Position numbers and translations under genes: made by a program
Part shown: positions 1-64,000 of the stretch, one piece after another
Layout of the letters: every line of letters begins with the position of its first letter
How positions within the stretch are numbered: position 1 is the stretch's first letter
Notes under the pieces: model-generated
The model's database searches: none
What the model was told of the DNA's origin: nothing
The model's input: the letters and a program-made list of their open reading frames with translations, nothing else
DNA from: an uncultured Gammaproteobacteria bacterium
GTDB taxonomy: Bacteria; Pseudomonadota; Gammaproteobacteria; Steroidobacterales; Woeseiaceae
Assembly (NCBI GenBank): GCA_937899415.1
Contig: CALBPI010000004.1
Span: forward strand, 1 to 64,000
Reading direction: 5' to 3'
DNA: 64,000 nt

Positions 1-1425
1 GTTAACAGACTCACCGTAGATCGCCTCATTGCCGAATTCATCGACGGCCTTCTTCAGGAACCGACCACCACGGCCGTTGCCATAACCGATCGTGGTGTAG
101 GGCTGCTTGTCGCCGGCGAGCACCGCTTCCCCGGTCGCGTCACCGCGACCGTAGTTGCCCCGCACGAAATCGAGAATCGGGTTGCCGCGACTCGCGTAGC
201 CCGCGATGGTCATGACGTGGCTGTGATCGGCCGTGACCAGCAGCAGGGTTTCATCGTCTTCGGTCATGGCGTCGGCCGTCGCCACGGCTGCGTCGAGCGC
301 CACGGTATCGGCAAAGGCGCGCACGGCATTGGTGGCGTGGTGCGCATGATCGATGCGCCCGCTCTCGACGACGAGCAGGTAGCCCTTCGGGTTTCGACTG
401 AGCATTCGAATGGCGAGCGCCGTCATTTCAGAAAGCGAGGGCTCACCACCGGGATCGTTCTCGCGATCCAGTTCGTACTGCATGTGCGAGTGGTTGAACG
501 TGCCCAGCAGGTGGTCGACCTCATCAATATCGATCCTGTCGAACTGCTTCTGATTCCAGATCCATTCAGAACGTGGCCGGGCCGCCCATTCCTCGCCAAG
601 GTGCCGGCCGTCGAGCCGACGCCCAGTGAGTCGCGGGTTCTCGGGATCGCGAAATGGCTGGCCACTGCGCTTGCTTGGCAGGAAGTGCCGACGACCACCA
701 CCCAGCGCCACTTCAAGCCCGTCGCCGAATGACATCTCGACGAGCTGAAGCGCCAGGTCTTTACAACCCTTACCGCGCTCGCGCTTGGGCAATGCGCTGT
801 CGTCTTCCCATCCGCGCTCGGGGGCATGGCCATAGGCGGCCGCGGATGTCGCGTGCGTCAGGCGCGCCGTCGACACGACGCCCGTCGACCAACCCTCAGC
901 CTCGAGCTGCTCCATGAGCGTTGGCACACTGTTGGCGAGCCCGCTCTCGCAATCCATTCGGACAGTCGCCGGACCTACCGATAACAAACCCGAGTCGGTT
1001 TTGACGCCCGTAATCATGGCGCTCATCGTGCCGGCCGAATCCGGAGTCTGCTGGTTTACGTTGTAGGTCTTGATTAACGAGGTGTACGGAAAGCGCTCGA
1101 AGCCAAGCGAGGCCTCCTCGCCGCGGCCGCCATCGACCTGTCCTGCATATATGCGGGCGGCGGTGATGGTCGACACCCCCATGCCGTCACCCACGAACAG
1201 GATGATGCCGCGCGCCGAGTTTTCGTAGCGCGGACGCGCCAATGCCGCGGCCAGCGACTGCTGCCCCAATACACGCCAGTACTCAGGCCGATCGTCGTCG
1301 GCAATTGCGGGCCCGGAAGCTGCGGACTCAGGCGCCTGCGGCGTTTGCGCACAGGCCGATACCGCGCCCAGCCCAAAGACGGCAAGCAACGGCAACACAA
1401 TGGAAAAACGGGGCAGCGCGCGCAT
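1..1425 (-). CDS. Alkaline phosphatase (PhoA family), lipoprotein, partial at left edge
   Basis: Hydrolyses phosphate monoesters outside the cytoplasm to release phosphate. The reading frame starts at an ATG (1425) and runs off the left end, so about 475 residues are visible and the C-terminus is missing. The N-terminus is a hydrophobic signal ending in a lipobox (VSAC, Cys25), suggesting a membrane-anchored lipoprotein. Family motifs seen in order: VGDGMG with the metal-binding Asp (about residue 80), TPDSAGTMSA with the nucleophilic Ser (about 130), ESGRIDHAHH, and TADHSH (about 400), which carry further metal ligands. It is divergent from srkA. No PHO box was recognised in the 98-bp gap. 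Family assignment is firm; the exact subfamily is not. Confidence 0.9.
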   Translation of the reverse strand, partial: MRALPRFSIVLPLLAVFGLGAVSACAQTPQAPESAASGPAIADDDRPEYWRVLGQQSLAAALARPRYENSARGIILFVGDGMGVSTITAARIYAGQVDGGRGEEASLGFERFPYTSLIKTYNVNQQTPDSAGTMSAMITGVKTDSGLLSVGPATVRMDCESGLANSVPTLMEQLEAEGWSTGVVSTARLTHATSAAAYGHAPERGWEDDSALPKRERGKGCKDLALQLVEMSFGDGLEVALGGGRRHFLPSKRSGQPFRDPENPRLTGRRLDGRHLGEEWAARPRSEWIWNQKQFDRIDIDEVDHLLGTFNHSHMQYELDRENDPGGEPSLSEMTALAIRMLSRNPKGYLLVVESGRIDHAHHATNAVRAFADTVALDAAVATADAMTEDDETLLLVTADHSHVMTIAGYASRGNPILDFVRGNYGRGDATGEAVLAGDKQPYTTIGYGNGRGGRFLKKAVDEFGNEAIYGESVN

Positions 1426-1523
1426 CAAAACTCCGGCAACAAGCGTCGTCTGTCGAGCCGCACATGGTCGCATAGCGCCGCCAACGGCGCACGCAAGCCG
1501 GCATTGCGCGTAAGCTTGCGTGC

Positions 1524-2507
1524 TTGACCGACGTTGCTGCCCCAGGGTTCGATCAACTGTTGCCCGACGACATCCTCGACGCCGTCGAAAGCGCCGGCCA
1601 CGAGGCGACGGGCGGACTGTTGCCGCTGAACAGTTACGAAAATCGCGTCTACCGCGTCGACATTTTTGACGCGGCGCCAATTGTGGCCAAGTTCTACCGC
1701 AACGGCCGCTGGAGCGACGCGCAGCTGCGTGAAGAACACGCCTTCGCGCAAGCGCTCGCCGAGGCCGAAATCCCCGTCGTCGCGCCGCTTGATGACAACG
1801 GAACGCTGCACCAGCACGGTGGCTTTCGTTTTGCGCTGTACCCCTGTCGCGGCGGTCGCTGGCCCGATCTCGATGCACCTGACACGCTGCGGCAACTCGG
1901 TCGACTCGTCGCCCGCATTCATCAGATCGGCGCGGTGCAACCGATGCCGACACGGCCCGTGCTCGACAGCGAACGCCTAGGCCATGAACCCTGTGACTAC
2001 CTGCTCGACGTCGATGCGGTCCCGCCCACGCTCGTTGACGCCTATGAAAGCCTCATCGACGACCTGCTCGACCGTGTCGATGCCCAGTTCGAGGCGGTCG
2101 GACACGTCACGGAAATCCCGATCCACGGCGACCTGCACCCGGGCAACATTCTCGAAGACGGCGAACAACTGCACATCGTCGACACGGATGACTGTTGCAT
2201 TGGCCCGGCCGTGCAGGATCTCTGGATGTTTCTGTCCGGTGACGAGGACGCGCGCAGCCGGCAACTGGGTTATCTGCTCGAGGGCTACGAGACCTTCCGA
2301 AATTTCGACCGTCGAGAACTCGCGCTCGTCGAATCGCTGCGCACGCTACGCATCATGCACTACGCCGCCTGGCTGCACCGGCGGCGCGAAGACCCGGCGT
2401 TTGTTCAGGCGTTTCCCTGGTTCGGGACAGAGCGGTATTGGAACGAGCACATTCTTTCTTTGCGGGAGCAGTTTGCGGCTCTAGATGAGCCTGTTGTTAC
2501 GGACTGA
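1524..2507 (+). CDS. srkA: Stress response serine/threonine kinase SrkA (YihE/RdoA)
   Basis: Cytoplasmic eukaryotic-like protein kinase, known in E. coli to counter stress-induced cell death. Length (327 residues) matches the family. The N-terminal PLNSYENRVY segment, the FYRNGRWSDAQLREEH segment with the Lys just before it, the catalytic HGDLHPGN loop (about residue 200) and the VDTDD metal-binding segment followed by GPAVQDLWM are all family hallmarks. The start is a TTG at 1524 because no ATG or GTG lies near the conserved N-terminus; no strong Shine-Dalgarno is visible. In E. coli the gene sits upstream of dsbA, but here it is followed by a non-coding repeat region. Confidence 0.93.
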   Translation: MTDVAAPGFDQLLPDDILDAVESAGHEATGGLLPLNSYENRVYRVDIFDAAPIVAKFYRNGRWSDAQLREEHAFAQALAEAEIPVVAPLDDNGTLHQHGGFRFALYPCRGGRWPDLDAPDTLRQLGRLVARIHQIGAVQPMPTRPVLDSERLGHEPCDYLLDVDAVPPTLVDAYESLIDDLLDRVDAQFEAVGHVTEIPIHGDLHPGNILEDGEQLHIVDTDDCCIGPAVQDLWMFLSGDEDARSRQLGYLLEGYETFRNFDRRELALVESLRTLRIMHYAAWLHRRREDPAFVQAFPWFGTERYWNEHILSLREQFAALDEPVVTD

Positions 2508-2528
2508 GTTGTTTGCGTGCTGATTCCG

Positions 2529-2610
2529 GGTTTTGCTGGGCGCGGTGGTGCTTTTCTCCATGGCTCGCTTCGCTTTACTTCCGAAACGCACCACCGCGCC
2601 CAGCAAAACC
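2529..2610. repeat. Palindromic element A: 23-bp arms, 36-nt loop
   Basis: Perfect inverted repeat: arm 2529-2551 is the exact reverse complement of arm 2588-2610. The loop contains TGGCTCGCTTCGC followed by TTTACTTCCG. The loop is shared, inverted, with element B at 2812-2874, but the arms are unrelated apart from a short GTTTTGC. It lies 21 bases after the srkA stop and could act as a terminator, although no T-run follows. Confidence 0.85.
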
Positions 2611-2811
2611 GTTGTGCAGCGCGTGATTCATGTTGTGCTCCCCAGTGTCCCCCAATGCTCAACACCACCCCAGGAATGGGCGAGGCTCGTTCCAATATTT
2701 TGAGGTTGTGAGTCGTAGCCGATAGCTCGCTGCTCGTCTCACCAACAAAGACGGCTTTGGATTGCGAAGCTCAAGCACCCCAATGCCATCGTGGCATGAG
2801 GGTTGTGGGAC

Positions 2812-2874
2812 GGGGATGGCGTTTTGCGGAAGTAAAGCGCAGCGAAGCGAGCCATAGAGCAAAACGCCATCCCC
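2812..2874. repeat. Palindromic element B: 16-bp arms, 31-nt loop, inverted relative to A
   Basis: Perfect inverted repeat: arm 2812-2827 pairs with arm 2859-2874. The loop reads GGAAGTAAAGC, then GCA, then GCGAAGCGAGCCAT. This is the reverse complement of the element A loop with a three-base insertion. The arms differ from A, so the loop is the conserved part and the stem is variable. Confidence 0.85.
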
Positions 2875-2906
2875 CGGGCCCGCAACCCGGGAACGACGCG
2901 CAAACC

Positions 2907-3473
2907 TCAGCGCGCGATAGGTCTCAGCTCACCACACGCAACAAGCCGACCCGTAGGCTCTCCAGACGCGCTGTCCGCCCCGGCATGCACCACAACGGCG
3001 AGGCCAAGAAAACGCGCCGGTTCCAAATCTGAATCCTTCTCGATGGAGAACTTCGCCTGCCGCGTGCTGCCAACGTCAAACCCCCCGAAGGCGCCGGCCG
3101 GCGGTTGGCCGCTGTCGGCCAGGCGCTCGGCGTCACCGGGCAGTGAGAAGCGTGCGCCCGCACTGTCGGTGTTGGTGCCCGCGCAGCTGGTGCCGTTGTG
3201 GACGTGGATCGCGTAGGCGCCCGGTGTGAGACCGTCGAGGGCTGCGGCGAGGATCAACTGGCCGTTGTCGGCCGTGAGCACAGCGGCGCCGCTGATGGCG
3301 GGATTGCGGGCAATGAGTTCAGCCGCGAGCGTGTCGATGCCCGCTGTGATGTCTGGCAGCGCGCCGCTCGCTTCCGGCAGGGGTTGGGGCGCAGGGGCCT
3401 CGGGTCGGCAGGCCGAGATCACAACCGCGACGCAGAGTGGCGCCGCCAGGCGAGCCCGTGCAGACAAAGCCAT
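2907..3473 (-). CDS. Cu/Zn superoxide dismutase-like lipoprotein with degenerate metal site
   Basis: Exported SodC-fold protein. The start at 3473 is chosen because its ATG overlaps the rhomboid stop as TGATG (translational coupling) and is followed directly by a signal ending in a lipobox (ISAC, Cys22). SodC features present: the HVHNGTSC segment with the two copper-binding His and the disulfide Cys (about residues 88-95), and VVVHAGAD followed by RLVACGEL near the C-terminus with the last copper His and partner Cys. The usual SAGGHFNP bridging-His segment reads SAGARFSL, and no His-rich zinc loop follows. Three of four copper ligands therefore remain, without the bridging His or zinc site. 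Activity is doubtful; it may be a copper-binding or structural relative. Confidence 0.82.
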   Translation of the reverse strand: MALSARARLAAPLCVAVVISACRPEAPAPQPLPEASGALPDITAGIDTLAAELIARNPAISGAAVLTADNGQLILAAALDGLTPGAYAIHVHNGTSCAGTNTDSAGARFSLPGDAERLADSGQPPAGAFGGFDVGSTRQAKFSIEKDSDLEPARFLGLAVVVHAGADSASGEPTGRLVACGELRPIAR

Positions 3474-4071
3474 CACCGGATGCGGCGCTGCGAGCGCCAC
3501 AGCCTGATAAGAAAGAAGCCAAACACCATGCCGCCCAGATGCGCGAAGTGCGCCACATTGGAATTGCTGGCCGTAAAGCCCAGATACAACTCCACGATGC
3601 CGAACATAAGTACCAGATACCGCGCCGGCATGGGAATAGGCGGGAACAGCAGCAGGATGCGACGATTTGGAAAGGTCATACCAAATGCCAGAAGCACGCC
3701 GTACACACCGCCGGATGCGCCAACGGTTCTCGATGGATCACCCGTGATTGCGGCCAGCGTGAGCTGCGCGGCGGCGGCGCCCAGGACGCACACCAGGTAG
3801 TAAATCAGGAAGCGCCGGGAGCCCCACACTACCTCCATCGTTCGGCCAAACATCCAAAGCGCGAACATGCTGAAGGCGAGGTGTGTCGGTTGGCGTGAAG
3901 GAATGCATAGGTCACCGGCTGCCAGATTTCGAACAGGCTGGGTACCGAAAACAGCGAGAACTTCAATTGAGCGATCAGCCCAAACTGCGGAATGAACTGG
4001 CCAGCCGCGAAAATCAGCGCGTTGCTGAGCAACAGAAAGAAGATCACGGGCGGAAAAGTATCGTCCTGCAT
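3473..4071 (-). pseudogene. Rhomboid family intramembrane serine protease, interrupted by a -1 frameshift
   Basis: Membrane protease that cleaves substrates within the bilayer. The N-terminal part (from ATG 4071, MQDDTFPP) contains the family WQPVTYAFLHAN segment. The rest continues in another frame from THLAFSMFALWMFGR. The two join if one base is restored near 3886-3890, in the stretch that reads AACCGACACACC on the coding strand. Catalytic residues are intact downstream: Ser in GASGGVYG (near 3711) and His in NVAHFAHLGG (near 3550). Because every other part is well conserved and the downstream gene is coupled by TGATG, a sequencing or assembly error is as likely as a real, recent inactivation. 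Confidence 0.85.
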
Positions 4072-4134
4072 GGGGGTCCTGCTGTCGCGCTGCCTCTTTG
4101 CGAGGGGGTTCGGGTTGTCCGGGCGGGGTCGACG

Positions 4135-4169
4135 TTGTTGCAACGGCGCGGGCACAGTATAACGGCTGT
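4135..4169 (+). promoter_or_regulatory. Sigma70-type promoter for uvrA with palindrome around the -10
   Basis: TTGTTG (4135-4140), a 17-base spacer and TATAAC (4158-4163) form a good sigma70-like promoter in front of uvrA. The -10 lies inside ACAG-N8-CTGT (4154-4169), a dyad that could be an operator. This is the reverse arrangement of the LexA box CTGT-N8-ACAG, so it should not be called an SOS box. Confidence 0.5.
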
Positions 4170-4261
4170 CCCGCAACCGCCGCGTGTCAGCTTGCCGCCG
4201 GTCGCATCGGTCGCCCGCTGTGGCACCACGCCAACCCCCTGCCAGACCGGAGCTGCCTGAC

Positions 4262-7200
4262 ATGGCCCGAGACCGGATCGCCGTCCGCGGCGCCCGCCAA
4301 AACAACCTGCGCAATGTCGACATCGACCTGCCGCTCGGCGAGCTCATTGTGGTCACGGGCGTCTCGGGTAGCGGCAAATCCTCTTTGGCGTTTGACACGA
4401 TTTATGCCGAGGGCCAGCGCCGCTACGTGGAGACCTTCTCCCCCTACGCGCGCCAGTTCCTCGACCGCATGGACAAGCCCGCCGTCGATCGTATCGACGG
4501 CATCCCGCCCGCCATCGCCATCGATCAGACCAACCCCGTGCGCACATCGCGCTCAACGGTGGGCACGATGACGGAGCTCAACGACCACCTCAAACTGCTG
4601 TTCGCGCGCGCCGCAACGCTGTACTGCGACGGCTGCAACACGCCCGTGCGTGAGGACAACCCGCAGTCGATCTGGGCCGACTTGCTCGAACGTTGGCCCG
4701 GTCGCCGGGCGGCGATCACGTTTAAGGCCGCGATTCCCGAGAACTTCACCGCTCAGGAAATCGAGCGTTTTCTCTCGCAGCAAGGCTACACACGCATCCT
4801 CGAACGCAGCGACGACGCGCTGCAGGTTGTGCAGGACCGGCTCCGGCTCGAGCCTGGCAAACGGGATCGCGCGATGGAAGCCATCGAGGAGGCGCTCGTG
4901 CGCGGCGATGGCCACATCGCCGTGGTCGACCTCGATGCGAACACGGGTGGCAACAAAGAAACGCGCTACTCGTCGCGCCTGCACTGTGCAAGCTGCGACC
5001 GTGACTTCTCGCCCGCCACGCCGAGCCTGTTCTCTTTCAACTCACCGTTGGGTGCCTGCGAAACCTGTCGGGGCTTTGGTCGCACCATGGGTATCGACCG
5101 CGACCTCGTGGTGCCCAATCCACGGCTGTCCCTCGCCGAGGGTGCCGTCAAACCGTTGCAGAGCAAGAGTTACAACGACCTGCAAACGCGGCTCATGCGC
5201 CGTGCCAAGAAAGCCGGCATTTCGACGAACGCGCCCTGGGAAGACCTCGAAGCCGACGATCAGGCCTGGGTGTTCGATGGCGAGGGCAGTGTCAGCAAAG
5301 GACTCTGGCCCGGCGTCACGGCGTTTTTCGATTGGCTCGAAAGCAAGGCCTACAAGATGCACGTGCGCGTCATGCTGTCGCGCTACCGCAGTTACGAAAC
5401 CTGCCGTGCCTGTAACGGTGCACGCCTGAAACCCGCAGGTCTGCGCTGGCGGCTTGGTGATAACGTTGCAACGGATGCGGCTGGCGCCACGAACGCCAAC
5501 AGACCGCCTGGCCTCAACATGCACGAGCTGATGCTGCTGCCGATCACACGACTCGCGGCATTCTTCGAAGCGTGGACCGCACCCGCCGCGCTGGCCGAGG
5601 CCACAGAGCTGCTCACTGACGAGATTCGCGGGCGCATCGGCTTCCTCGCGGAAACAGGGCTCGGCTATCTGACGCTCGACCGGCAGTCGCGCACGCTCTC
5701 AGGCGGCGAGGTGCAGCGCATCAACCTGACCACGGCACTGGGCACATCGCTCGTTAATACGCTGTTTGTCCTCGACGAACCCTCGATTGGCTTGCACCCG
5801 CGCGACGTCGGACGCATCAACCGCGTGCTCACGCGGTTGCGCGACGCGGGCAACACACTGCTCGTCGTCGAGCATGACCCTCAAATCATGCAGGTCGCTG
5901 ACCGCATCGTGGACATTGGTCCCGGCCCCGGCGAACGCGGCGGCGAGGTCATCTTCAACGGCACTATCAAGGGGCTCGCTCGCCGCCGCACGGGCACGGG
6001 TGCATTCCTGACGGGCCAGCGCCGCGTCGCTGACTGCCGCGACACACGAACGCTCGACCCCGAACGCGCTATCGGTATTCGCGGCGCGCGCGCGCACAAC
6101 CTGCGTGACGTCGACGTCGACATCCCCCTGGGCGGGCTTGTGTGCGTTACGGGCGTGTCGGGCAGTGGCAAGTCGACGCTTATCGGCGACATCCTCTACC
6201 CGGCAATGCGGCGCCACTTTGGCGGCGGCGGCGAATTACCCGGGGCGCACGATGCGCTGGTCAACGCCGACACGGTTGAAGACGTCGTCTACGTGGATCA
6301 GGCGCAGATTGGCAAGACCACGCGCTCGAACCCGGCCAGTTTCGTCGGCGCCTTCGATGCCATCCGAAAGCGCTACTGCGAGCAGCCCCTGGCCGTCGAG
6401 CGGGGTTACAAGCCCGGCACGTTCAGCTTCAACTCAGGCGACGGCCGCTGCCCGCAGTGTGGCGGTAACGGCTTCGAACACATCGAGATGCAGTTTCTCT
6501 CCGATGTGTATCTGCGATGCCCCGAGTGCGACGGCAAACGCTTCCGCGACGAGATCCTCGAAGTGCACGCCTGGCCCACGCTGGGCGACGGTGCCTCGCA
6601 GTCGATTTCGGACGTTCTCGAGATGACGGTGACAGAAGCGCTGACCTTCTTTGCGGGCACACCCGCTATCGAGCGGACACTGCAGCCACTCGTCGATGTC
6701 GGACTCGACTACCTGCGCCTGGGCCAGCCGGTACCGACGCTCTCGGGTGGCGAAGCGCAGCGTCTCAAGCTCGCCAAGCACCTGGCTGAAGCGCAGACGC
6801 GGCGCGGCGGCAAGGGCAAGCTGTTCCTTTTCGATGAACCGACCACGGGATTGCACTTCAGTGATATCGAACGTCTGTTGGGCGCATTCGACAAACTCAT
6901 TGATCAAGGCCACAGCATCGTCGTCATCGAGCACAACCTCGACGTCATTGACGCCTGTGACTGGGTCATCGACCTGGGTCCCGAGGGCGGCGAAGGCGGC
7001 GGCGCGCTATGCTTCGCGGGTTCGGTAAACGCGCTTGTCGACACGCGTGACAACCACACGGCTGCAGCCGTGGCCCAGTATCGGGCCGTCCAGGCGCCCA
7101 TTGACATCGCCGCCGAGTCCGCTGCCGCGTACGTGACGCCGAAGCGCAAGCGATCGCAACCGAAGATCGAGATTCGACACGCGCGCGAGCACAACCTTCG

Positions 7201-9772
7201 TGATGTCGACGTCACGATTCCCCGGGACACCTTCACGGTCATTACGGGGGTGTCGGGCAGCGGCAAGAGCACCATCGCCTTCGATATCCTCTTCAACGAA
7301 GGGCAGCGCCGCTATCTCGAATCGCTTAACGCCTACGCACGACAGTTCGTGCAACCCGCAAGCCGGCCCGACGTCGACGCCGTGCTGGGTATTCCGCCCA
7401 CGGTCGCCATCGAGCAGCGCACAAGCCGCGGTGGCCGCAAGAGCACGGTCGGCACGATGACCGAGGTGTACCACTTCCTGCGCCTGTTGTTCGTCAAGCT
7501 GGGCACGGCGCACTGCCCTGACTGCAACGTCCCGATCGAGCCGCAGACGCTCGAGCAGATCGCAGCACTCCTGCAAAAGCGCCACAAAGGCCGCGAGGTC
7601 ACGCTGCTCGCACCGCTCGTCGTCGGCCGTAAAGGCTATTACACGGACCTCGCCGCCTGGGCCGGTCGCAAGGGCTTTGAGGCCCTGCGTGTCGATGGTG
7701 AACGCACGCCCGTGGATCCCTGGCCGCGCCTCGATCGATTTGTCGAACACGACATCGAGCTGCCCGTGGCAACGCTGCGCGTCGATGCACGCAAAGAGCA
7801 GGCACTGAGGGCCGCCTTGTCGGACGCACTCGACTTTGGCAATGGCAATGTCATAGTGAACGTGGACGGCGACGACACCCTGTACTCAACCGCCCGGGCC
7901 TGCCCGAGCTGCGCCCGGAGCTTCCAGGAACTCGACCCGCGCCTGTTTTCTTACAACTCGCCGCGCGGCTGGTGCCCAAGCTGCTCGGGCACGGGCGTCT
8001 ACACCGACGAGGAAGAAGACGACGCCCAGTGGTGGCGCAGCACGGCCAACGAGTCGCAGGAGACCTGCGAAACCTGCGACGGTGCGCGCCTCAATGACGA
8101 GGCACTGGCGGTCACGTTCCAGGATCGCAACATCGCGAGCTACGCCGAGATGCCTGTCGCCGATGCCCTTGAGTGGGTCACAACACTCGATCTCGATGGC
8201 CGCGACGCAGAGGTGGCGCGCGACATCATCACGGAGCTCGACAGCAGGCTTGGCTTTCTCGACCGTGTGGGGCTTGGCTACCTGACGCTCTCTCGCAGCG
8301 CACCGACGCTGTCGGGCGGCGAGGCGCAGCGCATCCGGCTTGCGGCGCAGCTCGGCTCAAACCTTCGCGGTGTCTGCTACATCCTCGATGAGCCGACGAT
8401 CGGCCTGCACGCGCGCGACAATGCCAAGTTGCTCGGAACACTTCAGGCCTTGCAAGCCAGCGGCAACACCGTCGTCGTCGTGGAGCATGACGAGGACACG
8501 ATCCGCGGCGCGCAACACATCATCGACATCGGACCCGGCGCAGGCACGCGCGGTGGCCGCATCGTTGCCGAGGGCAACCTGCGCCGCATCGAGCGCGCGC
8601 CCGAATCGCTGACGGGCCGCATGCTGCGTGAGCCCCTGCAGCACCCGGTCATCGAGACACCACGAGACGTCAACCCGCGACGGCGCAACGCACCCGTGCT
8701 CGCGGTCAAACAGGCCACACTCAACAACCTGAAGCGCGTCTCTGCGCGCCTGCCCCTGGGCGCGCTTGTCGCCGTGACGGGCGTGTCGGGCAGCGGTAAG
8801 AGTTCGCTGATTCGTGGTGTCGTCGAAACCAACGTGGCCCGACTCGTGGCCGCGGGTCGGCGTCGTGGGCGCAAGCAGGCACCGCTCGTTGGATGCCAGG
8901 CACTTGAAGGCTGGGAATCGATCAGCCGCGTGCTGGAGGTTGACCAGACCCCGATCGGCAAGACGCCGCGCTCCTGCCCCGCGACCTACGTGGGTTTCTG
9001 GGATGACATCCGCAAGCTCTTCGCGCAGACGCCCGAGGCGCGCATGCGCGGCTACACGGCCAGCCGCTTCTCGTTCAATACCAAAGAGGGCCGCTGCCCC
9101 GAATGCGACGGCCAGGGCATGCGGCGCATCGAGATGAGCTTTATGCCCGATGTTCAGGTGCCTTGTGAGGCCTGCGGCGGCAAACGCTTCACGCCGGACA
9201 CGCTCGGGATTCGCTACCGAAACCAGAGCATCGGCGACATCCTGCAGATGGCGGTCTCGGACGCCGTCGAGTTTTTCGCAGCCCACCCGAAAATCCACCA
9301 CGCGCTCAAGTTGCTGGACGCCGTTGGCCTGGGTTATTTGACGCTGGGCCAGCCCAGTCCCACCTTGTCGGGCGGCGAAGCGCAGCGCATCAAGCTCGTC
9401 AGTGAACTGGCCAAGGCTCGACCGGACCCGGCGCGGCCCGTCATCGCAGCCGTCGACAACCCGCAGCACACCTTGTATGTGCTGGATGAGCCCACGATCG
9501 GCCTGCACATGGCGGACGTGGAGAAACTGATCCGCGTGCTGCACCGGCTTGTCGATGCGGGGCATTCCGTATTAATAATAGAACACAATCTCGACATCAT
9601 TGCCGAAGCCGACTGGATCGTCGACATGGGTCCCGAAGGTGGCGCGGCGGGAGGCCGCATCGTTGCACAAGGAAAACCGAAGCAACTCTATGAATTAGAT
9701 GATGTTTCTCATACAACGGTGGCCCTTGGGGCATTCTTCGACAGGAATCACAGAAACCTCGACACGCAGTAG
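4262..9772 (+). CDS. uvrA: Double-length UvrA excinuclease subunit (two fused UvrA copies)
   Basis: DNA-damage recognition ATPase of nucleotide excision repair. ATG 4262 is preferred over the upstream GTG at 4184 because [18 protein letters not shown] begins exactly at the family N-terminus, with CCGGAG just upstream; this gives 1836 residues, about twice the usual 940-970. Four Walker A motifs (GVSGSGKS at about residues 33, 629, 994, 1506) and four LSGGE signatures (about 479, 826, 1350, 1702) show two complete UvrA units with a junction near residue 955. Both halves keep Cys-rich zinc modules such as [11 protein letters not shown] and CPECDGQGM. Chlamydia is known to encode a comparable tandem UvrA. 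The last 200 bases are AT-richer, with three consecutive rare codons (TTA ATA ATA, near 9570). Confidence 0.95.
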
Positions 9773-9860
9773 CGATGTATAGGTTTCTGTGCTATTGTCC
9801 AACTCGCGAAGATCAACCCCCACTGCCAGACGCGCCGCGAGCGTCTCGCGAGGTACACCC

Positions 9861-10877
9861 ATGGCTACAGAGAAGTCTGCCGTTATTGACGAAGATACCA
9901 AAGCTGCCGGTTACTCCATCGGTGCTGTTGCACGATTGACGGGCATTTCGACACACACCCTGCGGATCTGGGAGCGTCGCTACAGCGCTGTCGTTGCCGA
10001 TCGCACGGACAGCGGGCGACGTGTCTATTCGAAAGCTGACATCGAAAAACTGTCGTTGCTCAAGTCGCTTTCTGACAACGGTTCGTCGATCGGTCAGATC
10101 GCCAACCTGTCGACAGAAGAGCTCAAGTCGCGTCGCGATCAGCTGATCGAGCAGTCGAGCAGCCTGCAACTGGTCGCCTCGGTAGGTCTGGTCCGGGTCG
10201 CTGCGTTTGGCGGTTTCTCCCTGGAGAACCTGGCGGAGCGCCTTAACAGTGCGGGCAAGCTGGAGGTCTGCATCAATGCGACAGACCTTGACGAGTTCTC
10301 GGAGCAGATCCGCAGCATCGAACCTGACGTCTTGCTGCTCGAATTCCCCGTCATCGACCCTGAAGTTCGTCAGGTCGTGGCCCGCCTGCGTCGCCTCTCT
10401 GGCACGCGTCGTGCCATCGTGCTGTTCAACTTTGGTACGAAAGCGGATCTCGAGGCCCTGGCAGCCGACCGTGTCGAACTGTTGCGCTCACCGGTGACAA
10501 CGCAGACGCTCTACCAGCTGCTGCGTCGTGGCGCGGAAAATCGCCCCGTGCTCGAAGATGCGGCGCCCACGGGTGCCACTGCACTGGAAATCAACCCGCA
10601 GGATGCCGTGCCACGTCGTCGATTCAACGATGTGGAACTGGCACAGCTGGCGCGCACAAGCACGACCGTCGAATGCGAGTGTCCCAAGCACACGGCAGAC
10701 CTCGTGCAGAACCTCTGCGCGTTTGAGGAATACAGCGCACAGTGCGAAAACCGTAATGAACAGGATGCGGCACTGCACACGTACCTCTACCACATGACGG
10801 CCAAAGCCCGCAGCATCATGGAAGAAGCGCTGGGTACGCTGGCCGAAGCCGAAGGGTTCATCCCCAAACGGCGATAG
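9861..10877 (+). CDS. MerR-type transcriptional regulator with C-terminal Rossmann-like and Cys-rich domains
   Basis: DNA-binding regulator. ATG 9861 is chosen over an earlier in-frame start at 9789 because MATEKSAVID sits behind GCGAGGTA and leads straight into the MerR winged-helix (YSIGAVARLTGISTHTLRIWERRY, residues 18-41). The middle (about 130-250) resembles the cobalamin-binding type domain of CarH/LitR-like MerR proteins but lacks the B12 ligand motif DxHxxG, so it probably does not bind B12. The C-terminus has a cysteine cluster (ECECPKH, then LCAFEEYSAQC) that might bind metal or sense redox. It starts 88 bases after uvrA and ends before a strong terminator. The ligand and targets cannot be read from the sequence. 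Confidence 0.85.
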   Translation: MATEKSAVIDEDTKAAGYSIGAVARLTGISTHTLRIWERRYSAVVADRTDSGRRVYSKADIEKLSLLKSLSDNGSSIGQIANLSTEELKSRRDQLIEQSSSLQLVASVGLVRVAAFGGFSLENLAERLNSAGKLEVCINATDLDEFSEQIRSIEPDVLLLEFPVIDPEVRQVVARLRRLSGTRRAIVLFNFGTKADLEALAADRVELLRSPVTTQTLYQLLRRGAENRPVLEDAAPTGATALEINPQDAVPRRRFNDVELAQLARTSTTVECECPKHTADLVQNLCAFEEYSAQCENRNEQDAALHTYLYHMTAKARSIMEEALGTLAEAEGFIPKRR

Positions 10878-10930
10878 CCCATAGGAATGAGGCATTCGGC
10901 GCCTGATTGGCGCCAAACCGCCTGGTGAAG

Positions 10931-10963
10931 AAACGCCGCGTCCGCAAGGTCGCGGCGTTTTTT
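10931..10963 (+). terminator. Rho-independent terminator after the MerR gene
   Basis: AACGCCGCG and CGCGGCGTT form a nine-pair GC-rich stem with a ten-base loop, followed by a run of T. A smaller GGCGCC-tgatt-GGCGCC hairpin lies just upstream (10898-10914). Confidence 0.85.
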
Positions 10964-11013
10964 GTGGGCTCGCGAAATTGCCGACCGCGAGTCCGCACCC
11001 TATGCTCTGCGCC

Positions 11014-12435
11014 ATGTCGAGACTCGTGACACTGGCGTTGTTACTTGCCTGCATGCCATTGCAGGCGCGCACGCTGTCGCCCATTCACGTGCGTCACACG
11101 CATATCGACAACCTGAGCTACGAGCTGGATTGCCTGGCAGGGCTGGTGCGCTGCACACGCGACCAACTGCCGCTGGCGGACTACATCGACGCCGTCGATG
11201 TCGAGCGCTGGCGTGAGACGGCGCGGACGGCGCTGCCGGCACAGGACCCCGGCGCCCTCGCCTTGCCCACGGCGTCAGATCTGCGTGACATCTCGTCACG
11301 CCACCGGGCCGGCGCGGCACCGGGCCGGGCGCTGCCACCACCCGCGCGTCGCGCGCTCATTGACAAGCTGCTCCGGCGCACATCGCGGCCCTGGCAACGG
11401 AAGCTTGCGCCCGAACTCGCGCGCCAGCGCATCGGGCTCGAAACGGCCGCGTCGCGAATCGAGCTCGAAACCCTGCTGCCGCAAATTGCCACGCTTTTCG
11501 GGCAGTCATCGGACGACCTGCCGCCCGTCTCGCTGATCGCCATCGACGGCGCGCGCAGCGGCAGCCTGGCCACATTGGGTCAGCGCGTCGCGTATGTTGA
11601 GACGCCGCTGGCCGATACTGCAGACAGTCGCCTGCCGGTGATCGTGCATGAGTTCGTGCACTACTGGCAGGAAGGCATGTCTTTTGCCCAGCGACGCGAA
11701 CTCATCGACGCCTTTCTGTCGGCGCCCGGGGACTGCACCGTTACGGCCTACCATTTCTTTGATGAGGCCGTGGCGAGCGCCATTGGCAACGGCATCGTCG
11801 AATCGCGCCTGCTGGATCCCGCCGCATTCGCAAACTATGAAGCTCTACCGGAATCCTATTACGCCGACTACCGGGTCGACCGCATCGCCAAGGCGCTGCG
11901 CGCGAGAATGGAGCAGCAACTGGTGGACGGCGGCATGCTCAGCGCCGCGTTTGTCCGCGATTACGTCCGCATTGCGCGCGAGGCGCTGGGCAACGAGTGC
12001 GGACGACTCGACAGCACGCTGCACACGGTGGGATTTGTCCTCACCTCACCGGAGTTCGGGCCTGCACAACGCTTGGCCCAGGACCGGCTTGCACCAGCCA
12101 CGGCGTTCATCGATGTGGTGACCGCCGACGGCATGCGCACGGCGGCAAAACGCCACGCGGCGTTGCCCGTGGTGGCGGTTACGACGCCCGACACCCTGAG
12201 TCGACTCTCGAACTGGGTGCCCGCCGCAGTACTCGAACGCATTCGAGAGCGGGCAACGGAGGAGGCACGTCTGGTCCATGCGCTGCCGCGTGACGGTGGC
12301 AGCACTGCTTACATCGTGGTGGGGGATACGATCGACACAGCCGCGGCCACGCTGCTGCAGCTCGTGGTGCTGCAAGGCGAGGCGTTTAGCGGTGAGTGGC
12401 GGCCGCCGCCACTGCCGGGATCAGTACCAGACTGA
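11014..12435 (+). CDS. Putative secreted zinc metallopeptidase (HExxH), family unknown
   Basis: I do not recognise the family. ATG 11014 is chosen because it opens a clean signal peptide (MSRLVTLALLLACMPLQA); earlier ATGs at 10978 and 11002 are in frame. About 474 residues. A zinc-peptidase motif VIVHEFVHYW (HEFVH, about residue 211) is followed some 40 residues later by FFDEAVAS, a candidate Glu ligand of the gluzincin type. Several Cys (LDCLAGLVRCT near the mature N-terminus, GDCTVT, NECGRL) could form disulfides. It stands alone between the MerR terminator and the convergent DUF3570 gene, with which its 3' end overlaps by 15 bases. The peptidase role is inferred from the motif only. Confidence 0.7.
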   Translation: MSRLVTLALLLACMPLQARTLSPIHVRHTHIDNLSYELDCLAGLVRCTRDQLPLADYIDAVDVERWRETARTALPAQDPGALALPTASDLRDISSRHRAGAAPGRALPPPARRALIDKLLRRTSRPWQRKLAPELARQRIGLETAASRIELETLLPQIATLFGQSSDDLPPVSLIAIDGARSGSLATLGQRVAYVETPLADTADSRLPVIVHEFVHYWQEGMSFAQRRELIDAFLSAPGDCTVTAYHFFDEAVASAIGNGIVESRLLDPAAFANYEALPESYYADYRVDRIAKALRARMEQQLVDGGMLSAAFVRDYVRIAREALGNECGRLDSTLHTVGFVLTSPEFGPAQRLAQDRLAPATAFIDVVTADGMRTAAKRHAALPVVAVTTPDTLSRLSNWVPAAVLERIRERATEEARLVHALPRDGGSTAYIVVGDTIDTAAATLLQLVVLQGEAFSGEWRPPPLPGSVPD

Positions 12436-13554
12436 GAACAGTAGCTGGATCACGTCCGCTTCGAATGTGAAGTTCGGCTCCTCACCGGGCAGTACACCCT
12501 CAACGCGCAGGTCGCTGAAGTTCTCGTAGTCAAAGAGGATGTGGTCCCAGAAGGCTGTGAGTCGCGCCTTGCTGAACGGCCCGAAGCCGTCGGTCCCGAT
12601 GTCCCAGGCCACAGCGGCGCGGAACGTCGTGCTCGTAAACGTCGAGAGCTCTTTATCGCGCGCCAGGAAGTTCTGGAAGTCGAAGCGCGGGAACAGATCC
12701 GAGTAAAAGTCGGCCTGGTCCTGCGTGTAGTAGCGCACGCGCGTCGAGAACGTGAAGTCGCGCCACGGGTGCGTGTAGCCGAGCTCATAGGTCATCGAGG
12801 TGATGCCCCAGGTATCCGAGAAGCCCCGGACCTGCCCGTTTATCGCAGCGCGGTAGGGCAGGTAGTAGCGACCCGAGATGGAGGCGGCCGAACTCGTACG
12901 CGTGTTCGGGTAGCGCTCACTTTGGTAGCTGTAGGTCGTGCCGTCGTCGTTGAGGTAGCGCACCGAGCGGTAAGGGTTACGCAGGAAGCCCTCGTCCGTA
13001 ATGGCTTCGAAATTGAAGCCCATAATGAGGTTCTTGGTGAAGATCTGGCTGATACCGATGCCGTAAGCCTGGCGTGCCACATCACGCGCAAAGGTTTCAT
13101 CGGTCGACATGCCGACAACGTCGTCGCCGAGGCTGTAGGCGATCGTGACCGTGGTCAGATCACCAAACAGGTTCTGGCTGACCGCGAGGCTCCAGGTCTC
13201 GGCTTCGAAATCAGACTCAGTACTGCGCGTCAGGCCGAATGACATCATCGTGCCGCCACGCAGGTAGTCGACACCGATGGAGCCCTGCTTGCGCTCTTCC
13301 TCGTAAGGACTCGCCGTCGTCACAACGTCGATCGATGCGCTCGTGATCATGTCGACGTAGTAGTTGGCCGAAACGGAAACACTCTTACCAACGTTCTTGC
13401 GAATCAGCACCGATGGCCCTTCGATGGTGATGTTGTCACCTTCGTAGCGGTGGTAGAGCAAATCGGTGCGCTCGTCGGGCAGCACGGCAGCTTCAGCCGT
13501 CGCCGTCCACAGCGTGGCGATGAGTCCGATGATGATCAGCAGGCGATTGCGCAT
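12421..13554 (-). CDS. DUF3570 outer-membrane beta-barrel-like protein
   Basis: Exported protein of about 377 residues made of alternating aromatic/polar strands (for example VSVSANYYVDMIT, WSLAVSQNLF, YYLPYRAAINGQ) and ending in an aromatic residue (LLFSVWY), as expected of an outer-membrane barrel. ATG 13554 (MRNRLLIIIGLIATLW) gives a good signal peptide with GGA upstream; ATG 13566 is also possible. Matches the DUF3570 pattern as I know it. It follows the DUF4266 gene by about 30 bases; the two families commonly travel together. Function is unknown; a role in an exported redox or secretion system is inference. Confidence 0.8.
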   Translation of the reverse strand: MRNRLLIIIGLIATLWTATAEAAVLPDERTDLLYHRYEGDNITIEGPSVLIRKNVGKSVSVSANYYVDMITSASIDVVTTASPYEEERKQGSIGVDYLRGGTMMSFGLTRSTESDFEAETWSLAVSQNLFGDLTTVTIAYSLGDDVVGMSTDETFARDVARQAYGIGISQIFTKNLIMGFNFEAITDEGFLRNPYRSVRYLNDDGTTYSYQSERYPNTRTSSAASISGRYYLPYRAAINGQVRGFSDTWGITSMTYELGYTHPWRDFTFSTRVRYYTQDQADFYSDLFPRFDFQNFLARDKELSTFTSTTFRAAVAWDIGTDGFGPFSKARLTAFWDHILFDYENFSDLRVEGVLPGEEPNFTFEADVIQLLFSVWY

Positions 13555-13586
13555 GGCGAATTCCATCCGGAGTTCAGGGGTTTCGA

Positions 13587-13832
13587 TCAGTTACAGCCGC
13601 AGCCGCCGCCAACGACGCCCTCGGCGCCGCGTGCGCCCTCGCGCGACTCGAACACGTGGTACATGTACGACGTCGACACGGGATCGTGGTCGAGGAACAT
13701 GATCGGATCGGCCAGGCGATCGCGCTCATAGGGTTTGACCCAGGGCTCGATGTTCGAGCAGGCGGCTGAGGCTGTGACGAGACACAGCGCCAGCGCGACG
13801 CGGGCGATTCGTTGTGTGGTTTTGCGGTGCAT
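13587..13832 (-). CDS. DUF4266 small lipoprotein with GGGCGCN C-terminus
   Basis: Short lipoprotein of 81 residues. ATG 13832 is preceded by GAGGTAAGG. The signal ends in a lipobox (ASAAC), followed by NIEPWVKPYERDRLADPIM, the DUF4266 core, then HVFESREGARGAEG and a Gly/Cys tail GGGCGCN. The two terminal Cys with Gly spacers are a fixed feature of the family and may bind a metal or cofactor, but this is not known. It lies between a beta-barrel lipoprotein gene and the DUF3570 gene in what looks like one operon. Confidence 0.85.
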   Translation of the reverse strand: MHRKTTQRIARVALALCLVTASAACSNIEPWVKPYERDRLADPIMFLDHDPVSTSYMYHVFESREGARGAEGVVGGGCGCN

Positions 13833-13848
13833 GGACCTTACCTCGCAA

Positions 13849-14526
13849 TCAGAAGAAAAACGTGAAACCGACATGGCCGGTCAGGTTGTGTGCCGTCTTG
13901 CTCTCACCGAGCAGGTCCGTATCAAACGCGTGATCGCGGAAGTCGACACGGAGTGCGAAGACGTCGTTGAACAGCAGGCGGTAGCCGGCGCCAAAGTTGA
14001 TCGTGAACTGGTCGTCGCCGCCGAAGCGCGTACTGCCCAGCCCCGCGATGACGTAGAAGGACTGGTTAAAGGCGCGGCCGCGTCCGAAAAACGCCTCGCC
14101 CGGAAAGATGTTCCAGCCGATCGACGCGTTGTAGTAGGTGAACTCGCGCTCGTCGTCGTCGAGAATCTGTGCGGCACCACTGAGCAGCTCGAAGCTCGTC
14201 TCTTCCGTGTCGGTGCGACCGATAGCGCCCTCGACGAACAGCGCTTCATTCAGGTGGTAGGCAATCGTTGCGCCGTAGACTGCGTTAACGCCGAAGTCTT
14301 CGACACTCATGCCGCCCGCGTACACACCGATCTCGAAGTCCTCGGTGTCGATCCTCGGCTGCACAATCTCACGGCGCTCGACCTCGGGCTCGATAACCTG
14401 CTCGGGCGCCTCGGCGACCTGGGTGTCTTCACCCGGACCGAAGAACGGCAGTGACGAGCAGCCCGTCAGCGCCGGCATGACCAGTACGGCCACGCTCAGA
14501 AAAAGAAACCGAAGCCGACTTTCCAT
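13849..14526 (-). CDS. Outer-membrane beta-barrel domain lipoprotein
   Basis: About 225 residues. ATG 14526 begins MESRLRFLFLSVAVLV and a lipobox (LTGC). A short acidic linker is followed by an eight-strand-like barrel domain ending in TGHVGFTFFF, with the terminal Phe typical of barrel assembly signals. The upstream barrel gene ends at 14496, inside this gene, so the two overlap by 31 bases and are probably co-translated. Both barrels end in the same GFxFFF signature and look like diverged duplicates. No enzymatic motif is visible. Confidence 0.8.
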   Translation of the reverse strand: MESRLRFLFLSVAVLVMPALTGCSSLPFFGPGEDTQVAEAPEQVIEPEVERREIVQPRIDTEDFEIGVYAGGMSVEDFGVNAVYGATIAYHLNEALFVEGAIGRTDTEETSFELLSGAAQILDDDEREFTYYNASIGWNIFPGEAFFGRGRAFNQSFYVIAGLGSTRFGGDDQFTINFGAGYRLLFNDVFALRVDFRDHAFDTDLLGESKTAHNLTGHVGFTFFF

Positions 14527-15269
14527 TCTTCCACTTCCTCGTTTTCGTCGCGGCTCGTGAGGACCACGTAACTCTTGTATTCGGCGCGCAGCACGAAGCG
14601 GCGCGTGACATAGGCGCGAAACCCGCCGCCGACGAGCGCCACCTGGTCGGTGCGATCCTCCTGCGCCACGAGTGTCGACTTCGGCGACGTGCTGACAACG
14701 CCCGCGCCGATCGTAAAGTACGGCGACACGCGCCATTCAGGGAATGTCTCGTGTACAACATTGACGGTGCCGAGCCAGCCGTTCGAGAAGTTGCCCACGA
14801 GTTGCGAGCCCCAGATTTCCAACGAGAGGTTGCGGCTGATCGAGTAGCCGCCGTACACCGCCAGTGCATCGGAGCCCGCGAAATCGCCCGTCATGATCCC
14901 CGTTTCCCAGCGCGTCTGGAGAAACTCATCGCGGCCGATCTGCTCGATCGCCGTTCGTTCGCCGAACTCATCCAGCGTCAGCTCGAGCTGCACGATGTTG
15001 ACCCAACCCTCGCGCCCACGGTCGGTTCGCACTTTGAACCAGTCCGTCTTGCGACGAACGATTTGCACCGACTCGCCGCGTTCGACGACGTTGGTAATCG
15101 GGTATCCCTTGCCCGGCCCCGTGTGCATTTCGAGGAACGGGTCTGCGACCTCAACGGTGCGCAGCGGTTTGTCGTCGGAATGCGCACTGGGTGACCACGC
15201 CAACGCAGCGGCAATCAACGTGACTGCTGCAATCCATGTTGGTTTCAATGCGCTGAGGCGTGGGTTCAC
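14496..15269 (-). CDS. SH3-domain outer-membrane beta-barrel protein
   Basis: About 257 residues. GTG 15269 is preferred because AAGGAC lies seven bases upstream; an ATG at 15341 in the same frame has no such site. After a signal peptide, residues about 35-95 form a bacterial SH3 domain (MHTGPGKGYPITNVVERGE, then WFKVRTDRGREGWV), a fold that often contacts peptidoglycan. The rest is a barrel of alternating strands ending KVGFGFFF. It follows the PD40/cytochrome-like lipoprotein by 14 bases. The combination suggests a wall-contacting outer-membrane component of the same complex; this is inference. Confidence 0.8.
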   Translation of the reverse strand: MNPRLSALKPTWIAAVTLIAAALAWSPSAHSDDKPLRTVEVADPFLEMHTGPGKGYPITNVVERGESVQIVRRKTDWFKVRTDRGREGWVNIVQLELTLDEFGERTAIEQIGRDEFLQTRWETGIMTGDFAGSDALAVYGGYSISRNLSLEIWGSQLVGNFSNGWLGTVNVVHETFPEWRVSPYFTIGAGVVSTSPKSTLVAQEDRTDQVALVGGGFRAYVTRRFVLRAEYKSYVVLTSRDENEEVEEWKVGFGFFF

Positions 15270-15283
15270 GAGGCGTCCTTGGC

Positions 15284-17938
15284 TTAGTCCTGCGGTACCC
15301 GGAAGGGGTCGTTGTAATACTGAGCGCCAATGTCGAGCCACTCCGCGATCATGCGAAGCTCGCCTTCATTGAGGTAGCCCGCATGGGTACCGCCGGCGGC
15401 AAATCGACTAAAGAAGATGGGCGACGCATTGGCACCGGCGCCGTTCATGCTCGACTGCACGGCGATGGTGTCCAGGATCGGGTCACCGGTCACCGGATCA
15501 GTACCCACCTGGACCACGCGCGGCTGCAGCGCGCCCATGTTGAGCTCGACCTCGACGTCGTTGATGAGCAGTTCGCGGTACGCCTCAAACTGATCCTGTT
15601 CTTCAGGCGCCAGTCCGTCCGTCAGGTTGAGCTGGCCTGCGGGGACCTGCAATTGGTTGGCGGCGTCGCGATCGGTATGACAGGAGATACAGGTAAAGTC
15701 GCTGACTACATTACCCATGCCGTCCAGGGTGATGCGGGGCACCGACCACAACGGGTGAAGGTGGTCCTCGTAGTGAATGACCGTCCGGCAGCTCGCCGTC
15801 CACTCTTGTTCACAGGCCGGCGAAACGGGCCGCACAGACAAGAGATCTGAGTAGCGCAAATCGATGTCAGGATCGGCCTGCCGACCTGCGGCAACTTCGT
15901 CCGTCCACACATCGCGATAGACGACATCGACCGTCGGCTGCAAGGAAGAGCAGTTGTCCGTCGAGCAAGTTACGCGCGCGCGAACTTCGGCCATGGTTTC
16001 ACCGAGCGTATCGATGAACAGTGCCGGATCCGTATTGGGGAACGGCACACTGATGTTTTGGCCACCATCATGCGCGGTCGCGAAAGCATCGGCGCGACCA
16101 TGCGACAGACCGCTGTTGCCGTCGTGACACCCGTTGCAGGTCAGTTCCTCACCGGGACGGATCTGCATCCAGTTGTTGTGGCGCGCAGAGATACGGCGGC
16201 CATTGGCATCGGTAATCGACAGCGTAAAGGCAACGTCGGCAGGGACTTTGACCATAACGGAACCGTCGGGCTCGATCATGGTGTAACCGAGAATCTCCCG
16301 GAAGCCCTGACCGGCACCGACACCGAAGGCCGAGTTCGGCACTTCCACGAGCTCTTCATCGGGCATCGATACGGCTTTCTCGATACGCAGAAAGCGTGCG
16401 GGGCGAGCCGCGGCAAGCGTTTGCGCGGGGTCAGCGAGCACATCGATGCCACCCGGTGCTGTATCGACACCCATGAAGTCGTAGACGCTTCGAAGGTTGA
16501 GTACGCCGACACCTTCATCGGCAATACTCGTGTCGAGCAGAAAATCGTTGGCCCCGTTTAGCAGAACCAGCGGCACATCGCGTGGCTCAGCCACGACGAT
16601 GTCGGAGAAGATGACGCCTTCCTCGGGCGTGACGACCGGCGCCTGCGTTTCCTGCTCGCGGTCATACATCCAGATGCCGTAGAGCGGTGGCGCCTGAACC
16701 AGGTCGGGGTTGGCGAGGTTTTCCTCGGTGCAGGCAAGAATACGCAGCTCGACATCCTGGAGCCGGCATTGACTCCAGCTGACAAGCAGACGGTCGGTGC
16801 CGTCACGTAGCGGATAAACGGACCGGTAGCGGCCACCCGGCGACACCAGATCTGCTGCCGCAAGTACTTCATTGATGGTCGCGGGCGTCTGAGCGGGCCC
16901 CGCCATGCCGGCGTTATTGACGCTGGGCTGTGTGTTCTCGATGTAGGTATCGACATCAATGTCGACGAGCGCGCCACCTGTGGTCGGACCCGAGAACGGC
17001 TTCAGCAGGGAAATCAGCGTTCCGTCAGGCAATACCTGCGGCTGCATGAACTGTTCTTGCTGTCCGTCATTGTCGACGTCGTGGCTTTGAGCCCCGTACA
17101 GCAATTGCAAATCGCTGCCGTCAGGATTCATCTTGTACAGATTGAATTCGTTGGTGCCACCCACGTTGTCCCAGCGCGAGAACACAATCGTGCCGTCGTC
17201 GAGCACAATCGGGTTGAGCTCGTGGCTCTGGTTGAAGCCGATCTGCTGAATTTCGGTCCCATCTGTCTGCATCGTGTGCAGCAGGAACGCGGGTTCGTTT
17301 TCGTCGCCGTCGAGTGCCGGGAACTGGGGCTTACCCTCGTCAAGCAGAATGGCAACGGATTGGCGCTGACGCGTCGAGCTGAATACCAGTCGACCATCCG
17401 GCAGGAAGCGCGGCGCAATATCATGGCCCGCCTCAGCCGTGATGTCGGAGGCGATGACACGACGGAGCGTATCGGTAGGGATATCGTATTCCCAAATGTT
17501 CCAGGTGACCTGCTCTTCTTCGTCGGCATCAGGGTCGAACGGGTATCGCATCGCGAACGCCACTTTTGTGGCGTCGAATGACACGCTGACGTCGCGAATG
17601 TCTGCGAGCTCCATCGTGAACTCGCCCGTGAGATTCACATCGGGCGTACTCGGCGAAGCGCGGTCGCGGAAGAACAACTCCGCGCCCGGGTTGAAAGAGA
17701 GCACCTCTCGGATGTCCTCTTCCAGCAAGACGCCGTCGTCGTCCACGGGGATCGGTCGTTTGACATAAACAATCGGGAACTCGAGCGCGACCGGATCCGG
17801 CGCTTGCCCGGAGCCGAAGCCCACCGCATCGCCATCACCACCCGAATTACATCCCACCAGGACTGCGAGTGCTGACGCCACTGCTATCGAGCGGACACAG
17901 GTTGTAGTGCTTTTTGTCACCGCTACCGCTTTATCCAT
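15284..17938 (-). CDS. PD40 beta-propeller lipoprotein with two CxxCH motifs (HzsA-related)
   Basis: Large exported lipoprotein of about 884 residues. ATG 17938 leads to a signal with lipobox (LVGC). The N-terminal half is a propeller with WD40-like/PD40 repeats (DIAPRFLPDGRLVFSSTR, ELNPIVLDDGTIVFSRW, MQPQVLPDGTLISL). The C-terminal half has CNGCH (about residue 603) and CISCH (about 749), the c-type haem attachment motif, plus extra Cys pairs. The arrangement resembles proteins annotated as HzsA-related after the hydrazine synthase alpha subunit, but hydrazine synthesis is not implied. It is the first gene of the leftward cluster. It probably carries electrons or binds a substrate in the periplasm or at the outer membrane; substrate unknown. 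Confidence 0.8.
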   Translation of the reverse strand: MDKAVAVTKSTTTCVRSIAVASALAVLVGCNSGGDGDAVGFGSGQAPDPVALEFPIVYVKRPIPVDDDGVLLEEDIREVLSFNPGAELFFRDRASPSTPDVNLTGEFTMELADIRDVSVSFDATKVAFAMRYPFDPDADEEEQVTWNIWEYDIPTDTLRRVIASDITAEAGHDIAPRFLPDGRLVFSSTRQRQSVAILLDEGKPQFPALDGDENEPAFLLHTMQTDGTEIQQIGFNQSHELNPIVLDDGTIVFSRWDNVGGTNEFNLYKMNPDGSDLQLLYGAQSHDVDNDGQQEQFMQPQVLPDGTLISLLKPFSGPTTGGALVDIDVDTYIENTQPSVNNAGMAGPAQTPATINEVLAAADLVSPGGRYRSVYPLRDGTDRLLVSWSQCRLQDVELRILACTEENLANPDLVQAPPLYGIWMYDREQETQAPVVTPEEGVIFSDIVVAEPRDVPLVLLNGANDFLLDTSIADEGVGVLNLRSVYDFMGVDTAPGGIDVLADPAQTLAAARPARFLRIEKAVSMPDEELVEVPNSAFGVGAGQGFREILGYTMIEPDGSVMVKVPADVAFTLSITDANGRRISARHNNWMQIRPGEELTCNGCHDGNSGLSHGRADAFATAHDGGQNISVPFPNTDPALFIDTLGETMAEVRARVTCSTDNCSSLQPTVDVVYRDVWTDEVAAGRQADPDIDLRYSDLLSVRPVSPACEQEWTASCRTVIHYEDHLHPLWSVPRITLDGMGNVVSDFTCISCHTDRDAANQLQVPAGQLNLTDGLAPEEQDQFEAYRELLINDVEVELNMGALQPRVVQVGTDPVTGDPILDTIAVQSSMNGAGANASPIFFSRFAAGGTHAGYLNEGELRMIAEWLDIGAQYYNDPFRVPQD

Positions 17939-18832
17939 CACAACACCTCGATGCACGCATCGTGGCGTCGTCTCTGCGGCGGGTACTCCCGGGAGTTCCG
18001 CGCCGACCTATGCCAATTGAACGTAACGGCATGGTGACGATCGCCCGTCGTGCATTCTGTTAACAACTTCACAGTTCGTCTGCGGCACGGGTCGCCAGTC
18101 GTCGGAACTGTGCGCTCTACCCGACCGGGATTCTCATCACGCTGAAGGGCAGGCACGGCGCGAGTATAGAAATCAGAATCGGCGCTCGTAATGTCTCGAA
18201 ATGACGACAACGGGTTTGCGTCGCGACCGGTGCCACCGACACGGCGCACGACACCTGCGCAGAAAACCAAGACAACACAGGGTTTGTGGGCAAACACGCC
18301 TTTTCACCGTCGTTAAGGCACCTGCAAAAAGCCTGGACCGGTTTTTGTGAACTGGCGCACGCGGACCTCACCAAACCCCCGGTGCCAATGCGCGGCACCC
18401 CTGTCTCGTTCTCGCGACAAAAATTTTTTTCAACAAAAACAAATACTTGAGCGACCGGTGTTTACCTGCTGTCCCAAGCTCCCGACAAGCGCTTTACATA
18501 TCGTTGCAGGCTGCGACACCCCACAATTTTTGCTAAGTCGCTGAGTTGAAAAGCGCCGCTCAAGTTGTGACCCAAGAGCGGCAAGTGCTGGCTCGCCGAT
18601 TGCACCAACCCCCGTGTATCGAACCGCCAAGGGCTGCCCGTTGTGGGTGGCACGCCACACCAACTTCGGGATTGTGAGCGTGATCACTGCAAGTCTCGTG
18701 AAGTGCGATCAGACTTTTGCAGAGCTCAAAGAGGGACGCGATACAGCGCTTCTTGAAGCGTTGTTGAAGACAGAACCAATGAGGTCACAGCCGTAGTGCA
18801 GCAATACGGCAATCGGTCAAAGCAGGGTCAAG
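17939..18832. other. Long divergent intergenic region between the two cytochrome-like clusters
   Basis: About 894 bases with no convincing gene, lower in GC than its flanks in parts (an A/T-run near 18419-18443). It should hold the promoters of both divergent clusters. A CRP-like dyad is at 18673-18688. A short palindrome ACTCCCGGGAGT is at 17986-17997. The small open frames here lack ribosome sites and codon bias. The size is unusual for this otherwise compact window and leaves room for an unrecognised regulatory RNA. Confidence 0.6.
18673..18688. promoter_or_regulatory. CRP/FNR-family-like site
   Basis: TGTGA-GCGTGA-TCACT differs from the CRP consensus TGTGA-N6-TCACA in one base. It lies about 145 bases upstream of the mono-haem protein start. 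The match is based on the motif alone. Confidence 0.3.
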
Positions 18833-20002
18833 ATGAAGACATCGACGATTACAAAAACAGCACGGCTTGGGGTCGCAGGATTGACGCTCGCGTTAACTGT
18901 GGGCAGCGCGTTTGCCGGTCCGCGTGAGCAGGCCAAGCGCATTCACGACCGTCTTGCGGGTGTTCCCCCAACGGCGTCCGTACTCGACGCCATGGAAGCT
19001 CCAATCGCGGGCGGCAATGCCATCGCGGCAGCCGAGACGGCGATGGAGAACAGCGCGTTCTACAGCGTGACGCTCAAGAACTGGGCGACGCCGTGGACGA
19101 ACCGCGATGGCGATATTTTCGCCCCGCTCAACGACTACACAGCCACAGTGATCGGGATGGTCAGAGATGACGTGCCCTTTAATGAAGTGCTGTTCGGCGA
19201 CCATCTCTACGTCGGCGCCAACGGCCTTGGGGTCCCGGGCTACTCGATGACCAACAATGATCACTACGAGGCGCTCGAACAGAACGCCATCGATCTCAAA
19301 GACAATCTCGTCGCGACCACGCAATCGGCTCAGACCGACTTGCCGGCCACGGCGACTGCGGGCGTCATGACCACGCGCGCCGCTGCAGAGGCCTTCTTTA
19401 TCGCGGGCACCAACCGCGCGATGCTGCGTTTCACCCTCATGAACCACCTGTGCCGCGACCTCGAGCAGGTCGCTGACGTGACCCGCCCGCCGGATCGCAT
19501 CCGCCAGGACGTCACGCGCAGCCCGGGCGGTGACAGCCGTCTGTTCCTGAGCAACTGCATCAGCTGCCACAGCGGGATGGATCCGCTGGCGCAGGCGTTT
19601 GCGTACTACAACTACAACGAGGAAACGGGTCGGATCGAATACACCCAGGGTGCGGTCCATCCGAAGTACTTCAACAACGACACGAACTTCGCATTCGGCT
19701 TCCGTACGCCCGACGACGCCTGGTCCAACTACTGGCGTGATGGGCGTAACGCATTGCTGGGCTGGGACAACAGCCAGCCGGGCTCCGGCGCCGGCGCGAA
19801 GTCTCTGGGCATGGAACTGGCAGGCAGCCAGGCCTTCGCCCAGTGCCAGGTCGAAAAAGTATTCGAGAACGTGTGCCTGCGTGAGCCCGGCGATGCCGCG
19901 GATCGCGCGCAGGTCGACGCGATGACGGCGTCGTTCGTAGGCAGCAACTATCGGTTGAAGCAGACCTTCGCCGAAGCAGCCACCTACTGCATGGGCGACT
20001 GA
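18833..20002 (+). CDS. Secreted mono-haem c-type cytochrome-like protein
   Basis: Exported protein of 389 residues with a signal peptide (MKTSTITKTARLGVAGLTLALTVGSAFA). One CxxCH motif, NCISCHSGMDP (about residue 240), marks a c-type haem site; the following GMDP and the layout recall the DUF1585/1588-type haem modules of environmental bacteria. Further Cys (NHLCRDL, FAQCQVEKVFENVC, YCMGD) may form disulfides. It is the first gene of a rightward three-gene set, with 10 bases to the next gene. Periplasmic electron transfer is likely; the partner and substrate are unknown. Confidence 0.75.
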   Translation: MKTSTITKTARLGVAGLTLALTVGSAFAGPREQAKRIHDRLAGVPPTASVLDAMEAPIAGGNAIAAAETAMENSAFYSVTLKNWATPWTNRDGDIFAPLNDYTATVIGMVRDDVPFNEVLFGDHLYVGANGLGVPGYSMTNNDHYEALEQNAIDLKDNLVATTQSAQTDLPATATAGVMTTRAAAEAFFIAGTNRAMLRFTLMNHLCRDLEQVADVTRPPDRIRQDVTRSPGGDSRLFLSNCISCHSGMDPLAQAFAYYNYNEETGRIEYTQGAVHPKYFNNDTNFAFGFRTPDDAWSNYWRDGRNALLGWDNSQPGSGAGAKSLGMELAGSQAFAQCQVEKVFENVCLREPGDAADRAQVDAMTASFVGSNYRLKQTFAEAATYCMGD

Positions 20003-20012
20003 GGACACGATC

Positions 20013-22478
20013 ATGACGACAAAAACTAAAGTTCATACCGTGGCCCGTCTTGGCGGCCTCCTGGCTGTTGTCGCTTTGATCAGCGCCTGCTCCGGTGGTG
20101 GTGCCGAAACCCAGGTCAACCCGGTGACGTCCGTTCCCGACACCACGGGTTACAACGGCCCGGCGCCGCTCACGGCAGACGTCCAGGCATTCCAGATCAA
20201 CCTCTGGAGCAACGTTCAATCCGAAGCCGGCTGTGGCGCTTGCCACGGCGCTGGCGGACAGGCCCCGACCTTCGCACGTGTTGACGACATCAACCTCGCC
20301 TACGACGCGGCCAACACGGCCGTTAATCTGGGCGCTCCCGGTGAATCGTTGCTCGTAACCAAAGTCGCCGGTGGCCACAACTGCTGGTCCGGCAGTGACG
20401 CCGTCTGCGGTGACCTCATGGAAACCTGGATTCAGGGTTGGGCAGGTGAGCTCGTCGCCGGCGGTGGCCGCACGATCGAGCTGGCCGCACCGCCGATTTA
20501 CGATCCGGGCGCGAGCCGTAATTTCCCGACCGACCCCGGTCTGTTCGCGAGCACGGTGTACCCGATCACGCAGACCTATTGCTCTGGCTGCCATCAGTCG
20601 GGCGCACAGTTTGCGCAGGCCCCGTTCCTGGCGGAAAACGACGTAGAAGTCGCTTATGAGGCCGCGCGACCCAAGATTCTGCTTAACGACCCGCAGAACT
20701 CGCGTCTCGTGCTGCGTCTGCAAAACGAATTCCACAACTGCTGGAGCGGCAACTGCGCCGCCGACGCCGCTGCCATGCAGACGGCCATCGAGGCTATGGC
20801 CAATGCCATTACGCCCACGGCAGTTGATCCGAGCCTGACCTTCAGTAAAGCGCTGACGCTGCTCGACGGGATCGTCGCCAGTGGCGGCAGCCGTTACGAA
20901 GCCAACGCCATTGCAACTTACGAGTTCAAGACGGGCGAAGGCCTGATCGCCTACGACACCAGTGGTGTGTCACCCGCGCTCGACCTCACCATGTCGGGTG
21001 ATGTCGGCTGGGTCGGCGGCTGGGGTATCGAAATCCGCAACGGTAAAGCCCAGGGCCGCACCGCGGACAGCAAGAAGCTGCACGACCTCATCAAATCGAC
21101 GGGCGAATACGCCATCGAGGCCTGGGTCGTGCCGGCCAACGTGGTCCAGGAAGAGGCTCGCATCGTGAGCTACTCCGCCGGACCGACGGCACGCAACTTC
21201 ACGCTGGGGCAGACGCTCTACGACTACACTTTCGCCAACCGCAGTGACGTCACCGACGGCAACGGCATGCCTGCGCTGCAGACGCCCGCCGCTGATGAAG
21301 TGCTGCAGGCGACATTGCAGCACGTGGTCGCGAACTACGACCCGGTCAACGGCCGCAGCCTGTGGGTTAACGGTCAGCTGATCGATATCAACGACGAAGT
21401 CGGCGGTGGCAGCATTGCCGACTGGGATGACACCTTCGCGTTCGTCCTCGGTAACGAGGTGTCCAGCGACGGCCTGTTCGCCGGCACGTTCCGCTACGTG
21501 TCGATCCACAACCGCGTGCTGACTGAGGGGCAGATCGCGCAGAACTTTGATGCCGGTGTCGGTGAGAAGTTCTACCTGCTGTTCAGCGTCTCGCATCTGG
21601 TAGACGTGCCCGAAGCCTATGTGCTGTTCGAGGTGGCGCAGTTCGACAACTACAGCTACCTGTTCAACGCACCGCACTTCATCTCGCTCGACACGTCGGC
21701 GACCTGGGACGGTATTCCGATCCAGGGTATCCGCGTAGGCGTGAACGGCACTGAGCCGCCGGTGGGCCAGGCCTTCCGCACGGTCAGCACGAGTCTTGAC
21801 AGCACCTTGCTCGAAGAGCTGGGTCAGCCGCTGTCGCCGTACGGCGCTGTGTTCCAGCAGGAGCAGGGTCCTGAGGGTGACGAGTTCTTCCTGACCTTCG
21901 ACATCCTCGGTGACAACGTCAACGTCCGTACAGACCCCGTACCGCTCGCCTCTGGCGAACCCGCGGATCTGCCTGAAGCCGCAGACATCGGTGTCCGCAT
22001 CTTTGACGAGATTGCAGCAACGATGTCGCAGGCCACGGGCGTATCTCGGGCACACCCCGAGGTGATGCTCACCTACGACGCCGTGCGTCAGCAGATGCCG
22101 TCAAGCCCGCTCTTCGGTGGCTTCCTGGCCTCACAGCAGGTCGGTATCTCTCAGCTTGCGGTTGAGTACTGCAACGCGCTTGTTCAGGACACGGCACTGC
22201 GTTCGAGCTTCTTCCCGGGTATGGACTTCAACGCCCCAGCGAACAGCGCGTTTGCCACACAAGCGGGCCGCGACCTGGTTATCGATCCCGTGGTAGATGC
22301 CGTATCAGGCATCAACCTGGCATCGGAGCCGGCACGCGTGGTCATGGAAAACGAGCTCAACGGGCTGATTACGCGACTGACCGCGTGTGGCGCCAGCTGC
22401 GGCCCGGATCAAACAGAAACCGTCGGCACGGCCGTCTGCGCGGCAGCGCTGGGCAGCGCCTCCATGCTGGTGCAGTAA
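20013..22478 (+). CDS. LamG-domain lipoprotein with two cytochrome c-like modules
   Basis: Lipoprotein of 821 residues (lipobox ISAC near residue 28). The first 270 residues contain two similar modules: CGACHGAGG (about residue 73) followed by HNCWSG and a later Cys, and CSGCHQSGA (about 190) followed by HNCWSGNC. Each pairs a CxxCH haem motif with a repeated HNCWSG element. Residues about 300-510 look like a LamG/concanavalin-like carbohydrate- or protein-binding sandwich (IEAWVVPANVV, VNGRSLWVNGQLI, FRYVSIHNRVL). The C-terminal 300 residues are unfamiliar. It is co-transcribed with the mono-haem protein and the Tat-type protein; an outer-surface redox role is inference. Confidence 0.78.
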   Translation: MTTKTKVHTVARLGGLLAVVALISACSGGGAETQVNPVTSVPDTTGYNGPAPLTADVQAFQINLWSNVQSEAGCGACHGAGGQAPTFARVDDINLAYDAANTAVNLGAPGESLLVTKVAGGHNCWSGSDAVCGDLMETWIQGWAGELVAGGGRTIELAAPPIYDPGASRNFPTDPGLFASTVYPITQTYCSGCHQSGAQFAQAPFLAENDVEVAYEAARPKILLNDPQNSRLVLRLQNEFHNCWSGNCAADAAAMQTAIEAMANAITPTAVDPSLTFSKALTLLDGIVASGGSRYEANAIATYEFKTGEGLIAYDTSGVSPALDLTMSGDVGWVGGWGIEIRNGKAQGRTADSKKLHDLIKSTGEYAIEAWVVPANVVQEEARIVSYSAGPTARNFTLGQTLYDYTFANRSDVTDGNGMPALQTPAADEVLQATLQHVVANYDPVNGRSLWVNGQLIDINDEVGGGSIADWDDTFAFVLGNEVSSDGLFAGTFRYVSIHNRVLTEGQIAQNFDAGVGEKFYLLFSVSHLVDVPEAYVLFEVAQFDNYSYLFNAPHFISLDTSATWDGIPIQGIRVGVNGTEPPVGQAFRTVSTSLDSTLLEELGQPLSPYGAVFQQEQGPEGDEFFLTFDILGDNVNVRTDPVPLASGEPADLPEAADIGVRIFDEIAATMSQATGVSRAHPEVMLTYDAVRQQMPSSPLFGGFLASQQVGISQLAVEYCNALVQDTALRSSFFPGMDFNAPANSAFATQAGRDLVIDPVVDAVSGINLASEPARVVMENELNGLITRLTACGASCGPDQTETVGTAVCAAALGSASMLVQ

Positions 22479-22502
22479 GACTTTTAGACAGGAACCGAAA
22501 CC

Positions 22503-24083
22503 ATGGCAAAGAAAAAAGAGAATCTGCACCCGGATACTCCGATTCTTCACCCGGACCACAAGCGGCCGAGTACTCGCCGCGAGTTTGTCGCCACGGGCCT
22601 GATGGCAGGCACATCGACGCTCATGTCGGGCGGCCTGTTCAGCCTGTTCGCGAATCCGATGGAAGCGCGAGCGGCACTCTCGCCCGATCTGCAACCGCTG
22701 CGTGCGGGCTGCGGTCTCGAGCTGGCTGGCGCGGGCAAGATCCCGTTCGTGTGCTTCGACCTTGCGGGCGGCGCCAACATGGCAGGGTCCAACGTGCTGG
22801 TCGGTGGCCCGGGCGGTCAGATGGATTTCCTGTCAACGGCGGGCTACAACAAGCTCGGCCTGCCCGGTGATCAAACGCCTGATGTAGTCAACCCCGATAC
22901 GGGCACCAATGACTTCATCAACACGGACCTCGGTCTCGCGTTCCATTCGGACTCGGCATTCCTGCGCGGAATCCTTGAGCGCGCGTCTCCGGCAACGATC
23001 GCCAACACCAACGGCGCGATCCTCGTGGCACGTTCCGAGAACGACACGGGCAACAACCCGCACAACCCCATGTACGGCATTGCCCGCACGGGTGCGCGTG
23101 GTGAACTGCTCGACCTTATTGGTTCGCGCACGTCGGAGTCGGGTGGCAACTCGATGGCGCCGGCCGCGATGATCGATCCGGCTCTGCGGCCTTCCAAGGT
23201 CGACCGTCCTGGCGACGTCACGGGTCTCGTCGACACGGGCAAGCTCGTCGGCCTGCTCTCGCAGGAAGACGCCGTAGCCGTGCTCGAGTCCGTTTACCGC
23301 CTCAGTGACCAGAAACTGGGCCAGGTCGACACCAAGATCGACGCTGACGCCGTGGTTAAGGACCTCGTCTCCTGCGGTTACCTGAAGTCGGCCGATCTCG
23401 CCGACCGCTTCGGTGATCCGTCGCAGCTCAACCCGTCACTGGATGCAGACCTCGTCGGCCCCGCAGGCATCTTCTCGCAGGTCGAATACGACGATGACCG
23501 CGAATTCCGCAAAACGGCTTCCGTCATGAAGCTTGTCGCGAACGGCTACGCCGGCGCCGGCACCATCACAATGGGTGGCTACGATTACCACGGTGGTCGT
23601 CGTGCTCGCGGCGAGGTACGTGACCTGCGTGCCGGTCGTTGCATGGGTGCCGCACTCGAGTACGCAGCGCGCCGCGGCGTGCCGCTCTTCATGTACGTGT
23701 TCTCGGACGGCTCGCTGTCGAGTAACGGCATGATCGACGACACCGAGGACGGTCGCGGCAAGCTCGAATGGGCATCGGACAACCAGAGTACGGCTGCCTC
23801 GTTCATCCTGGTCTACAACCCGAACGGTCGACCGCAGCTGTTCACGGGTGACAGCTTAGCTCCCGAAAACCATCAACAGATCGGACACTTCCGGCCCGAT
23901 GGCTCTGGCGAGACGAGCTCAAGCCCGATCGCAAACAACGTCAACCTGCTCGTGGAAGCTGTGGTGCTCAACTACCTGGCGATCCACGGCGAACAGGCGA
24001 ACTTCGAAGTCCTGTTCCCGAACCACGGCCTGGGTAACGTACAGCTGCGAGACAGCCTGACCGCCTTCAATCCGATTATCTGA
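22503..24083 (+). CDS. Tat-exported DUF1501-like protein
   Basis: 526 residues with a twin-arginine type signal (STRREFVATGLMAG, residues 23-36). The body has IPFVCFDLAGGANMAGS, SENDTGNNPHNPMYGI, TITMGGYDYHGG and LFPNHGLGNV, which resemble the alkaline-phosphatase-like DUF1501 family that partners haem proteins in planctomycetes. The assignment is tentative because I cannot align it here. It follows the LamG lipoprotein by 24 bases with AGGAACC as ribosome site and ends before a strong terminator, closing the operon. Tat export hints at a cofactor or folding in the cytoplasm. Confidence 0.7.
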   Translation: MAKKKENLHPDTPILHPDHKRPSTRREFVATGLMAGTSTLMSGGLFSLFANPMEARAALSPDLQPLRAGCGLELAGAGKIPFVCFDLAGGANMAGSNVLVGGPGGQMDFLSTAGYNKLGLPGDQTPDVVNPDTGTNDFINTDLGLAFHSDSAFLRGILERASPATIANTNGAILVARSENDTGNNPHNPMYGIARTGARGELLDLIGSRTSESGGNSMAPAAMIDPALRPSKVDRPGDVTGLVDTGKLVGLLSQEDAVAVLESVYRLSDQKLGQVDTKIDADAVVKDLVSCGYLKSADLADRFGDPSQLNPSLDADLVGPAGIFSQVEYDDDREFRKTASVMKLVANGYAGAGTITMGGYDYHGGRRARGEVRDLRAGRCMGAALEYAARRGVPLFMYVFSDGSLSSNGMIDDTEDGRGKLEWASDNQSTAASFILVYNPNGRPQLFTGDSLAPENHQQIGHFRPDGSGETSSSPIANNVNLLVEAVVLNYLAIHGEQANFEVLFPNHGLGNVQLRDSLTAFNPII

Positions 24084-24134
24084 CGCCTGGCGTCAGATCT
24101 CCTGACGAAAGCAGGTCGTTTCCGCCTGTCGCTC

Positions 24135-24170
24135 GTGCCGGTGCCGTAATGGCACCGGCTCTTTTTTTTA
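24135..24170 (+). terminator. Rho-independent terminator closing the cytochrome-like operon
   Basis: GCCGGTGCC (24137-24145) pairs with GGCACCGGC (24151-24159), followed by eight T (24162-24169). It also separates the convergent SRPBCC gene, whose stop codon lies at the T-run. A second small hairpin TGACGCC-t-GGCGTCA sits at the stop of the Tat-type gene. Confidence 0.9.
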
Positions 24171-24809
24171 GCCCTCGGTCGCAGGCGCGTCCGAGGCCAC
24201 GTCAGCCGGCGCGTCCATTTCTGGACCCGGCATGACATCTTCCGGGACCGAGTCGTCGGGCGAACCCGACTCGACAAACCGGACAAACCGGTCCATCTGC
24301 TCACCGAGCACGCCATCCACGGCCGGTGCAATCCGCTCCAGGCCCTCGGGGTCATAGCCGCCGACGCGGTACTCAAGCGCGATGTCGGTCGCATCCTCAC
24401 TGGGCAACAGGCTCACCGTCAGGTTGCCGTCGACCCCCATGAGCCCCAGCGGCCCAAGACCACCCGTCAGCCGCAGCAGCTTGTTCTCACGCAGCATGGT
24501 GACGGTCAAATGCACGACGACGTCATTGGTCCCGATGCGTTCGCAAAAGCAGCCTAGCGGTCGCGCCTCGATGTACAGGCTCTCGGCATTGCCTGAGTAA
24601 GTGTGATCTGGGTGCCACCACTCGCCGACGTGGCCGAGCAACATGCGCCATGCCGTTTCGGGCGGTGCAAGCACCGTGCGCTCGTGTCGGACGACAAAGC
24701 CCGTGTCGGCGGCGTGCAACACCTCGGCCTGCGCCGCAGGCGCGATCAGTGATGCCATAAGCCCCACCGCGGCCAGGCGCGGCACCAGTCGCTGTGTAAC
24801 GCTGTTCAT
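24168..24809 (-). CDS. Secreted SRPBCC-fold protein
   Basis: ATG 24809 opens a signal peptide (MNSVTQRLVPRLAAVGLMASLIAPAAQA), giving about 213 residues. The body resembles the START/polyketide-cyclase (SRPBCC) fold: an initial VVRHERTVLAPPETAWRMLLGHVGEWW segment is the usual first strand-helix. The last 35 residues are rich in Asp, Pro and Ala and probably disordered. Such folds bind hydrophobic ligands, but none can be named here. It starts 31 bases after the symporter stop and may be co-transcribed with it. Confidence 0.75.
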   Translation of the reverse strand: MNSVTQRLVPRLAAVGLMASLIAPAAQAEVLHAADTGFVVRHERTVLAPPETAWRMLLGHVGEWWHPDHTYSGNAESLYIEARPLGCFCERIGTNDVVVHLTVTMLRENKLLRLTGGLGPLGLMGVDGNLTVSLLPSEDATDIALEYRVGGYDPEGLERIAPAVDGVLGEQMDRFVRFVESGSPDDSVPEDVMPGPEMDAPADVASDAPATEG

Positions 24810-24840
24810 GGGCGCAGGATACAAGAAAAGGCGTTCACCC

Positions 24841-25746
24841 TCAGGCTGGCGCGGGTTCGACGTCCCGCACGCCCCAGAAGCACGCCAGCGCGGCGCCACT
24901 GAGCAGGTGCCAGACCCCCCACCAGCCGGCAACGAGCGCCATCCCACCCAGGCCGTCGAAGAACGCGAAGATCAGTGTCAGGCCCAGCGCCGAGTTCTGA
25001 ATGCCCGTCTCGATGGTCACGCTGCGCCGAACGCGCGGGGGCAATCGCACAAGCGTTGCCATAAGGAAGCCCGCAGCCAGCGCCGCCCCGTTGTGCAGCA
25101 TCACGACGCCAGCAATGACCTGCGCCCATTCGACGAACAGAGACCAGTTGGCCGCAAACGCCGCAATCACAAAGCCCGCAAACACGACCATCGAAAACCG
25201 GCGAAACGGCAGTCGCAGACGCTGCGCGATCGCCGGGCGGCGTGTCGCCAGCCAGCAGCCCGCCATCGTCGGTACGACGAGCACAAGCACGACGATGACC
25301 AACATGCGCACTACGTCGATCTCAACACTGCGCAGCAGCGCGCGCGTCTCGGGCAACACGCTGCCCCAGAGCGCGATGTTCAACGGCGTCGCCAGAAATG
25401 CAAACGAACTCGTGATCGCCGACAAGGTCACACTAAGCGCAACATCGCCGCGCGCGAGGTGCGAGAAAAAATTGCTGACACTGCCACCCGGGCAGGCGGC
25501 CACGATAATCATACCGAGCGCGATCGAGGGTGGTGGTGCGACCGCAATCACCAGCGCCAGCGTCACAGCGGGAAGGACGAGCCACTGCGACACGAGACCC
25601 GTGATGAGCGCGCGGGGACGCCTGCTGACACGGCGAAAGTCGGCGAAGTCGAGATCGAGCGCGATGCCAAACATGATCGCGGCCAGCAGCACATTCAAGG
25701 CCACCAGCGCATCGGCAGAGAAATTCAGGCGGACGGCATCAAGCAC
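24841..25746 (-). CDS. Bile acid:sodium symporter family transporter
   Basis: Inner-membrane protein of about 301 residues with 8-10 hydrophobic helices. GTG 25746 (VLDAVRLNFSADALVALNV) is preferred to ATG 25779, because the family usually begins at this point. Typical features are MFGIALDLDFADF, AACPGGSVSNFFSHLARGD and ETGIQNSALGLTL, which correspond to the sodium-binding crossing regions. The substrate is probably an organic anion; bacterial members rarely transport bile acids. It is followed closely by the SRPBCC gene. Confidence 0.88.
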   Translation of the reverse strand: MLDAVRLNFSADALVALNVLLAAIMFGIALDLDFADFRRVSRRPRALITGLVSQWLVLPAVTLALVIAVAPPPSIALGMIIVAACPGGSVSNFFSHLARGDVALSVTLSAITSSFAFLATPLNIALWGSVLPETRALLRSVEIDVVRMLVIVVLVLVVPTMAGCWLATRRPAIAQRLRLPFRRFSMVVFAGFVIAAFAANWSLFVEWAQVIAGVVMLHNGAALAAGFLMATLVRLPPRVRRSVTIETGIQNSALGLTLIFAFFDGLGGMALVAGWWGVWHLLSGAALACFWGVRDVEPAPA

Positions 25747-25826
25747 GTCGCAACCCCCCGGGCGAGCAGTACCAGCCACACGCTACCGCATCTGCGGCGC
25801 GTGGTCAGCGGCGCTATTGCCCCGGC

Positions 25827-27212
25827 TTATTCGAGGTTGTAGTCGAGGTAGGCGTAAACGCGCTGCGCGACCGCCTGGCCGCGAACGAGCCGCGGTTCGT
25901 ATTCCCACTCGGAGATGGCGCGCAATGCGGACCGGTCGAACAGCGAGCCTGAGCTGCTTTCAACCACTTCGATCTCGCGGGTTTTGCCGTCGGTGCCGAC
26001 CGTGAACTCGACCTTCACGCGGCCATTAACCCCGCGCTGCAGAGCGCGACGCGGGTAGATGGGTGCGACGGCCTTGGTGCGGCGCAGCGTCGCGGCCGAG
26101 ACCACCTCGGACGTTGCGGCTGCGATGAACGCCTGGTCGACCGCGGCGAGCAGTTCCGTCTTCTCGGCGGTATCCGATGTGACGAGCTTGCCGTACTCGC
26201 GGTAGAGCCGGTCTGCGGTGCCCGGATCGGCCGCGACGGAAGCGTTGCGAATACCCGAGGCGAGCGCGGCAGCGACTTCGCCTTGCAGCGATTGACGTGT
26301 CGACGCGTTTGAAACGTTGTCCAGCAGGGCGACGGCGCCACTGCGACCACGGAAGTTCCCGGAAGCCAGTGCTTCACGCACGGCGATCTCACCGGCGTCC
26401 TGTTGCGGCGCGGCCGGCGGCGGTGTCGGCGTTGATGTGGCGGTCGCCGGCGCTGTGCGCGCGGCAGCCCTGGCTGCGGCCTGTTGCTGCTGTTGGACGC
26501 GCTGCCGCTCCGCAGCGGCGGCGCGTTCGGCGGCAGCCTGTGCCGCGACACGCTGCGCATCGATCCGATCACGGACGTCGGCGCGCAGCGTCAGCAACTC
26601 ACCAGCCTGCGTGCGCGGCAGCGCGGCCAGCGTATCGAGAATGGCGTTCGCCTGCGTCTCATCGCCTGCATCCGCCGCAGTCAGCGCCAGCGACGACTGT
26701 GTCTGACGGAAGTCGACGAGACGCTGTTCAAAACGCCCAATGCTGTCGTGTTCGAAGCCTGAATTGTTGAGCTGCTCGACAACATAATTGGCGCGCGACC
26801 AGTCCTCGCCGCCCAGCGCGGCATCGACCAGGCTGCCCACACGGTTCACCACGGCATCCACTTCGGCCACGACCGTGTCATCGGCCTGCGCCTGCTCGAG
26901 GAACAGCGCGTAGTAGTACAGCGCATTACTGCCCGCAGGCTCCGTGAGCATGCCGGCATCAGCCGCGAGGCGTGCGCGGGACAAGAGCTCACCGTTGGGC
27001 GTTTCCGCCGCTACAACAGCCTGCACCTCGGCCTGCTCGGGCGTGGGTTCCGCGGCCACCGCGGGCGCACTCTCGACGACTTCGCCGTCCGAACCCAGGA
27101 AAAACCAGGCCGCCATCGCAGCAATCACGACGAGCGCACCGATCAGGATCGGTGTATCGAATGATTTCTTCTCCGCCGGTACGGGGGCGTCAAGAACGGC
27201 CTCGTCGCTCAT
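25827..27212 (-). CDS. TonB-like energy transducer with helical/TPR-like periplasmic region
   Basis: 461 residues. One membrane segment (about 20-41) leaves the rest in the periplasm. Residues about 70-220 are helical and TPR-like, 220-275 are Gln/Ala-rich with a Pro/Thr stretch, and the C-terminus (about 375-460) is a TonB C-terminal domain (IYPRRALQRGVNGRVKVEF, then RSALRAISEWEYEPRLV). It follows the response regulator by three bases, so kinase, regulator and this gene form an operon. ExbB and ExbD are not in the window. The domain may work in envelope signalling rather than in iron uptake; this is inference. Confidence 0.82.
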   Translation of the reverse strand: MSDEAVLDAPVPAEKKSFDTPILIGALVVIAAMAAWFFLGSDGEVVESAPAVAAEPTPEQAEVQAVVAAETPNGELLSRARLAADAGMLTEPAGSNALYYYALFLEQAQADDTVVAEVDAVVNRVGSLVDAALGGEDWSRANYVVEQLNNSGFEHDSIGRFEQRLVDFRQTQSSLALTAADAGDETQANAILDTLAALPRTQAGELLTLRADVRDRIDAQRVAAQAAAERAAAAERQRVQQQQQAAARAAARTAPATATSTPTPPPAAPQQDAGEIAVREALASGNFRGRSGAVALLDNVSNASTRQSLQGEVAAALASGIRNASVAADPGTADRLYREYGKLVTSDTAEKTELLAAVDQAFIAAATSEVVSAATLRRTKAVAPIYPRRALQRGVNGRVKVEFTVGTDGKTREIEVVESSSGSLFDRSALRAISEWEYEPRLVRGQAVAQRVYAYLDYNLE

Positions 27213-27215
27213 GGC

Positions 27216-28418
27216 CTAGTCCTTTTTGCGTTTCCAGATGCTGCCGATCGAGCGAATCCGCTTGAACAGCTGGTCCACGGCACCCGACTGCTCGGGTTCG
27301 TCCTGTGTTTGCTCCACGGCCATACGCGGAACCAGGCTGGGATCAGCACGCATCTGCAGGTGGCGCAAGGCGCCGCCGTTGACGTTTTGCATGAGCCTGT
27401 CGTGGTTGACGGGCTTAGCCATGTAGCGGAAGACCTGGCCGTGGTTGATCAGCGAGATCATTTCCGCTGCGTCGCGGTCATCACTGACCACGATCGCGAT
27501 GAGTTCGGGCAGGTGCTGCTTGAACTTGTTCAGCACCTTGCGCAATACGCCGCCTTCACTGGCCACCTCGGAGATCAGTACGCCGGCCTTTTTGGCCGAG
27601 ATGAGCTCGAGCACCTTGAGCAGGCGATTGGCGTGGTAGAGCTTGTAGCGGCCCTGCATCGCACCTTCGACTTCCTTGAAGAAATCGTCAGACAGCGTGA
27701 ACACGACGACGCCCACACTTTCCATGTCGCGGAACGACTCGGAGTTTCGAATCTGGACTGAGTCTCCAGACAACACGACCTGTTCGCCCTGCGCCTCGAG
27801 GTCTTCTTCCTCGGGCGTCTCCTGCACCTCTGGCTGCGAAGCCAGCATCGCGGGCACGAGCGAGGGTGATTTGCGGCGCGAGATCGGCCGGGTCTGCGTA
27901 GCCAGCGAGTCCGCGGGCGCATCGTCGTCGCCGTCTGCGTCACCCGTCGGCGGGGCCTGGACCGTGGGCGAGTCAGGGGTCAGTACAGGCGCGGCCGAGG
28001 CCTGCACGGCCTGGTCGATCGTTGCGCGCAGGTTGTCGGGCGGGCACGGCTTCGACAGGAAGCGGAACACCTCACCAACGTTGATCGAGCCTTCGATGGC
28101 ATCAAGGTCGGCATATCCCGTGAGCAGGATGCGCATGGTGCGCGGTGCCTGTTCACGCACCGCACCCAGCACTTCGACGCCTTCCATTTCAGGCATGCGC
28201 TGGTCAGCCACGATGACGTCCGCGTCGTGTTCGACGCAAAACTTCACAGCCTCCTCGCCCGACGTGGTCAGATAGAGTTCATAGTCACGCCGAAACAGGG
28301 CCCGCATCGCATTAAGCACGCGCTTTTCGTCATCGACGAAAACGACGCGTGGTTTGCGGTCCAAAACTGTTGCTGCGCCCTGGTCAGTACTCATGGCTTG
28401 TGCTTGGTTCGCGCCCAT
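27216..28418 (-). CDS. Response regulator with a receiver and a pseudo-receiver domain
   Basis: 400 residues. The first domain (about 22-140) is a complete receiver: Asp29/Asp30, phospho-acceptor Asp72 in VADQRMP, Thr100 and Lys123. A Pro/Asp-rich linker follows. The second domain (about 235-350) has receiver-like spacing (GVVVFTLSDDF, VLISEVAS, ELIAIVVSDD, FRYMAKPV), but the acceptor Asp is replaced in LISEVAS, so it should not be phosphorylated. No DNA-binding or enzymatic output domain is seen. ATG 28418 has AGGCAAC upstream; ATG 28394 is an alternative. It lies 11 bases after the kinase gene. Confidence 0.88.
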   Translation of the reverse strand: MGANQAQAMSTDQGAATVLDRKPRVVFVDDEKRVLNAMRALFRRDYELYLTTSGEEAVKFCVEHDADVIVADQRMPEMEGVEVLGAVREQAPRTMRILLTGYADLDAIEGSINVGEVFRFLSKPCPPDNLRATIDQAVQASAAPVLTPDSPTVQAPPTGDADGDDDAPADSLATQTRPISRRKSPSLVPAMLASQPEVQETPEEEDLEAQGEQVVLSGDSVQIRNSESFRDMESVGVVVFTLSDDFFKEVEGAMQGRYKLYHANRLLKVLELISAKKAGVLISEVASEGGVLRKVLNKFKQHLPELIAIVVSDDRDAAEMISLINHGQVFRYMAKPVNHDRLMQNVNGGALRHLQMRADPSLVPRMAVEQTQDEPEQSGAVDQLFKRIRSIGSIWKRKKD

Positions 28419-28429
28419 TGTTGCCTGGC

Positions 28430-30316
28430 TCAGGCGGATTTTTCCGCGGGAAAGTCGAGTTCATTCTCTTCGTCCAGCACCAGACCCTCGATCCGCAATG
28501 TGTCGCCTGTCATGGCTTCAAGCTCGGCGAGCTCTCGGGCCATGTCACTCATTGGCGCAGATTCCGTACGCGGGAGGCTCAAAGTGAACGTCGAACCCTC
28601 GCCGAGCGTGGACTGAATGTCCAGCCGCCCGTCGTGTGAGTCGACAATCTTCTGGCTGATGGAAAGGCCCAGGCCCGTGCCCTTGCCCACTTCCTTGGTC
28701 GTGAAGAAGGGGTCGCGGATCTTGGCGAGTGTTGTGTCGTCCATGCCGTGGCCCGAATCCTTGACGCTTACGTGCACGTAATCGTCGTCGGCCCAGGAGC
28801 TCAGCGTCAGCGTGCCGTCGCGCTCCATGGCATCGGAGGCATTCTTGATGAGGTTCAGGAACACCTGGTTGATCTGGCTCGGCGAACAGGTCACGAGCGG
28901 CAGCTCGGCGAAGTTCTTCTCGATCTTGATACCGCCCTTGAGCGCGTTCTTGGCAATGACGAGCGTCTTCTCGAGGCCCTCGTTGAGGTCCGCCTGCGCC
29001 GTCGCGGCGCGGTCGAGACGGCTGAAGTCCTTGAGCGACTGCGCCATCTCGGAAAGCTGCTCGAGACCTTCGACGCTGTCTTGGAGCAGGTCGTTGCACT
29101 CGTCGAGGTCGTCGCGCAGACCATCCTTGTTCAGTGCTGCATCGAGACGCTTAAGCTGGGCCACGAATTTCTGCTTGTCGGAACCACCCTCGCGGACCAC
29201 GCGAAGCATGTCGTCGGCAATGTCGGCGAAGTGATTGAAGCTGCCCAGGCGCTCACGAATCGTCGTGGTGTTGCTGAGCAGGTACCAGAGCGGCGTGTTG
29301 ATCTCGTGACTGATGCCGGCCACGAGCTCGCCCAGCGACGACATCTTCTCGGCCTGTACGAGCTGGGCCTGAGACTCACGAAGCTCTTCGAGCGCCGCGC
29401 TGAGTTCTCGGGTACGTTCGTTCACACGCTCTTCGAGCGAGACGTTGAACTGCTCGAGCTCAATGTTGGCGTCGGCCAGCGTCGCGTTACTTTGACGCAG
29501 GCGCAGACCAATAAGCGCAATACCCAGGATCAGCAGAACACACACGGCCGCGAGCAGCAGGCGCGCCCGGTCGGCACGCGAGGTGACGGCCGCGTTCATC
29601 GAGGCGACGGCGCCGTAGAGGTCCTGGGCACGACTGGCGTAGGTGCTGCCCGTCAGTTTGCTGAGTGCCGTCTCAGCCGTGCCCCGCTCGGCCAGCAGCA
29701 CACTGGCGGCGTCGAGGACGCCCGACAGGGCACGCGGCTGACGACCGGCGTCGATCTCGGCCGTAAACGCGTCGAGACGGCGCTGCAGCTCTTCAACGGG
29801 AACCGTCGATTCGCCCGTGGCAAAGTCCAGCAGTTCGGCGGTCAGGCCAAACAAAACCTGCGAGGAGGCTTCGTTACCCCGGTCACGCAGCAGGCGCACG
29901 GCCGCTGGGCCATCATCGCGCAGCACGGTCGCCGCTGCGGCGATCCGGTCTTGTGCGTCTGAGAACTCCGTCACACTCGTGAGCATGCTGTTCAGCGTCG
30001 AGATGTAAGCGGAGGCCGACGCCATGACGTCGGCATTGCGAATGTTCTGGGCGGGTGCACGCAGAGTCTCGGTGCCGCTCTTCAGGCGGCTCGACAGCGT
30101 AGCCACAGTTTCGGGCACGGTCTGGGCCTGGCGGGCCGTCACACTCAGCGTATCCGAGAGGGTTTCGTAGTCGCGCTGGCCCTGGCGCAGGGCAGAGACG
30201 TAGTTGCTATAGTCGATGTAGAACTGGGCACTGACGGATCGCGACTCGCGAACGAGAATCGCGAGCAGGACGACAATTGAAGCCGCAGTCAGGGCGATAA
30301 GTATCTTCTTCAGCAT
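28430..30316 (-). CDS. Membrane-bound sensor histidine kinase
   Basis: 628 residues. Two membrane segments (about 5-22 and 253-274) enclose a long all-helical periplasmic sensor region with repeated hydrophobic heptads, of the DAHL-like type. A coiled-coil (ELEQFNVSLEERVNERTRELS) leads to the dimerisation box GISHEINTPLWYL (phospho-His about residue 333) and a full HATPase domain (NLIKNASDAM, DSGHGMDD, FFTTKEVGKGTGLGLSI). The signal sensed is unknown. It is the first gene of an operon with a two-domain response regulator and a TonB-like protein. Confidence 0.92.
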   Translation of the reverse strand: MLKKILIALTAASIVVLLAILVRESRSVSAQFYIDYSNYVSALRQGQRDYETLSDTLSVTARQAQTVPETVATLSSRLKSGTETLRAPAQNIRNADVMASASAYISTLNSMLTSVTEFSDAQDRIAAAATVLRDDGPAAVRLLRDRGNEASSQVLFGLTAELLDFATGESTVPVEELQRRLDAFTAEIDAGRQPRALSGVLDAASVLLAERGTAETALSKLTGSTYASRAQDLYGAVASMNAAVTSRADRARLLLAAVCVLLILGIALIGLRLRQSNATLADANIELEQFNVSLEERVNERTRELSAALEELRESQAQLVQAEKMSSLGELVAGISHEINTPLWYLLSNTTTIRERLGSFNHFADIADDMLRVVREGGSDKQKFVAQLKRLDAALNKDGLRDDLDECNDLLQDSVEGLEQLSEMAQSLKDFSRLDRAATAQADLNEGLEKTLVIAKNALKGGIKIEKNFAELPLVTCSPSQINQVFLNLIKNASDAMERDGTLTLSSWADDDYVHVSVKDSGHGMDDTTLAKIRDPFFTTKEVGKGTGLGLSISQKIVDSHDGRLDIQSTLGEGSTFTLSLPRTESAPMSDMARELAELEAMTGDTLRIEGLVLDEENELDFPAEKSA

Positions 30317-30385
30317 TCCTGGTCCGGCCTGGGCCTAGTGGAATTGCAACCGTAGGCGATCGGCGACAAGCGGTCCGTGACGTTC

Positions 30386-30414
30386 TTCACATGACACCAA
30401 AAATATTCTGTCAA
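30386..30414 (-). promoter_or_regulatory. Possible promoter of the histidine kinase operon
   Basis: On the minus strand TTGACA (30409-30414) is a perfect -35 hexamer. Seventeen bases later comes TGTGAA, a weak -10. The surrounding 30 bases are AT-rich compared with flanking genes. Confidence 0.35.
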
Positions 30415-30494
30415 AAACGCCGCAGAACCGGGCCTGCGGGCCGAAATTGCGACGTTAAGACAGTTCCTCTCTCCCATCCGTGCTGCAGGGCCCA

Positions 30495-31898
30495 ATGACC
30501 AGCAGCCTCGAGTTCTATGGCGCCGCGGGCGAGGTCACGGGCTCCTGCCACGTCCTGCGCGTCGGCGGCCGCAGCGTGCTCCTCGACTGCGGCATGATTC
30601 AGGGCGGCCGACGCAATGAAGCGCGCAACCGCGATCCGTTCCCGTTCGACCCGGCCGACATCGATGCCGTGGTGCTGAGCCACGCCCACCTGGATCACAG
30701 CGGGCGCCTGCCTTTACTGCGCCAGCGCGGCTTTCGCGGCACGATCCACACCCAGAATGCCAGTGCCGGCCTGGTGCCGATCCTGCTCGCCGACGCCGCC
30801 TCGCTGGCCGAGCGCGATGCCACGCGCGAGACCATCAAGCGGGCACGCTCTGGCCGACCTCCTGTCAAACCTTTGTTTACCGCCTCGGACGCGGCCGGTG
30901 TGGAACGCCTGCTGCGCGGCCACATCTACGGCGAGACCTTCGAGGTGGTGCCAGGCCTTCGTGCGACGTTTTATGACGCCGGTCACATTATTGGCTCGGC
31001 CTGTGTCCAGCTCCGCGTCGAAACCGCGAACGGACCTCGTACTTTGACCTTTTCGGGCGATCTTGGCCAGTACGGTACGCCCATTCTCGAAGATCCCGTG
31101 TCACCAGAGGGCAGCGACCTCGTTCTTATGGAAAGTACCTATGGCGGCCGGCTGCACCGGGAACGCAGCGAAACCGTGGCCGAGCTGGGCCACATCCTGA
31201 AGCGCGCCACTGAGACGGGCGGCAACCTCATCGTGCCCGCGTTCGCGATCGGCCGCAGCCAGGAGCTCCTCTACCTGTTGGGCAAACACGCCAACGACTG
31301 GCAGGTGGATCGATGGCGGATCTTTCTCGACAGCCCCATGGCCATCGAGGCCAGCGAGGTGTACTGGTCGCACAAGCACCTGCACGACGACGAGGCGCAG
31401 CGCCTGGCCAATGCGGACGGCATGCCGCCGCTCGACAACCTCTACCTGACACGCTCACCCGCTGAATCACGTGTTATCAACCGCCTCGAGCGCGGCGCGC
31501 TGATCATCGCGGGCAGCGGCATGTGCAACGGCGGACGCGTGCTGCATCACCTCAAGCACAACCTCTGGCGGCCCAATGCCCACGTCGTGATCGTCGGCTG
31601 GCAGGCCCCGGGCTCGCTAGGTCGCCGCCTCGTGGACCGCCACGACAGCGTCCGCATCCACGGCGAGACCATTCGGGTCCGGGCGCAGATCCACACAGTC
31701 GGCGGCCTTTCGGCGCATGGCGACGCGGCGGACTTGTCACGCTGGTACGGCGGCCTGGGTGGCAAGCCGCCTGTCTGGCTCGTACACGGCGAGCCCGATT
31801 CAGGCGAGGCGTTGGCCGATCGACTTCAGCGCGATCACGACTGCCGCGTCACCCGGCCGCGCCCCGGCGATCGCATCGACCTGGACGCCCTCGCATGA
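30495..31898 (+). CDS. Metallo-beta-lactamase/beta-CASP hydrolase (CPSF/YSH1-like RNase)
   Basis: Cytoplasmic zinc hydrolase of about 467 residues. ATG 30495 has CAGGG just upstream and begins at the family N-terminus ([15 protein letters not shown]). The metal site is seen as [12 protein letters not shown], a later DAGHIIGSA and FSGDLGQYG. The beta-CASP part has [16 protein letters not shown] and [14 protein letters not shown], and the C-terminal RNA-metabolising segment has [15 protein letters not shown]. The family includes RNA endo/exonucleases related to CPSF-73 and RNase J. Its stop overlaps the sirtuin start as ATGA, so the two are translationally coupled. Confidence 0.92.
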
Positions 31899-32746
31899 AC
31901 GAACACATCGAGTCGCTGGCCGAATTACTGGACCACGGCGGCCGCATTGCGGTGCTCACGGGCGCGGGCTGCAGCACCGACTCAGGCATTCCCGACTACC
32001 GCGACGACGAGGGCGAATGGAAAAACGCGCGCCCCGTGATGTACGCGGATTTCATGGACCAGGACGCCGTGCGGCAACGCTACTGGGCACGCAGCATGCT
32101 GGGCTGGCCGCGCATGAACGAGGCCCGGCCAGGTCGCGCGCACACGGCACTCACCGAGCTCCAGCGCGCGGGTCACGTTGAGCGACTGATCACGCAGAAC
32201 GTAGACGGCCTGCACCAGGCCGCCGGCAGTGAAGATGTCATCGACCTGCACGGGCGGCTCGACGAAGTGGCCTGCCAGAACTGCGGCCTCGTGCTGCCGC
32301 GCGCCGACTGGCAAGGCACGATCGCGGACGCCAATCGCGAGTTCCGGGCGCTGGTGTCCTCGGTGCGTGAGGCACCCGACGGCGACGCCATCATCGAGGG
32401 CGCCGACTACAGCGCATTCACCGTACCCGACTGCCCGCGTTGCGGCGGCATCATCAAGCCTGAAGTCGTGTTCTTTGGCGAAAACGTGCCGCGCGAACGT
32501 GTCGATGCCGCCTACGACGCCGTTGCGAGCGCGAACGCGATGCTCGTCGTGGGCTCGTCGCTCATGGTGTTCTCAGGCTTTCGCTTCGCGCGGCGCACGC
32601 GCGAACTCGACAAGCCGCTCTACATCATGAATCGGGGCCGCACGCGCGCGGACGACATCGCCACGGCCAAGGTATCAGCGGGCGCAGCCGAAGCACTTGA
32701 GGCGCTCACCGCGGCGCTGGGCGTATCCACTGCGACCAGCGCCTGA
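31895..32746 (+). CDS. Sir2-family NAD-dependent protein deacylase
   Basis: 283 residues. The ATG at 31895 overlaps the preceding stop (ATGA); longer frames upstream are extensions through the MBL gene and are not real. Sirtuin motifs: [15 protein letters not shown] (NAD binding), TQNVDGLH, the catalytic His in DLHGRLDE, zinc Cys pairs CQNC and CPRC, and [14 protein letters not shown]. The GAGxSTxSGIPDYR form matches class II (SIRT4-like) sirtuins. It removes acyl groups from protein lysines with NAD; some members are ADP-ribosyl- or lipoamidases. The target is unknown. Confidence 0.93.
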
Positions 32747-32752
32747 CCGGCG

Positions 32753-33118
32753 TCAGCTCACACGGCCCCGCAACAACAGCATGCCTAGGCCAAAGGCCAT
32801 GCAGGCGATGCCGGCCCAGAGCGCGCCGATGAAGGCCACCTGCGCTCCGAGCACGAGCACGAAGCCGGCGACGAGAACGGGTACCGACGGCGGCAGCACA
32901 CTGGCGCTCGTGCGACGCCAGCTCACGATGAGCACGAGACCAGCCGCGAGTACCAGCAAGAGTGCTACGGGCAACAGCGCGAACTGCAGCCAGGCCTCGT
33001 CCCAGTCCGTGCTGGCCACGATCAACAGCATGAAGATGAGCGACGCGGCCGCACTGGCCACGAGCGCCAAGCCCAGCACCAGACGCAGCGTCGCGCGATT
33101 GCCGGGCAAGCCGCTCAT
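32753..33118 (-). CDS. Small four-helix membrane protein at the end of the RND pump operon
   Basis: 121 residues with four predicted membrane helices (about 12-33, 41-65, 79-97, 100-116). I do not recognise a family. Its ATG directly follows the stop of the outer-membrane factor (TAGATG), so it is almost certainly translated with the pump genes. It may be an accessory of the pump or an unrelated passenger. Confidence 0.7.
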   Translation of the reverse strand: MSGLPGNRATLRLVLGLALVASAAASLIFMLLIVASTDWDEAWLQFALLPVALLLVLAAGLVLIVSWRRTSASVLPPSVPVLVAGFVLVLGAQVAFIGALWAGIACMAFGLGMLLLRGRVS

Positions 33119-34531
33119 CTACGACCCGGCGCTGTCCCAGTCACCGCCAAGTGCCTTGTAAAGCCGCGTTGCGGCCAACAGGACTTCGCCCTCGGCCGCC
33201 GCCAGCGCGTCGTCGACGGTGGCGAGCTGGCGCTGCGCGTCGAGCAGGGCCAGGTAGTCGACAAGACCCTCGCGGTACAGCCTGGCGGCCAGGGACTCGG
33301 CTTCCGCCGCAAGCTTCTGCGCTTCACGGACGGCGAGCACAGCCTGGTTTGCCGCGGAGTAGCCGGCGATCGCCGACTCGCTGTCGGCGAAGGCACGCAG
33401 CACAGCCTGCTCGTAATTGGCCAGCGCCTCGCGCTGGCGCGCGTCGGCATTGGCCTTGGCTGCGCGCAAGCGACCACCCTGGAACACGGGCCAGCGCAGG
33501 AACGGCAACACGTTGATGCTCCGTGCATCACCACTCAGCAGGTCGCTCGTCGCACCCGCTTCGAAACCGCCACTCGCCGACAGGGTCAGGCTGGGGAAGA
33601 ACGCCGCAGCGGCGACGCCCTGGTCCGCCACAGCGGCGGCCAGCGTTCGTTCTGCGGCGCGCACGTCGGGGCGACGCCGCAGCACGTCGCTCTTGAGTCC
33701 CGCCGCGATGGCACCGGGCCCCGCGGGATCGGGTTCGCGTACGGAGAGTTCGAGCGCCGACGACTCACTGCCCACAAGCACGGCGAGCCGTTCCAGCGCC
33801 GCCTCGCGCGCCGCAACGAGTGGCGGCACGCGGCTCTGGAGCTCTGCGAGTGCCGAGCCCGCACGCACGGCATCCAGCCGGCGACTCAAGCCCAGCCGCA
33901 CCTTGCCTTCGATAATCGACAGCGACTCCGCCTGCAATGACACGTTGCGCTCTGCCGCGATAACGCGACGCGAAAACGTCTGCCAGTCCGTGTATGCCGT
34001 CACGGTCTCCGCTGCGACCTGCAGCGCGACGGCCTCGGCGGCCGCAACGGCGGCCTGCGCCTGGGCATCGGCGCGCTCGACGCTGCGCCGGATGCCGCCC
34101 GCGAGGTCGAGCTCCCAGCTCGCTTCCAACGTGGCGTTGTAGAACTCACCGTCGCGCGGAATGATGCCGGAGCGGATGAGCTGCTCGGCCACACGCGGCG
34201 TGACCAGACTCTGTTCGAAATTCGTGTAACGCGCGTCGGCGATGACAACAGGCAGCCGGGCACCGAAGGCCGCGCGACGACCCGCGACGGCGGCCTCGAC
34301 ACGGGCCAGCGCCGCCTCGAGTTCGCGGTTTTGTTCCAGCGCCTGGGTCACGAGCGCCGCGAGCGCCGGGTCGTCGTAGTCGATCCACCAGCCCGCGTCG
34401 CCACCCGCTTCCGCGTCGACGCTTTGACGCCATTTGGCGTCGTCGCCGAAGGTCGGTGCCTCGAAGTCGGGACCAGCGGCACAACCCGCCAGTACCGCCA
34501 TGCTCAAGACGATGCCTGTGGCGCGCTTCAT
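33119..34531 (-). CDS. RND efflux outer-membrane factor (OprM/NodT type) lipoprotein
   Basis: 470 residues. The signal ends in a lipobox (LAGC, Cys17). Two repeats of the outer-membrane efflux protein family are present: long helices with ALARVEAAVAGRRAAFGARLP, then RRRPDVRAAERTLAAAVADQGVAAAAFFPSL near the middle, which is the diagnostic second repeat. The start overlaps the permease stop by four bases (ATGA). It forms the exit duct of the tripartite pump with the two upstream genes. Confidence 0.93.
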   Translation of the reverse strand: MKRATGIVLSMAVLAGCAAGPDFEAPTFGDDAKWRQSVDAEAGGDAGWWIDYDDPALAALVTQALEQNRELEAALARVEAAVAGRRAAFGARLPVVIADARYTNFEQSLVTPRVAEQLIRSGIIPRDGEFYNATLEASWELDLAGGIRRSVERADAQAQAAVAAAEAVALQVAAETVTAYTDWQTFSRRVIAAERNVSLQAESLSIIEGKVRLGLSRRLDAVRAGSALAELQSRVPPLVAAREAALERLAVLVGSESSALELSVREPDPAGPGAIAAGLKSDVLRRRPDVRAAERTLAAAVADQGVAAAAFFPSLTLSASGGFEAGATSDLLSGDARSINVLPFLRWPVFQGGRLRAAKANADARQREALANYEQAVLRAFADSESAIAGYSAANQAVLAVREAQKLAAEAESLAARLYREGLVDYLALLDAQRQLATVDDALAAAEGEVLLAATRLYKALGGDWDSAGS

Positions 34532-37500
34532 GCCGGCACCTCCGCGAGCGCCAGAGGCTTGCCCGTGCGTTCACCGATCTGGCACAGCAGCCGGTACACG
34601 GCCGGCGTGAAGAACAGCGACAGCGTGATCGAGAAGCCGACGCCGCCGGCAATCACGATAGCCAGTGGTGGCCAGAACGTGCCACCCGAGAGAATCAGCG
34701 GCACAAAACCGCCGATGGTCGTGAACACCGTCGACACGATGTGGCGCGTGGCGCCGACCGTAGCTTCGACAATGCCCTCGCAGTCGCCCGCGCAGGCGCC
34801 CGCATCGGAGCGGATCGCGGCAATCACGACAATGGTGCCGTTGATGGCCACGCCGATGAGGCCGGCGACACCGATAACGGCGTTGAAGCCGCGCGCGTAG
34901 CCACCAATCCAGAGGCCCAGCATGCCCAGCCCGACCGAAAGAAACGCGACAACGGCGATGACGGTCGCCAGCCGAATGCTGCGGAACGACAGGATGATCG
35001 TGGCCAGCATGAGCATGCCCAGGATCGGCAGGTAGGTCAGCAGATTACCGATTGCATCGGCCTGTGCGTCGCTGTCACCGACCGCGCGCAGGCTGTAGCC
35101 CGGCGGCAGCTCAAAGCCCGCTTCATCGAGCGCGACGGAAATGGCATTGGCGACGTCGACGGCGAGCGCATCACGCGTGATGTAACCAAGCACCTTGTTG
35201 GCGCGCACGCTGTCGCGGCGCGAAATACGGCCCGATTCCGGCGTTAACTCGAGTGCGCCAATGTTCTGGGCATCGATGACGGCACCATTGGCGACCAGCT
35301 TGGCGGCGTTCAGTGAGTCCAGCGCGTCACGCGCGTCGGCGCGGTAGCGGATGCGAACGGGTAACTCTTCGCGACCCTCGCGCACCGAACCGCCCGTGCG
35401 GCCTTCGAGGCTGGCCTGCAACTGTCCCGCGACAGCGTCGAGCGTGAGTCCGGCCTGGCGCACGGCGATCTCGTCGGCGACAAACGACAGCTTGGGCTCG
35501 CCGCCCGTAATCGATGACCGCGTCTGCACGATCTCAGGGATTGTGTGCATCACGCGCCGCGCCTCGTTACCAAGACGGATCAGTTCGCCCACGTCGGGGC
35601 CTTCAATGGTGAAGCCCACGGGCGCCTCGACGGGCGGCCCCTGCGAATAGGGGTTCACGACGATGCGTGCGTCGGGAAACGCGTCAGACAGCTCCGCACC
35701 CAGCACGCGAGTGAGCGCGTCGGCGCTGTCAACCGTGTCGGTAAACACCACAGCTTGCGCATACGCCGAGTTGTTGCGGTTCCACATGATGCGGTTGTAG
35801 TAGATGGTCGGGAAGCTGTGACCGACGAGCCAGTGCACGTCCGTGATGCCCGCCTCACGGGCGAGCCGCTCGTCGATCTCGCGCGTGAGATCACTGGTGG
35901 CCTCGACCGCTGTTCCTGACGGCATCCAGACCTGGATTTCGAACTGGTCACGATCGGCCGTGGGGAAGAACTCCTGCCCCAGCGTACCCGCAAGCAGGAA
36001 ACCCGAGATCGGCAACACGAGACAGGCCAGGAGCGTGACCACGGGACGTCGCACAGCGGCGGTGACGAGTTTCCGGTAATGCTGCGCAAGTCGTTCATTG
36101 CTTGCGCCATCGCTCCACCAGTGGCGCCGCTGGCCAGGCTCACACCGACGGATAAAGCGTGCCGCAAGCGCCGGTATGACCGACACGGCCAACACGAATG
36201 AGGCCGTTAGGGCGAGGACCACGGAAATGGCGATAGGACCGACAAAGTCGCCCATGGCGCCCGGCAACAGGAATACGGGCATGAAGCCGAGCACGGTGGT
36301 CAGCGTCGAGGCCAGCAGTGGCACGAAGAGGTGACTCACGGCGTGGCGCAGCGCCGCTATGCGTTCGCTGCCCGCATCGAGATATTTCTTCACCTCGTCG
36401 GTCATCACGATCGCGGCATCGATGAGCAGACCAATGGCCACGATCATCCCGAAGATCGACATCTGGTGGATCTGCTGTCCGGCGGGACCCAAACCAAACA
36501 CCGTGATCGATGCGGACAACGGTAACGCCGAGCCGACGATGAGTGCGGCGCGCCAGCCCATGCCGACGAACACGACCAGCATGACGACGACGGCACCGGC
36601 CATCAGGTTGCCGCCAAGCGTCGCAAGACGGGCCTCGGTGTAGCGGCTCTGATCAAACACGATCGTCGCCTCGGCCCCGGCACCGAGCTGTTCATTAAAA
36701 GCGTGCACGGCCTCGCGCGCGCGCACAGCCCAGCGGTCGAGGCGAATATCCGCATCGGTGCGCACACCGAGCAGTACGCTGCGCGAGCCATTCGTCCAGG
36801 CGATTTCCTCAGCGGGCTCGCGCCAGCCGCGGCGCACATCGGCAATGTCACCGAGGCGGATCGCACCGCCACTCTGGTTTTGCACGAGCGGCGTATTGGC
36901 GACCGTGGCCGCCGAGTCGAACTCGCCCTCGACTTCGAGGAACAGGTTGCGGTTGCTGTTGCGCAGTGCGCCCGCAGGCAGCTTCGGGTCACCCGCCGCG
37001 ATAAGGCGTGACACATCAGCAGCGGTCAGCCCCATTTGCGCCAAGGTATCCGGGTCGACGGTGACGCTGATCTCTTCTTCGGGCTCGCCGTAGTAGCGCA
37101 CGATATCCGTGCCCGACAACGCTCGAAGCTCCTCGGCGAGTTGATCCGAGATGCGGTACATGAGCCCCAGCGGCGGCTCACCGGCCTGCGTCCAGCGCAC
37201 CGCAACGAGCACGCTGAAGGCCACGGCCTCGATCTTGTCGTCAAAGATCGGTTCGAACGCCCCTTCGGGCAGGTCGGGGACGGTGTCGCTGGTGCGGTCA
37301 CGGATCTTGGAGAAGACCTGCTCGTTCTCGTCAGGACCGATGTCATCGGCGAGCTCGATTGAGAGTGACGAGATGCCGTTGCGCGAGGTCGACTCGATCT
37401 TCTTGATCTCGTTGAGCTCCTCGAGCGCGTCCTCAAGCTTCTCTGTCACCAGCGCCTCTACGCGTTCGGCGGAAGCGCCCGGCAACAACGTGATGACGTT

Positions 37501-37665
37501 TGGGTAGCGGTTGGTGATGCGCGGGTCTTCGATCCGCGGCAGGTTGGACAGCGACGACCAGCCCGCGAGCAACACGATGATAATCGTCAGCCAGAGCAGG
37601 TAGCTGTTTTCATACAGGCGTTCGGCGGCGCGCGAGACGCCGCTCTTTTTGCCGCGCGGCTTCAT
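34528..37665 (-). CDS. RND efflux transporter permease
   Basis: 1045 residues, the usual length. Twelve helices in two halves, each preceded by a large periplasmic loop. The first helix is followed by the family segment RIEDPRITNRYPNVITLLPGAS. Helix 4 carries a proton-relay acid in IGLLIDAAIVMTDEV. The permease resembles the multidrug (VexF-like) subgroup more than the heavy-metal one, but this is a judgement by eye. Four-base overlaps on both sides join it to the adaptor and outer-membrane genes. The substrate is unknown. Confidence 0.95.
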   Translation of the reverse strand: MKPRGKKSGVSRAAERLYENSYLLWLTIIIVLLAGWSSLSNLPRIEDPRITNRYPNVITLLPGASAERVEALVTEKLEDALEELNEIKKIESTSRNGISSLSIELADDIGPDENEQVFSKIRDRTSDTVPDLPEGAFEPIFDDKIEAVAFSVLVAVRWTQAGEPPLGLMYRISDQLAEELRALSGTDIVRYYGEPEEEISVTVDPDTLAQMGLTAADVSRLIAAGDPKLPAGALRNSNRNLFLEVEGEFDSAATVANTPLVQNQSGGAIRLGDIADVRRGWREPAEEIAWTNGSRSVLLGVRTDADIRLDRWAVRAREAVHAFNEQLGAGAEATIVFDQSRYTEARLATLGGNLMAGAVVVMLVVFVGMGWRAALIVGSALPLSASITVFGLGPAGQQIHQMSIFGMIVAIGLLIDAAIVMTDEVKKYLDAGSERIAALRHAVSHLFVPLLASTLTTVLGFMPVFLLPGAMGDFVGPIAISVVLALTASFVLAVSVIPALAARFIRRCEPGQRRHWWSDGASNERLAQHYRKLVTAAVRRPVVTLLACLVLPISGFLLAGTLGQEFFPTADRDQFEIQVWMPSGTAVEATSDLTREIDERLAREAGITDVHWLVGHSFPTIYYNRIMWNRNNSAYAQAVVFTDTVDSADALTRVLGAELSDAFPDARIVVNPYSQGPPVEAPVGFTIEGPDVGELIRLGNEARRVMHTIPEIVQTRSSITGGEPKLSFVADEIAVRQAGLTLDAVAGQLQASLEGRTGGSVREGREELPVRIRYRADARDALDSLNAAKLVANGAVIDAQNIGALELTPESGRISRRDSVRANKVLGYITRDALAVDVANAISVALDEAGFELPPGYSLRAVGDSDAQADAIGNLLTYLPILGMLMLATIILSFRSIRLATVIAVVAFLSVGLGMLGLWIGGYARGFNAVIGVAGLIGVAINGTIVVIAAIRSDAGACAGDCEGIVEATVGATRHIVSTVFTTIGGFVPLILSGGTFWPPLAIVIAGGVGFSITLSLFFTPAVYRLLCQIGERTGKPLALAEVPA

Positions 37666-38825
37666 GGCGTTTCGACTCCGGCGTCGTTTTCGGCGCGCAA
37701 TTGAGGCGCAATACGCACACCCTGCCCCGCAACCACGCGGTGCAAACCACCACCGACGATCGTGTCACCGTCCTCAAGCGCACCGCGCACGAAGACGCGA
37801 TCCGCCTCCTGGTAGATGATCTCGACGGGGCGACGCTCGAGCACATGCGTGGCCCCCGTGCGCTTGGACGCCTCCGTATCGCTGTTGCCACGGTCGCCCT
37901 CGCGCACAGCGAGCACGTTCCAGACCCCGCGCGCGCCTTCGGTCAGCGCGTCGACGGGCACCCAGAAGCCCGTATCACGAACAGTGCGGTCAAAGCGCAG
38001 CTCGGCGATGTCGCCGACGCGCGCCGGCGCGCCGTCGTCGAGCTCGAGGATGACTTCAATGGCGCGCGTACGCAGGTCGCGTCGCGCGATTACGGCGCCC
38101 ACGGTCGCCGCCGCGGCGCGGCCATCGATATCGAGTTCGACACGGGCGCCTTTAATGAGCGAGTCCACAACGTCGCCCGTGACGGACAAGCGAACCTCCA
38201 GAGATGCGGCCTCCTGAACTTCCAGCACGGCCTGGCCCGCACCCAGCACCTGCCCCTCGTCAGCGAAACGGCCGACAACGGCCGCGTCGTAGGGCGCACG
38301 GATTTCTGACTTGGCCAGGTCGATCTCGATGCGGCGCAACTGCGCCTCGGCAGCGACCGCAGCTGCGTCCGTGCGCTGCGAGCGCTCGCGCGCCTCGTCG
38401 ACTTCCTGGATCGACACGCCGTCAAATTCGAGTGCGCCCTCGACGCGTTTTAGCGTGGCGGTAGCCAGCTCAGCCTGCGCCCGCGACTGATCGACAGCCG
38501 CGCTGGCCTCGGCGCGCGCAGCGACGAGACGGGCCGTGTCGAGCCGTGCCAGCACAGTACCGGCGCTCACCGTCGCACCCTCGTCGACCAGCACGGCGGC
38601 CAATTCACCGCCGAGCTCGAAGCCCAGCGACGAGCGTCGCGCGGCCTCGACCTGGCCACTGAAGCGTTGGGCAACCTCGTAACTCTCCGCCTCCTCGGCC
38701 GTGTAAGGAGCAACGGCCAGCGCGCTGGGCGCTTCGGGCGGCGGCGGCGCGTCGCTACAGGCGGCAAGCAGGGTCAAGCAGAAAACGGCCGAAATCGACC
38801 GGATGGGGCGCAAAAAGGGGCGCAT
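37662..38825 (-). CDS. RND efflux periplasmic adaptor (membrane fusion protein), lipoprotein
   Basis: 387 residues. Signal with lipobox (LAAC, Cys23) for anchoring in the inner membrane. Family layout: barrel-sandwich (SLGFELGGELAAVLVDEGATVSAGTVLARLD), helical hairpin (about residues 95-150), lipoyl-like IRAPYDAAVVGRFADEGQVL, and beta-barrel segments. It is the first gene of the pump operon and is divergent from the TetR gene across a 112-bp region with paired operator-like palindromes. Confidence 0.94.
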   Translation of the reverse strand: MRPFLRPIRSISAVFCLTLLAACSDAPPPPEAPSALAVAPYTAEEAESYEVAQRFSGQVEAARRSSLGFELGGELAAVLVDEGATVSAGTVLARLDTARLVAARAEASAAVDQSRAQAELATATLKRVEGALEFDGVSIQEVDEARERSQRTDAAAVAAEAQLRRIEIDLAKSEIRAPYDAAVVGRFADEGQVLGAGQAVLEVQEAASLEVRLSVTGDVVDSLIKGARVELDIDGRAAAATVGAVIARRDLRTRAIEVILELDDGAPARVGDIAELRFDRTVRDTGFWVPVDALTEGARGVWNVLAVREGDRGNSDTEASKRTGATHVLERRPVEIIYQEADRVFVRGALEDGDTIVGGGLHRVVAGQGVRIAPQLRAENDAGVETP

Positions 38826-38879
38826 GTCAGTGTCCTCTTGGGGGGAACACGCTGGAGTGGCGTGCGGAGGCGTGAGTGA

Positions 38880-38895
38880 TATACTGGACGGTATA
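38880..38895. promoter_or_regulatory. Operator-like palindrome 1 (probable TetR site)
   Basis: TATAC-TGGACG-GTATA is a dyad with five-base arms. It contains ACTGGACGGT, which recurs inverted with one change in the second site. It lies between the pump operon and the TetR gene, where such repressors usually bind. Confidence 0.55.
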
Positions 38896-38920
38896 GTTTG
38901 ATATTAGACAACAATTACGG

Positions 38921-38932
38921 AACTGTCCAGTT
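38921..38932. promoter_or_regulatory. Operator-like palindrome 2 (probable TetR site)
   Basis: AACTG-tc-CAGTT is a dyad five bases before the TetR ATG. Its reverse complement has ACTGGACAGT, matching site 1 in nine of ten bases. The position suggests autoregulation. Confidence 0.5.
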
Positions 38933-38937
38933 TGATT

Positions 38938-39588
38938 ATGAGCGAGGCCTTGCCCAACACCGAACCAACCCCGACGCGCGCTGGACGCCCCAAGAGCGAC
39001 AGCAAGCGCGTGGCGATCATGCAGGCGGCCACTGGCCACTTCATGAGCGAGGGCTATGAACGCACGTCGATGGACGCCATTGCCACAGCGGCCGGGGTGT
39101 CGAAGCAGACTGTCTACTCGCACTTCGCGAACAAGGACGCGCTGTTTCGTGAGTGCATTCTCAACAAAATTCGCCGCTACGGCCTCGATTTGAAGGATTT
39201 CGAGCCCGACACGCCGTTGCGCGACGTGCTCGAGAGCACCGGGCGACGGTTTCTTGACCTCATGTCCGATGAGGACGTGATCTGCATGTACCGTCTGTTG
39301 ATCGCCGAGACCACCGCCTTTCCGAAACTCGCCTATGCGTTTTGGGAGACGGGCCCAACCCAGACGATCGCTGCCATAGCGAACGTCCTGAGCGAGCGCA
39401 GCGCGCGCGGCGAATGCCGGATCGATGACCCAAAAGTGGCTGCGGGCGACTTCCTCAGTCTTGTCGAATCGCACTACCTGAAGCGCCGACTCATGCGCCA
39501 CATCACCGAAATCGATCCCGATGAGCGTGATGCCCATGTGACGCGGTGTGTTGATCAGTTTTTGCGCTTGCACGATCATCGCGGCTGA
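38938..39588 (+). CDS. TetR/AcrR-family repressor
   Basis: 216 residues from ATG 38938; a TTG two codons earlier is less likely. The N-terminal DNA-binding domain (about residues 24-70) has AATGHFMSEGYERTSMDAIATAAGVSK split by TVYSHFANKDALF, the standard helix-turn-helix. The C-terminal ligand domain resembles the AcrR-C type (LLIAETTAFPKLAYAFWETG). Divergent from the pump operon, it very probably represses that operon and itself. The inducer is unknown. Confidence 0.92.
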   Translation: MSEALPNTEPTPTRAGRPKSDSKRVAIMQAATGHFMSEGYERTSMDAIATAAGVSKQTVYSHFANKDALFRECILNKIRRYGLDLKDFEPDTPLRDVLESTGRRFLDLMSDEDVICMYRLLIAETTAFPKLAYAFWETGPTQTIAAIANVLSERSARGECRIDDPKVAAGDFLSLVESHYLKRRLMRHITEIDPDERDAHVTRCVDQFLRLHDHRG

Positions 39589-39609
39589 TTGCTCGTCCGG
39601 AATGTCTGA

Positions 39610-40722
39610 ATGACTCGCGTGTTACTGGGCTTCGCCGCCCTGTTTCTCGTCGCCCTGCTTGTCGTACGTCTGGTTTACGGTGGCGGGCGTCCCTACCCTG
39701 AACTCGTTATTCAGCAGGGCTCGGATGCAACCCGCACCGAAATTGTCTTCGAGTACGCCGAGCCCATCGGGGGTGTCGCGGTGGCCGATGGCGATCGGGT
39801 GTTCTTCACGGTGCACTCGGCCTCTCGCCCGCAGGGCAACCAGCTGCTGCGCATCGAGGACGGCATCGCCGAGCCGTTTCCCGACGGGGCCGCACAGCAA
39901 GACGACTTCGTGACGCCCCTGGGCCTCGCGCTCGACGGTAATAACCGGCTCTGGGTGCTGGACCACGGCAAGCACGGCACGGCCCCTGCCCGGCTCATGG
40001 CCTTCGACGCCGACTCGGGCGAACGCGTCAACGAGCACAGCTTCGACGCAGCGATTGCGCCCCGCGGCAGCTTCTTGCAGTCACTCGCCGTGACCCGTGA
40101 CGGCGCGACGGTGTATGTGGCCGACACGAGCCTGTTCCGCCGCAAACCCGCATTGATCGTCTATGACGTCGCGTCGGGCACCGCGCGGCGCGTCCTCGAA
40201 GGCGCGATGCCCGTGACCAGCCAGGGCTACCGGATCGAGGCGCGCGGCAAACGCATGCAGTTCTTTGGCGGCCTGTTTTCAGTAATGCCCGGGATCGCGG
40301 GCGTCGCGCTCGACGCCGATGAGCGCTGGCTGTACCTGGCCGCCACCTCGCACGATGGGCTCTACCGCGTCGCAACAGAAATGCTGGGCGACCCGGCGGT
40401 GGCACCGCAGACGCTTGAGGGCAGCATCGAGCGCTACAGCGACAAGCCGCTGAGTGCGGGAGTGGCCATCAGCGACACGGGCGACCTGCTCATAACCGAC
40501 ATCGAGAATGGTTCAGTCATCCGCGTCGGCGACGACCGCCGACCGCGCGCCTTTGCGGCACCGGATGATCTGCGCTGGCCTTCGGGCATCGCCGTTAGTA
40601 ACGACGGGGCGCTCTGGTACGGCGACAGCGCACTGCAGGACTACCTGTTTGGCAGCCCCGAGCAGGTCGAGGCCGGCGCGCCCTACCGCATCTACCGCAC
40701 GCGTACCGAACCGGCACCCTGA
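39610..40722 (+). CDS. Yellow/major-royal-jelly-like beta-propeller protein
   Basis: 370 residues. An N-terminal membrane segment (about 5-24) acts as signal or anchor. The body is a six-bladed propeller; TPLGLALDGNNRLWVLDHGKHG with RLMAFDADSGERV, and the later AGVALDADERWLYLAAT with WPSGIAVSNDGALWYGDS, fit the MRJP/yellow family, some bacterial members of which are annotated as L-dopachrome tautomerase-related. Activity cannot be inferred. It starts 21 bases after the TetR stop and is directly followed by an EamA transporter. Confidence 0.8.
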   Translation: MTRVLLGFAALFLVALLVVRLVYGGGRPYPELVIQQGSDATRTEIVFEYAEPIGGVAVADGDRVFFTVHSASRPQGNQLLRIEDGIAEPFPDGAAQQDDFVTPLGLALDGNNRLWVLDHGKHGTAPARLMAFDADSGERVNEHSFDAAIAPRGSFLQSLAVTRDGATVYVADTSLFRRKPALIVYDVASGTARRVLEGAMPVTSQGYRIEARGKRMQFFGGLFSVMPGIAGVALDADERWLYLAATSHDGLYRVATEMLGDPAVAPQTLEGSIERYSDKPLSAGVAISDTGDLLITDIENGSVIRVGDDRRPRAFAAPDDLRWPSGIAVSNDGALWYGDSALQDYLFGSPEQVEAGAPYRIYRTRTEPAP

Positions 40723-41613
40723 GTGCAGACGGCACTGATCTACGCCGCGGTCGTGCTCATCTGGGGCTCGACCTGGATCATGATCAAGTTCCAGCTGGGG
40801 ACCGTGTCGCCACAGGCGTCGCTGGTCTACCGCTTCGCGCTGGCGGCCATAGTCCTCGTCATCTTCGGCCTCATTCGTGGCCGTCGCCTGCGCGTCACGC
40901 GCGCAGAGATGCCCATGGTCGCGACCCAGGGCGTCTTCATGTTTTCGGCCAACTACTACTTCGTCTACCACGGCACGGAATACGTCACGAGCGGACTCGT
41001 GGCCGTGTTGTTCACAGCCATGGTGGTCATGAACCTCGTCAATGAGCGCGTATTCTTCGGCACACCCATTCGATTGGGCGCCGTCGTCGCGAGCGCGTTG
41101 TCGCTGGCTGGAATCGGCATGATGTTCTGGCCCGAGGTTAGCCAACTCACGCTGGCCGACAACTCAGTGCGCGGCGCAGGGCTCATCCTGATGGGCGCGC
41201 TCATGGCCTCGTTTGGCAACATGGCGGCTATCTCAAACACACGACAGCGCTTGCCCGTGGTTGCGGTCAACGCCCACGGCATGGCCATCGGTGCCGTCTG
41301 CTCCGCAGCGTTTGCGATTGTGCTCGGGGAACCCTTCTCGTTTGACTGGCGCTTCCCCTATGTCGGATCGCTCGTGTTCCTCGCGATACCTGGAACGGCA
41401 ATCGCGTTCGGGCTTTACCTCGTGCTGCTCGACCGCATCGGCGCCGCGAAGTCGGCCTACACCTCGGTCATGCTGCCCGTGGTCGCGCTCGTGATATCGA
41501 CGCTCTTCGAGGGCTACCGCTGGTCAGCACTGGCGCTCGCAGGGCTCGTGATCGCCGTTGCAGGCAATGCGCTGGCGCTGGCCAGCAAGGGCGAACCCAA
41601 GCAAAGCGCTTGA
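40723..41613 (+). CDS. EamA/DMT-family transporter
   Basis: 296 residues with ten hydrophobic helices in two EamA repeats. The GTG start at 40723 abuts the previous stop (TGAGTG). The opening VVLIWGSTWIMIKFQLG and the second repeat FLAIPGTAIAFGLYLVLLDRIGAAKSAY are typical of drug/metabolite exporters. The substrate is unknown. Confidence 0.9.
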   Translation: MQTALIYAAVVLIWGSTWIMIKFQLGTVSPQASLVYRFALAAIVLVIFGLIRGRRLRVTRAEMPMVATQGVFMFSANYYFVYHGTEYVTSGLVAVLFTAMVVMNLVNERVFFGTPIRLGAVVASALSLAGIGMMFWPEVSQLTLADNSVRGAGLILMGALMASFGNMAAISNTRQRLPVVAVNAHGMAIGAVCSAAFAIVLGEPFSFDWRFPYVGSLVFLAIPGTAIAFGLYLVLLDRIGAAKSAYTSVMLPVVALVISTLFEGYRWSALALAGLVIAVAGNALALASKGEPKQSA

Positions 41614-41670
41614 TTGCGCGGGCGGAGCCCGTAGCATTCGCACCCATCTTCAATTCAACAGGGGACGATC

Positions 41671-42546
41671 GTGTTTGGTCAAGACGAACAACAGGGCCTC
41701 GCTTTGCCCGAAAATCTCGCTGACGTCGACGTCGGCGGCCTGCTGACGCAGGCGCAGGAACTCGGTATCGATCTGGGGATCAAGATCGCCGGCGCGCTGG
41801 CCATCTTCATCATCGGCCGCATGATCGCGCGCATGGTTGTCGGCGGTATTCGCAAGGCCATGGGTCGCGTGGGTGTGGACGAAACGCTGCAGAGCTTCCT
41901 CGGCAATATCCTGAGCGTGCTGTTGACGCTGGTCATCTTGCTGGCCGCGATCAGCTTCATGGGCGTTCCCACGGCCTCATTTGTCGCCGTCCTCGGTGCC
42001 GCCGGCCTGGCCGTCGGTCTGGCCCTGCAAGGCTCACTCGCAAACTTCGCATCGGGCGTTCTCATCGTGTTCTTCCGGCCCTACGAAAAAGGCGATTACG
42101 TGGAAGCCGCGGGCGTGGCGGGCAGCGTTGATGCGGTGACGATTTTCAATACGATCCTCATCACGCCCGACAACCGCCGCGTCGTGGTACCAAACGCCAA
42201 CATTACGGCAGACGCGATCACCAACTACTCGGCCAACGACACGCGTCGCCTCGACATGGTCATTGGCGTCGGCTACGGCGACGATCTCAAAAAGACCAAG
42301 GCCGTTCTGACCGAGGTGGTCACAGCCAACGAGAACGTGCTGCCAGAGCCTGCACCGACCATCGAAGTCAGTAACCTGGGCGCCTCAAGCGTCGACTTCG
42401 TCGTCCGTCCCTGGGTCAAGACGAGCGACTACTGGCCCACGCACTTCGCACTGACGTTGGCCATCAAGGAGCGCTTGGACGCCGAGGGCATCTCGATTCC
42501 TTACCCGCAGCAGGACGTGCACCTGCACCAGGTCGCCGCCGACTGA
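41671..42546 (+). CDS. Small-conductance mechanosensitive channel (MscS family)
   Basis: 291 residues, the size of E. coli MscS. GTG 41671 is the start. Three membrane helices lead to the pore helix (AAGLAVGLALQGSLANFASG), followed by the beta domain (FFRPYEKGDYVEAAG, TILITPDNRRVVVPNANI) and a C-terminal vestibule. It releases solutes on osmotic down-shock. It lies five bases before the DUF3429 gene. Confidence 0.95.
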   Translation: MFGQDEQQGLALPENLADVDVGGLLTQAQELGIDLGIKIAGALAIFIIGRMIARMVVGGIRKAMGRVGVDETLQSFLGNILSVLLTLVILLAAISFMGVPTASFVAVLGAAGLAVGLALQGSLANFASGVLIVFFRPYEKGDYVEAAGVAGSVDAVTIFNTILITPDNRRVVVPNANITADAITNYSANDTRRLDMVIGVGYGDDLKKTKAVLTEVVTANENVLPEPAPTIEVSNLGASSVDFVVRPWVKTSDYWPTHFALTLAIKERLDAEGISIPYPQQDVHLHQVAAD

Positions 42547-42550
42547 TCGC

Positions 42551-43225
42551 ATGGAAGTTCGGGTACTCGCCAGTTCGGCAACGGATGTGCGCGGCGTTCA
42601 GGCTCTGGCCGCCGCGCACGGTCTGCCGTGCACCGTCGAGGTTCTGGGCATGGGTAGCGAAGCCGAGCGCTCGCATTACCGAAAACTCAAGGCGCAACAC
42701 GACTGGCAGAACCTCCCCATGGTGTTTCTCGATGAGCGCTTCGTCGGTGGCGAGCCCGAACTCGCGGACCTGCTGGGCGGGCGCAATGCGGGCGAGCCGC
42801 AAGCCGCGTCGGTCGCACGGGTTCTGGGCTACGGCGGCTTGCTGCCATTCTTTGCGCTCGCGCTGGCGAGCGTCCTGGGCTGGGAAGTCTGGACCCTCAA
42901 TACCCGCGACTGGCTCACGGCCTACGCGGCGACGATCTTGAGCTTTGTCGGCGCCGTGCATTGGGGCGTGGCGCTCGGCCAGCCCGCCTTGCCGGCTCGG
43001 CGAACCTGGCTCGCGGGCAGCGTACTTCCCGCGCTCGTGGCTTGGGTGGCGCTGGGCCTGCCGGCCCCTGTCGATCTCTGGGTGTTTGTCGCCGCGTTTG
43101 TCGCCTGGTACGCCTGGGAACGCAGCGTGGCCTGGGACGTGTTTCCAGGTTGGTACCGCCAATTGCGCACGGCGCTGACGACAGGCGTGGCTTTGGCGCT
43201 CGCCGCTGTCGCTATCTGGTCGTAA
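42551..43225 (+). CDS. Glutaredoxin-like domain fused to DUF3429 membrane domain
   Basis: 224 residues. The first 75 look like a glutaredoxin fold: RVLASSATDVRGVQAL at the active-site strand-helix, then LPMVFLDERFVGGEPELADLL, the family's cis-Pro and GG segment. The CPYC/CxxC site is missing (SSATDV), so thiol redox activity is not expected. Residues about 95-224 are the DUF3429 domain with four to five helices (LSFVGAVHWGVALG). It follows mscS by five bases. Function unknown; lipid or envelope role would be speculation. Confidence 0.78.
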   Translation: MEVRVLASSATDVRGVQALAAAHGLPCTVEVLGMGSEAERSHYRKLKAQHDWQNLPMVFLDERFVGGEPELADLLGGRNAGEPQAASVARVLGYGGLLPFFALALASVLGWEVWTLNTRDWLTAYAATILSFVGAVHWGVALGQPALPARRTWLAGSVLPALVAWVALGLPAPVDLWVFVAAFVAWYAWERSVAWDVFPGWYRQLRTALTTGVALALAAVAIWS

Positions 43226-43357
43226 TCGGACCAAAAAAAGGTGGCTGGTAGCCTGAGCACCCGGGCCCACGGTTTGCTAGTCTTGAAGCATGACCGGCCA
43301 CTCGGTGCGGCTCGCGCCGATCCGGCGCATGCCCCGCCCCCACAAGGGAATGCCGCT

Positions 43358-44881
43358 ATGCCACAGTCCGATGCCGCAGGGGTCTCGCCCACCACACGGG
43401 CTCTGAGCCGCACCATGCGCCACGCCATCTGGCTTGCGCTCTTTGCTGTGGCACTTGTGGCGGCACCGGTGAGCCAGGCTCAGACCGCAAGCGTGGCGCC
43501 CATGCTCATCGAGCTCGACGCCAATGCACGTGCCACCCCCGAGGGCAGCGCACTCGCCGACGCACAGGACCGGTTTCGCAGCGTCCTGGCCGAAGACCCC
43601 CGAAGTGCGTTGGCGCTCGCGAAAGAGGTCGTAAGCCTCGCCATTGCGGCCTTCGGTAACGATGACCCACGCGTTGGCCTGGCGCTCACCAACCTCGCTA
43701 TCGTCCAGGCCGACACGCGTGACTACGCGACCGCGATTGAGAACTACACAGCCGCGATCACGAGCCTCGAGCTGTCCACGGGCACCGCCGCGGCGCCCGA
43801 GCTTGAATTGCCTTTGCGCGGGCTCGCAGACGCCTACATGGCGACGGGCGCAGTCGAAGCGGCGATCCCGTTGTACGAACGCGCCATTCTGGTTACCCAC
43901 GTCAATGATGGCCCGTCCAATCTGGACCAGATTCCAACGGCCGCATCGCTGAGCCGTGCCTGGTTGCTGCTAGGCAAGAACCGGCGCGCGACCACCATCC
44001 AGGAATCGATCTACCGCCTGCAGCAGCGCAACATGGACGAGTCGTCGGACGGCTATGTCGATGCGCTCATGCAACGCGCGCAATGGTATGAAGGCGTGCG
44101 CGATTTCTACGCGGCCGCCAAGTCTTACCGCCGCGCCGCGCAGACGCTGGCCACCCACTACGACCCCATGGACGCGCGCCGCATTGAACCGCTGATCGCG
44201 TTTGCATTTTCGGCCCCGCAGAGCGCCACAAGCCCATATAGTGGAGTAGATCTCGGTGGCCGCAACCTCACGTTTATCATCCTGGAAGCACGACGCGCTG
44301 TTGACGAGGCGGTAAAGATCGCACGTGCCCAGACGGACGAGCATCCGCATGTGTTGCCAATGACCCTGGTCGCCCAGGGCGACTGGGCCATGCTGTTGGG
44401 CAACCGCACTCTGGCCTGGCGTGCGTACCGTGAAGCCTGGGCGTTTCTCGACGCAGACCCGTCATTGCATCGGCTGCGAGACGAGTTGTTTGCCGAGCCC
44501 ACACTGCTCACGAGCGTCCGCTTTGATCGGGTCTACTCAAGCGGCTTGTTTCCGGCAACAGACGACGAGGATTACCCGCAACGGGGCTTTGTCGAGATCA
44601 ACTACAACGTCAGCGTGGGCGGCGCGCCCGTGAACCTCGAGATCGTCGACAGCGAACCCGCAGGTCTGCTCGACGGTCAGGTGTACCGCGGCATGCCGAG
44701 CTTCGTGTTCCGACCGGCGTTCAGGGATGGGCGAGCCGTGAAATTCACGGGCATGACCTACCGCCACCAGTTCCGCTACAACGGCAACCGCTTCACGGAG
44801 CGCGAGCGTGACTTCGTGAAGCGCACACGAGCCCAGCGCGCACTGGCCAAGGGCATACGCGGCGACTCCGGCGCCGGCTGA
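43358..44881 (+). CDS. Secreted TPR protein with TonB-like C-terminal domain, paralogue 1
   Basis: About 507 residues. ATG 43358 has AAGGGA upstream; ATG 43415, at the signal peptide (MRHAIWLALFAVALVAAPVSQA), is an alternative. The middle is a run of TPR-like helices (LTNLAIVQADTRDYATAIENYTAAI, AAIPLYERAILVTHVNDGPSNLDQ). The last 110 residues match the TonB C-terminal fold (GFVEINYNVSVGGAPVNLEI, then SFVFRPAFRDGRAV). There is no membrane anchor beyond the signal, so it is probably periplasmic. It is the first of four paralogues, separated from the other three by a DUF4139 gene on the opposite strand. Confidence 0.82.
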   Translation: MPQSDAAGVSPTTRALSRTMRHAIWLALFAVALVAAPVSQAQTASVAPMLIELDANARATPEGSALADAQDRFRSVLAEDPRSALALAKEVVSLAIAAFGNDDPRVGLALTNLAIVQADTRDYATAIENYTAAITSLELSTGTAAAPELELPLRGLADAYMATGAVEAAIPLYERAILVTHVNDGPSNLDQIPTAASLSRAWLLLGKNRRATTIQESIYRLQQRNMDESSDGYVDALMQRAQWYEGVRDFYAAAKSYRRAAQTLATHYDPMDARRIEPLIAFAFSAPQSATSPYSGVDLGGRNLTFIILEARRAVDEAVKIARAQTDEHPHVLPMTLVAQGDWAMLLGNRTLAWRAYREAWAFLDADPSLHRLRDELFAEPTLLTSVRFDRVYSSGLFPATDDEDYPQRGFVEINYNVSVGGAPVNLEIVDSEPAGLLDGQVYRGMPSFVFRPAFRDGRAVKFTGMTYRHQFRYNGNRFTERERDFVKRTRAQRALAKGIRGDSGAG

Positions 44882-44893
44882 CCAGCGACTGCG

Positions 44894-46405
44894 CTACCAG
44901 GTGTAACGCACCTTGTAGCGCACCGTCTTCTTGCCGTCGGCGGGTACGCGCACATTGAAATGGATAGTCCGACTGTCGATCTTCTCGTAGTCGTCGCTCT
45001 CGCCCGAGATGTTCCAGTTCGCGTAGCGGTACATCGACTCCGCGATGGTCACACGTTGCGCGGCTTCCTTGCGGTTCGTAAGCGTGATCTCGATGGTCTC
45101 TTCGATCCAGCGCGACCGTGAGTCGATGGCATAGTCGGCTTGCTTGCGCTGGCCCGTGACGTCAAATGCGCTGCCCATACGAACCCGCACAGGCTCGTTG
45201 CGCGCTGTGTGACCAATCACGTCCTCGCCAATGAACTCGAGCGTGCCGTCGGCGTCATCGAGTTGTGACACGCGCAGGCGGCCCGCAGGCAGCGGAATAC
45301 CAAGCCCGTCTCGCTTGCGGTTCTCGAACTCCAGATACACATCCACCTTGGGATTCGACTGCGCGCCAAAGCCCCGGTCGACGATGCCCTGCCCCGCGAT
45401 GCGACCGTCGGGGAACCCGTAGTACACGAGCTGCTTCTCGGCAGGGACGCCCGCGGCCTGCGGGAACAGCTCGATCTGTTTCGTCGCGTTGTTGGGCAAC
45501 GTCGTCTCGCGACCCAGCGTGTAAAGGTGGAACTCGAAGAACGCCTTCTCTTCGAAACCGCTGTCCTCGGCAAATGAGGCCGAAAGCCGCTCTCTGCGCC
45601 CCCGGAACGACTGCTGCGCCGTCACGCGCTGCACGTCACCGGCCACGAGCTTGAGCTTGGCGTCCTCATAACTCGCGCCGCTCTGGTTGACGATACTCAC
45701 CCAGGCACCCACACCCAGCGTGCCGGTGTCGCCGTTACCTTTGGGCGTCCAGACGAGGTTGTAGTCCGCCCACCAGGTGATGCCGGCAGTCTCATAGCTG
45801 ACGCGGGTCTCGTGTTCGCCCCCGCGTTCGGCGGCCAGGTCCCAGACGAGCGTGGGCCGCGTCATGAGGCCACCGGGAAGCTCACCTAGGGCGACATGGT
45901 TCCAGTCGGAGAGCACATCCACGCTGCCGTCGCCGTCCTGCAGCACGATGCCACCGCGGGTGCTGAGCAAGGTGCCTCGGCGCTCGCGAACAGCGTCACC
46001 CTGGCGCTGGGTCACGACCACCTCGCGATCGAGATAGCGCTCCAGCAGCTTGTCGCGGTCCACGAGGTCAAACCGGAAGTCCTGCTCAAGCACGCGCGTA
46101 CCGTCAGGGTCCGTAAGCGACTCGAACCGCACCGTGGTCGGATCAATGAGCGCGGCCACATCGTTGCGGGCGTACTGCCCGCGTCCGGCCTCTAGCGTCA
46201 TGCGGCGCTGGTCCCGGACGATGGCGTAGCCGGGCAGCGCCTGACCGAAGTAACCGGATCCGCCCACACCAGGCCGGTAGAGCCGCGGATCGACGGCCCC
46301 CGGGGACGCCTTGCTGTAAATCGTGATTGCCGTCTCGGCGCCCACAGACGCGGCCGCGCAGACCATCATCACGCCAGCCGCTACTCGAAATCTGATATCA
46401 ACCAT
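44894..46405 (-). CDS. DUF4139 domain-containing exported protein
   Basis: About 503 residues. ATG 46405 has GGGGACAAGGAC immediately upstream and starts a signal peptide (MVDIRFRVAAGVMMVCAAAS). The C-terminal half is the DUF4139 domain: WWADYNLVWTPKG, SYEDAKLKLVAGDVQRV and repeated beta-strand segments ending VPADGKKTVRYKVRYTW. The family is exported and of unknown function. It lies inside the TPR paralogue cluster but on the other strand, with the divergent neighbour paralogue 2 starting 147 bases away. Confidence 0.88.
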   Translation of the reverse strand: MVDIRFRVAAGVMMVCAAASVGAETAITIYSKASPGAVDPRLYRPGVGGSGYFGQALPGYAIVRDQRRMTLEAGRGQYARNDVAALIDPTTVRFESLTDPDGTRVLEQDFRFDLVDRDKLLERYLDREVVVTQRQGDAVRERRGTLLSTRGGIVLQDGDGSVDVLSDWNHVALGELPGGLMTRPTLVWDLAAERGGEHETRVSYETAGITWWADYNLVWTPKGNGDTGTLGVGAWVSIVNQSGASYEDAKLKLVAGDVQRVTAQQSFRGRRERLSASFAEDSGFEEKAFFEFHLYTLGRETTLPNNATKQIELFPQAAGVPAEKQLVYYGFPDGRIAGQGIVDRGFGAQSNPKVDVYLEFENRKRDGLGIPLPAGRLRVSQLDDADGTLEFIGEDVIGHTARNEPVRVRMGSAFDVTGQRKQADYAIDSRSRWIEETIEITLTNRKEAAQRVTIAESMYRYANWNISGESDDYEKIDSRTIHFNVRVPADGKKTVRYKVRYTW

Positions 46406-46552
46406 GTCCTTGTCCCCTGTGGCACCAATCCGGCGCATCCGGCCTATCAGGCATCGCGAAGCCCGCTAGAGGCTAAACTATCCGTAAGGGGCGCTGTCTA
46501 TTATTCGCTGGCATGCCATGATGCCCTGTAACCCGGTTACGCTCAGGACCCT

Positions 46553-48262
46553 ATGATTCGACGCAGCAGACTCAGTTCCCCGACCCGACTAACCGCTCTG
46601 TTCGCGGCGCTGACCTGCGCCGTGTTGCCGCAGGCGCTGAACGCCGACGAGGTCGCACCCGCGGTACCCGAGTTCATCGACATCACTGACGCCGACCTGG
46701 CCACACCGCTAGGTGCCGATCTCGATGGCTTGCAGAACGAATTCCGCGCGAACGTGGGTGTCGACGCGGCGCGCGCCCTGGAGCTTGCGAAAGAGATCGT
46801 TGCGCTGACCGCCGAGGCATACGGCGAAGACCACGACAACCTCTCGCGCGCGCTCACAAACCTCGCGATTGTGCAGGCGGAGAACACTGAGTACGCGGCG
46901 GCCATCGAAAACTACCGCGCAGCGATCATCTCGCGCGAACGCGTCGATGGCACGCTCGTTGACGGTGAACTCATCAATCCCCTGCGCGGTCTTGCCAATG
47001 CGTTCATGGCGCTCAACGAGATCGATGCGGCGATCCCCGTCTACGAACGCGCGATCCACATCTCGCATGTGAACGAGGGGCCCAATAACCTGGACCAGGT
47101 CGAGATTATCGACGCGCTGAGCCGCGCCTATTTCTTCCAGGGCGACCTCGACACCGCCAGCGACATGCAGGACACGATCTTCCGCCTGCGCCAGCGCCGG
47201 TTCACCGAAGAGTCCGACCAGTACATCGACGCCCTCATTCAGCGTGCGACCTGGTTTTCGCGTCTGGGTGACTTCGAGGAGGCCGTGCAGGCGTACCGGC
47301 GTCTCGAACGCTCGATCTCGAAAAAGCACGGCTCCGACAGCCCGCGCCTCATCGAACCGCTCGTGGCACTCGCCACAGCAGCCATCAGCATCACGGATCT
47401 CGGCGAACCCGCGATCAATGAAGGCCGGCGCGCTATGGCACGCGCCGTGCGTATCGCCCGCAACAATGGCGAAGAAGACCCGGAGCGCCTGGCGCGCACC
47501 CTGGTCAAGCAGGGGGACTGGCTCTCGCGCCTGAACCTCATGCGCAACTCCCGGCTGCCCTACCGCGAAGCCTGGCGCACGATGGATGCCAACCCCGAGC
47601 TTCATGGGCTGCGTGACGAGCTGTTTGGCAGCCCGGTACCGATCCTTCGGGTGCCGTTCCGATCCATTTACGGCCAACGCGTCAACGAGTCGGCCGACAC
47701 GGCGCGATTCCCGCAGCGCGGCTATGCAGACGTCGCGTTCGACGTCGATCCGCTGGGACGACCGTTGAATGTACGCATCGTGGGCGGCAACCCGCCGGGC
47801 CTCATGGACGGTCACCTGCGCCGCCAGATTCGACGCTTCCGCTTCCGCCCGGCATTCCGCGGCGGGCAGCCCGTCGTGTACACGGGCCTCGCCTATCGAC
47901 ACCCGTTTCGCTACGACGAGTCCCGATTCACGGACCGAGAACGCAAGACCATCGCCACGACGACCTACGGCGAGGAGCCTGGCTCCGACGAGACGGCCGC
48001 GGCACCGATTCGACGCAACGTGAATCTGGATCCGCGCCGCGACGAAGACTTAATCGGACGCACAATTTCCGTACCCACGGAAACCACTGCGCCCACAACC
48101 ACGGAAGACACGGCCGAGAACACCACGGATGGGCCCGCAACCACAGAATCGGCGCCGACCGATGCGGATGCGGCAGCGACAGGCGATGCGGCCGGGAATT
48201 CCGAAGAGACACCGTCGGAAACCACTGATACACCTGAGGAATCCGAAGACGGTACTGAATAA
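46553..48262 (+). CDS. Secreted TPR protein with TonB-like C-terminal domain, paralogue 2
   Basis: 569 residues. Signal peptide at the N-terminus, TPR-like helices (LTNLAIVQAENTEYAAAIENYRAAI, IPVYERAIHISHVNEGPNNLDQ), and a TonB-like domain (about 375-465, RFRFRPAFRGGQPVVYTGLAYRH in two parts). Unlike its paralogues it has a tail of about 90 residues rich in Thr, Glu, Ala and Asp, probably unstructured. The 114-bp divergent region upstream includes the dyad GTAAC-ccg-GTTAC (46528-46540). It probably heads a three-gene operon with paralogues 3 and 4. Confidence 0.82.
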   Translation: MIRRSRLSSPTRLTALFAALTCAVLPQALNADEVAPAVPEFIDITDADLATPLGADLDGLQNEFRANVGVDAARALELAKEIVALTAEAYGEDHDNLSRALTNLAIVQAENTEYAAAIENYRAAIISRERVDGTLVDGELINPLRGLANAFMALNEIDAAIPVYERAIHISHVNEGPNNLDQVEIIDALSRAYFFQGDLDTASDMQDTIFRLRQRRFTEESDQYIDALIQRATWFSRLGDFEEAVQAYRRLERSISKKHGSDSPRLIEPLVALATAAISITDLGEPAINEGRRAMARAVRIARNNGEEDPERLARTLVKQGDWLSRLNLMRNSRLPYREAWRTMDANPELHGLRDELFGSPVPILRVPFRSIYGQRVNESADTARFPQRGYADVAFDVDPLGRPLNVRIVGGNPPGLMDGHLRRQIRRFRFRPAFRGGQPVVYTGLAYRHPFRYDESRFTDRERKTIATTTYGEEPGSDETAAAPIRRNVNLDPRRDEDLIGRTISVPTETTAPTTTEDTAENTTDGPATTESAPTDADAAATGDAAGNSEETPSETTDTPEESEDGTE

Positions 48263-48294
48263 GGCGGGGCCCAGTCCCCGGGGAGGCTAGCAGC

Positions 48295-49650
48295 GTGACG
48301 ATTCGATTCACGGCTGCGCGCGTGGTGCGCGCTGGCATGCTTGGTATGGCCCTTTCGGCAACCTGGCTGCTGCCAGGACCTCTGGCCGCGTCTTCAAACC
48401 AGGACCTGGCGCCGTCAGCGTTTGAGCTGACGCCGACCCAGCTTGAGTCCGCGGCCGGCGCGGCGCTGGCCAGCGAATACGCCGCATTCACCGAAAACCT
48501 GGAGAGCGATCCGGCGACGGCCGCCATGCACGCCGAAGCCGCGGCCAAGCTTGCCGCCGATCAATTTGGTAGCGCTGCACCGGAATACGCGACCGCACTT
48601 GCCAACCAGGGCCTCGCTGAGCAGGTGGCCGGACGGCTCGATCGTGCCGTGCTCGCCTACGAGGAAGCGATCCAGGTCATCCAGGCCAACGAGGGCGAGA
48701 ACAGCGTGGCCCAGGTAGCTGTCGCCAACGCGCTGGCCGAAACGCTCATGGCACGTGGTGACCGCCGCGATGCCACAAAGCTGCAGGAACGCACATTCCT
48801 GTTGCAGAAGGCCTACTACGGCGACGACTCACCGCAGCTCGTGGACGCGCTGTACACACGAGCGCGATGGGCTGAGCGCACGAGCACAGCCGAGTCGGCC
48901 GCGCGCGCCTACCAGCGCATCGTGAGCATCGTCGGTGAGCACTACGGCGAGTTTGAGACGGACCTCATCGAACCCCTGATGGCCTTCGCGTTTGTATCGC
49001 TGGACCGCGAGACCGGGAAGTTCGCGCGCACACCGCGCAGCATCCAGATGGAGGCAGATCGTGCTGCAGCCCGCGCCGTACGCATTGCACGCAGCACCGC
49101 CGACACTGATCCCGCATTGCTGGCCCGAACACTTGTACGTCAGGGCGACTGGATGCAGTTCATCGGACTGCGCCGGCGCGGCCAGCAGGCCTACCGCGAA
49201 GCCTGGGCGATGATGTCTGAGAACCCCGGCCTCACCGAGCTTCGCGCGGAGCTGTTCACCACACCGACCTCGATCTACGCAGCGCCGCTGCGGCGCGTTT
49301 ACAACGCATCTCGCGAAGGCACCTTCGACGAGCGCGACTTTCCGCGCGAGGGCTTTGTGGAAGTCCGCTACGACATCAATCCGCGCGGTCGCCCCGTCAA
49401 CATTCGGATCATTGACGGTTACCCCGCCGGCCTGCTCGACGCCCACATTGTGCGCCAGATTCGCGGCTCGCTGTACCGGCCCGAGTACCGCGACGGCAAG
49501 CCGGTTCGCCAGCGCAACCTGACGCTGCGCCACACATTCTCCTACGACGACACGCGATTTTCTGACAGCGAGCGCGCCTTCATTGAACGCGTTGCCAGCG
49601 AACGCGTAGGCAAGCGTGACGACGACGAATCGGGCTCTAACGGTGGCTGA
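48295..49650 (+). CDS. Secreted TPR protein with TonB-like C-terminal domain, paralogue 3
   Basis: 451 residues. GTG 48295 lies behind GGGGAGG at a good distance. Signal peptide (about 1-30), TPR-like helices (ALANQGLAEQVAGRLDRAVLAYEEAI) and a TonB-like C-terminus (GFVEVRYDINPRGRPVNIRI, SLYRPEYRDGKPV). It is the most compact member. Its 3' end overlaps paralogue 4 by 35 or 8 bases depending on the start used there, so the pair is likely coupled. Confidence 0.82.
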   Translation: MTIRFTAARVVRAGMLGMALSATWLLPGPLAASSNQDLAPSAFELTPTQLESAAGAALASEYAAFTENLESDPATAAMHAEAAAKLAADQFGSAAPEYATALANQGLAEQVAGRLDRAVLAYEEAIQVIQANEGENSVAQVAVANALAETLMARGDRRDATKLQERTFLLQKAYYGDDSPQLVDALYTRARWAERTSTAESAARAYQRIVSIVGEHYGEFETDLIEPLMAFAFVSLDRETGKFARTPRSIQMEADRAAARAVRIARSTADTDPALLARTLVRQGDWMQFIGLRRRGQQAYREAWAMMSENPGLTELRAELFTTPTSIYAAPLRRVYNASREGTFDERDFPREGFVEVRYDINPRGRPVNIRIIDGYPAGLLDAHIVRQIRGSLYRPEYRDGKPVRQRNLTLRHTFSYDDTRFSDSERAFIERVASERVGKRDDDESGSNGG

Positions 49651-51085
49651 CCGCGCTGGGGCGCATCATCCCCGCGCCGCCGTGCTGGCGCTGGGGCTGG
49701 CATTGTGCCTGATCGCACCCGAGGCGACCGCGCAGCAGGCTGCTGTTGCGCTGCCCGAGCCCGTTATTCTGCACGACACCGAAGTCGCCTACCGTAGCGG
49801 CGACGACGAGCTTGAAACCCGCCTTGAACGTGCTCGGGAAGTGGTGGCGCAAGCCGCAGCCGCCAAGGGACTGCGCGACAACAGCGTCGCCAGCGCGCGT
49901 CACAACCTGGCGCTGCTGCAAGCTGAGGACGGCAACTACGGCCCCGCGATCGAGAATTTCCGGGCGGCTATCGCGACACGCGAGGCGGTCGGCAGATCGC
50001 TCGTCGCGCCGGACCTCGTTAACTCGCTCGTGGGGCTGGCCAATGCGCTTGAGGCAGCGGGCGAAGAAGAAGCGGCGATCACCACCCTCGAACGGGCGAT
50101 CCACATCGCGCACGTGAACGAGGGCCCCGATACGCTGTCGCAGGTCCCCTTCATCGATGCGTTGAGCGAGCTTTACGAAGACATCGGCGATTCGCGTGAG
50201 TCGCGCCGGATGCATGATCACCGCTACCGGATCGTCCAGCGGAGCTTTGAGGCCGGCGACGACGCGCTCGTCGACGCACTCGAGTATCGCGCGCGCTGGG
50301 CACGCCGGGTCGACAACGACGAACTCGCCTCGCTTTGTTACACACAGATCACGCAGGGCCTCGCCAAGCGATTCGGCGACAAGGACCCGCGCCTCATCGA
50401 TCCGCTCATGAAGTTCGCGACCGTATCCCTGGGCCGTGAGACGGGACGGTACGCCCGCACGGAACAGGGCCTGCTATCGGAGGCGCGTCGCGCGATCGGC
50501 CGCGCCGAGCGTATCGCGCGCGAATCGGGCGACGCCGAGGTGCTCGCGCGCATGCTCGTGCGCAAAGGCGACTGGATGCAGTACGTCGGCAGCTCACGTG
50601 GTGCAAGCGATAGCTACAACGAGGCTTGGGGCTTGATGGATGGCGCCCCTGCGCTTGCGCCGCTCAAGGGCGAACTGTTCGGGCAGGCCGTCGCCATCTA
50701 CGAAGCGCCCATGTACATGATCTACGGTAATGCGGGTGAGGTCGACAACGACCCGCGCTTCTACCCCGACGAGGGCTTCGTCACAGTCAACTTCAGTGTG
50801 GACGCTTCGGGCAAGGTGTTCGACATCGATGTCGTCGACAGCGAGCCCACAGGCCTTCGGGACGTTTACGTCTACCGACGGCTGGGCGCCTACGTGTTCC
50901 GACCTCGATTCGTTGACGGCATGCCCGTGGCGCAGGACGGCTTTACGTTCCGCCACGACTTTCGTTACAACGCGTCGCGATTCTCAAGCAATGAGCGCAA
51001 GTTTCTGCAACGAAAGAAGGCCGAGCGTGACGCCAAGATTGCTGCGCAGCCGACTGCGACCAATGGCGAGGCAAGCGGCGGCTAA
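49616..51085 (+). CDS. Secreted TPR protein with TonB-like C-terminal domain, paralogue 4
   Basis: 489 residues from GTG 49616; an in-frame GTG at 49643 would shorten the overlap with paralogue 3 to eight bases. Signal peptide (AVLALGLALCLIAPEATAQ), TPR-like helices (ARHNLALLQAEDGNYGPAIENF, ITTLERAIHIAHVNEGPDTL) and TonB-like C-terminus (GFVTVNFSVDASGKVFDIDV, AYVFRPRFVDGMPV). It closes the paralogue block and its stop overlaps the stop of a convergent EamA gene. Confidence 0.82.
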   Translation: MTTTNRALTVADRAGAHHPRAAVLALGLALCLIAPEATAQQAAVALPEPVILHDTEVAYRSGDDELETRLERAREVVAQAAAAKGLRDNSVASARHNLALLQAEDGNYGPAIENFRAAIATREAVGRSLVAPDLVNSLVGLANALEAAGEEEAAITTLERAIHIAHVNEGPDTLSQVPFIDALSELYEDIGDSRESRRMHDHRYRIVQRSFEAGDDALVDALEYRARWARRVDNDELASLCYTQITQGLAKRFGDKDPRLIDPLMKFATVSLGRETGRYARTEQGLLSEARRAIGRAERIARESGDAEVLARMLVRKGDWMQYVGSSRGASDSYNEAWGLMDGAPALAPLKGELFGQAVAIYEAPMYMIYGNAGEVDNDPRFYPDEGFVTVNFSVDASGKVFDIDVVDSEPTGLRDVYVYRRLGAYVFRPRFVDGMPVAQDGFTFRHDFRYNASRFSSNERKFLQRKKAERDAKIAAQPTATNGEASGG

Positions 51086-52002
51086 TCGGACGCGGTTGAC
51101 GCGTCCTTGCCGTCACCGCGACTCGTCAGCCACAACGCCAGAAACACCAGCCCCAGCGCAGCGTAGACGTTTGCGGGCAAGCGCTCATCGAGCAAGACAT
51201 AGCCCAGGAAGGCGGCCCACAAGGGCGTCAGATAGTTGCTGAGCGACTGAAAAGAGGCACCTGACTCAGCGATCAATTCGTAGAACGCCAGCGCCGCGAG
51301 CCCGATGCACAGCGTGCCAACACCCATGACCGCGAGTGTCGGCGGGCCGAACCCCGGCCACACCTGTAATCCTCCCGATACGATCCAGATGGGCGCGAGC
51401 TGCAGCGCCGCCGCAACCAGCACACCCGCCGCCACCACACGCGGTGAGTGTTGCGGCGACAACCGCGCAAGTACCGCCGCCAGGCCGTAACACACGGCAG
51501 CGCCCAGCACGGCCAACTGGGCTACGACGCGCATAAAGCCACCCCCGATATCCGTCAGCGCACTGGGCCCGATGAGCAACACGACGCCGAAGAGGCCGAC
51601 AGCAAATCCCGCTGCACGCCCGCCCGTGGCACGCTCATCGGGCAACAACAGATGCGCAAGCAGGAGCACCGAGAGCGGCGAGACGGACATCAGGATGCCG
51701 ACGAGCGCCGACTCGATGTAGACCTGGCCCCAAGCCTCGAGAAAATACGGTAACCCGTTGCCGAACAGCGCCATGGCGTTGAAGTAGAGCCAGGACTTCA
51801 GATCACGCGGAAAGCGCTCGCCCGCGGCGCGCATGATGATCCAGAGCATGACGCCCGCGATCGCCAGCTGCAGGAATACGATATCGAGTGGCGTGTAGGC
51901 CTTGAGCGCGATCTCGACAGCAAAGTAGCGCGATCCCCAGAGCACCACGAGCGACAGCAACAGCAACCAGTGGTACGCGCGGGGTGTCTGAATCGGGGCC
52001 AT
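51082..52002 (-). CDS. EamA/DMT-family transporter
   Basis: 306 residues with ten helices in two EamA repeats (VVLWGSRYFAVEIALKAY at the start, LAALAFYELIAESGASFQSLSNYLTPLWAAF split across the second repeat). Drug/metabolite exporter family; substrate unknown. Its stop codon overlaps that of paralogue 4 on the other strand (convergent). It is not closely similar to the EamA gene at 40.7 kb. Confidence 0.9.
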   Translation of the reverse strand: MAPIQTPRAYHWLLLLSLVVLWGSRYFAVEIALKAYTPLDIVFLQLAIAGVMLWIIMRAAGERFPRDLKSWLYFNAMALFGNGLPYFLEAWGQVYIESALVGILMSVSPLSVLLLAHLLLPDERATGGRAAGFAVGLFGVVLLIGPSALTDIGGGFMRVVAQLAVLGAAVCYGLAAVLARLSPQHSPRVVAAGVLVAAALQLAPIWIVSGGLQVWPGFGPPTLAVMGVGTLCIGLAALAFYELIAESGASFQSLSNYLTPLWAAFLGYVLLDERLPANVYAALGLVFLALWLTSRGDGKDASTASD

Positions 52003-52089
52003 ACGGGTCTCGGTGCGGGCGGCGCGCTATTGAATCACGGCTGCGGCACCACATACTAGAAGGCCAGACCCCATTCCGAGGAGCCCGAC

Positions 52090-52737
52090 ATGCTGTTTGC
52101 CCGCAAGTCCACGGAACTGCCCGACCGCAGCGACGCCCTGCCGGGCCGCGACTCGCCTGTGCCCGTCGCCGACACCCATTACGTCAACGGCAACCCGCTC
52201 ACGGGGCCGTTCCCCGACCACCTTGAGCAGGCCGTGTTCGGCCTGGGCTGTTTCTGGGGCGCCGAGCGCGTGTTCTGGCAGCTCGAAGGTGTCTACACGA
52301 CCTCCGTCGGTTACGCAGGTGGCTATACGCCCAACCCGAGCTACGAAGAAGTCTGCAGCGGCCGCACAGGCCATACCGAAGCGGTCTCTGTCGTATTCGA
52401 TCCGGCCGTCATCAGCTACGAAGCGCTGCTGCGCGTGTTCTGGGAGGCGCACGATCCGACCCAGGGCATGCGCCAGGGCAACGATCGCGGCACGCAATAC
52501 CGCTCGGCAGTGTATGCGACCAATGACGCGCAGCTTGCCGCCGCGCGTGCCTCACGTGAGATGTACCAGGAACGCCTCAATGGCGCGGGCCTTGGCAGCA
52601 TCACCACTGAAATCGCGACCGCGGGCGAGTACTTCTACGCCGAGGACTACCACCAGCAGTATCTCGCCAAGAACCCCGACGGTTACTGCGGCATTGGCGG
52701 CACGGGCGTCAGCTGCCCGATCGGCACGGGCGCCTGA
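52090..52737 (+). CDS. msrA: Peptide methionine-(S)-S-oxide reductase MsrA
   Basis: 215 residues. Repairs oxidised methionine (S epimer) in proteins. The catalytic Cys54 is in GCFWGAER, and the two resolving Cys (C200, C209) are in the tail ([13 protein letters not shown]). [24 protein letters not shown], here split as [15 protein letters not shown] and [11 protein letters not shown], and [13 protein letters not shown] are family signatures. The N-terminal 40 residues match the longer E. coli-type MsrA. The ribosome site CGAGGAG lies just upstream. It stands between an EamA gene and a convergent lipocalin gene. Confidence 0.97.
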
Positions 52738-52755
52738 ACCCAGGCCGCGGCGCGC

Positions 52756-53319
52756 TCAGGGTGCGTCGCGGCCATCCCAGCGCTGCGGCACCTCACGCAT
52801 TTTCGAGAGGTCGTAGCCCTGCGCGACGAGGAACTGGTCGATCTCGGTGCGTACATCGGCATCGAGCTCGGGCTCCCGCGCCATGATCCAGACGTAATCC
52901 CGTTTGCTGCGCCCGATCACCGTGACCGCATAAGCGTCGTCGACCCAGATCACGCGGTATTCGGCCTTAATCGGCCAGACGAACTGCATACCCCAGACCG
53001 CATCGCCCGTGTCCGGCCGAACCGTCGCGACCGGTGTGTACGTCTTGAGCTTTCCGTCGAAACCACCCTTGTTGAATGAGAACGTCGTGTCGATCGTGTC
53101 GGCATCGCGTCGTTCGTAGGCCTCGACCGCGTTGTAGGCCTTGGTCTCGATGAAGGTGGGGATGTGCGCGATGACGTACCAGCGGCCCATGAACCGATCG
53201 AGGTCCACCCGACTCACGGTTTCTATTTCCGAACGGTCAGCGCCGCCGAAGCTTGCGCAGCCTGACATCAGAACCAGGGCGGACAGCGCGATCGCGCTGC
53301 GTTTGAAAACGGTGTTCAT
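52756..53319 (-). CDS. blc: Outer-membrane lipocalin (Blc-like) lipoprotein
   Basis: 187 residues from ATG 53319, chosen because AAGGAG is six bases upstream; an ATG two codons earlier touches the ribosome site. Signal with lipobox (MSGC). Lipocalin hallmarks are FMGRWYVIAHIPTFIE (the GxW motif), AVWGMQFVWPIKAEYRVI, and SKRDYVWIMAREPEL near the end. Blc binds fatty acids or lysophospholipids in the outer membrane. Confidence 0.9.
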   Translation of the reverse strand: MNTVFKRSAIALSALVLMSGCASFGGADRSEIETVSRVDLDRFMGRWYVIAHIPTFIETKAYNAVEAYERRDADTIDTTFSFNKGGFDGKLKTYTPVATVRPDTGDAVWGMQFVWPIKAEYRVIWVDDAYAVTVIGRSKRDYVWIMAREPELDADVRTEIDQFLVAQGYDLSKMREVPQRWDGRDAP

Positions 53320-53390
53320 GTGCATCTCCTTCGTAGGCGCAGGCGAAAACGGCTTCGGTTACACTGCAGCACGCACTATGGGAGAGTTCG

Positions 53391-53990
53391 TTGGCCACCA
53401 AAAAAAAGATGCCGAAACCCCGCAAGCCGACGCGAAAGCAAGCCGAAGAAGCGGTGAGCGTACTGCTGCGCTGGGCCGGCGAAGACGTGACGCGTGAAGG
53501 CCTGCTCGACACACCGAAACGCGTTGCGCGAGCGTATGAAGACTGGTTCTCCGGCTACAAGGACGACCCCGTCAAGTTCCTGCGGCGCACGTTCGAGGAA
53601 GTCGAAGGCTACGACGAAATGATCCTGCTGCGTGACATCAGTTTCGAGTCTCATTGCGAACACCACATGGCGCCCATTATCGGCAAGGCGCACGTGGGCT
53701 ACCTGCCCAACAACAAGGTCGTCGGCATCAGCAAGCTGGCCCGCGTCGTCGAAACCTACGCACGCCGGTTCCAGGTCCAGGAAAAGATGACGGCGCAGAT
53801 CGCGCAGTGCATCGACGACGTGCTCAAGCCACGCGGCGTGGGTGTCGTTGTTGAAGCTGCGCACCAGTGCATGACGACGCGCGGCATCCACAAGACGGGC
53901 GTATCCATGGTCACGAGCCAAATGATGGGGACCTTCCGCACGGATCCGAGCACGCGCGCCGAATTCCTTCAGGTTCTGGGCCGAAACTGA
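53391..53990 (+). CDS. folE: GTP cyclohydrolase I (FolE)
   Basis: 199 residues. Converts GTP to dihydroneopterin triphosphate, the first step of folate/tetrahydrobiopterin synthesis. The start is a TTG at 53391 with GGGAGAG upstream; the nearby ATG (53378) is out of frame. Zinc ligands Cys89 and His92 ([10 protein letters not shown]) and the late Cys in [10 protein letters not shown] are present, as are [20 protein letters not shown] and [10 protein letters not shown]. It is followed 14 bases later by a Bcr/CflA gene. Confidence 0.97.
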
Positions 53991-54003
53991 GCGCCGCCGC
54001 ATC

Positions 54004-55221
54004 GTGTCCTCGGTGCGACCCCAATCGACCTCAGCGAGCGACCGCCCGCTGATCTTCCTGCTGGCCGCGATCACCTCGATCGCGCCGCTCGTCATGCAGA
54101 TCTACCTGCCCGCCCTGCCGGGCATCGGTCGCGATCTCGAGGCGAGCAGCCGCGCGGTGCAGCTCACGTTCTCCGCCTTTGTCTTTACAGTCGGGCCCGC
54201 GCAACTGGTGTACGGCCCACTCGCCGATCGCTTTGGCAGGCGCGCGACGGCAATCGCGAGCCTCATCATCTGCCTTGTCGGCACTCTGGCCTGCGCACTG
54301 GCACCGTCCATTGGCGCTCTGGTCGTCGCACGCATCGTGCAGGCCTTCGGCAGTGCGGGCGGCATGGTGGTCACGCGCGCCGTGCTCAGCGACCGCTACG
54401 GCAGCGAAGGCATGGCGGCGCGGTTGTCGTCCGTCATCGTCGTGATCGTAGTGGTGCCCATGATCGCGCCGCTTTTCGGCGGCTATCTCACAGACTGGTA
54501 CGGCTGGCGCAGTGTATTCGCAGCCTCCGGTGTGATGATCGCGGTGGTCACCACGATCGCATTCGCGAAACTGCCCGAGACACGCAAACAGGTGAAAGAC
54601 CCCGAGCCTTTCATCGCGGGCACGCTGTCGCTGCTCAAGAAACCTCTGTTCCTCGTTTACTCGCTGCAGAGCGCGCTCTCGCTGTCCGTGTTCTATACGT
54701 TTATCTCTGTGGTGCCCTACGTCATGGAGAACACGCTGGGCGAGCCACCGACGACCTACGGCAAGTATTTCATCCTGCTGTCGGGTGGCTACATGTTCGG
54801 GACGTTTCTCTCGTCGCGGCTCGCGTCCGAGATCGGCATGCTCAACATGATCCGGATCGGAACGACCCTGGCGCTGGTGGGCGCGCTGGTCATGGTCGTT
54901 TCGGTGTCGACAGGGACCCTGTCGCCCGAGCGCATGTTCCTGCCCATGGTCGTGCTGGCGTTCGCGAACGGTCTGTCTTCGCCGAGCCTGCAAAGCGCGG
55001 CCGTGCTGCAGAGCAAGAATTACGCAGGGACGGCGTCTGGCATCGTCGGCTGCTCGCAACAGCTCATTGCAGGCATTGCAACGCAGGTCGTCGCGCTCTG
55101 GGGGCTCGTGTCACCCCAGCCGATGGCGGTCTTTATCGTCGGCGCGAGCATGGCCATGTTCTCGGCCACGCTGCTACTGCCCGTCCTGATTCGACGCGCA
55201 ATGACGCCGACGACCGACTAG
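54004..55221 (+). CDS. Bcr/CflA-type multidrug MFS transporter
   Basis: 405 residues, twelve helices. GTG 54004 is used. Family features: MQIYLPALPGIGRDLEASS at the first helix end, then QLVYGPLADRFGRR (MFS motif A) and ARIVQAFGSAGGMVVTRAV with DRYG. The Bcr/CflA group exports bicyclomycin, sulfonamides and related drugs. It is followed by a perfect 16-base palindrome and a convergent hypothetical gene. Confidence 0.93.
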   Translation: MSSVRPQSTSASDRPLIFLLAAITSIAPLVMQIYLPALPGIGRDLEASSRAVQLTFSAFVFTVGPAQLVYGPLADRFGRRATAIASLIICLVGTLACALAPSIGALVVARIVQAFGSAGGMVVTRAVLSDRYGSEGMAARLSSVIVVIVVVPMIAPLFGGYLTDWYGWRSVFAASGVMIAVVTTIAFAKLPETRKQVKDPEPFIAGTLSLLKKPLFLVYSLQSALSLSVFYTFISVVPYVMENTLGEPPTTYGKYFILLSGGYMFGTFLSSRLASEIGMLNMIRIGTTLALVGALVMVVSVSTGTLSPERMFLPMVVLAFANGLSSPSLQSAAVLQSKNYAGTASGIVGCSQQLIAGIATQVVALWGLVSPQPMAVFIVGASMAMFSATLLLPVLIRRAMTPTTD

Positions 55222-55226
55222 TGCTT

Positions 55227-55242
55227 GGCGCCCCGGGGCGCC
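55227..55242. repeat. 16-bp perfect GC palindrome between convergent genes
   Basis: GGCGCCCC joined to GGGGCGCC, five bases after the Bcr/CflA stop and 14 before the convergent stop. No T-run follows, so it is a poor terminator on its own. Confidence 0.5.
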
Positions 55243-55255
55243 CGGTGTGATTCGC

Positions 55256-55648
55256 CTAGTGGCGGGACAGAAAGTCCGGTACGCCGTCCTTACCCTCGGC
55301 CTTCTCGGACTGGGGCTCGGCCGCGACATCGACGATCCGCAGATGCACGGGGTGATCAGCAGCCATGACGTCGGCGTACATGTTCACGATTTCGCAGCCA
55401 AAGCGGGCTGCCTCGGCCGGCGACATTTTGCGAATCGTGGCCACAATGGGGTTTTCGTTGTTGACGGGGCGGCGCGCTGTGAGCCGCTTACGCATGCGGT
55501 TGAACTGGTCGCGGATACTGTCGGGCAGCTCGTCTGAGGCCAGGTGCTCTAAGGTGTCTACCCAAGCCTTGGTGAGCCGAGTTTTTGCGTTCTCGTGGCT
55601 GGTCAGGATGACCAGGGCCTCGTGAAACGAGTTTTTTATGGCCGACAT
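55256..55648 (-). CDS. Hypothetical protein, soluble, helical
   Basis: 130 residues, not recognised. ATG 55648 follows GGGGGTTTT. It is charged and helical, with no signal or membrane segment (SFHEALVILTSHENAK, RDQFNRMRKRLTARRP, MSPAEAARFGCEIVNMYADV). The C-terminal 25 residues are acidic and low-complexity. Codon use looks normal for the window, supporting a real gene. The roughly 190-bp gap to ileS has a small GCCC-tttc-GGGC hairpin (near 55681) and nothing else recognised. Confidence 0.7.
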   Translation of the reverse strand: MSAIKNSFHEALVILTSHENAKTRLTKAWVDTLEHLASDELPDSIRDQFNRMRKRLTARRPVNNENPIVATIRKMSPAEAARFGCEIVNMYADVMAADHPVHLRIVDVAAEPQSEKAEGKDGVPDFLSRH

Positions 55649-55841
55649 AAAACCCCCGCGATAGCTCGCGTGTTCTTTTTGCCCTTTCGGGCTTTGAGGT
55701 CGGGCATCGATGGTCGCTCAAGGATTCGGCGTCGCGATCCTGGACCGGACCGCTGGGACACCGACAGCAACACCGAGTGCGTGACTCTCCCCTTCACTCA
55801 AACTTATAGCAGGTTTTTCGAAGACCCTGCAAGCAGCGGGC

Positions 55842-58800
55842 CTAAGCCCCCGATAAGCGACTGATCTCTATGTCCCAACGCGCAGATTCGAGCGATCCCT
55901 GGGCCTCGAAAGCGCCCGTCTGACCGACCTCCCAGGCCTCGGCCAGCGTCTCCGACATGAGCAGCTCCCGGTATTCGGCCAGTGCGGCCTCAACCGCCGC
56001 ATCACCCGAAACGCCGAGCCGGATCCGGTCCTCGACCTCGAGCCCGGCCTGCTTGCGCGCCTCCTGGACCGTGCGGATGAGCTCCCGAGCCAGGCCCTCG
56101 CGGCGCAGATCATCATCAAGGGCAGTATCGAGGCCCACGAGGTAGCCGGCCTCCTCGGCCGAGGCATAGCCTGCGGCTGAGGCCGTCTCCACAAGGCAGT
56201 CCTCGGCACCGAGCGTCAGCGTGTCGCCCTCGACGTCGAGTTCGAAGGTGTCGCCTGCAGCCACGGCCGTGGCGATGTGCTCACCATCGGCCGCGTCGAG
56301 CGCTGCCCGGATTTTCGGCACCAGTTTGCCGAACTTCTTGCCCACAACGGGCAAGTTCGGCTTGATGCGGTAGTCGACGAGGCTCGCGTCGCGGGCGACG
56401 GGTTCGATCGACTTCACGTTGAGCTCGTCCTCGATCTGCTCGCGGTGCGACAGCACGGCCGCCATCGCAGCCTCGCTGGGTGCCCGCACGAGTGCACGCG
56501 CCAGCGGCTGACGCGTGCGGACGCCGCTCTGCGATCGCGCGGCACGACCGAGGCCCACCACCTTCTGTACGACATCGATCTCGTAGAGCAGGTCGTCGTC
56601 AATCAGCGCGGCATCGACCTCGGGCCACCCGGCCATGTGCACACTGTCGGGTGCCGTCGCGTGCACGCGCCGCACGAGGTTCTGGTAGAGCGATTCGGCC
56701 AGGAACGGGGTGAACGGCGCCAACATGTACGTCAGCGACGACAGGCACTCGTAGAGCGTGTGGTAGGCCGCGCGCTTGTCATCACCGTCAGCGGCTTTCC
56801 AGAAACGACGCCGGTTGCGGCGCACGTACCAGTTCGAGAGCTGGTCGACGAAGGACTCGATGGCCACACCGGCCGCCTGCGCATCGTAGCGCTCAAGCGC
56901 CTCGGTCACGTCTGCCAGCGTGCGCTGCTTCAAGGCAATGGCCCAGCGGTCGATCTCGGGTCGCGACGCAGGCGCGCTGCGGTTCGTGTAGTCGACCTCC
57001 TCGAGCCGCGCGTAGAGCACGAAAAACGCGTAGGTGTTCCAGAGCGTGTTGACGAAAGAGCTCGCAACGTCGGCAACGATGTCGACCGAGATGCGCTTCT
57101 GCACGTCGGGCGCGACGCGCGCGAGGAAGTACCAGCGCAGCGGATCGGCGCCGACAGCGTCGAACACCTCGTAGGGGTTCAATATGTTGCCCAGCGACTT
57201 CGACATCTTCTTGCCGTCAGCGTCGACGATGTGGCTCAGGCAGATCACGTTCTTGTAGGCGACGCTGTCCGACACGAGTGTGGCGATCGCGTGCAGCGTG
57301 TAGAACCAGCCACGCGTCTGGTCGATGGCCTCACAAATGTAGTCGGCCGGGAAATGCGCTTCGAAGTGTTCGGCGTTTTCGAATGGGTAGTGCCACTGCG
57401 CGTAGCTCATGGCGCCCGAGTCGAACCAGCAGTCGATGACTTCGGGAACGCGGGTCCAGGTCTTGCCGTCGAGCTCGAACGTGATGTCGTCAACTGCAGG
57501 GCGGTGCAGATCAAGCTCGGACAAATCACGCCCCGCGAGATCAGCAAGCTCACCCACAGAACCCACGCACTTGAAGTTGCCGTCGCCATCCGTCCAGACG
57601 GGCAGCGGCGTACCCCAGAAGCGCTCGCGCGAAAGCGCCCAGTCAACGTTGTTCTCGAGCCAGTTACCGAAACGCCCCTCGCGGATCGTCTCGGGCACCC
57701 AGTCGATCTCGCGGTTGAGCTCGACCATGCGGTCCTTCACCTGGGTCGTGCGGATGTACCAGGCGTTCTTGGCGTAGTAGATGATCGGGTCGCCCGTGCG
57801 CCAGCCGAACGGGTAGTTATGAAGGTAGCGCTCGGCGCGGAACAGGTCGCCACGCGCTTTGAGCAGCTTCATGAGCACGGGGTCGGCGTCCTTGAAGAAC
57901 AGCCCCGCCACAGGCTCCACAGCCTCAACGAAGTGCCCGTCAAGACCGACGCCGTGCAGGATCGGCAGGCCGTTGGCCTGGCCCAGCGCGAGATCGTCGA
58001 CACCGTAAGCCGGCGCCGTGTGCACGATGCCCGTACCGTCCTCAACGCTCACAAAGTCTGCGTGCCAGACGCGGAACGCCGGGCAGTCGGCATCCACCTC
58101 GAGGTAGTCAAACAGGCGCTGATAGGTCTTGCCGAGAAGCTCGGCGCCTTTCACGGTCTTCTCAACGCTGTGCTCGGCATCACCGAACACGCGCTCGCGC
58201 AGCGCGCTGGCCACGATCAGCGTCTCGTCACCATGGCGCACGTAGTCGTAGTCGATGTCTTCGCCCACGGCCAGCGCGAGGTTAGACGGCAGCGTCCAGG
58301 GCGTCGTCGTCCAGACGAGAAACGCCGTGTTGTCCTCGTCGATGAGTTTGAAGCGCACGAAGATCGAGGGGTCCTCGACCTCGCGGTAACCCTGAGCCAG
58401 CTCGTGCGACGACAGCGTCGCCCCGATGCGCGGGTCGTAAGGCACGACCTTGTAACCGCGGTAGATCAGACCCTGGTCCCAGATCTTTTGCAGCAGCGAC
58501 CACACCGACTCGATGTAGGCGTTGTCGAGCGTGTAGTAGGCCTCATCGAGATTGACCCAGAATCCCATGCGCTCGGTCATCTGCTCCCAGTCGCCGATGT
58601 AGGTCATCACCGACTCGCGACAACGGCGCGTGAACGCCTCGATCCCGACCTTGGACTCGATCTCCGACTTGTCGAAGATGCCGAGCTGCTTTTCGATCTC
58701 GTGCTCGACGGGCAACCCGTGTGTATCCCAGCCCGCCTTCCGCGGCACGTGGTAGCCCTGCATGGTCTTGAAGCGCGGGAACACGTCCTTGAAGGTGCGG

Positions 58801-58985
58801 GCCAGCACGTGGTGGATGCCCGGCTTGCCATTGGCCGTGGGCGGGCCCTCGTTGAAGCTGTAGCGCGGCTTGCCCTCGGTCTGTGCGAGGCTCTTGGCGA
58901 ACGTGTCGTTGTCACGCCAGAAGTCGAGCACGTCCTGCTCAAGCCTGGGGCCGTCGTAGCGGCCTTTGATCGGGTCGAATGTCAT
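55842..58985 (-). CDS. ileS: Isoleucyl-tRNA synthetase, type 2 (eukaryotic-like), with swapped HIGH motif
   Basis: Charges tRNA-Ile with isoleucine. About 1047 residues; ATG 58985 (MTFDPIKGRYDGP) follows GCGAGGACGAG. The length and the RKAGWDTHGLPVEHEIEKQLGI segment place it in type 2 (IleRS2), the form less sensitive to mupirocin. The class I HIGH motif is replaced by GIHH (residues 56-59, in KPGIHHVLARTFKD). KMSKS is intact (KKMSKSLGN, about residue 593). An editing domain and an anticodon-binding C-terminal part are present. It is preceded by a T-box leader. Only one ileS is in the window; whether a type 1 copy exists elsewhere is unknown. Confidence 0.96.
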   Translation of the reverse strand: MTFDPIKGRYDGPRLEQDVLDFWRDNDTFAKSLAQTEGKPRYSFNEGPPTANGKPGIHHVLARTFKDVFPRFKTMQGYHVPRKAGWDTHGLPVEHEIEKQLGIFDKSEIESKVGIEAFTRRCRESVMTYIGDWEQMTERMGFWVNLDEAYYTLDNAYIESVWSLLQKIWDQGLIYRGYKVVPYDPRIGATLSSHELAQGYREVEDPSIFVRFKLIDEDNTAFLVWTTTPWTLPSNLALAVGEDIDYDYVRHGDETLIVASALRERVFGDAEHSVEKTVKGAELLGKTYQRLFDYLEVDADCPAFRVWHADFVSVEDGTGIVHTAPAYGVDDLALGQANGLPILHGVGLDGHFVEAVEPVAGLFFKDADPVLMKLLKARGDLFRAERYLHNYPFGWRTGDPIIYYAKNAWYIRTTQVKDRMVELNREIDWVPETIREGRFGNWLENNVDWALSRERFWGTPLPVWTDGDGNFKCVGSVGELADLAGRDLSELDLHRPAVDDITFELDGKTWTRVPEVIDCWFDSGAMSYAQWHYPFENAEHFEAHFPADYICEAIDQTRGWFYTLHAIATLVSDSVAYKNVICLSHIVDADGKKMSKSLGNILNPYEVFDAVGADPLRWYFLARVAPDVQKRISVDIVADVASSFVNTLWNTYAFFVLYARLEEVDYTNRSAPASRPEIDRWAIALKQRTLADVTEALERYDAQAAGVAIESFVDQLSNWYVRRNRRRFWKAADGDDKRAAYHTLYECLSSLTYMLAPFTPFLAESLYQNLVRRVHATAPDSVHMAGWPEVDAALIDDDLLYEIDVVQKVVGLGRAARSQSGVRTRQPLARALVRAPSEAAMAAVLSHREQIEDELNVKSIEPVARDASLVDYRIKPNLPVVGKKFGKLVPKIRAALDAADGEHIATAVAAGDTFELDVEGDTLTLGAEDCLVETASAAGYASAEEAGYLVGLDTALDDDLRREGLARELIRTVQEARKQAGLEVEDRIRLGVSGDAAVEAALAEYRELLMSETLAEAWEVGQTGAFEAQGSLESARWDIEISRLSGA

Positions 58986-59007
58986 GGTCTCGTCCTCGCC
59001 CGGGCAC

Positions 59008-59043
59008 AAAAAACCCCGGGCGCCTTAACTAAAGCGTCCGGGG
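59008..59043 (-). terminator. T-box terminator hairpin before ileS
   Basis: CCCCGG-a-CGC pairs with GCG-c-CCGGGG around a TTTAGTTAAG loop, followed by six T. Its 5' arm also belongs to the antiterminator, so the two structures exclude each other. Confidence 0.88.
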
Positions 59044-59272
59044 CGGAATTCCGCGGTACCACCCGGTTTCGCGGCGCACTCGCGCGCACCGCCTCTGTGG
59101 GTACGAGACCCGGTCCGTGTCGGGAACCAACCGTCGCCATCTACTGCCCGCTATCGGGTTTCGGGGCGCCGCTCGAGGGAGATGTTCAGGTCCGGCGCAG
59201 GCGCGGGACTCTCACCGTCTCCCGCTCGCTTAAGCCTGCGTGATCGGCCCTACTGGCCCTGTCATCGCCTTC
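59008..59272 (-). ncRNA. T-box riboswitch (isoleucine) upstream of ileS
   Basis: Leader RNA that reads the charging state of tRNA-Ile and controls transcription of ileS. On the minus strand, in order: AGUA S-turn (5' side of the specifier loop), a stem GCAGGC/GCCTGC with an inner stem GCGGGA/TCCCGC and GGTGAGAG loop (59206-59216 region), then GAAC followed by the specifier AUC at 59183-59181 (an Ile codon). A stem III GCGGTGCGC/GTGCGCCGC follows. The T-box proper GGGTGGTACCGCGG is at 59064-59051, with the UGGUACC bulge that would pair with the tRNA acceptor end. The antiterminator pairs CCGGG with CCCGG; the competing terminator pairs CCCCGG (59043-59038) with CCGGGG (59019-59014) and ends in six T (59013-59008). 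A -10-like TAAGAT is at 59284-59279. Confidence 0.92.
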
Positions 59273-59441
59273 GCCGCGATCTTAGCGCGCTCTCACAACC
59301 AAAGCGAGACCGTGAGGCAACCAAACCACGATGCCGGCCACCGGTCGGCGCCCCCTCAGTTGTAGGTGTGTCGGGCGACTGGCACACCCCCACCGCAAAG
59401 GCCGACTGGCACCACAACACCCCACCCGCGATACTGCGGGA

Positions 59442-60410
59442 ATGCCCACGTTCCCAGAACCAACCCAATTCGCCACCAACGGCATCACCCTCGGCGTCCA
59501 CCTGGCCGGCGACCCCACTTCGCCCCCCGTAATTCTGTGCCACGGCTTCCCCGAGATCGCCTATTCCTGGCGCCACCAGGTCGCGCCGCTCGTCGAGGCC
59601 GGCTACCGCTTTGTCGCCCCGGACCAGCGCGGCTACGCGGGCAGCAGCCAACCGGAATCCGTCGAGGCCTACGATGTCTTCCACCTCATGGACGACCTGT
59701 GCGGCCTGCTCGACGCACTGGGCCACGAGGACGCCGTGTTTGTCGGCCACGACTGGGGCGCGCTCTTGCTCTGGCAGATGGCCCTCATGCGCCCGGAACG
59801 CATGCGCGGCTACATTGCGCTGAACATTCCCTTCGCGCCGCGCCGCGACATCGACCCCATGGTCATGTCACGGCAGGTTCTGGGTGACGACTTCTACATC
59901 GTCAACTTCCAGGACTCCGACGAGGCCGACCGGGCTTTTGATGCCAACCCCGAGCGCTTCCTGCGCGCCATGTACCGGCGTTTACCGGCTACACGTGCCG
60001 CGTTCGATGCCACGCCGCCCGAGGCCCGGCATGCCTTCAGCATGCTTCGGGAGATGCGTAAGACCGAGCTGCCGGGCGCGCCGTTGTTCGACGACGAGGA
60101 GCTCGCGATTTATGTCAAAGCCTTCAGGCAATCGGGTTTCACGCCACCGATCAACTGGTACCGCAACTGGACCCGTAACTGGGCCCTGACCGAGGACGTC
60201 GAGCAGCGCGTGCGCGTGCCCACGCTGTTCATCGGTGCCGACGACGACGTCCTCATCGCGCCGGCCCACATCGAGACCATGCGGCGCTACGTCGATGATC
60301 TCGAAGTGCACGTGCTCGAGAACTGCGGGCACTGGACCCAGCAGGAGCACCCCGACACCGTGAACCAACTGATGCTCGACTGGCTCGGCAAGCGCTACCC
60401 AGCGCGGTGA
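59442..60410 (+). CDS. Alpha/beta hydrolase, epoxide hydrolase-like
   Basis: 322 residues from ATG 59442 (MPTFPEPTQFATNGI); the longer frame from 59331 is not needed. Oxyanion-hole motif HGFPE (34-38), nucleophile Asp104 in VGHDWGALL, and the catalytic His in ENCGHWTQQEHP near the C-terminus are typical of soluble epoxide hydrolases and haloalkane dehalogenase relatives; HGFPE and the cap with NWYRNW favour an epoxide hydrolase. The 166 bases between the T-box promoter and this gene show no other feature. Confidence 0.9.
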   Translation: MPTFPEPTQFATNGITLGVHLAGDPTSPPVILCHGFPEIAYSWRHQVAPLVEAGYRFVAPDQRGYAGSSQPESVEAYDVFHLMDDLCGLLDALGHEDAVFVGHDWGALLLWQMALMRPERMRGYIALNIPFAPRRDIDPMVMSRQVLGDDFYIVNFQDSDEADRAFDANPERFLRAMYRRLPATRAAFDATPPEARHAFSMLREMRKTELPGAPLFDDEELAIYVKAFRQSGFTPPINWYRNWTRNWALTEDVEQRVRVPTLFIGADDDVLIAPAHIETMRRYVDDLEVHVLENCGHWTQQEHPDTVNQLMLDWLGKRYPAR

Positions 60411-60475
60411 CGCGCGCCTGCATCTGACGGGCTCGATTCTTCGAAATCACTGATAATTCAGCGATTTCCGAACCT

Positions 60476-61234
60476 ATGAACACTCAACCGACCTACGCGT
60501 TCGTCGCGGGCGCAAGCCGCGGTATCGGCGCTGGCTTCGCCCGAACGCTGGCAGAACGTCCTGGCGTCGAGCGCCTCTTCGTCGCGGCGCGGAAGCCCGA
60601 TGAGAGCGACGCCATCGCGGCACTGCGCAACGCCCACGGTGAGCGCATCGTGCCCGTGACGCTCGACATCGCAGACGCCGACAGTGTCGCAGCCGCGGCA
60701 GCCGCCGTGGCCGAGCATACCGACCGGCTCGACTGGGTCCTCAATACCATCGGTTTGCTGCACGCGGGCGACATGCAGCCCGAACGGCGGCTCGAAGACG
60801 TCGATGCCGGTAATATCCAGCGCAGTTTTGCGGTCAACGCCGTTGGACCACTGCTGCTCGTCAAGCACCTGGCCCGGTTGTTACCGCGCCGCGAGCCCTG
60901 CACGGTCGCCACGCTGTCGGCCCGCGTCGGCAGCATCAGCGACAACCGGCTCGGCGGCTGGTACGCCTACCGGGCGGCCAAGGCCGCGCAGAACATGCTG
61001 ACGAAGACGCTGTCGATTGAGCTGGCCCGCCGCTACCGCAAGGTGCGCTGCGTGGCCCTGCACCCGGGAACAGTCGCGACCGACCTGAGTGCACCGTTCC
61101 GCGGCAACGTCGGTAACGACAAGCTGTTTGATGTAGCGCAGTCCGTGAATTATCTGCTGACTGTATTGGACCAACTCGATGATGACGACAACGGCAAATT
61201 CTTCGCCTGGGATGGCCAGGAAATTCCCTGGTAG
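60476..61234 (+). CDS. Short-chain dehydrogenase/reductase (C-factor-like)
   Basis: 252 residues. Rossmann motif GASRGIG (12-18) and catalytic Tyr/Lys in YAYRAAKAAQNM. NTIGLLHAGDMQPE replaces the usual NNAG; such forms with the C-factor (CsgA) subgroup act on carbonyl substrates with NAD(P). The substrate is unknown. Its 3' end overlaps the DUF547 gene by 23 bases. Confidence 0.9.
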   Translation: MNTQPTYAFVAGASRGIGAGFARTLAERPGVERLFVAARKPDESDAIAALRNAHGERIVPVTLDIADADSVAAAAAAVAEHTDRLDWVLNTIGLLHAGDMQPERRLEDVDAGNIQRSFAVNAVGPLLLVKHLARLLPRREPCTVATLSARVGSISDNRLGGWYAYRAAKAAQNMLTKTLSIELARRYRKVRCVALHPGTVATDLSAPFRGNVGNDKLFDVAQSVNYLLTVLDQLDDDDNGKFFAWDGQEIPW

Positions 61235-61961
61235 CCTGCTGGCACTTGCGCTTGCGCTGTTCGCGCCGACGCTGGCCGCCGAACCCGCTGAGGTATTCGC
61301 GCCCTTCGGCGAACTGCTCGCGGCGAGTGTGACGGAGGGTGACGTCGACTACCCGGCGTTCGCCGGTTCGTCCGAGTTCGCCAGCATGATGGCCGCGCTG
61401 GCGAAAACGGCGCCCGCGCCCTCGGCCAGTGGCGACGAGAAACTCGCCTTCTACATCAACGCTTACAACGCCACGTCCATCCAGGGCATTCTCGACGGCT
61501 ACTCGCCAAGCACGCTCTGGGGTCGCCTGCGCTTCTTCAAGCGCCGCGAGTACGCATTGCTCAACACCTCGATGACGCTGTTCGAACTCGAGCACGATTT
61601 CATCATCGCCGCCGGTGACCCGCGTATTCATTTTGCGATTGTATGCTCCTCGAAGTCCTGCCCGCCGCTGCAAAGCTGGCTTTTCGATGGCGCTTCGCTC
61701 GGCACGCAACTCGACGAGGTCACCGCTGCGTTTATCAACAACCCGGCCAGCAACCGTTTCGACATCGAGCGCCGCAAAGCCGACCTGTCGCGCATCTTTG
61801 ATTGGTATGAGGACGAATTCGAAACTGCGGGCGGAAGTCTGCAGGGCTACCTCGCGCAGTACGTCACCGACGACCGCCTGCGCGAAAGCCTCGAAAATGA
61901 CGACTGGGACCTGGACTTCCAGGACTACGACTGGAGCCTTAACGGCACCAAGCTGCCCTGA
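61212..61961 (+). CDS. DUF547 exported protein
   Basis: 249 residues from ATG 61212, which opens a signal peptide ([22 protein letters not shown]) inside the end of the SDR gene. DUF547 signatures: [16 protein letters not shown] and [15 protein letters not shown], with [21 protein letters not shown]-like segment (here [17 protein letters not shown]). The conserved Asn and Cys recall papain-like folds, but activity has not been shown to my knowledge. It lies 28 bases before msrP. Confidence 0.9.
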
Positions 61962-61989
61962 CGGCAGCTCGGCAGCAAAGGACACACGC

Positions 61990-62940
61990 ATGCTCATCAA
62001 ACGGCCCGACCCGATTCGCCCCAGTGAGATCACGAGCGAGTCGAATTACCTGAACCGCCGCCAGCTCATGGCTGGCCTTGCGGCCGGCATCGCGCTGCCC
62101 GCGTGCTCGCCGCAGGCCGCAGAGCTGCCCGCTGAAGGTGAGCTGGCCAACGTCGCCAAGAGCCCCTACTCGACCGACGAGACGCCCAACAGCTATGAGG
62201 ACGTCACGACCTACAACAACTTCTATGAGCTTGGCACGGGCAAGAGCGACCCGGCACGCAACGCCCAGTACCTGAAGCCGCGCCCCTGGAGCATCGAAGT
62301 CAGCGGCGCCGCCGAAAACACGGGCACCTTCGACCTCGAGGACTTCATCAAGCCGCACCAGCTTGAAGAGCGCATCTACCGCCTGCGCTGCGTGGAGGCC
62401 TGGTCCATGGTCGTCCCCTGGGTCGGCATCCCGCTTGGCGACATCCTGAAGCGCTTCAAGCCCACGTCGGACGCCAAGTACGTGGCGTTCAAGCCACTCG
62501 TCGCCCCTGAGCAGCTGCCCGGGCAGCGCTACCGCACACTGGCCTGGCCCTACCGCGAAGGCCTCACGATCGCCGAGGCCATGCACCCGCTGACCATTAT
62601 GGCTGTCGGTGTCTACGGCCGCGTCCTACCCAACCAGAATGGTGCGCCCATGCGACTCGTCGTGCCCTGGAAGTACGGCTTCAAGAGCATCAAGTCGATC
62701 GTCTCGATCAGCTTTGAGCGGAATGAACCGGCCACGAGCTGGAACATGTCGCAGCCGCGCGAGTACGGCTTCTACGCCAACGTAAATCCCGAGGTTGACC
62801 ACCCGCGCTGGTCGCAGGCGACAGAGCGTCGTATTGGCGGCGGCCTGTTCGCACCGCGCATCGACACGCAGCCGTTCAACGGCTACGGCCAGGAGGTTGC
62901 CAGCCTCTACGACGGCCTGGACCTGCGCCGCTACTTCTGA
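61990..62940 (+). CDS. msrP: Protein-methionine-sulfoxide reductase catalytic subunit MsrP (YedY)
   Basis: 316 residues. Molybdenum-dependent periplasmic enzyme that repairs oxidised methionine in envelope proteins. Tat signal with [12 protein letters not shown] (about 22-33). The molybdopterin-ligating Cys is in [10 protein letters not shown] (about residue 134). [46 protein letters not shown] (here in two parts) and the final [10 protein letters not shown] are family signatures. The msrQ gene follows directly, so the standard MsrPQ pair is complete. Confidence 0.97.
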
Positions 62941-62941
62941 C

Positions 62942-63619
62942 GTGAAGACCGCACGCCCACAACGTGGCCTCAGCACGCAACAACGCGTGCGCTTCATCGG
63001 CAAGCCGCTCGTATTTGGGCTGTCGCTGACGCCCTTTGCCTGGCTCGTTGCCGCGACCTTTGGGGTCTACGGTCTCAGCCTGGGCGCCAACCCGGTCGAA
63101 ACCCTGCTCGAGGACTTTGGGACCCTCGGGCTTCGGTTCACCATGTTCGCGCTGGCCGTGACGCCGCTGCGCAGGCTCACGGGCCTCAACTGGATCGCCC
63201 AGTTCCGACGCATGATCGGGCTGTTCGCGGCGTTCTACGTGACGCTGCATTTCGCCGTGTACCTCGTGCTCGACCAGGGGCTGGCATTGGCACCTGTCAT
63301 CGAGGACATCGTGAAACGCCCCTACATCACGCTGGGGATGATCGCACTCGTGTTGCTGCTGGCCATGACGGCGACGTCAACGCTCGCCGCACGCCGCAGA
63401 TTGGGCAAGCGCTGGCAAAAGCTGCACAACAGCGTCTATCTCGTCGGCATCCTGGGCGTCTGGCATTACTGGTGGCAGGTGAAATCTGACATCACGGAAC
63501 CCGCCATTTACGCGGCCGTGCTCACGGGCCTGCTCGGCATTCGCGTCTTCTGGCGCTGGCAGCGCCAGCGGCGCGTTAAGCCGCCGGTGGCTGCAGCCAG
63601 TCCGCAAAGCGCTGCCTGA
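62942..63619 (+). CDS. msrQ: MsrQ (YedZ) haem-binding membrane subunit
   Basis: 225 residues from GTG 62942, one base after the msrP stop. Six membrane helices; haem-ligand His are seen in FYVTLHFAVYLVLD and in KLHNSVYLVGILGVWHYWW. It passes electrons from the quinone pool or flavin reductase to MsrP. The 3' end overlaps the convergent M61-type gene by 44 bases. Confidence 0.95.
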   Translation: MKTARPQRGLSTQQRVRFIGKPLVFGLSLTPFAWLVAATFGVYGLSLGANPVETLLEDFGTLGLRFTMFALAVTPLRRLTGLNWIAQFRRMIGLFAAFYVTLHFAVYLVLDQGLALAPVIEDIVKRPYITLGMIALVLLLAMTATSTLAARRRLGKRWQKLHNSVYLVGILGVWHYWWQVKSDITEPAIYAAVLTGLLGIRVFWRWQRQRRVKPPVAAASPQSAA

Positions 63620-64000
63620 CGGCAGCATCGGCGGCCTCGTCGCGCGCCAGCCAGGCCGTATCGGCAGGCGGCTCGGCAAGAATCACGCTGAACTCACGCA
63701 ACTGTTCCCCTCGGAACACGGTGACCCGTAACGCATCGCCAGGCGCATGCCGCTGCATGAGCGTCTCCAGTCGGCCGCTGTCGCAACGCGTGCCATCGAT
63801 CGCGACGAGCTGGTCACCGGCACTCACACCCGCCACAGCAGCCGGGCTGCCATTGAGCACGCGGGCGACTCGCGCCTTGTTGCGCGGGTCCATGCCGATG
63901 CCGCACCAGGCTTTGGGCAACTTCTCGGCCGACTTGCCGCCCTTGTCGTCCTTGCCTGCGCTGGCGCGCACATTGAGCGTCACGCCAAATGGCTTGAGCA
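63576..64000 (-). CDS. M61-type glycyl aminopeptidase / PDZ protease, C-terminal part, partial
   Basis: Runs off the right edge, so only the last 140 or so residues are visible. They form a PDZ domain (CGIGMDPRNKARVARVLNGS, then AGVSAGDQLVAIDG) with the short C-terminal tail typical of M61 peptidases, preceded by LLKPFGVTLNV. The catalytic domain would lie beyond the window. Convergent with msrQ and overlapping it by 44 bases. Confidence 0.75.
   Translation of the reverse strand, partial: LKPFGVTLNVRASAGKDDKGGKSAEKLPKAWCGIGMDPRNKARVARVLNGSPAAVAGVSAGDQLVAIDGTRCDSGRLETLMQRHAPGDALRVTVFRGEQLREFSVILAEPPADTAWLARDEAADAAVRQRFADWLQPPAA

Follow-up and report, generated by a model that had tools for sequence, protein, structure and literature searches.

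A cytochrome, LamG and Tat-signal gene trio, very probably part of a conserved set of redox and motor genes in Gammaproteobacteria

The three genes at 18833-24083 of the window, i.e., of the whole 64,000-nt stretch of DNA that was analysed, very probably (roughly 85%) belong to a conserved gene set of Gammaproteobacteria that combines redox proteins with a motor. The conserved unit extends past the coordinates of the trio and takes in a divergent operon at 17938-12421. Consistent with a previous sequence-only reading, which had described three tightly linked genes ending at a terminator, g1, g2 and g3 are three tandem ORFs on the + strand, separated by gaps of 10 nt (g1-g2) and 24 nt (g2-g3), and g3 is followed by a terminator (10-bp stem at 24137-24159 with eight G-C pairs, then a T tail) and by a convergent gene. 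The features of the trio and its flanks are:

17939..18832, no strand, intergenic region separating the two divergent operons
18833..20002, + strand, g1, secreted protein of 389 aa with one haem, whose C-terminal half resembles DUF1588/DUF1585 but stays below the cut-off in the window copy
19556..19570, + strand, g1 haem c motif CISCH (C242-H246), invariant in 30 aligned orthologues
20013..22478, + strand, g2, dihaem LamG lipoprotein, 821 aa
20232..20246, + strand, g2 haem motif 1, CGACH (C74-H78), invariant in 30 orthologues
20580..20594, + strand, g2 haem motif 2, CSGCH (C190-H194), invariant in 30 orthologues
21069..21539, + strand, g2 Laminin_G_3 (LamG/ConA-like) domain, residues 353-509, by Pfam
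22503..24083, + strand, g3, Tat-signal protein, 526 aa, alkaline-phosphatase-superfamily fold according to its model, with no Pfam or NCBIfam family
24137..24169, + strand, intrinsic terminator, stem 24137-24159 plus T tail

The description of g1 as a secreted protein with one CxxCH and of g2 as a LamG lipoprotein with two was borne out, since the single CxxCH of g1 is invariant in all 30 aligned g1 orthologues, both CxxCH of g2 and its lipobox Cys26 are invariant across 30 aligned g2 orthologues, and the Laminin_G_3 match (PF13385) of g2 reaches 56.3 bits, above the cut-off of 27.6. The haem region of g1 resembles DUF1588 (CxxCHxxMDPlaxAF...), and hhalign aligns g1 collinearly with the C-terminal half of DUF1592-1588-1585 proteins (E 0.004 but a probability of 8%). 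Against PSD2/DUF1585 (PF07624) the window copy scores 19.7 bits with a cut-off of 25.8, which three g1 orthologues attain (25.8-34.5 bits). Searches of the g1 sequence against solved structures returned cytochrome and LIM-domain matches at chance level only, and its model (pLDDT 76.3) gave just two Foldseek matches, both at E ≥ 8, which does not place the fold.

For g3, the Tat signal was confirmed by the twin arginine R25-R26, which is invariant in 32 orthologues, while the likeness to DUF1501 claimed in the earlier reading holds for the modelled fold and not for the sequence profile. The HMM search of the 526-residue protein against DUF1501 (PF07394), which that reading had proposed, gave no match at E ≤ 1, nor did any other Pfam family. 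Profile-profile comparison likewise did not recognise g3 as a DUF1501 protein, and for DUF1552 (PF07586) the profile-profile comparison, with a set of two sequences, aligned the signal region only, at a probability of 3%. Moreover, the genome of the window (G000) holds four clear DUF1501 genes elsewhere (L001, L002, L003 and L004), each preceded by an ORF that we take to be DUF1800, and a genome-wide search picks those four, not g3. By sequence, g3 has no relative among solved structures. In a Foldseek search with its model (pLDDT 69.5, pTM 0.72), all top rows were alkaline-phosphatase-superfamily proteins, none of which reached E ≤ 0.001, and VIA-align likewise gave a best row from this superfamily (Z 12.7, rmsd 4.4, 247 aligned residues). 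As modelled, g3 has the alkaline-phosphatase-superfamily fold, to which DUF1501 also belongs, and by eye its GGYDYH resembles the GG[WF]D[TH]H of DUF1501.

Across the intergenic region, the divergent operon encodes five proteins, for the second to fourth of which the start codons were taken from reading the sequence:

15284..17938, - strand, HzsA-like lipoprotein with PD40 beta-propeller, HZS_alpha middle domain, two invariant CxxCH and lipobox Cys30
14496..15269, - strand, SH3 domain plus small outer-membrane beta-barrel, by profile matches
13849..14526, - strand, outer-membrane beta-barrel with lipobox, TIGR04565 OMP_myx_plus
13587..13832, - strand, DUF4266 small lipoprotein ending GGGCGCN (CxC), by profile, 79.5 bits
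12421..13566, - strand, DUF3570 outer-membrane protein, by profile, 119.1 bits, with the variant flavinylation-type motif D72-M-I-T-S-A-S78

The HzsA-like protein matches the PF18582 domain at 53.7 bits, above the cut-off of 26.6, but reaches only 55.8 of the 800 bits required by the hydrazine synthase alpha equivalog (NF052339), and on this score we reject a role of this gene in hydrazine synthesis. Compared with hydrazine synthase alpha itself (PDB 5c2v), it matches the middle domain and, over short collinear stretches, also the propeller and the C-terminal region, yet by the equivalog model it is not such a subunit. The DUF3570 and DUF4266 pair has been described together with ApbE and a thioredoxin-like protein, and ApbE-dependent flavinylation was demonstrated for one DUF3570, by Meheust et al. 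(PMC8238504). The DUF3570 of the window lacks the canonical ApbE target [S/T]GA[S/T], and the copies from trio-bearing loci share a conserved variant, [S/T]SAS, in the alignment column that holds SGAS in the trio-less loci L160-L162. We dropped the idea that flavinylation has been lost, since the conserved variant occupies the SGAS column, and judging from this position the TSAS of the window protein may be flavinylated.

Investigating the distribution of the trio, we scanned GTDB genomes with g3, which gave at least 546 relatives; the 80 best of these were retained and are gammaproteobacterial, with 65-72% identity in g3. In these first 80 loci, g1 and g2 lie upstream of g3 wherever the contig reaches that far, and the divergent HzsA-like, SH3-barrel and outer-membrane protein genes are present wherever the flank allows. 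DUF4266 and DUF3570 usually come after them in trio loci, and DUF4266 was present in many of the 80, though most of these loci end near it. That the three genes might not co-occur elsewhere had been named as a possible refutation of their grouping; they co-occur in many gammaproteobacterial loci, and the trio with its divergent hzs/OMP operon recurs across many gammaproteobacterial families. In more divergent genomes (g3 identity 42-53%), several loci hold g1-g2-g3 alone, the left operon being absent from L131-L135, L137 and L138, and in such trio-only loci g2 often has a single haem. In a sample of 398 genomes from the phylum, in which the share of other classes is unspecified, all eight g3 matches were gammaproteobacterial. 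Cultured carriers of the trio include Shewanella algicola, Aliiglaciecola, Microbulbifer and Alteromonas, so gene-removal tests look feasible in named hosts.

Furthermore, clustering of neighbouring genes combined with Pfam identified thioredoxin, ApbE, TPR proteins, ExbB, ExbD and a 180-aa protein without family, which we used as a marker, in the vicinity of the trio elsewhere, and in many relatives the trio continues into such a block with a TonB at its end. G335 shows the full arrangement in one line (g1-g2-g3-ApbE-marker-TPR-TPR-TPR lipoprotein-small protein-ExbB-ExbD-ExbD-TonB), where the AgmX/PglI tail of TonB scores 71.5 bits with a cut-off of 40, and in a Lamellibrachia symbiont (L027) the block, minus ApbE, follows g3 through both ExbD genes. 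In a draw of 369 genomes from the class, 51 had a g3 match at E ≤ 0.001, of which 50 were counted as positive after exclusion of one weak 75-residue match, and the marker was present in 48 of these 50 compared with 33 of the 319 g3-negative genomes (Fisher 1e-35, phylogeny not corrected for). Because the genomes share ancestry, such figures overstate both adjacency and co-occurrence.

In the genome of the window, the block lies on other contigs: C78 carries ApbE (258.3 bits), thioredoxin (AhpC-TSA, 111 bits), the marker, two TPR genes and ExbB, and the end of C1 carries TonB with the AgmX/PglI tail as well as an ExbD that is truncated where the contig stops, a second ExbD not being separately seen. 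The ends of C78 and C1 have a short stretch in common, which suggests that they abut. At the start of L154 on C78, the first ~100 bases, before the stretch shared with C1, look unrelated and may have arisen during assembly as an artefact of the contig edge.

The modules are separable, as seen from other arrangements. G126 and G157, which lack g3, carry ApbE, hzs, both outer-membrane protein genes, thioredoxin, DUF3570 and the motor block in one same-strand run (L160, L161), in G017 (L159) the outer-membrane protein, thioredoxin and DUF3570 genes are divergent from the motor block and hzs is absent, and in L163, L165 and L166 no redox genes lie close to the motor block. The trio thus has the appearance of an addition to a pairing of redox and motor genes. 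Two further small proteins were noticed in these loci, a probable lipoprotein of ~170 aa with cysteines and no CxxCH between the HzsA-like and SH3-barrel genes (L160:5674-6174, L161:6295-6807), and a conserved protein of ~95 aa directly before ExbB in the motor block (L157:11781-12065), which has no Pfam or NCBIfam match.

At the outer membrane, the trio and its neighbours probably work as a single redox system. The gene content, the conserved haem, lipobox and CxC residues, the synteny and the co-occurrence are read directly from the sequences, and we infer a joint action of the proteins, an exchange of electrons between the haem part and the flavin/thiol part, and a motor that drives this same process. 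In this proposal, the trio would contribute the cytochromes and the surface contact to an envelope system that is conserved in Gammaproteobacteria and served by a machine driven by the proton motive force. One ExbB and two ExbD would form a proton-channel motor in the inner membrane and, together with the AgmX/PglI-tailed TonB and the periplasmic TPR proteins, a Glt-like trans-envelope machine. Thioredoxin, the CxC lipoprotein DUF4266 and DUF3570, flavinylated by ApbE-dependent attachment of FMN, would constitute a thiol-flavin relay at the outer membrane, prolonged by the HzsA-like dihaem lipoprotein, g1 with one haem and g2 with two, and the LamG domain of g2 may hold a glycan or matrix ligand. 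After folding in the cytoplasm, g3, with its modelled alkaline-phosphatase-type fold, would be exported by Tat, and it probably serves either as a structural partner of g1/g2 or as a substrate binder. Candidate substrates are metals, redox-active small molecules and polymers. That the Agl/Glt-type motor is coupled, mechanically or functionally, to the haem-flavin-thiol electron relay is a more tentative suggestion; if true, the whole would be a machine for redox-linked transport or surface remodelling that differs from the gliding, spore-coat, Tol and TonB systems described so far.

Among known systems, the motor block resembles in gene make-up the Agl/Glt core complex, a relative of the myxobacterial gliding machinery, with one ExbB, two ExbD, an AgmX/PglI-tailed TonB, several TPR proteins and an extra gene in one cluster. 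In Luciano 2011 (PMC3169522), the gammaproteobacterial core complex comprises GltC/D/E/G, AglR/Q/S and one extra gene, clustered and with a function not known, and is reported also for Geobacter; Wartel et al. (PMC3858216) regard it as a possible basal transport machinery. We found this gene content (ExbB, two ExbD, TonB with a GltG-type tail, TPR) in L157 and L155, and, counting one ExbD, on C78 and C1 of the window genome. The equivalog models were matched in part only and their cut-offs missed (GltG 54 of 650 bits, GltE 43.8 of 225 bits). Unlike the described complex, the present block is linked to cytochromes, thioredoxin, DUF4266, DUF3570 and ApbE; cytochrome, ApbE and thioredoxin are not mentioned in the main text of Luciano 2011.

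The DUF3570/DUF4266/thioredoxin/ApbE clusters of Meheust 2021 (PMC8238504) share with the present loci the four gene types, the CxC tail of DUF4266 and an ApbE target-like motif in DUF3570. They differ in that the trio-bearing loci show [S/T]SAS rather than [S/T]GA[S/T] and that ApbE and thioredoxin of the window genome sit on another contig, and the main text of that paper does not mention an association with an Exb/Glt motor, HzsA-like or LamG proteins. In the open-access literature searched, we found no paper joining the Agl/Glt core complex with the DUF3570 flavinylation module. The link provides the orphan gammaproteobacterial core complex with a concrete and testable set of partners, namely cytochromes, flavinylation module and thiol carriers, and the DUF3570 module with a possible motor.

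The sequence-only reading had compared the trio with planctomycete cytochrome-DUF1501 pairs and named a polymer-associated oxidation as one possibility. With regard to planctomycete PSCyt/PSD proteins (DUF1592-1588-1585) and their DUF1552/DUF1501 partners, the analogy finds some support in the DUF1588-like haem motif of g1, in its possibly DUF1585-like tail, for which three orthologues reach the PSD2 cut-off and the window copy stays below it, and in the modelled fold of g3; by profile, g3 matches neither DUF1501 nor DUF1552. A self-contained cytochrome operon that oxidises or binds a polymer, as in planctomycete PSCyt/LamG/DUF1501 pairings and with functionally separate neighbours, would agree with the LamG domain, the weak PSD2/PSCyt3 signal in g1, the existence of trio-only loci and the description of PSCyt genes near pfam13385 proteins (PMC5615132). 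We consider it unlikely, because it overlooks a context of HzsA-like cytochrome, DUF3570/DUF4266/thioredoxin/ApbE and Glt-like ExbBD/TonB genes. Linkage of the trio with the motor block and with the divergent HzsA/OMP/DUF4266/DUF3570 operon recurs, and no glycan-degrading enzyme was found among the conserved neighbours examined.

Similarly improbable is a reductive acquisition of metal, in which the flavin/thiol/haem relay would act at the outer membrane to reduce ferric or cupric complexes, with ExbBD/TonB energising uptake. The presence of ExbB, ExbD and TonB is compatible with it, as is the VIT1 iron transporter that sometimes occurs in DUF3570 clusters (PMC8238504), but the TonB tail is of the AgmX/PglI (gliding) type and not of the siderophore type, and the conserved neighbours examined include no TonB-dependent receptor or metal transporter. 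Least likely is that g3 would be an active phosphatase, sulfatase or phosphodiesterase with the cytochromes as accessories, as its modelled fold might suggest, since a fold by itself is no proof of catalysis and, read by eye from the sequence, the DH pair of DUF1501 is DN (D426-N427) and GGxD is GGAN in g3.

Besides the envelope system favoured here, two other parts of the window deserve mention. Near the trio, a TonB_C protein, a response regulator and a histidine kinase are encoded in tandem at 25827-30316 on the - strand, a group not kept beside the trio in the loci of relatives that were compared. In addition, an ORF of 1862 aa at 4184-9772 (+ strand) matches ABC_tran, UvrA_interaction and the UvrA DNA-binding domain, and, to judge by its size, may be a UvrA-type protein in tandem or fused form.

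What the first reader, a model, noticed from the sequence alone, without database searches (positions are those of the whole stretch)
59008..59284. T-box riboswitch controlling ileS in an apparent gammaproteobacterium
The leader has the expected T-box elements in order: AGUA and GAAC specifier-loop motifs, AUC specifier for Ile, stem III, the GGGTGGTACCGCGG box, and mutually exclusive antiterminator and terminator with six U. The specifier agrees with the gene it controls. T-boxes are known mainly from Firmicutes, Actinobacteria, Chloroflexi, Deinococcus-Thermus and some Deltaproteobacteria; I know of no well-described gammaproteobacterial case. It may have travelled with the gene.
Basis: partly seen in the sequence, partly recalled or inferred. 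Interest (0 to 1): 0.9.

Follow-up and report, generated by a model that had tools for sequence, protein, structure and literature searches.

The report
T-box riboswitch in gammaproteobacterial ileS
A tRNA-sensing RNA switch thought to belong to Gram-positive and a few other bacteria controls the only isoleucyl-tRNA synthetase gene in a whole family of gammaproteobacteria (Woeseiaceae), where switch and gene together replaced the original synthetase gene.

Summary
Window 59036-59274 (-) matches the Rfam T-box model end to end (68.3 bits, E 8.8e-15). It falls below Rfam's gathering score of 93, so default annotation misses it. The anatomy is canonical: AUC specifier, AGUA/GAA specifier loop, distal stem I, UGGUACC bulge in an antiterminator, and an overlapping terminator with six U. 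The gene behind it is the genome's only ileS, a type 2 IleRS. The genome belongs to Woeseiaceae (Gammaproteobacteria). The element is present once per genome in 89 of 107 family members, 43 of 45 good-quality ones. It is absent from 23 genomes of other families of the order and from 367 sampled class genomes outside the family. Covariation is very strong. Order relatives carry ileS1 directly before lspA; in eight of eight Woeseiaceae tested ribF sits there and ileS1 is gone. A T-box/ileS2 unit therefore displaced the native ileS. T-boxes and ileS2 are known; the gammaproteobacterial, family-wide case and the displacement scar appear new in the literature I could search. Donor and in vivo response remain untested.

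The parts
59036..59274 (-). T-box leader RNA (Rfam RF00230, full length)
   Evidence: cmscan 68.3 bits, E 8.8e-15, model 1-219; only T-box of the genome
59171..59262 (-). Stem I, with specifier loop and distal tRNA-elbow-binding module (approximate ends)
   Evidence: Rfam alignment; helices 2-5 of the family alignment pair in 87-100% of cells with compensatory changes
59251..59254 (-). AGUA motif of the specifier loop
   Evidence: sequence, Rfam alignment
59181..59183 (-). Specifier codon AUC (Ile, read by tRNA-Ile GAU)
   Evidence: Rfam alignment; AUC invariant in 34 of 34 family T-boxes
59071..59093 (-). Stem III
   Evidence: Rfam alignment; helix 7
59038..59066 (-). Antiterminator with the T-box bulge UGGUACC (59061-59055), which would pair with the tRNA ACCA end
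   Evidence: folds to the canonical hairpin, -12.7 kcal/mol; CCGGGUGGUACCGCG invariant in the 34 aligned copies
59014..59043 (-). Intrinsic terminator stem, overlapping the antiterminator at 59043-59038
   Evidence: -19.8 kcal/mol; helix 8, 99.7% of cells paired
59008..59013 (-). U6 tract of the terminator
   Evidence: sequence
58993..58997 (-). Shine-Dalgarno-like GAGGA, 7 nt before the ATG
   Evidence: sequence
55842..58985 (-). ileS, type 2 isoleucyl-tRNA synthetase, 1047 aa, with DUF5915 C-terminal domain; only ileS of the genome
   Evidence: TIGR00392 937.8 bits, Pfam, PDB matches, single copy
59275..59312 (-). Probable promoter region (GCTAAGAT -10-like); weak in the window
   Evidence: 28 of 33 relatives have a TTGnnn-N17-TAnTTT-like sequence at this place; the window copy is a weaker match, inference

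Best explanation
This is a transcriptional (class I) T-box riboswitch that controls the cell's only isoleucyl-tRNA synthetase gene. Uncharged tRNA-Ile(GAU) pairs its anticodon with the AUC specifier, docks its elbow on distal stem I, and pairs its free ACCA end with the UGGU of the T-box bulge. This holds the antiterminator, and RNA polymerase reads through into ileS. Charged tRNA cannot pair its end, so the stronger terminator forms and transcription stops at the U6 tract. The T-box plus a type 2 ileS entered the ancestor of Woeseiaceae as one unit by horizontal transfer and displaced the native ileS1, which was lost from between ribF and lspA. Shown here: the anatomy, covariation, family-wide conservation, linkage to ileS2 and loss of ileS1 from its operon. 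Inferred: tRNA binding, readthrough, and joint transfer of T-box and gene.
For: Full-length Rfam match, single in the genome. Mutually exclusive antiterminator and terminator in the window and in 33 relatives. 32 of 42 pairs have compensatory changes; covariation score 0.455 against 0.201 shuffled and at most 0.128 slid. AUC specifier invariant in 34 of 34. 89 of 107 family genomes, 43 of 45 good-quality ones, including a one-contig 4.06 Mb genome. Directly upstream of ileS2 in all 33 relatives fetched. 0 of 23 genomes in other families of the order; 0 of 367 sampled class genomes outside the family. Order relatives have IleS at 30-42% identity against 60-74% inside the family. ileS1-lspA in 6 of 6 order relatives against ribF-lspA in 8 of 8 Woeseiaceae. 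Gamma IleS2 form one branch of 39 rows, support 100.
Against: The window copy scores below Rfam's gathering score. The base after the specifier is U, where relatives have A or G. A tRNA-Ile(GAU) gene was found only in a tRNA array; the rRNA-operon copy may be unassembled or masked. No expression data. The donor is not identified, so joint transfer of T-box and gene is inferred from their constant linkage.
Confidence: 0.93

Rival explanations
1. The leader is a T-box by descent but no longer responds to tRNA in this genome; ileS is expressed constitutively through a leaky terminator.
For: The window copy is among the lower-scoring in the family (68.3 bits; family range about 38 to 113), has U after the specifier and a weaker promoter. 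A relative, G027, carries a clearly decayed T-box remnant before ileS2, so loss does happen.
Against: All functional motifs are intact, and the window sequence keeps pairing through its own substitutions in stem I and stem III. Antiterminator and terminator are both strong.
Confidence: 0.05
2. It is a different regulator of ileS, such as a leader-peptide attenuator or a constitutive terminator in front of the gene.
For: There is a strong intrinsic terminator before the gene, and classical attenuation is used in gammaproteobacteria for some synthetases (pheST, noted in PMC1262725).
Against: Full-length match to a 219-position covariance model, and the covariation follows the T-box helices.
Confidence: 0.01
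3. The contig is a Bacillota, Chloroflexota or Actinomycetota contaminant in a gammaproteobacterial bin.
For: T-boxes and ileS2 are routine in those phyla (PMC3766115, PMC2494555).
Against: The same unit occurs in 89 of 107 genomes of the family, including a one-contig genome. IleS is 60-74% identical within the family and at most about 51% to non-gamma loci. It is the only ileS of a 98%-complete genome with 0.03% contamination.
Confidence: 0.005

Closest known systems
Class I transcriptional T-box riboswitches of Bacillota, for example ileS leaders (Rfam RF00230)
   Same: Stem I with AGUA/GAA specifier loop and distal elbow-binding module, stem III, antiterminator with UGGN bulge, overlapping terminator with U-run, specifier matching the downstream synthetase gene (PMC7583486)
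   Different: Host is a gammaproteobacterium; only one T-box per genome rather than 5 to 27 as in the Bacillota genomes compared here; in about half of the aligned family AGUA has become AACA or AAUA
Translational ileS T-boxes of Actinomycetota (PMC1262725)
   Same: Ile specifier, in front of an ileS; a Streptomyces IleS2 is on a neighbouring branch of the tree
   Different: Those regulate by hiding the Shine-Dalgarno sequence (PMC1262725); this one has a terminator with U6 and a full-length stem I
Proteobacterial T-boxes reported before: leuA leader of Geobacter and Pelobacter (PMC2494555)
   Same: T-box in a Gram-negative outside the usual phyla
   Different: Those are deltaproteobacterial and before a leucine biosynthesis gene; here Ile and a synthetase in Gammaproteobacteria
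Type 2 isoleucyl-tRNA synthetases, known for wide horizontal transfer (PMC4861432)
   Same: Sequence class: 891 bits to Thermus 1ILE against 339 bits to the type 1 enzyme 1FFY; DUF5915 end and no type 1 zinc finger
   Different: Here it is the sole IleRS of a gammaproteobacterial family and carries a T-box with it

Membership tests
T-box riboswitch (RF00230) | Significant covariance-model match over the full model | tested here: met
   68.3 bits, E 8.8e-15, 1-219 of 219; below the gathering score of 93, which 16 relatives exceed
T-box riboswitch (RF00230) | Specifier codon in the stem I internal loop that matches the regulated gene | tested here: met
   AUC at 59183-59181, ileS downstream; AUC in 34 of 34 aligned copies
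T-box riboswitch (RF00230) | UGGN T-box bulge able to pair with the tRNA NCCA end | tested here: met
   UGGUACC bulge in the folded antiterminator; the tRNA-Ile(GAT) gene found ends in ACCA
T-box riboswitch (RF00230) | Mutually exclusive antiterminator and terminator (class I) | tested here: met
   Overlap 59043-59038, -12.7 and -19.8 kcal/mol, U6; same layout in relatives
T-box riboswitch (RF00230) | Conserved secondary structure under selection | tested here: met
   32 of 42 pairs with compensatory changes, 0 of 500 shuffles as high
T-box riboswitch (RF00230) | tRNA-dependent readthrough, blocked by charged tRNA | not testable with these tools
   needs in vitro transcription or reporter assay
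Type 2 isoleucyl-tRNA synthetase | Closer to type 2 than to type 1 enzymes, without the type 1 C-terminal zinc finger | tested here: met
   891 bits to 1ILE, 339 bits to 1FFY; no zf-FPG_IleRS; DUF5915 present
Type 2 isoleucyl-tRNA synthetase | Low sensitivity to mupirocin | not tested
   a property of many, with a wide range, among type 2 enzymes (PMC4861432)
Horizontally acquired replacement of ileS1 | Foreign-type gene present, native gene lost from its operon | tested here: met
   Only one ileS; ribF-lspA in 8 of 8 Woeseiaceae, ileS1-lspA in 6 of 6 order relatives

The most novel reading that the evidence does not exclude
A T-box/ileS2 unit spread among several gammaproteobacterial lineages, not only Woeseiaceae, and its expression platform diversified after arrival: it remained a terminator in Woeseiaceae, came to stand before a gst-ileS pair in an Arenicellales genome (L077), and may have become a translational (Shine-Dalgarno-hiding) switch in another lineage (L069, L089). 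That would be a natural experiment in how a tRNA-sensing riboswitch adapts to a new host.
Probability: 0.45. Interest if true: 0.7.

Novelty: new member of a known kind. Interest (0 to 1): 0.58.

Why it matters
Surveys in the searchable literature confine T-boxes to Bacillota, Actinomycetota, Chloroflexota, Deinococcus-Thermus and a few deltaproteobacteria (PMC2494555, PMC3766115). A family-wide, conserved case in Gammaproteobacteria suggests that the switch can move as regulatory cargo with a synthetase gene, replace an essential native gene, and be kept by selection over a whole family's history. It also shows that Rfam's cut-off hides real T-boxes: 73 of the 89 found in this family score below it. 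A family with cultured members would allow a direct test of what a T-box needs from its host.

Tried and rejected
Raw folding energy of the leader: uninformative (z -0.60). Vitreschak 2008 and Gutierrez-Preciado 2009 are not held and TBDB entries cannot be queried, so a gammaproteobacterial entry there cannot be excluded. Search for the rRNA-operon tRNA-Ile(GAU): a pattern and the E. coli gene as BLAST query found only tRNA-Met-type genes in the loci checked and, in the window's genome, one tRNA-Ile(GAT) in a tRNA array; probably masked or unassembled rRNA operons. Donor: the nearest non-gamma IleS2 (L080, no T-box; then L086 and a Streptomyces) are too few and too distant to name one. A spurious RNAalifold helix joining columns 131-138 to 289-296, with no two-sided changes, was left out of the pair count. 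Contamination was considered and rejected.

Full report
Observation. The leader before ileS lies on the minus strand. At Rfam's curated cut-offs nothing is reported in the window. Scanning 58900-59400 with permissive settings gives RF00230 at 59274-59036, all 219 model positions, 68.3 bits, E 8.8e-15, while the next families are chance-level. It is the only T-box of the 3.94 Mb assembly. Read from the sequence: AGUA 59254-59251, GAA 59187-59185, AUC 59183-59181, antiterminator 59066-59038 with the UGGUACC bulge, terminator stem 59043-59014, U6 59013-59008, GAGGA 58997-58993 and ATG 58985. The antiterminator folds alone into the classic hairpin with a seven-base bulge (-12.7 kcal/mol). The terminator is stronger (-19.8), and they share six bases.

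Gene. The ORF 58985-55842 is IleRS (TIGR00392, 937.8 bits against a cut-off of 621.4) and the only ileS of the genome (the weaker matches there fall below the cut-off and look like other class I synthetases). It is type 2: 891 bits to Thermus 1ILE and 339 to S. aureus type 1 IleRS 1FFY, with a DUF5915 end and without the type 1 zinc finger. The assignment of these structures to types follows PMC4861432.

Host. The window genome shares its family code with G004, G014 and G033. Their contigs coincide in length and coordinates with CAJJBK010000015.1, JAPKEL010000001.1 and JAQWSV010000288.1, all titled Woeseiaceae. Woeseiaceae is in Gammaproteobacteria. No marker-gene tree of my own was built; the placement rests on the group codes and these titles.

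Distribution. In the family, 89 of 107 genomes carry a match, always one, and 43 of 45 of those at least 90% complete and at most 5% contaminated; 73 of the 89 score below Rfam's cut-off. Of 60 relatives, 34 match, all in the family; 0 of 23 in 15 other families of the order match. A sample of 369 genomes across the class gave two matches, the window's genome and one family member. That search used stricter filters, so rare cases elsewhere may be missed. Several misses inside the family are explained: G022 has no ileS in its assembly, G031 lacks the 5' end of ileS, and G027 has a decayed remnant.

Structure. Thirty-four T-boxes align with AUC invariant. For 42 pairs, 94.6% of cells pair, 32 pairs show changes on both sides, and the covariation score is 0.455 (0.201 shuffled, 0 of 500 as high; 0.05-0.13 with partners slid). 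Relatives have an antiterminator and an overlapping terminator, and 28 of 33 have a TTGnnn-N17-TAnTTT promoter-like sequence just upstream. Together this supports a dedicated transcript that starts just before stem I (inference).

Origin. Inside the family IleS is 60-74% identical to the window's. In order relatives the best match is 30-42%. In six order relatives lspA is preceded by the C-terminal part of a type 1 IleRS. In eight Woeseiaceae, the window's genome included, lspA is preceded directly by ribF (all eight ribF and all six ileS1 confirmed with Pfam or NCBIfam). So ileS1 was removed from ribF-ileS-lspA, and the T-box/ileS2 unit elsewhere took over. All gamma IleS2, including genomes titled Arenicellales, Acidiferrobacter and Pseudomonadales, fall on one branch with support 100 that excludes every non-gamma row, and the window's family lies on a 28-row branch (99). 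Some of these other gammas also carry T-boxes. The donor is not resolved: the nearest non-gamma rows are an unnamed bacterium without T-box and a pair with Streptomyces whose T-boxes lack a terminator with a U-run.

Mechanism. As in class I T-boxes (PMC7583486), uncharged tRNA-Ile would hold the antiterminator and charged tRNA would let the terminator form. No experiment is available here, and the tRNA partner could be read only from a tRNA array (GAT anticodon, ACCA end).

Known or new. T-boxes, ileS T-boxes and horizontally mobile ileS2 are all known (PMC2494555, PMC1262725, PMC4861432). Published surveys list no gammaproteobacterial case (PMC2494555, PMC3766115), and text searches for T-box with Gammaproteobacteria or Woeseia found none. 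The library is incomplete and TBDB (PMC7778990) could not be queried. I therefore rate it a new member of a known kind, well supported, with the displacement scar and the family-wide conservation as the most informative parts.

Noticed in passing
L246 (G027:C4), minus strand about 690-440: The one complete family ileS2 examined without a T-box match has a decayed one: promoter and start of stem I, then a long perfect inverted repeat in place of the sensor, then a GTGTGGTACCGTGA remnant and terminator. It could also be an assembly artefact.
   Followed up: partly
L077, 4260-5001: Arenicellales genome: T-box with terminator (115.8 bits), then a glutathione-S-transferase-like ORF, then ileS2; the T-box would drive a gst-ileS pair.
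   Followed up: partly
L069 4905-5001 and L089 4018-4112: T-box before ileS2 without a U-run; CCTCTCCCCGG could pair with CCGGTGAGGGG near the start codon, suggesting a translational platform, though the spacing to ATG is about 20 nt.
   Followed up: partly
L136, L073: Gammaproteobacterial genomes next to the Arenicellales one in the IleS tree with ileS2 but no T-box found: apparent loss.
   Followed up: no
alignment A2 columns 42-45 (window 59254-59251): In about half of the family the AGUA of the specifier loop is AACA or AAUA, a departure from the usual loop motif.
   Followed up: no
G000:C27 43095-46669 and G000:C47 1-853: Two tRNA gene arrays in the window's genome, including weak-scoring copies; the only tRNA-Ile(GAT) found lies in one.
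   Followed up: no
window 46553-51085: Three adjacent similar-looking ORFs of 569, 451 and 489 aa; the first has TPR repeats. Looks like a tandem duplication.
   Followed up: no
G043, G056 (family f8 of the same order): A more distant ileS2-like gene (38-42% identity) without T-box.
   Followed up: no
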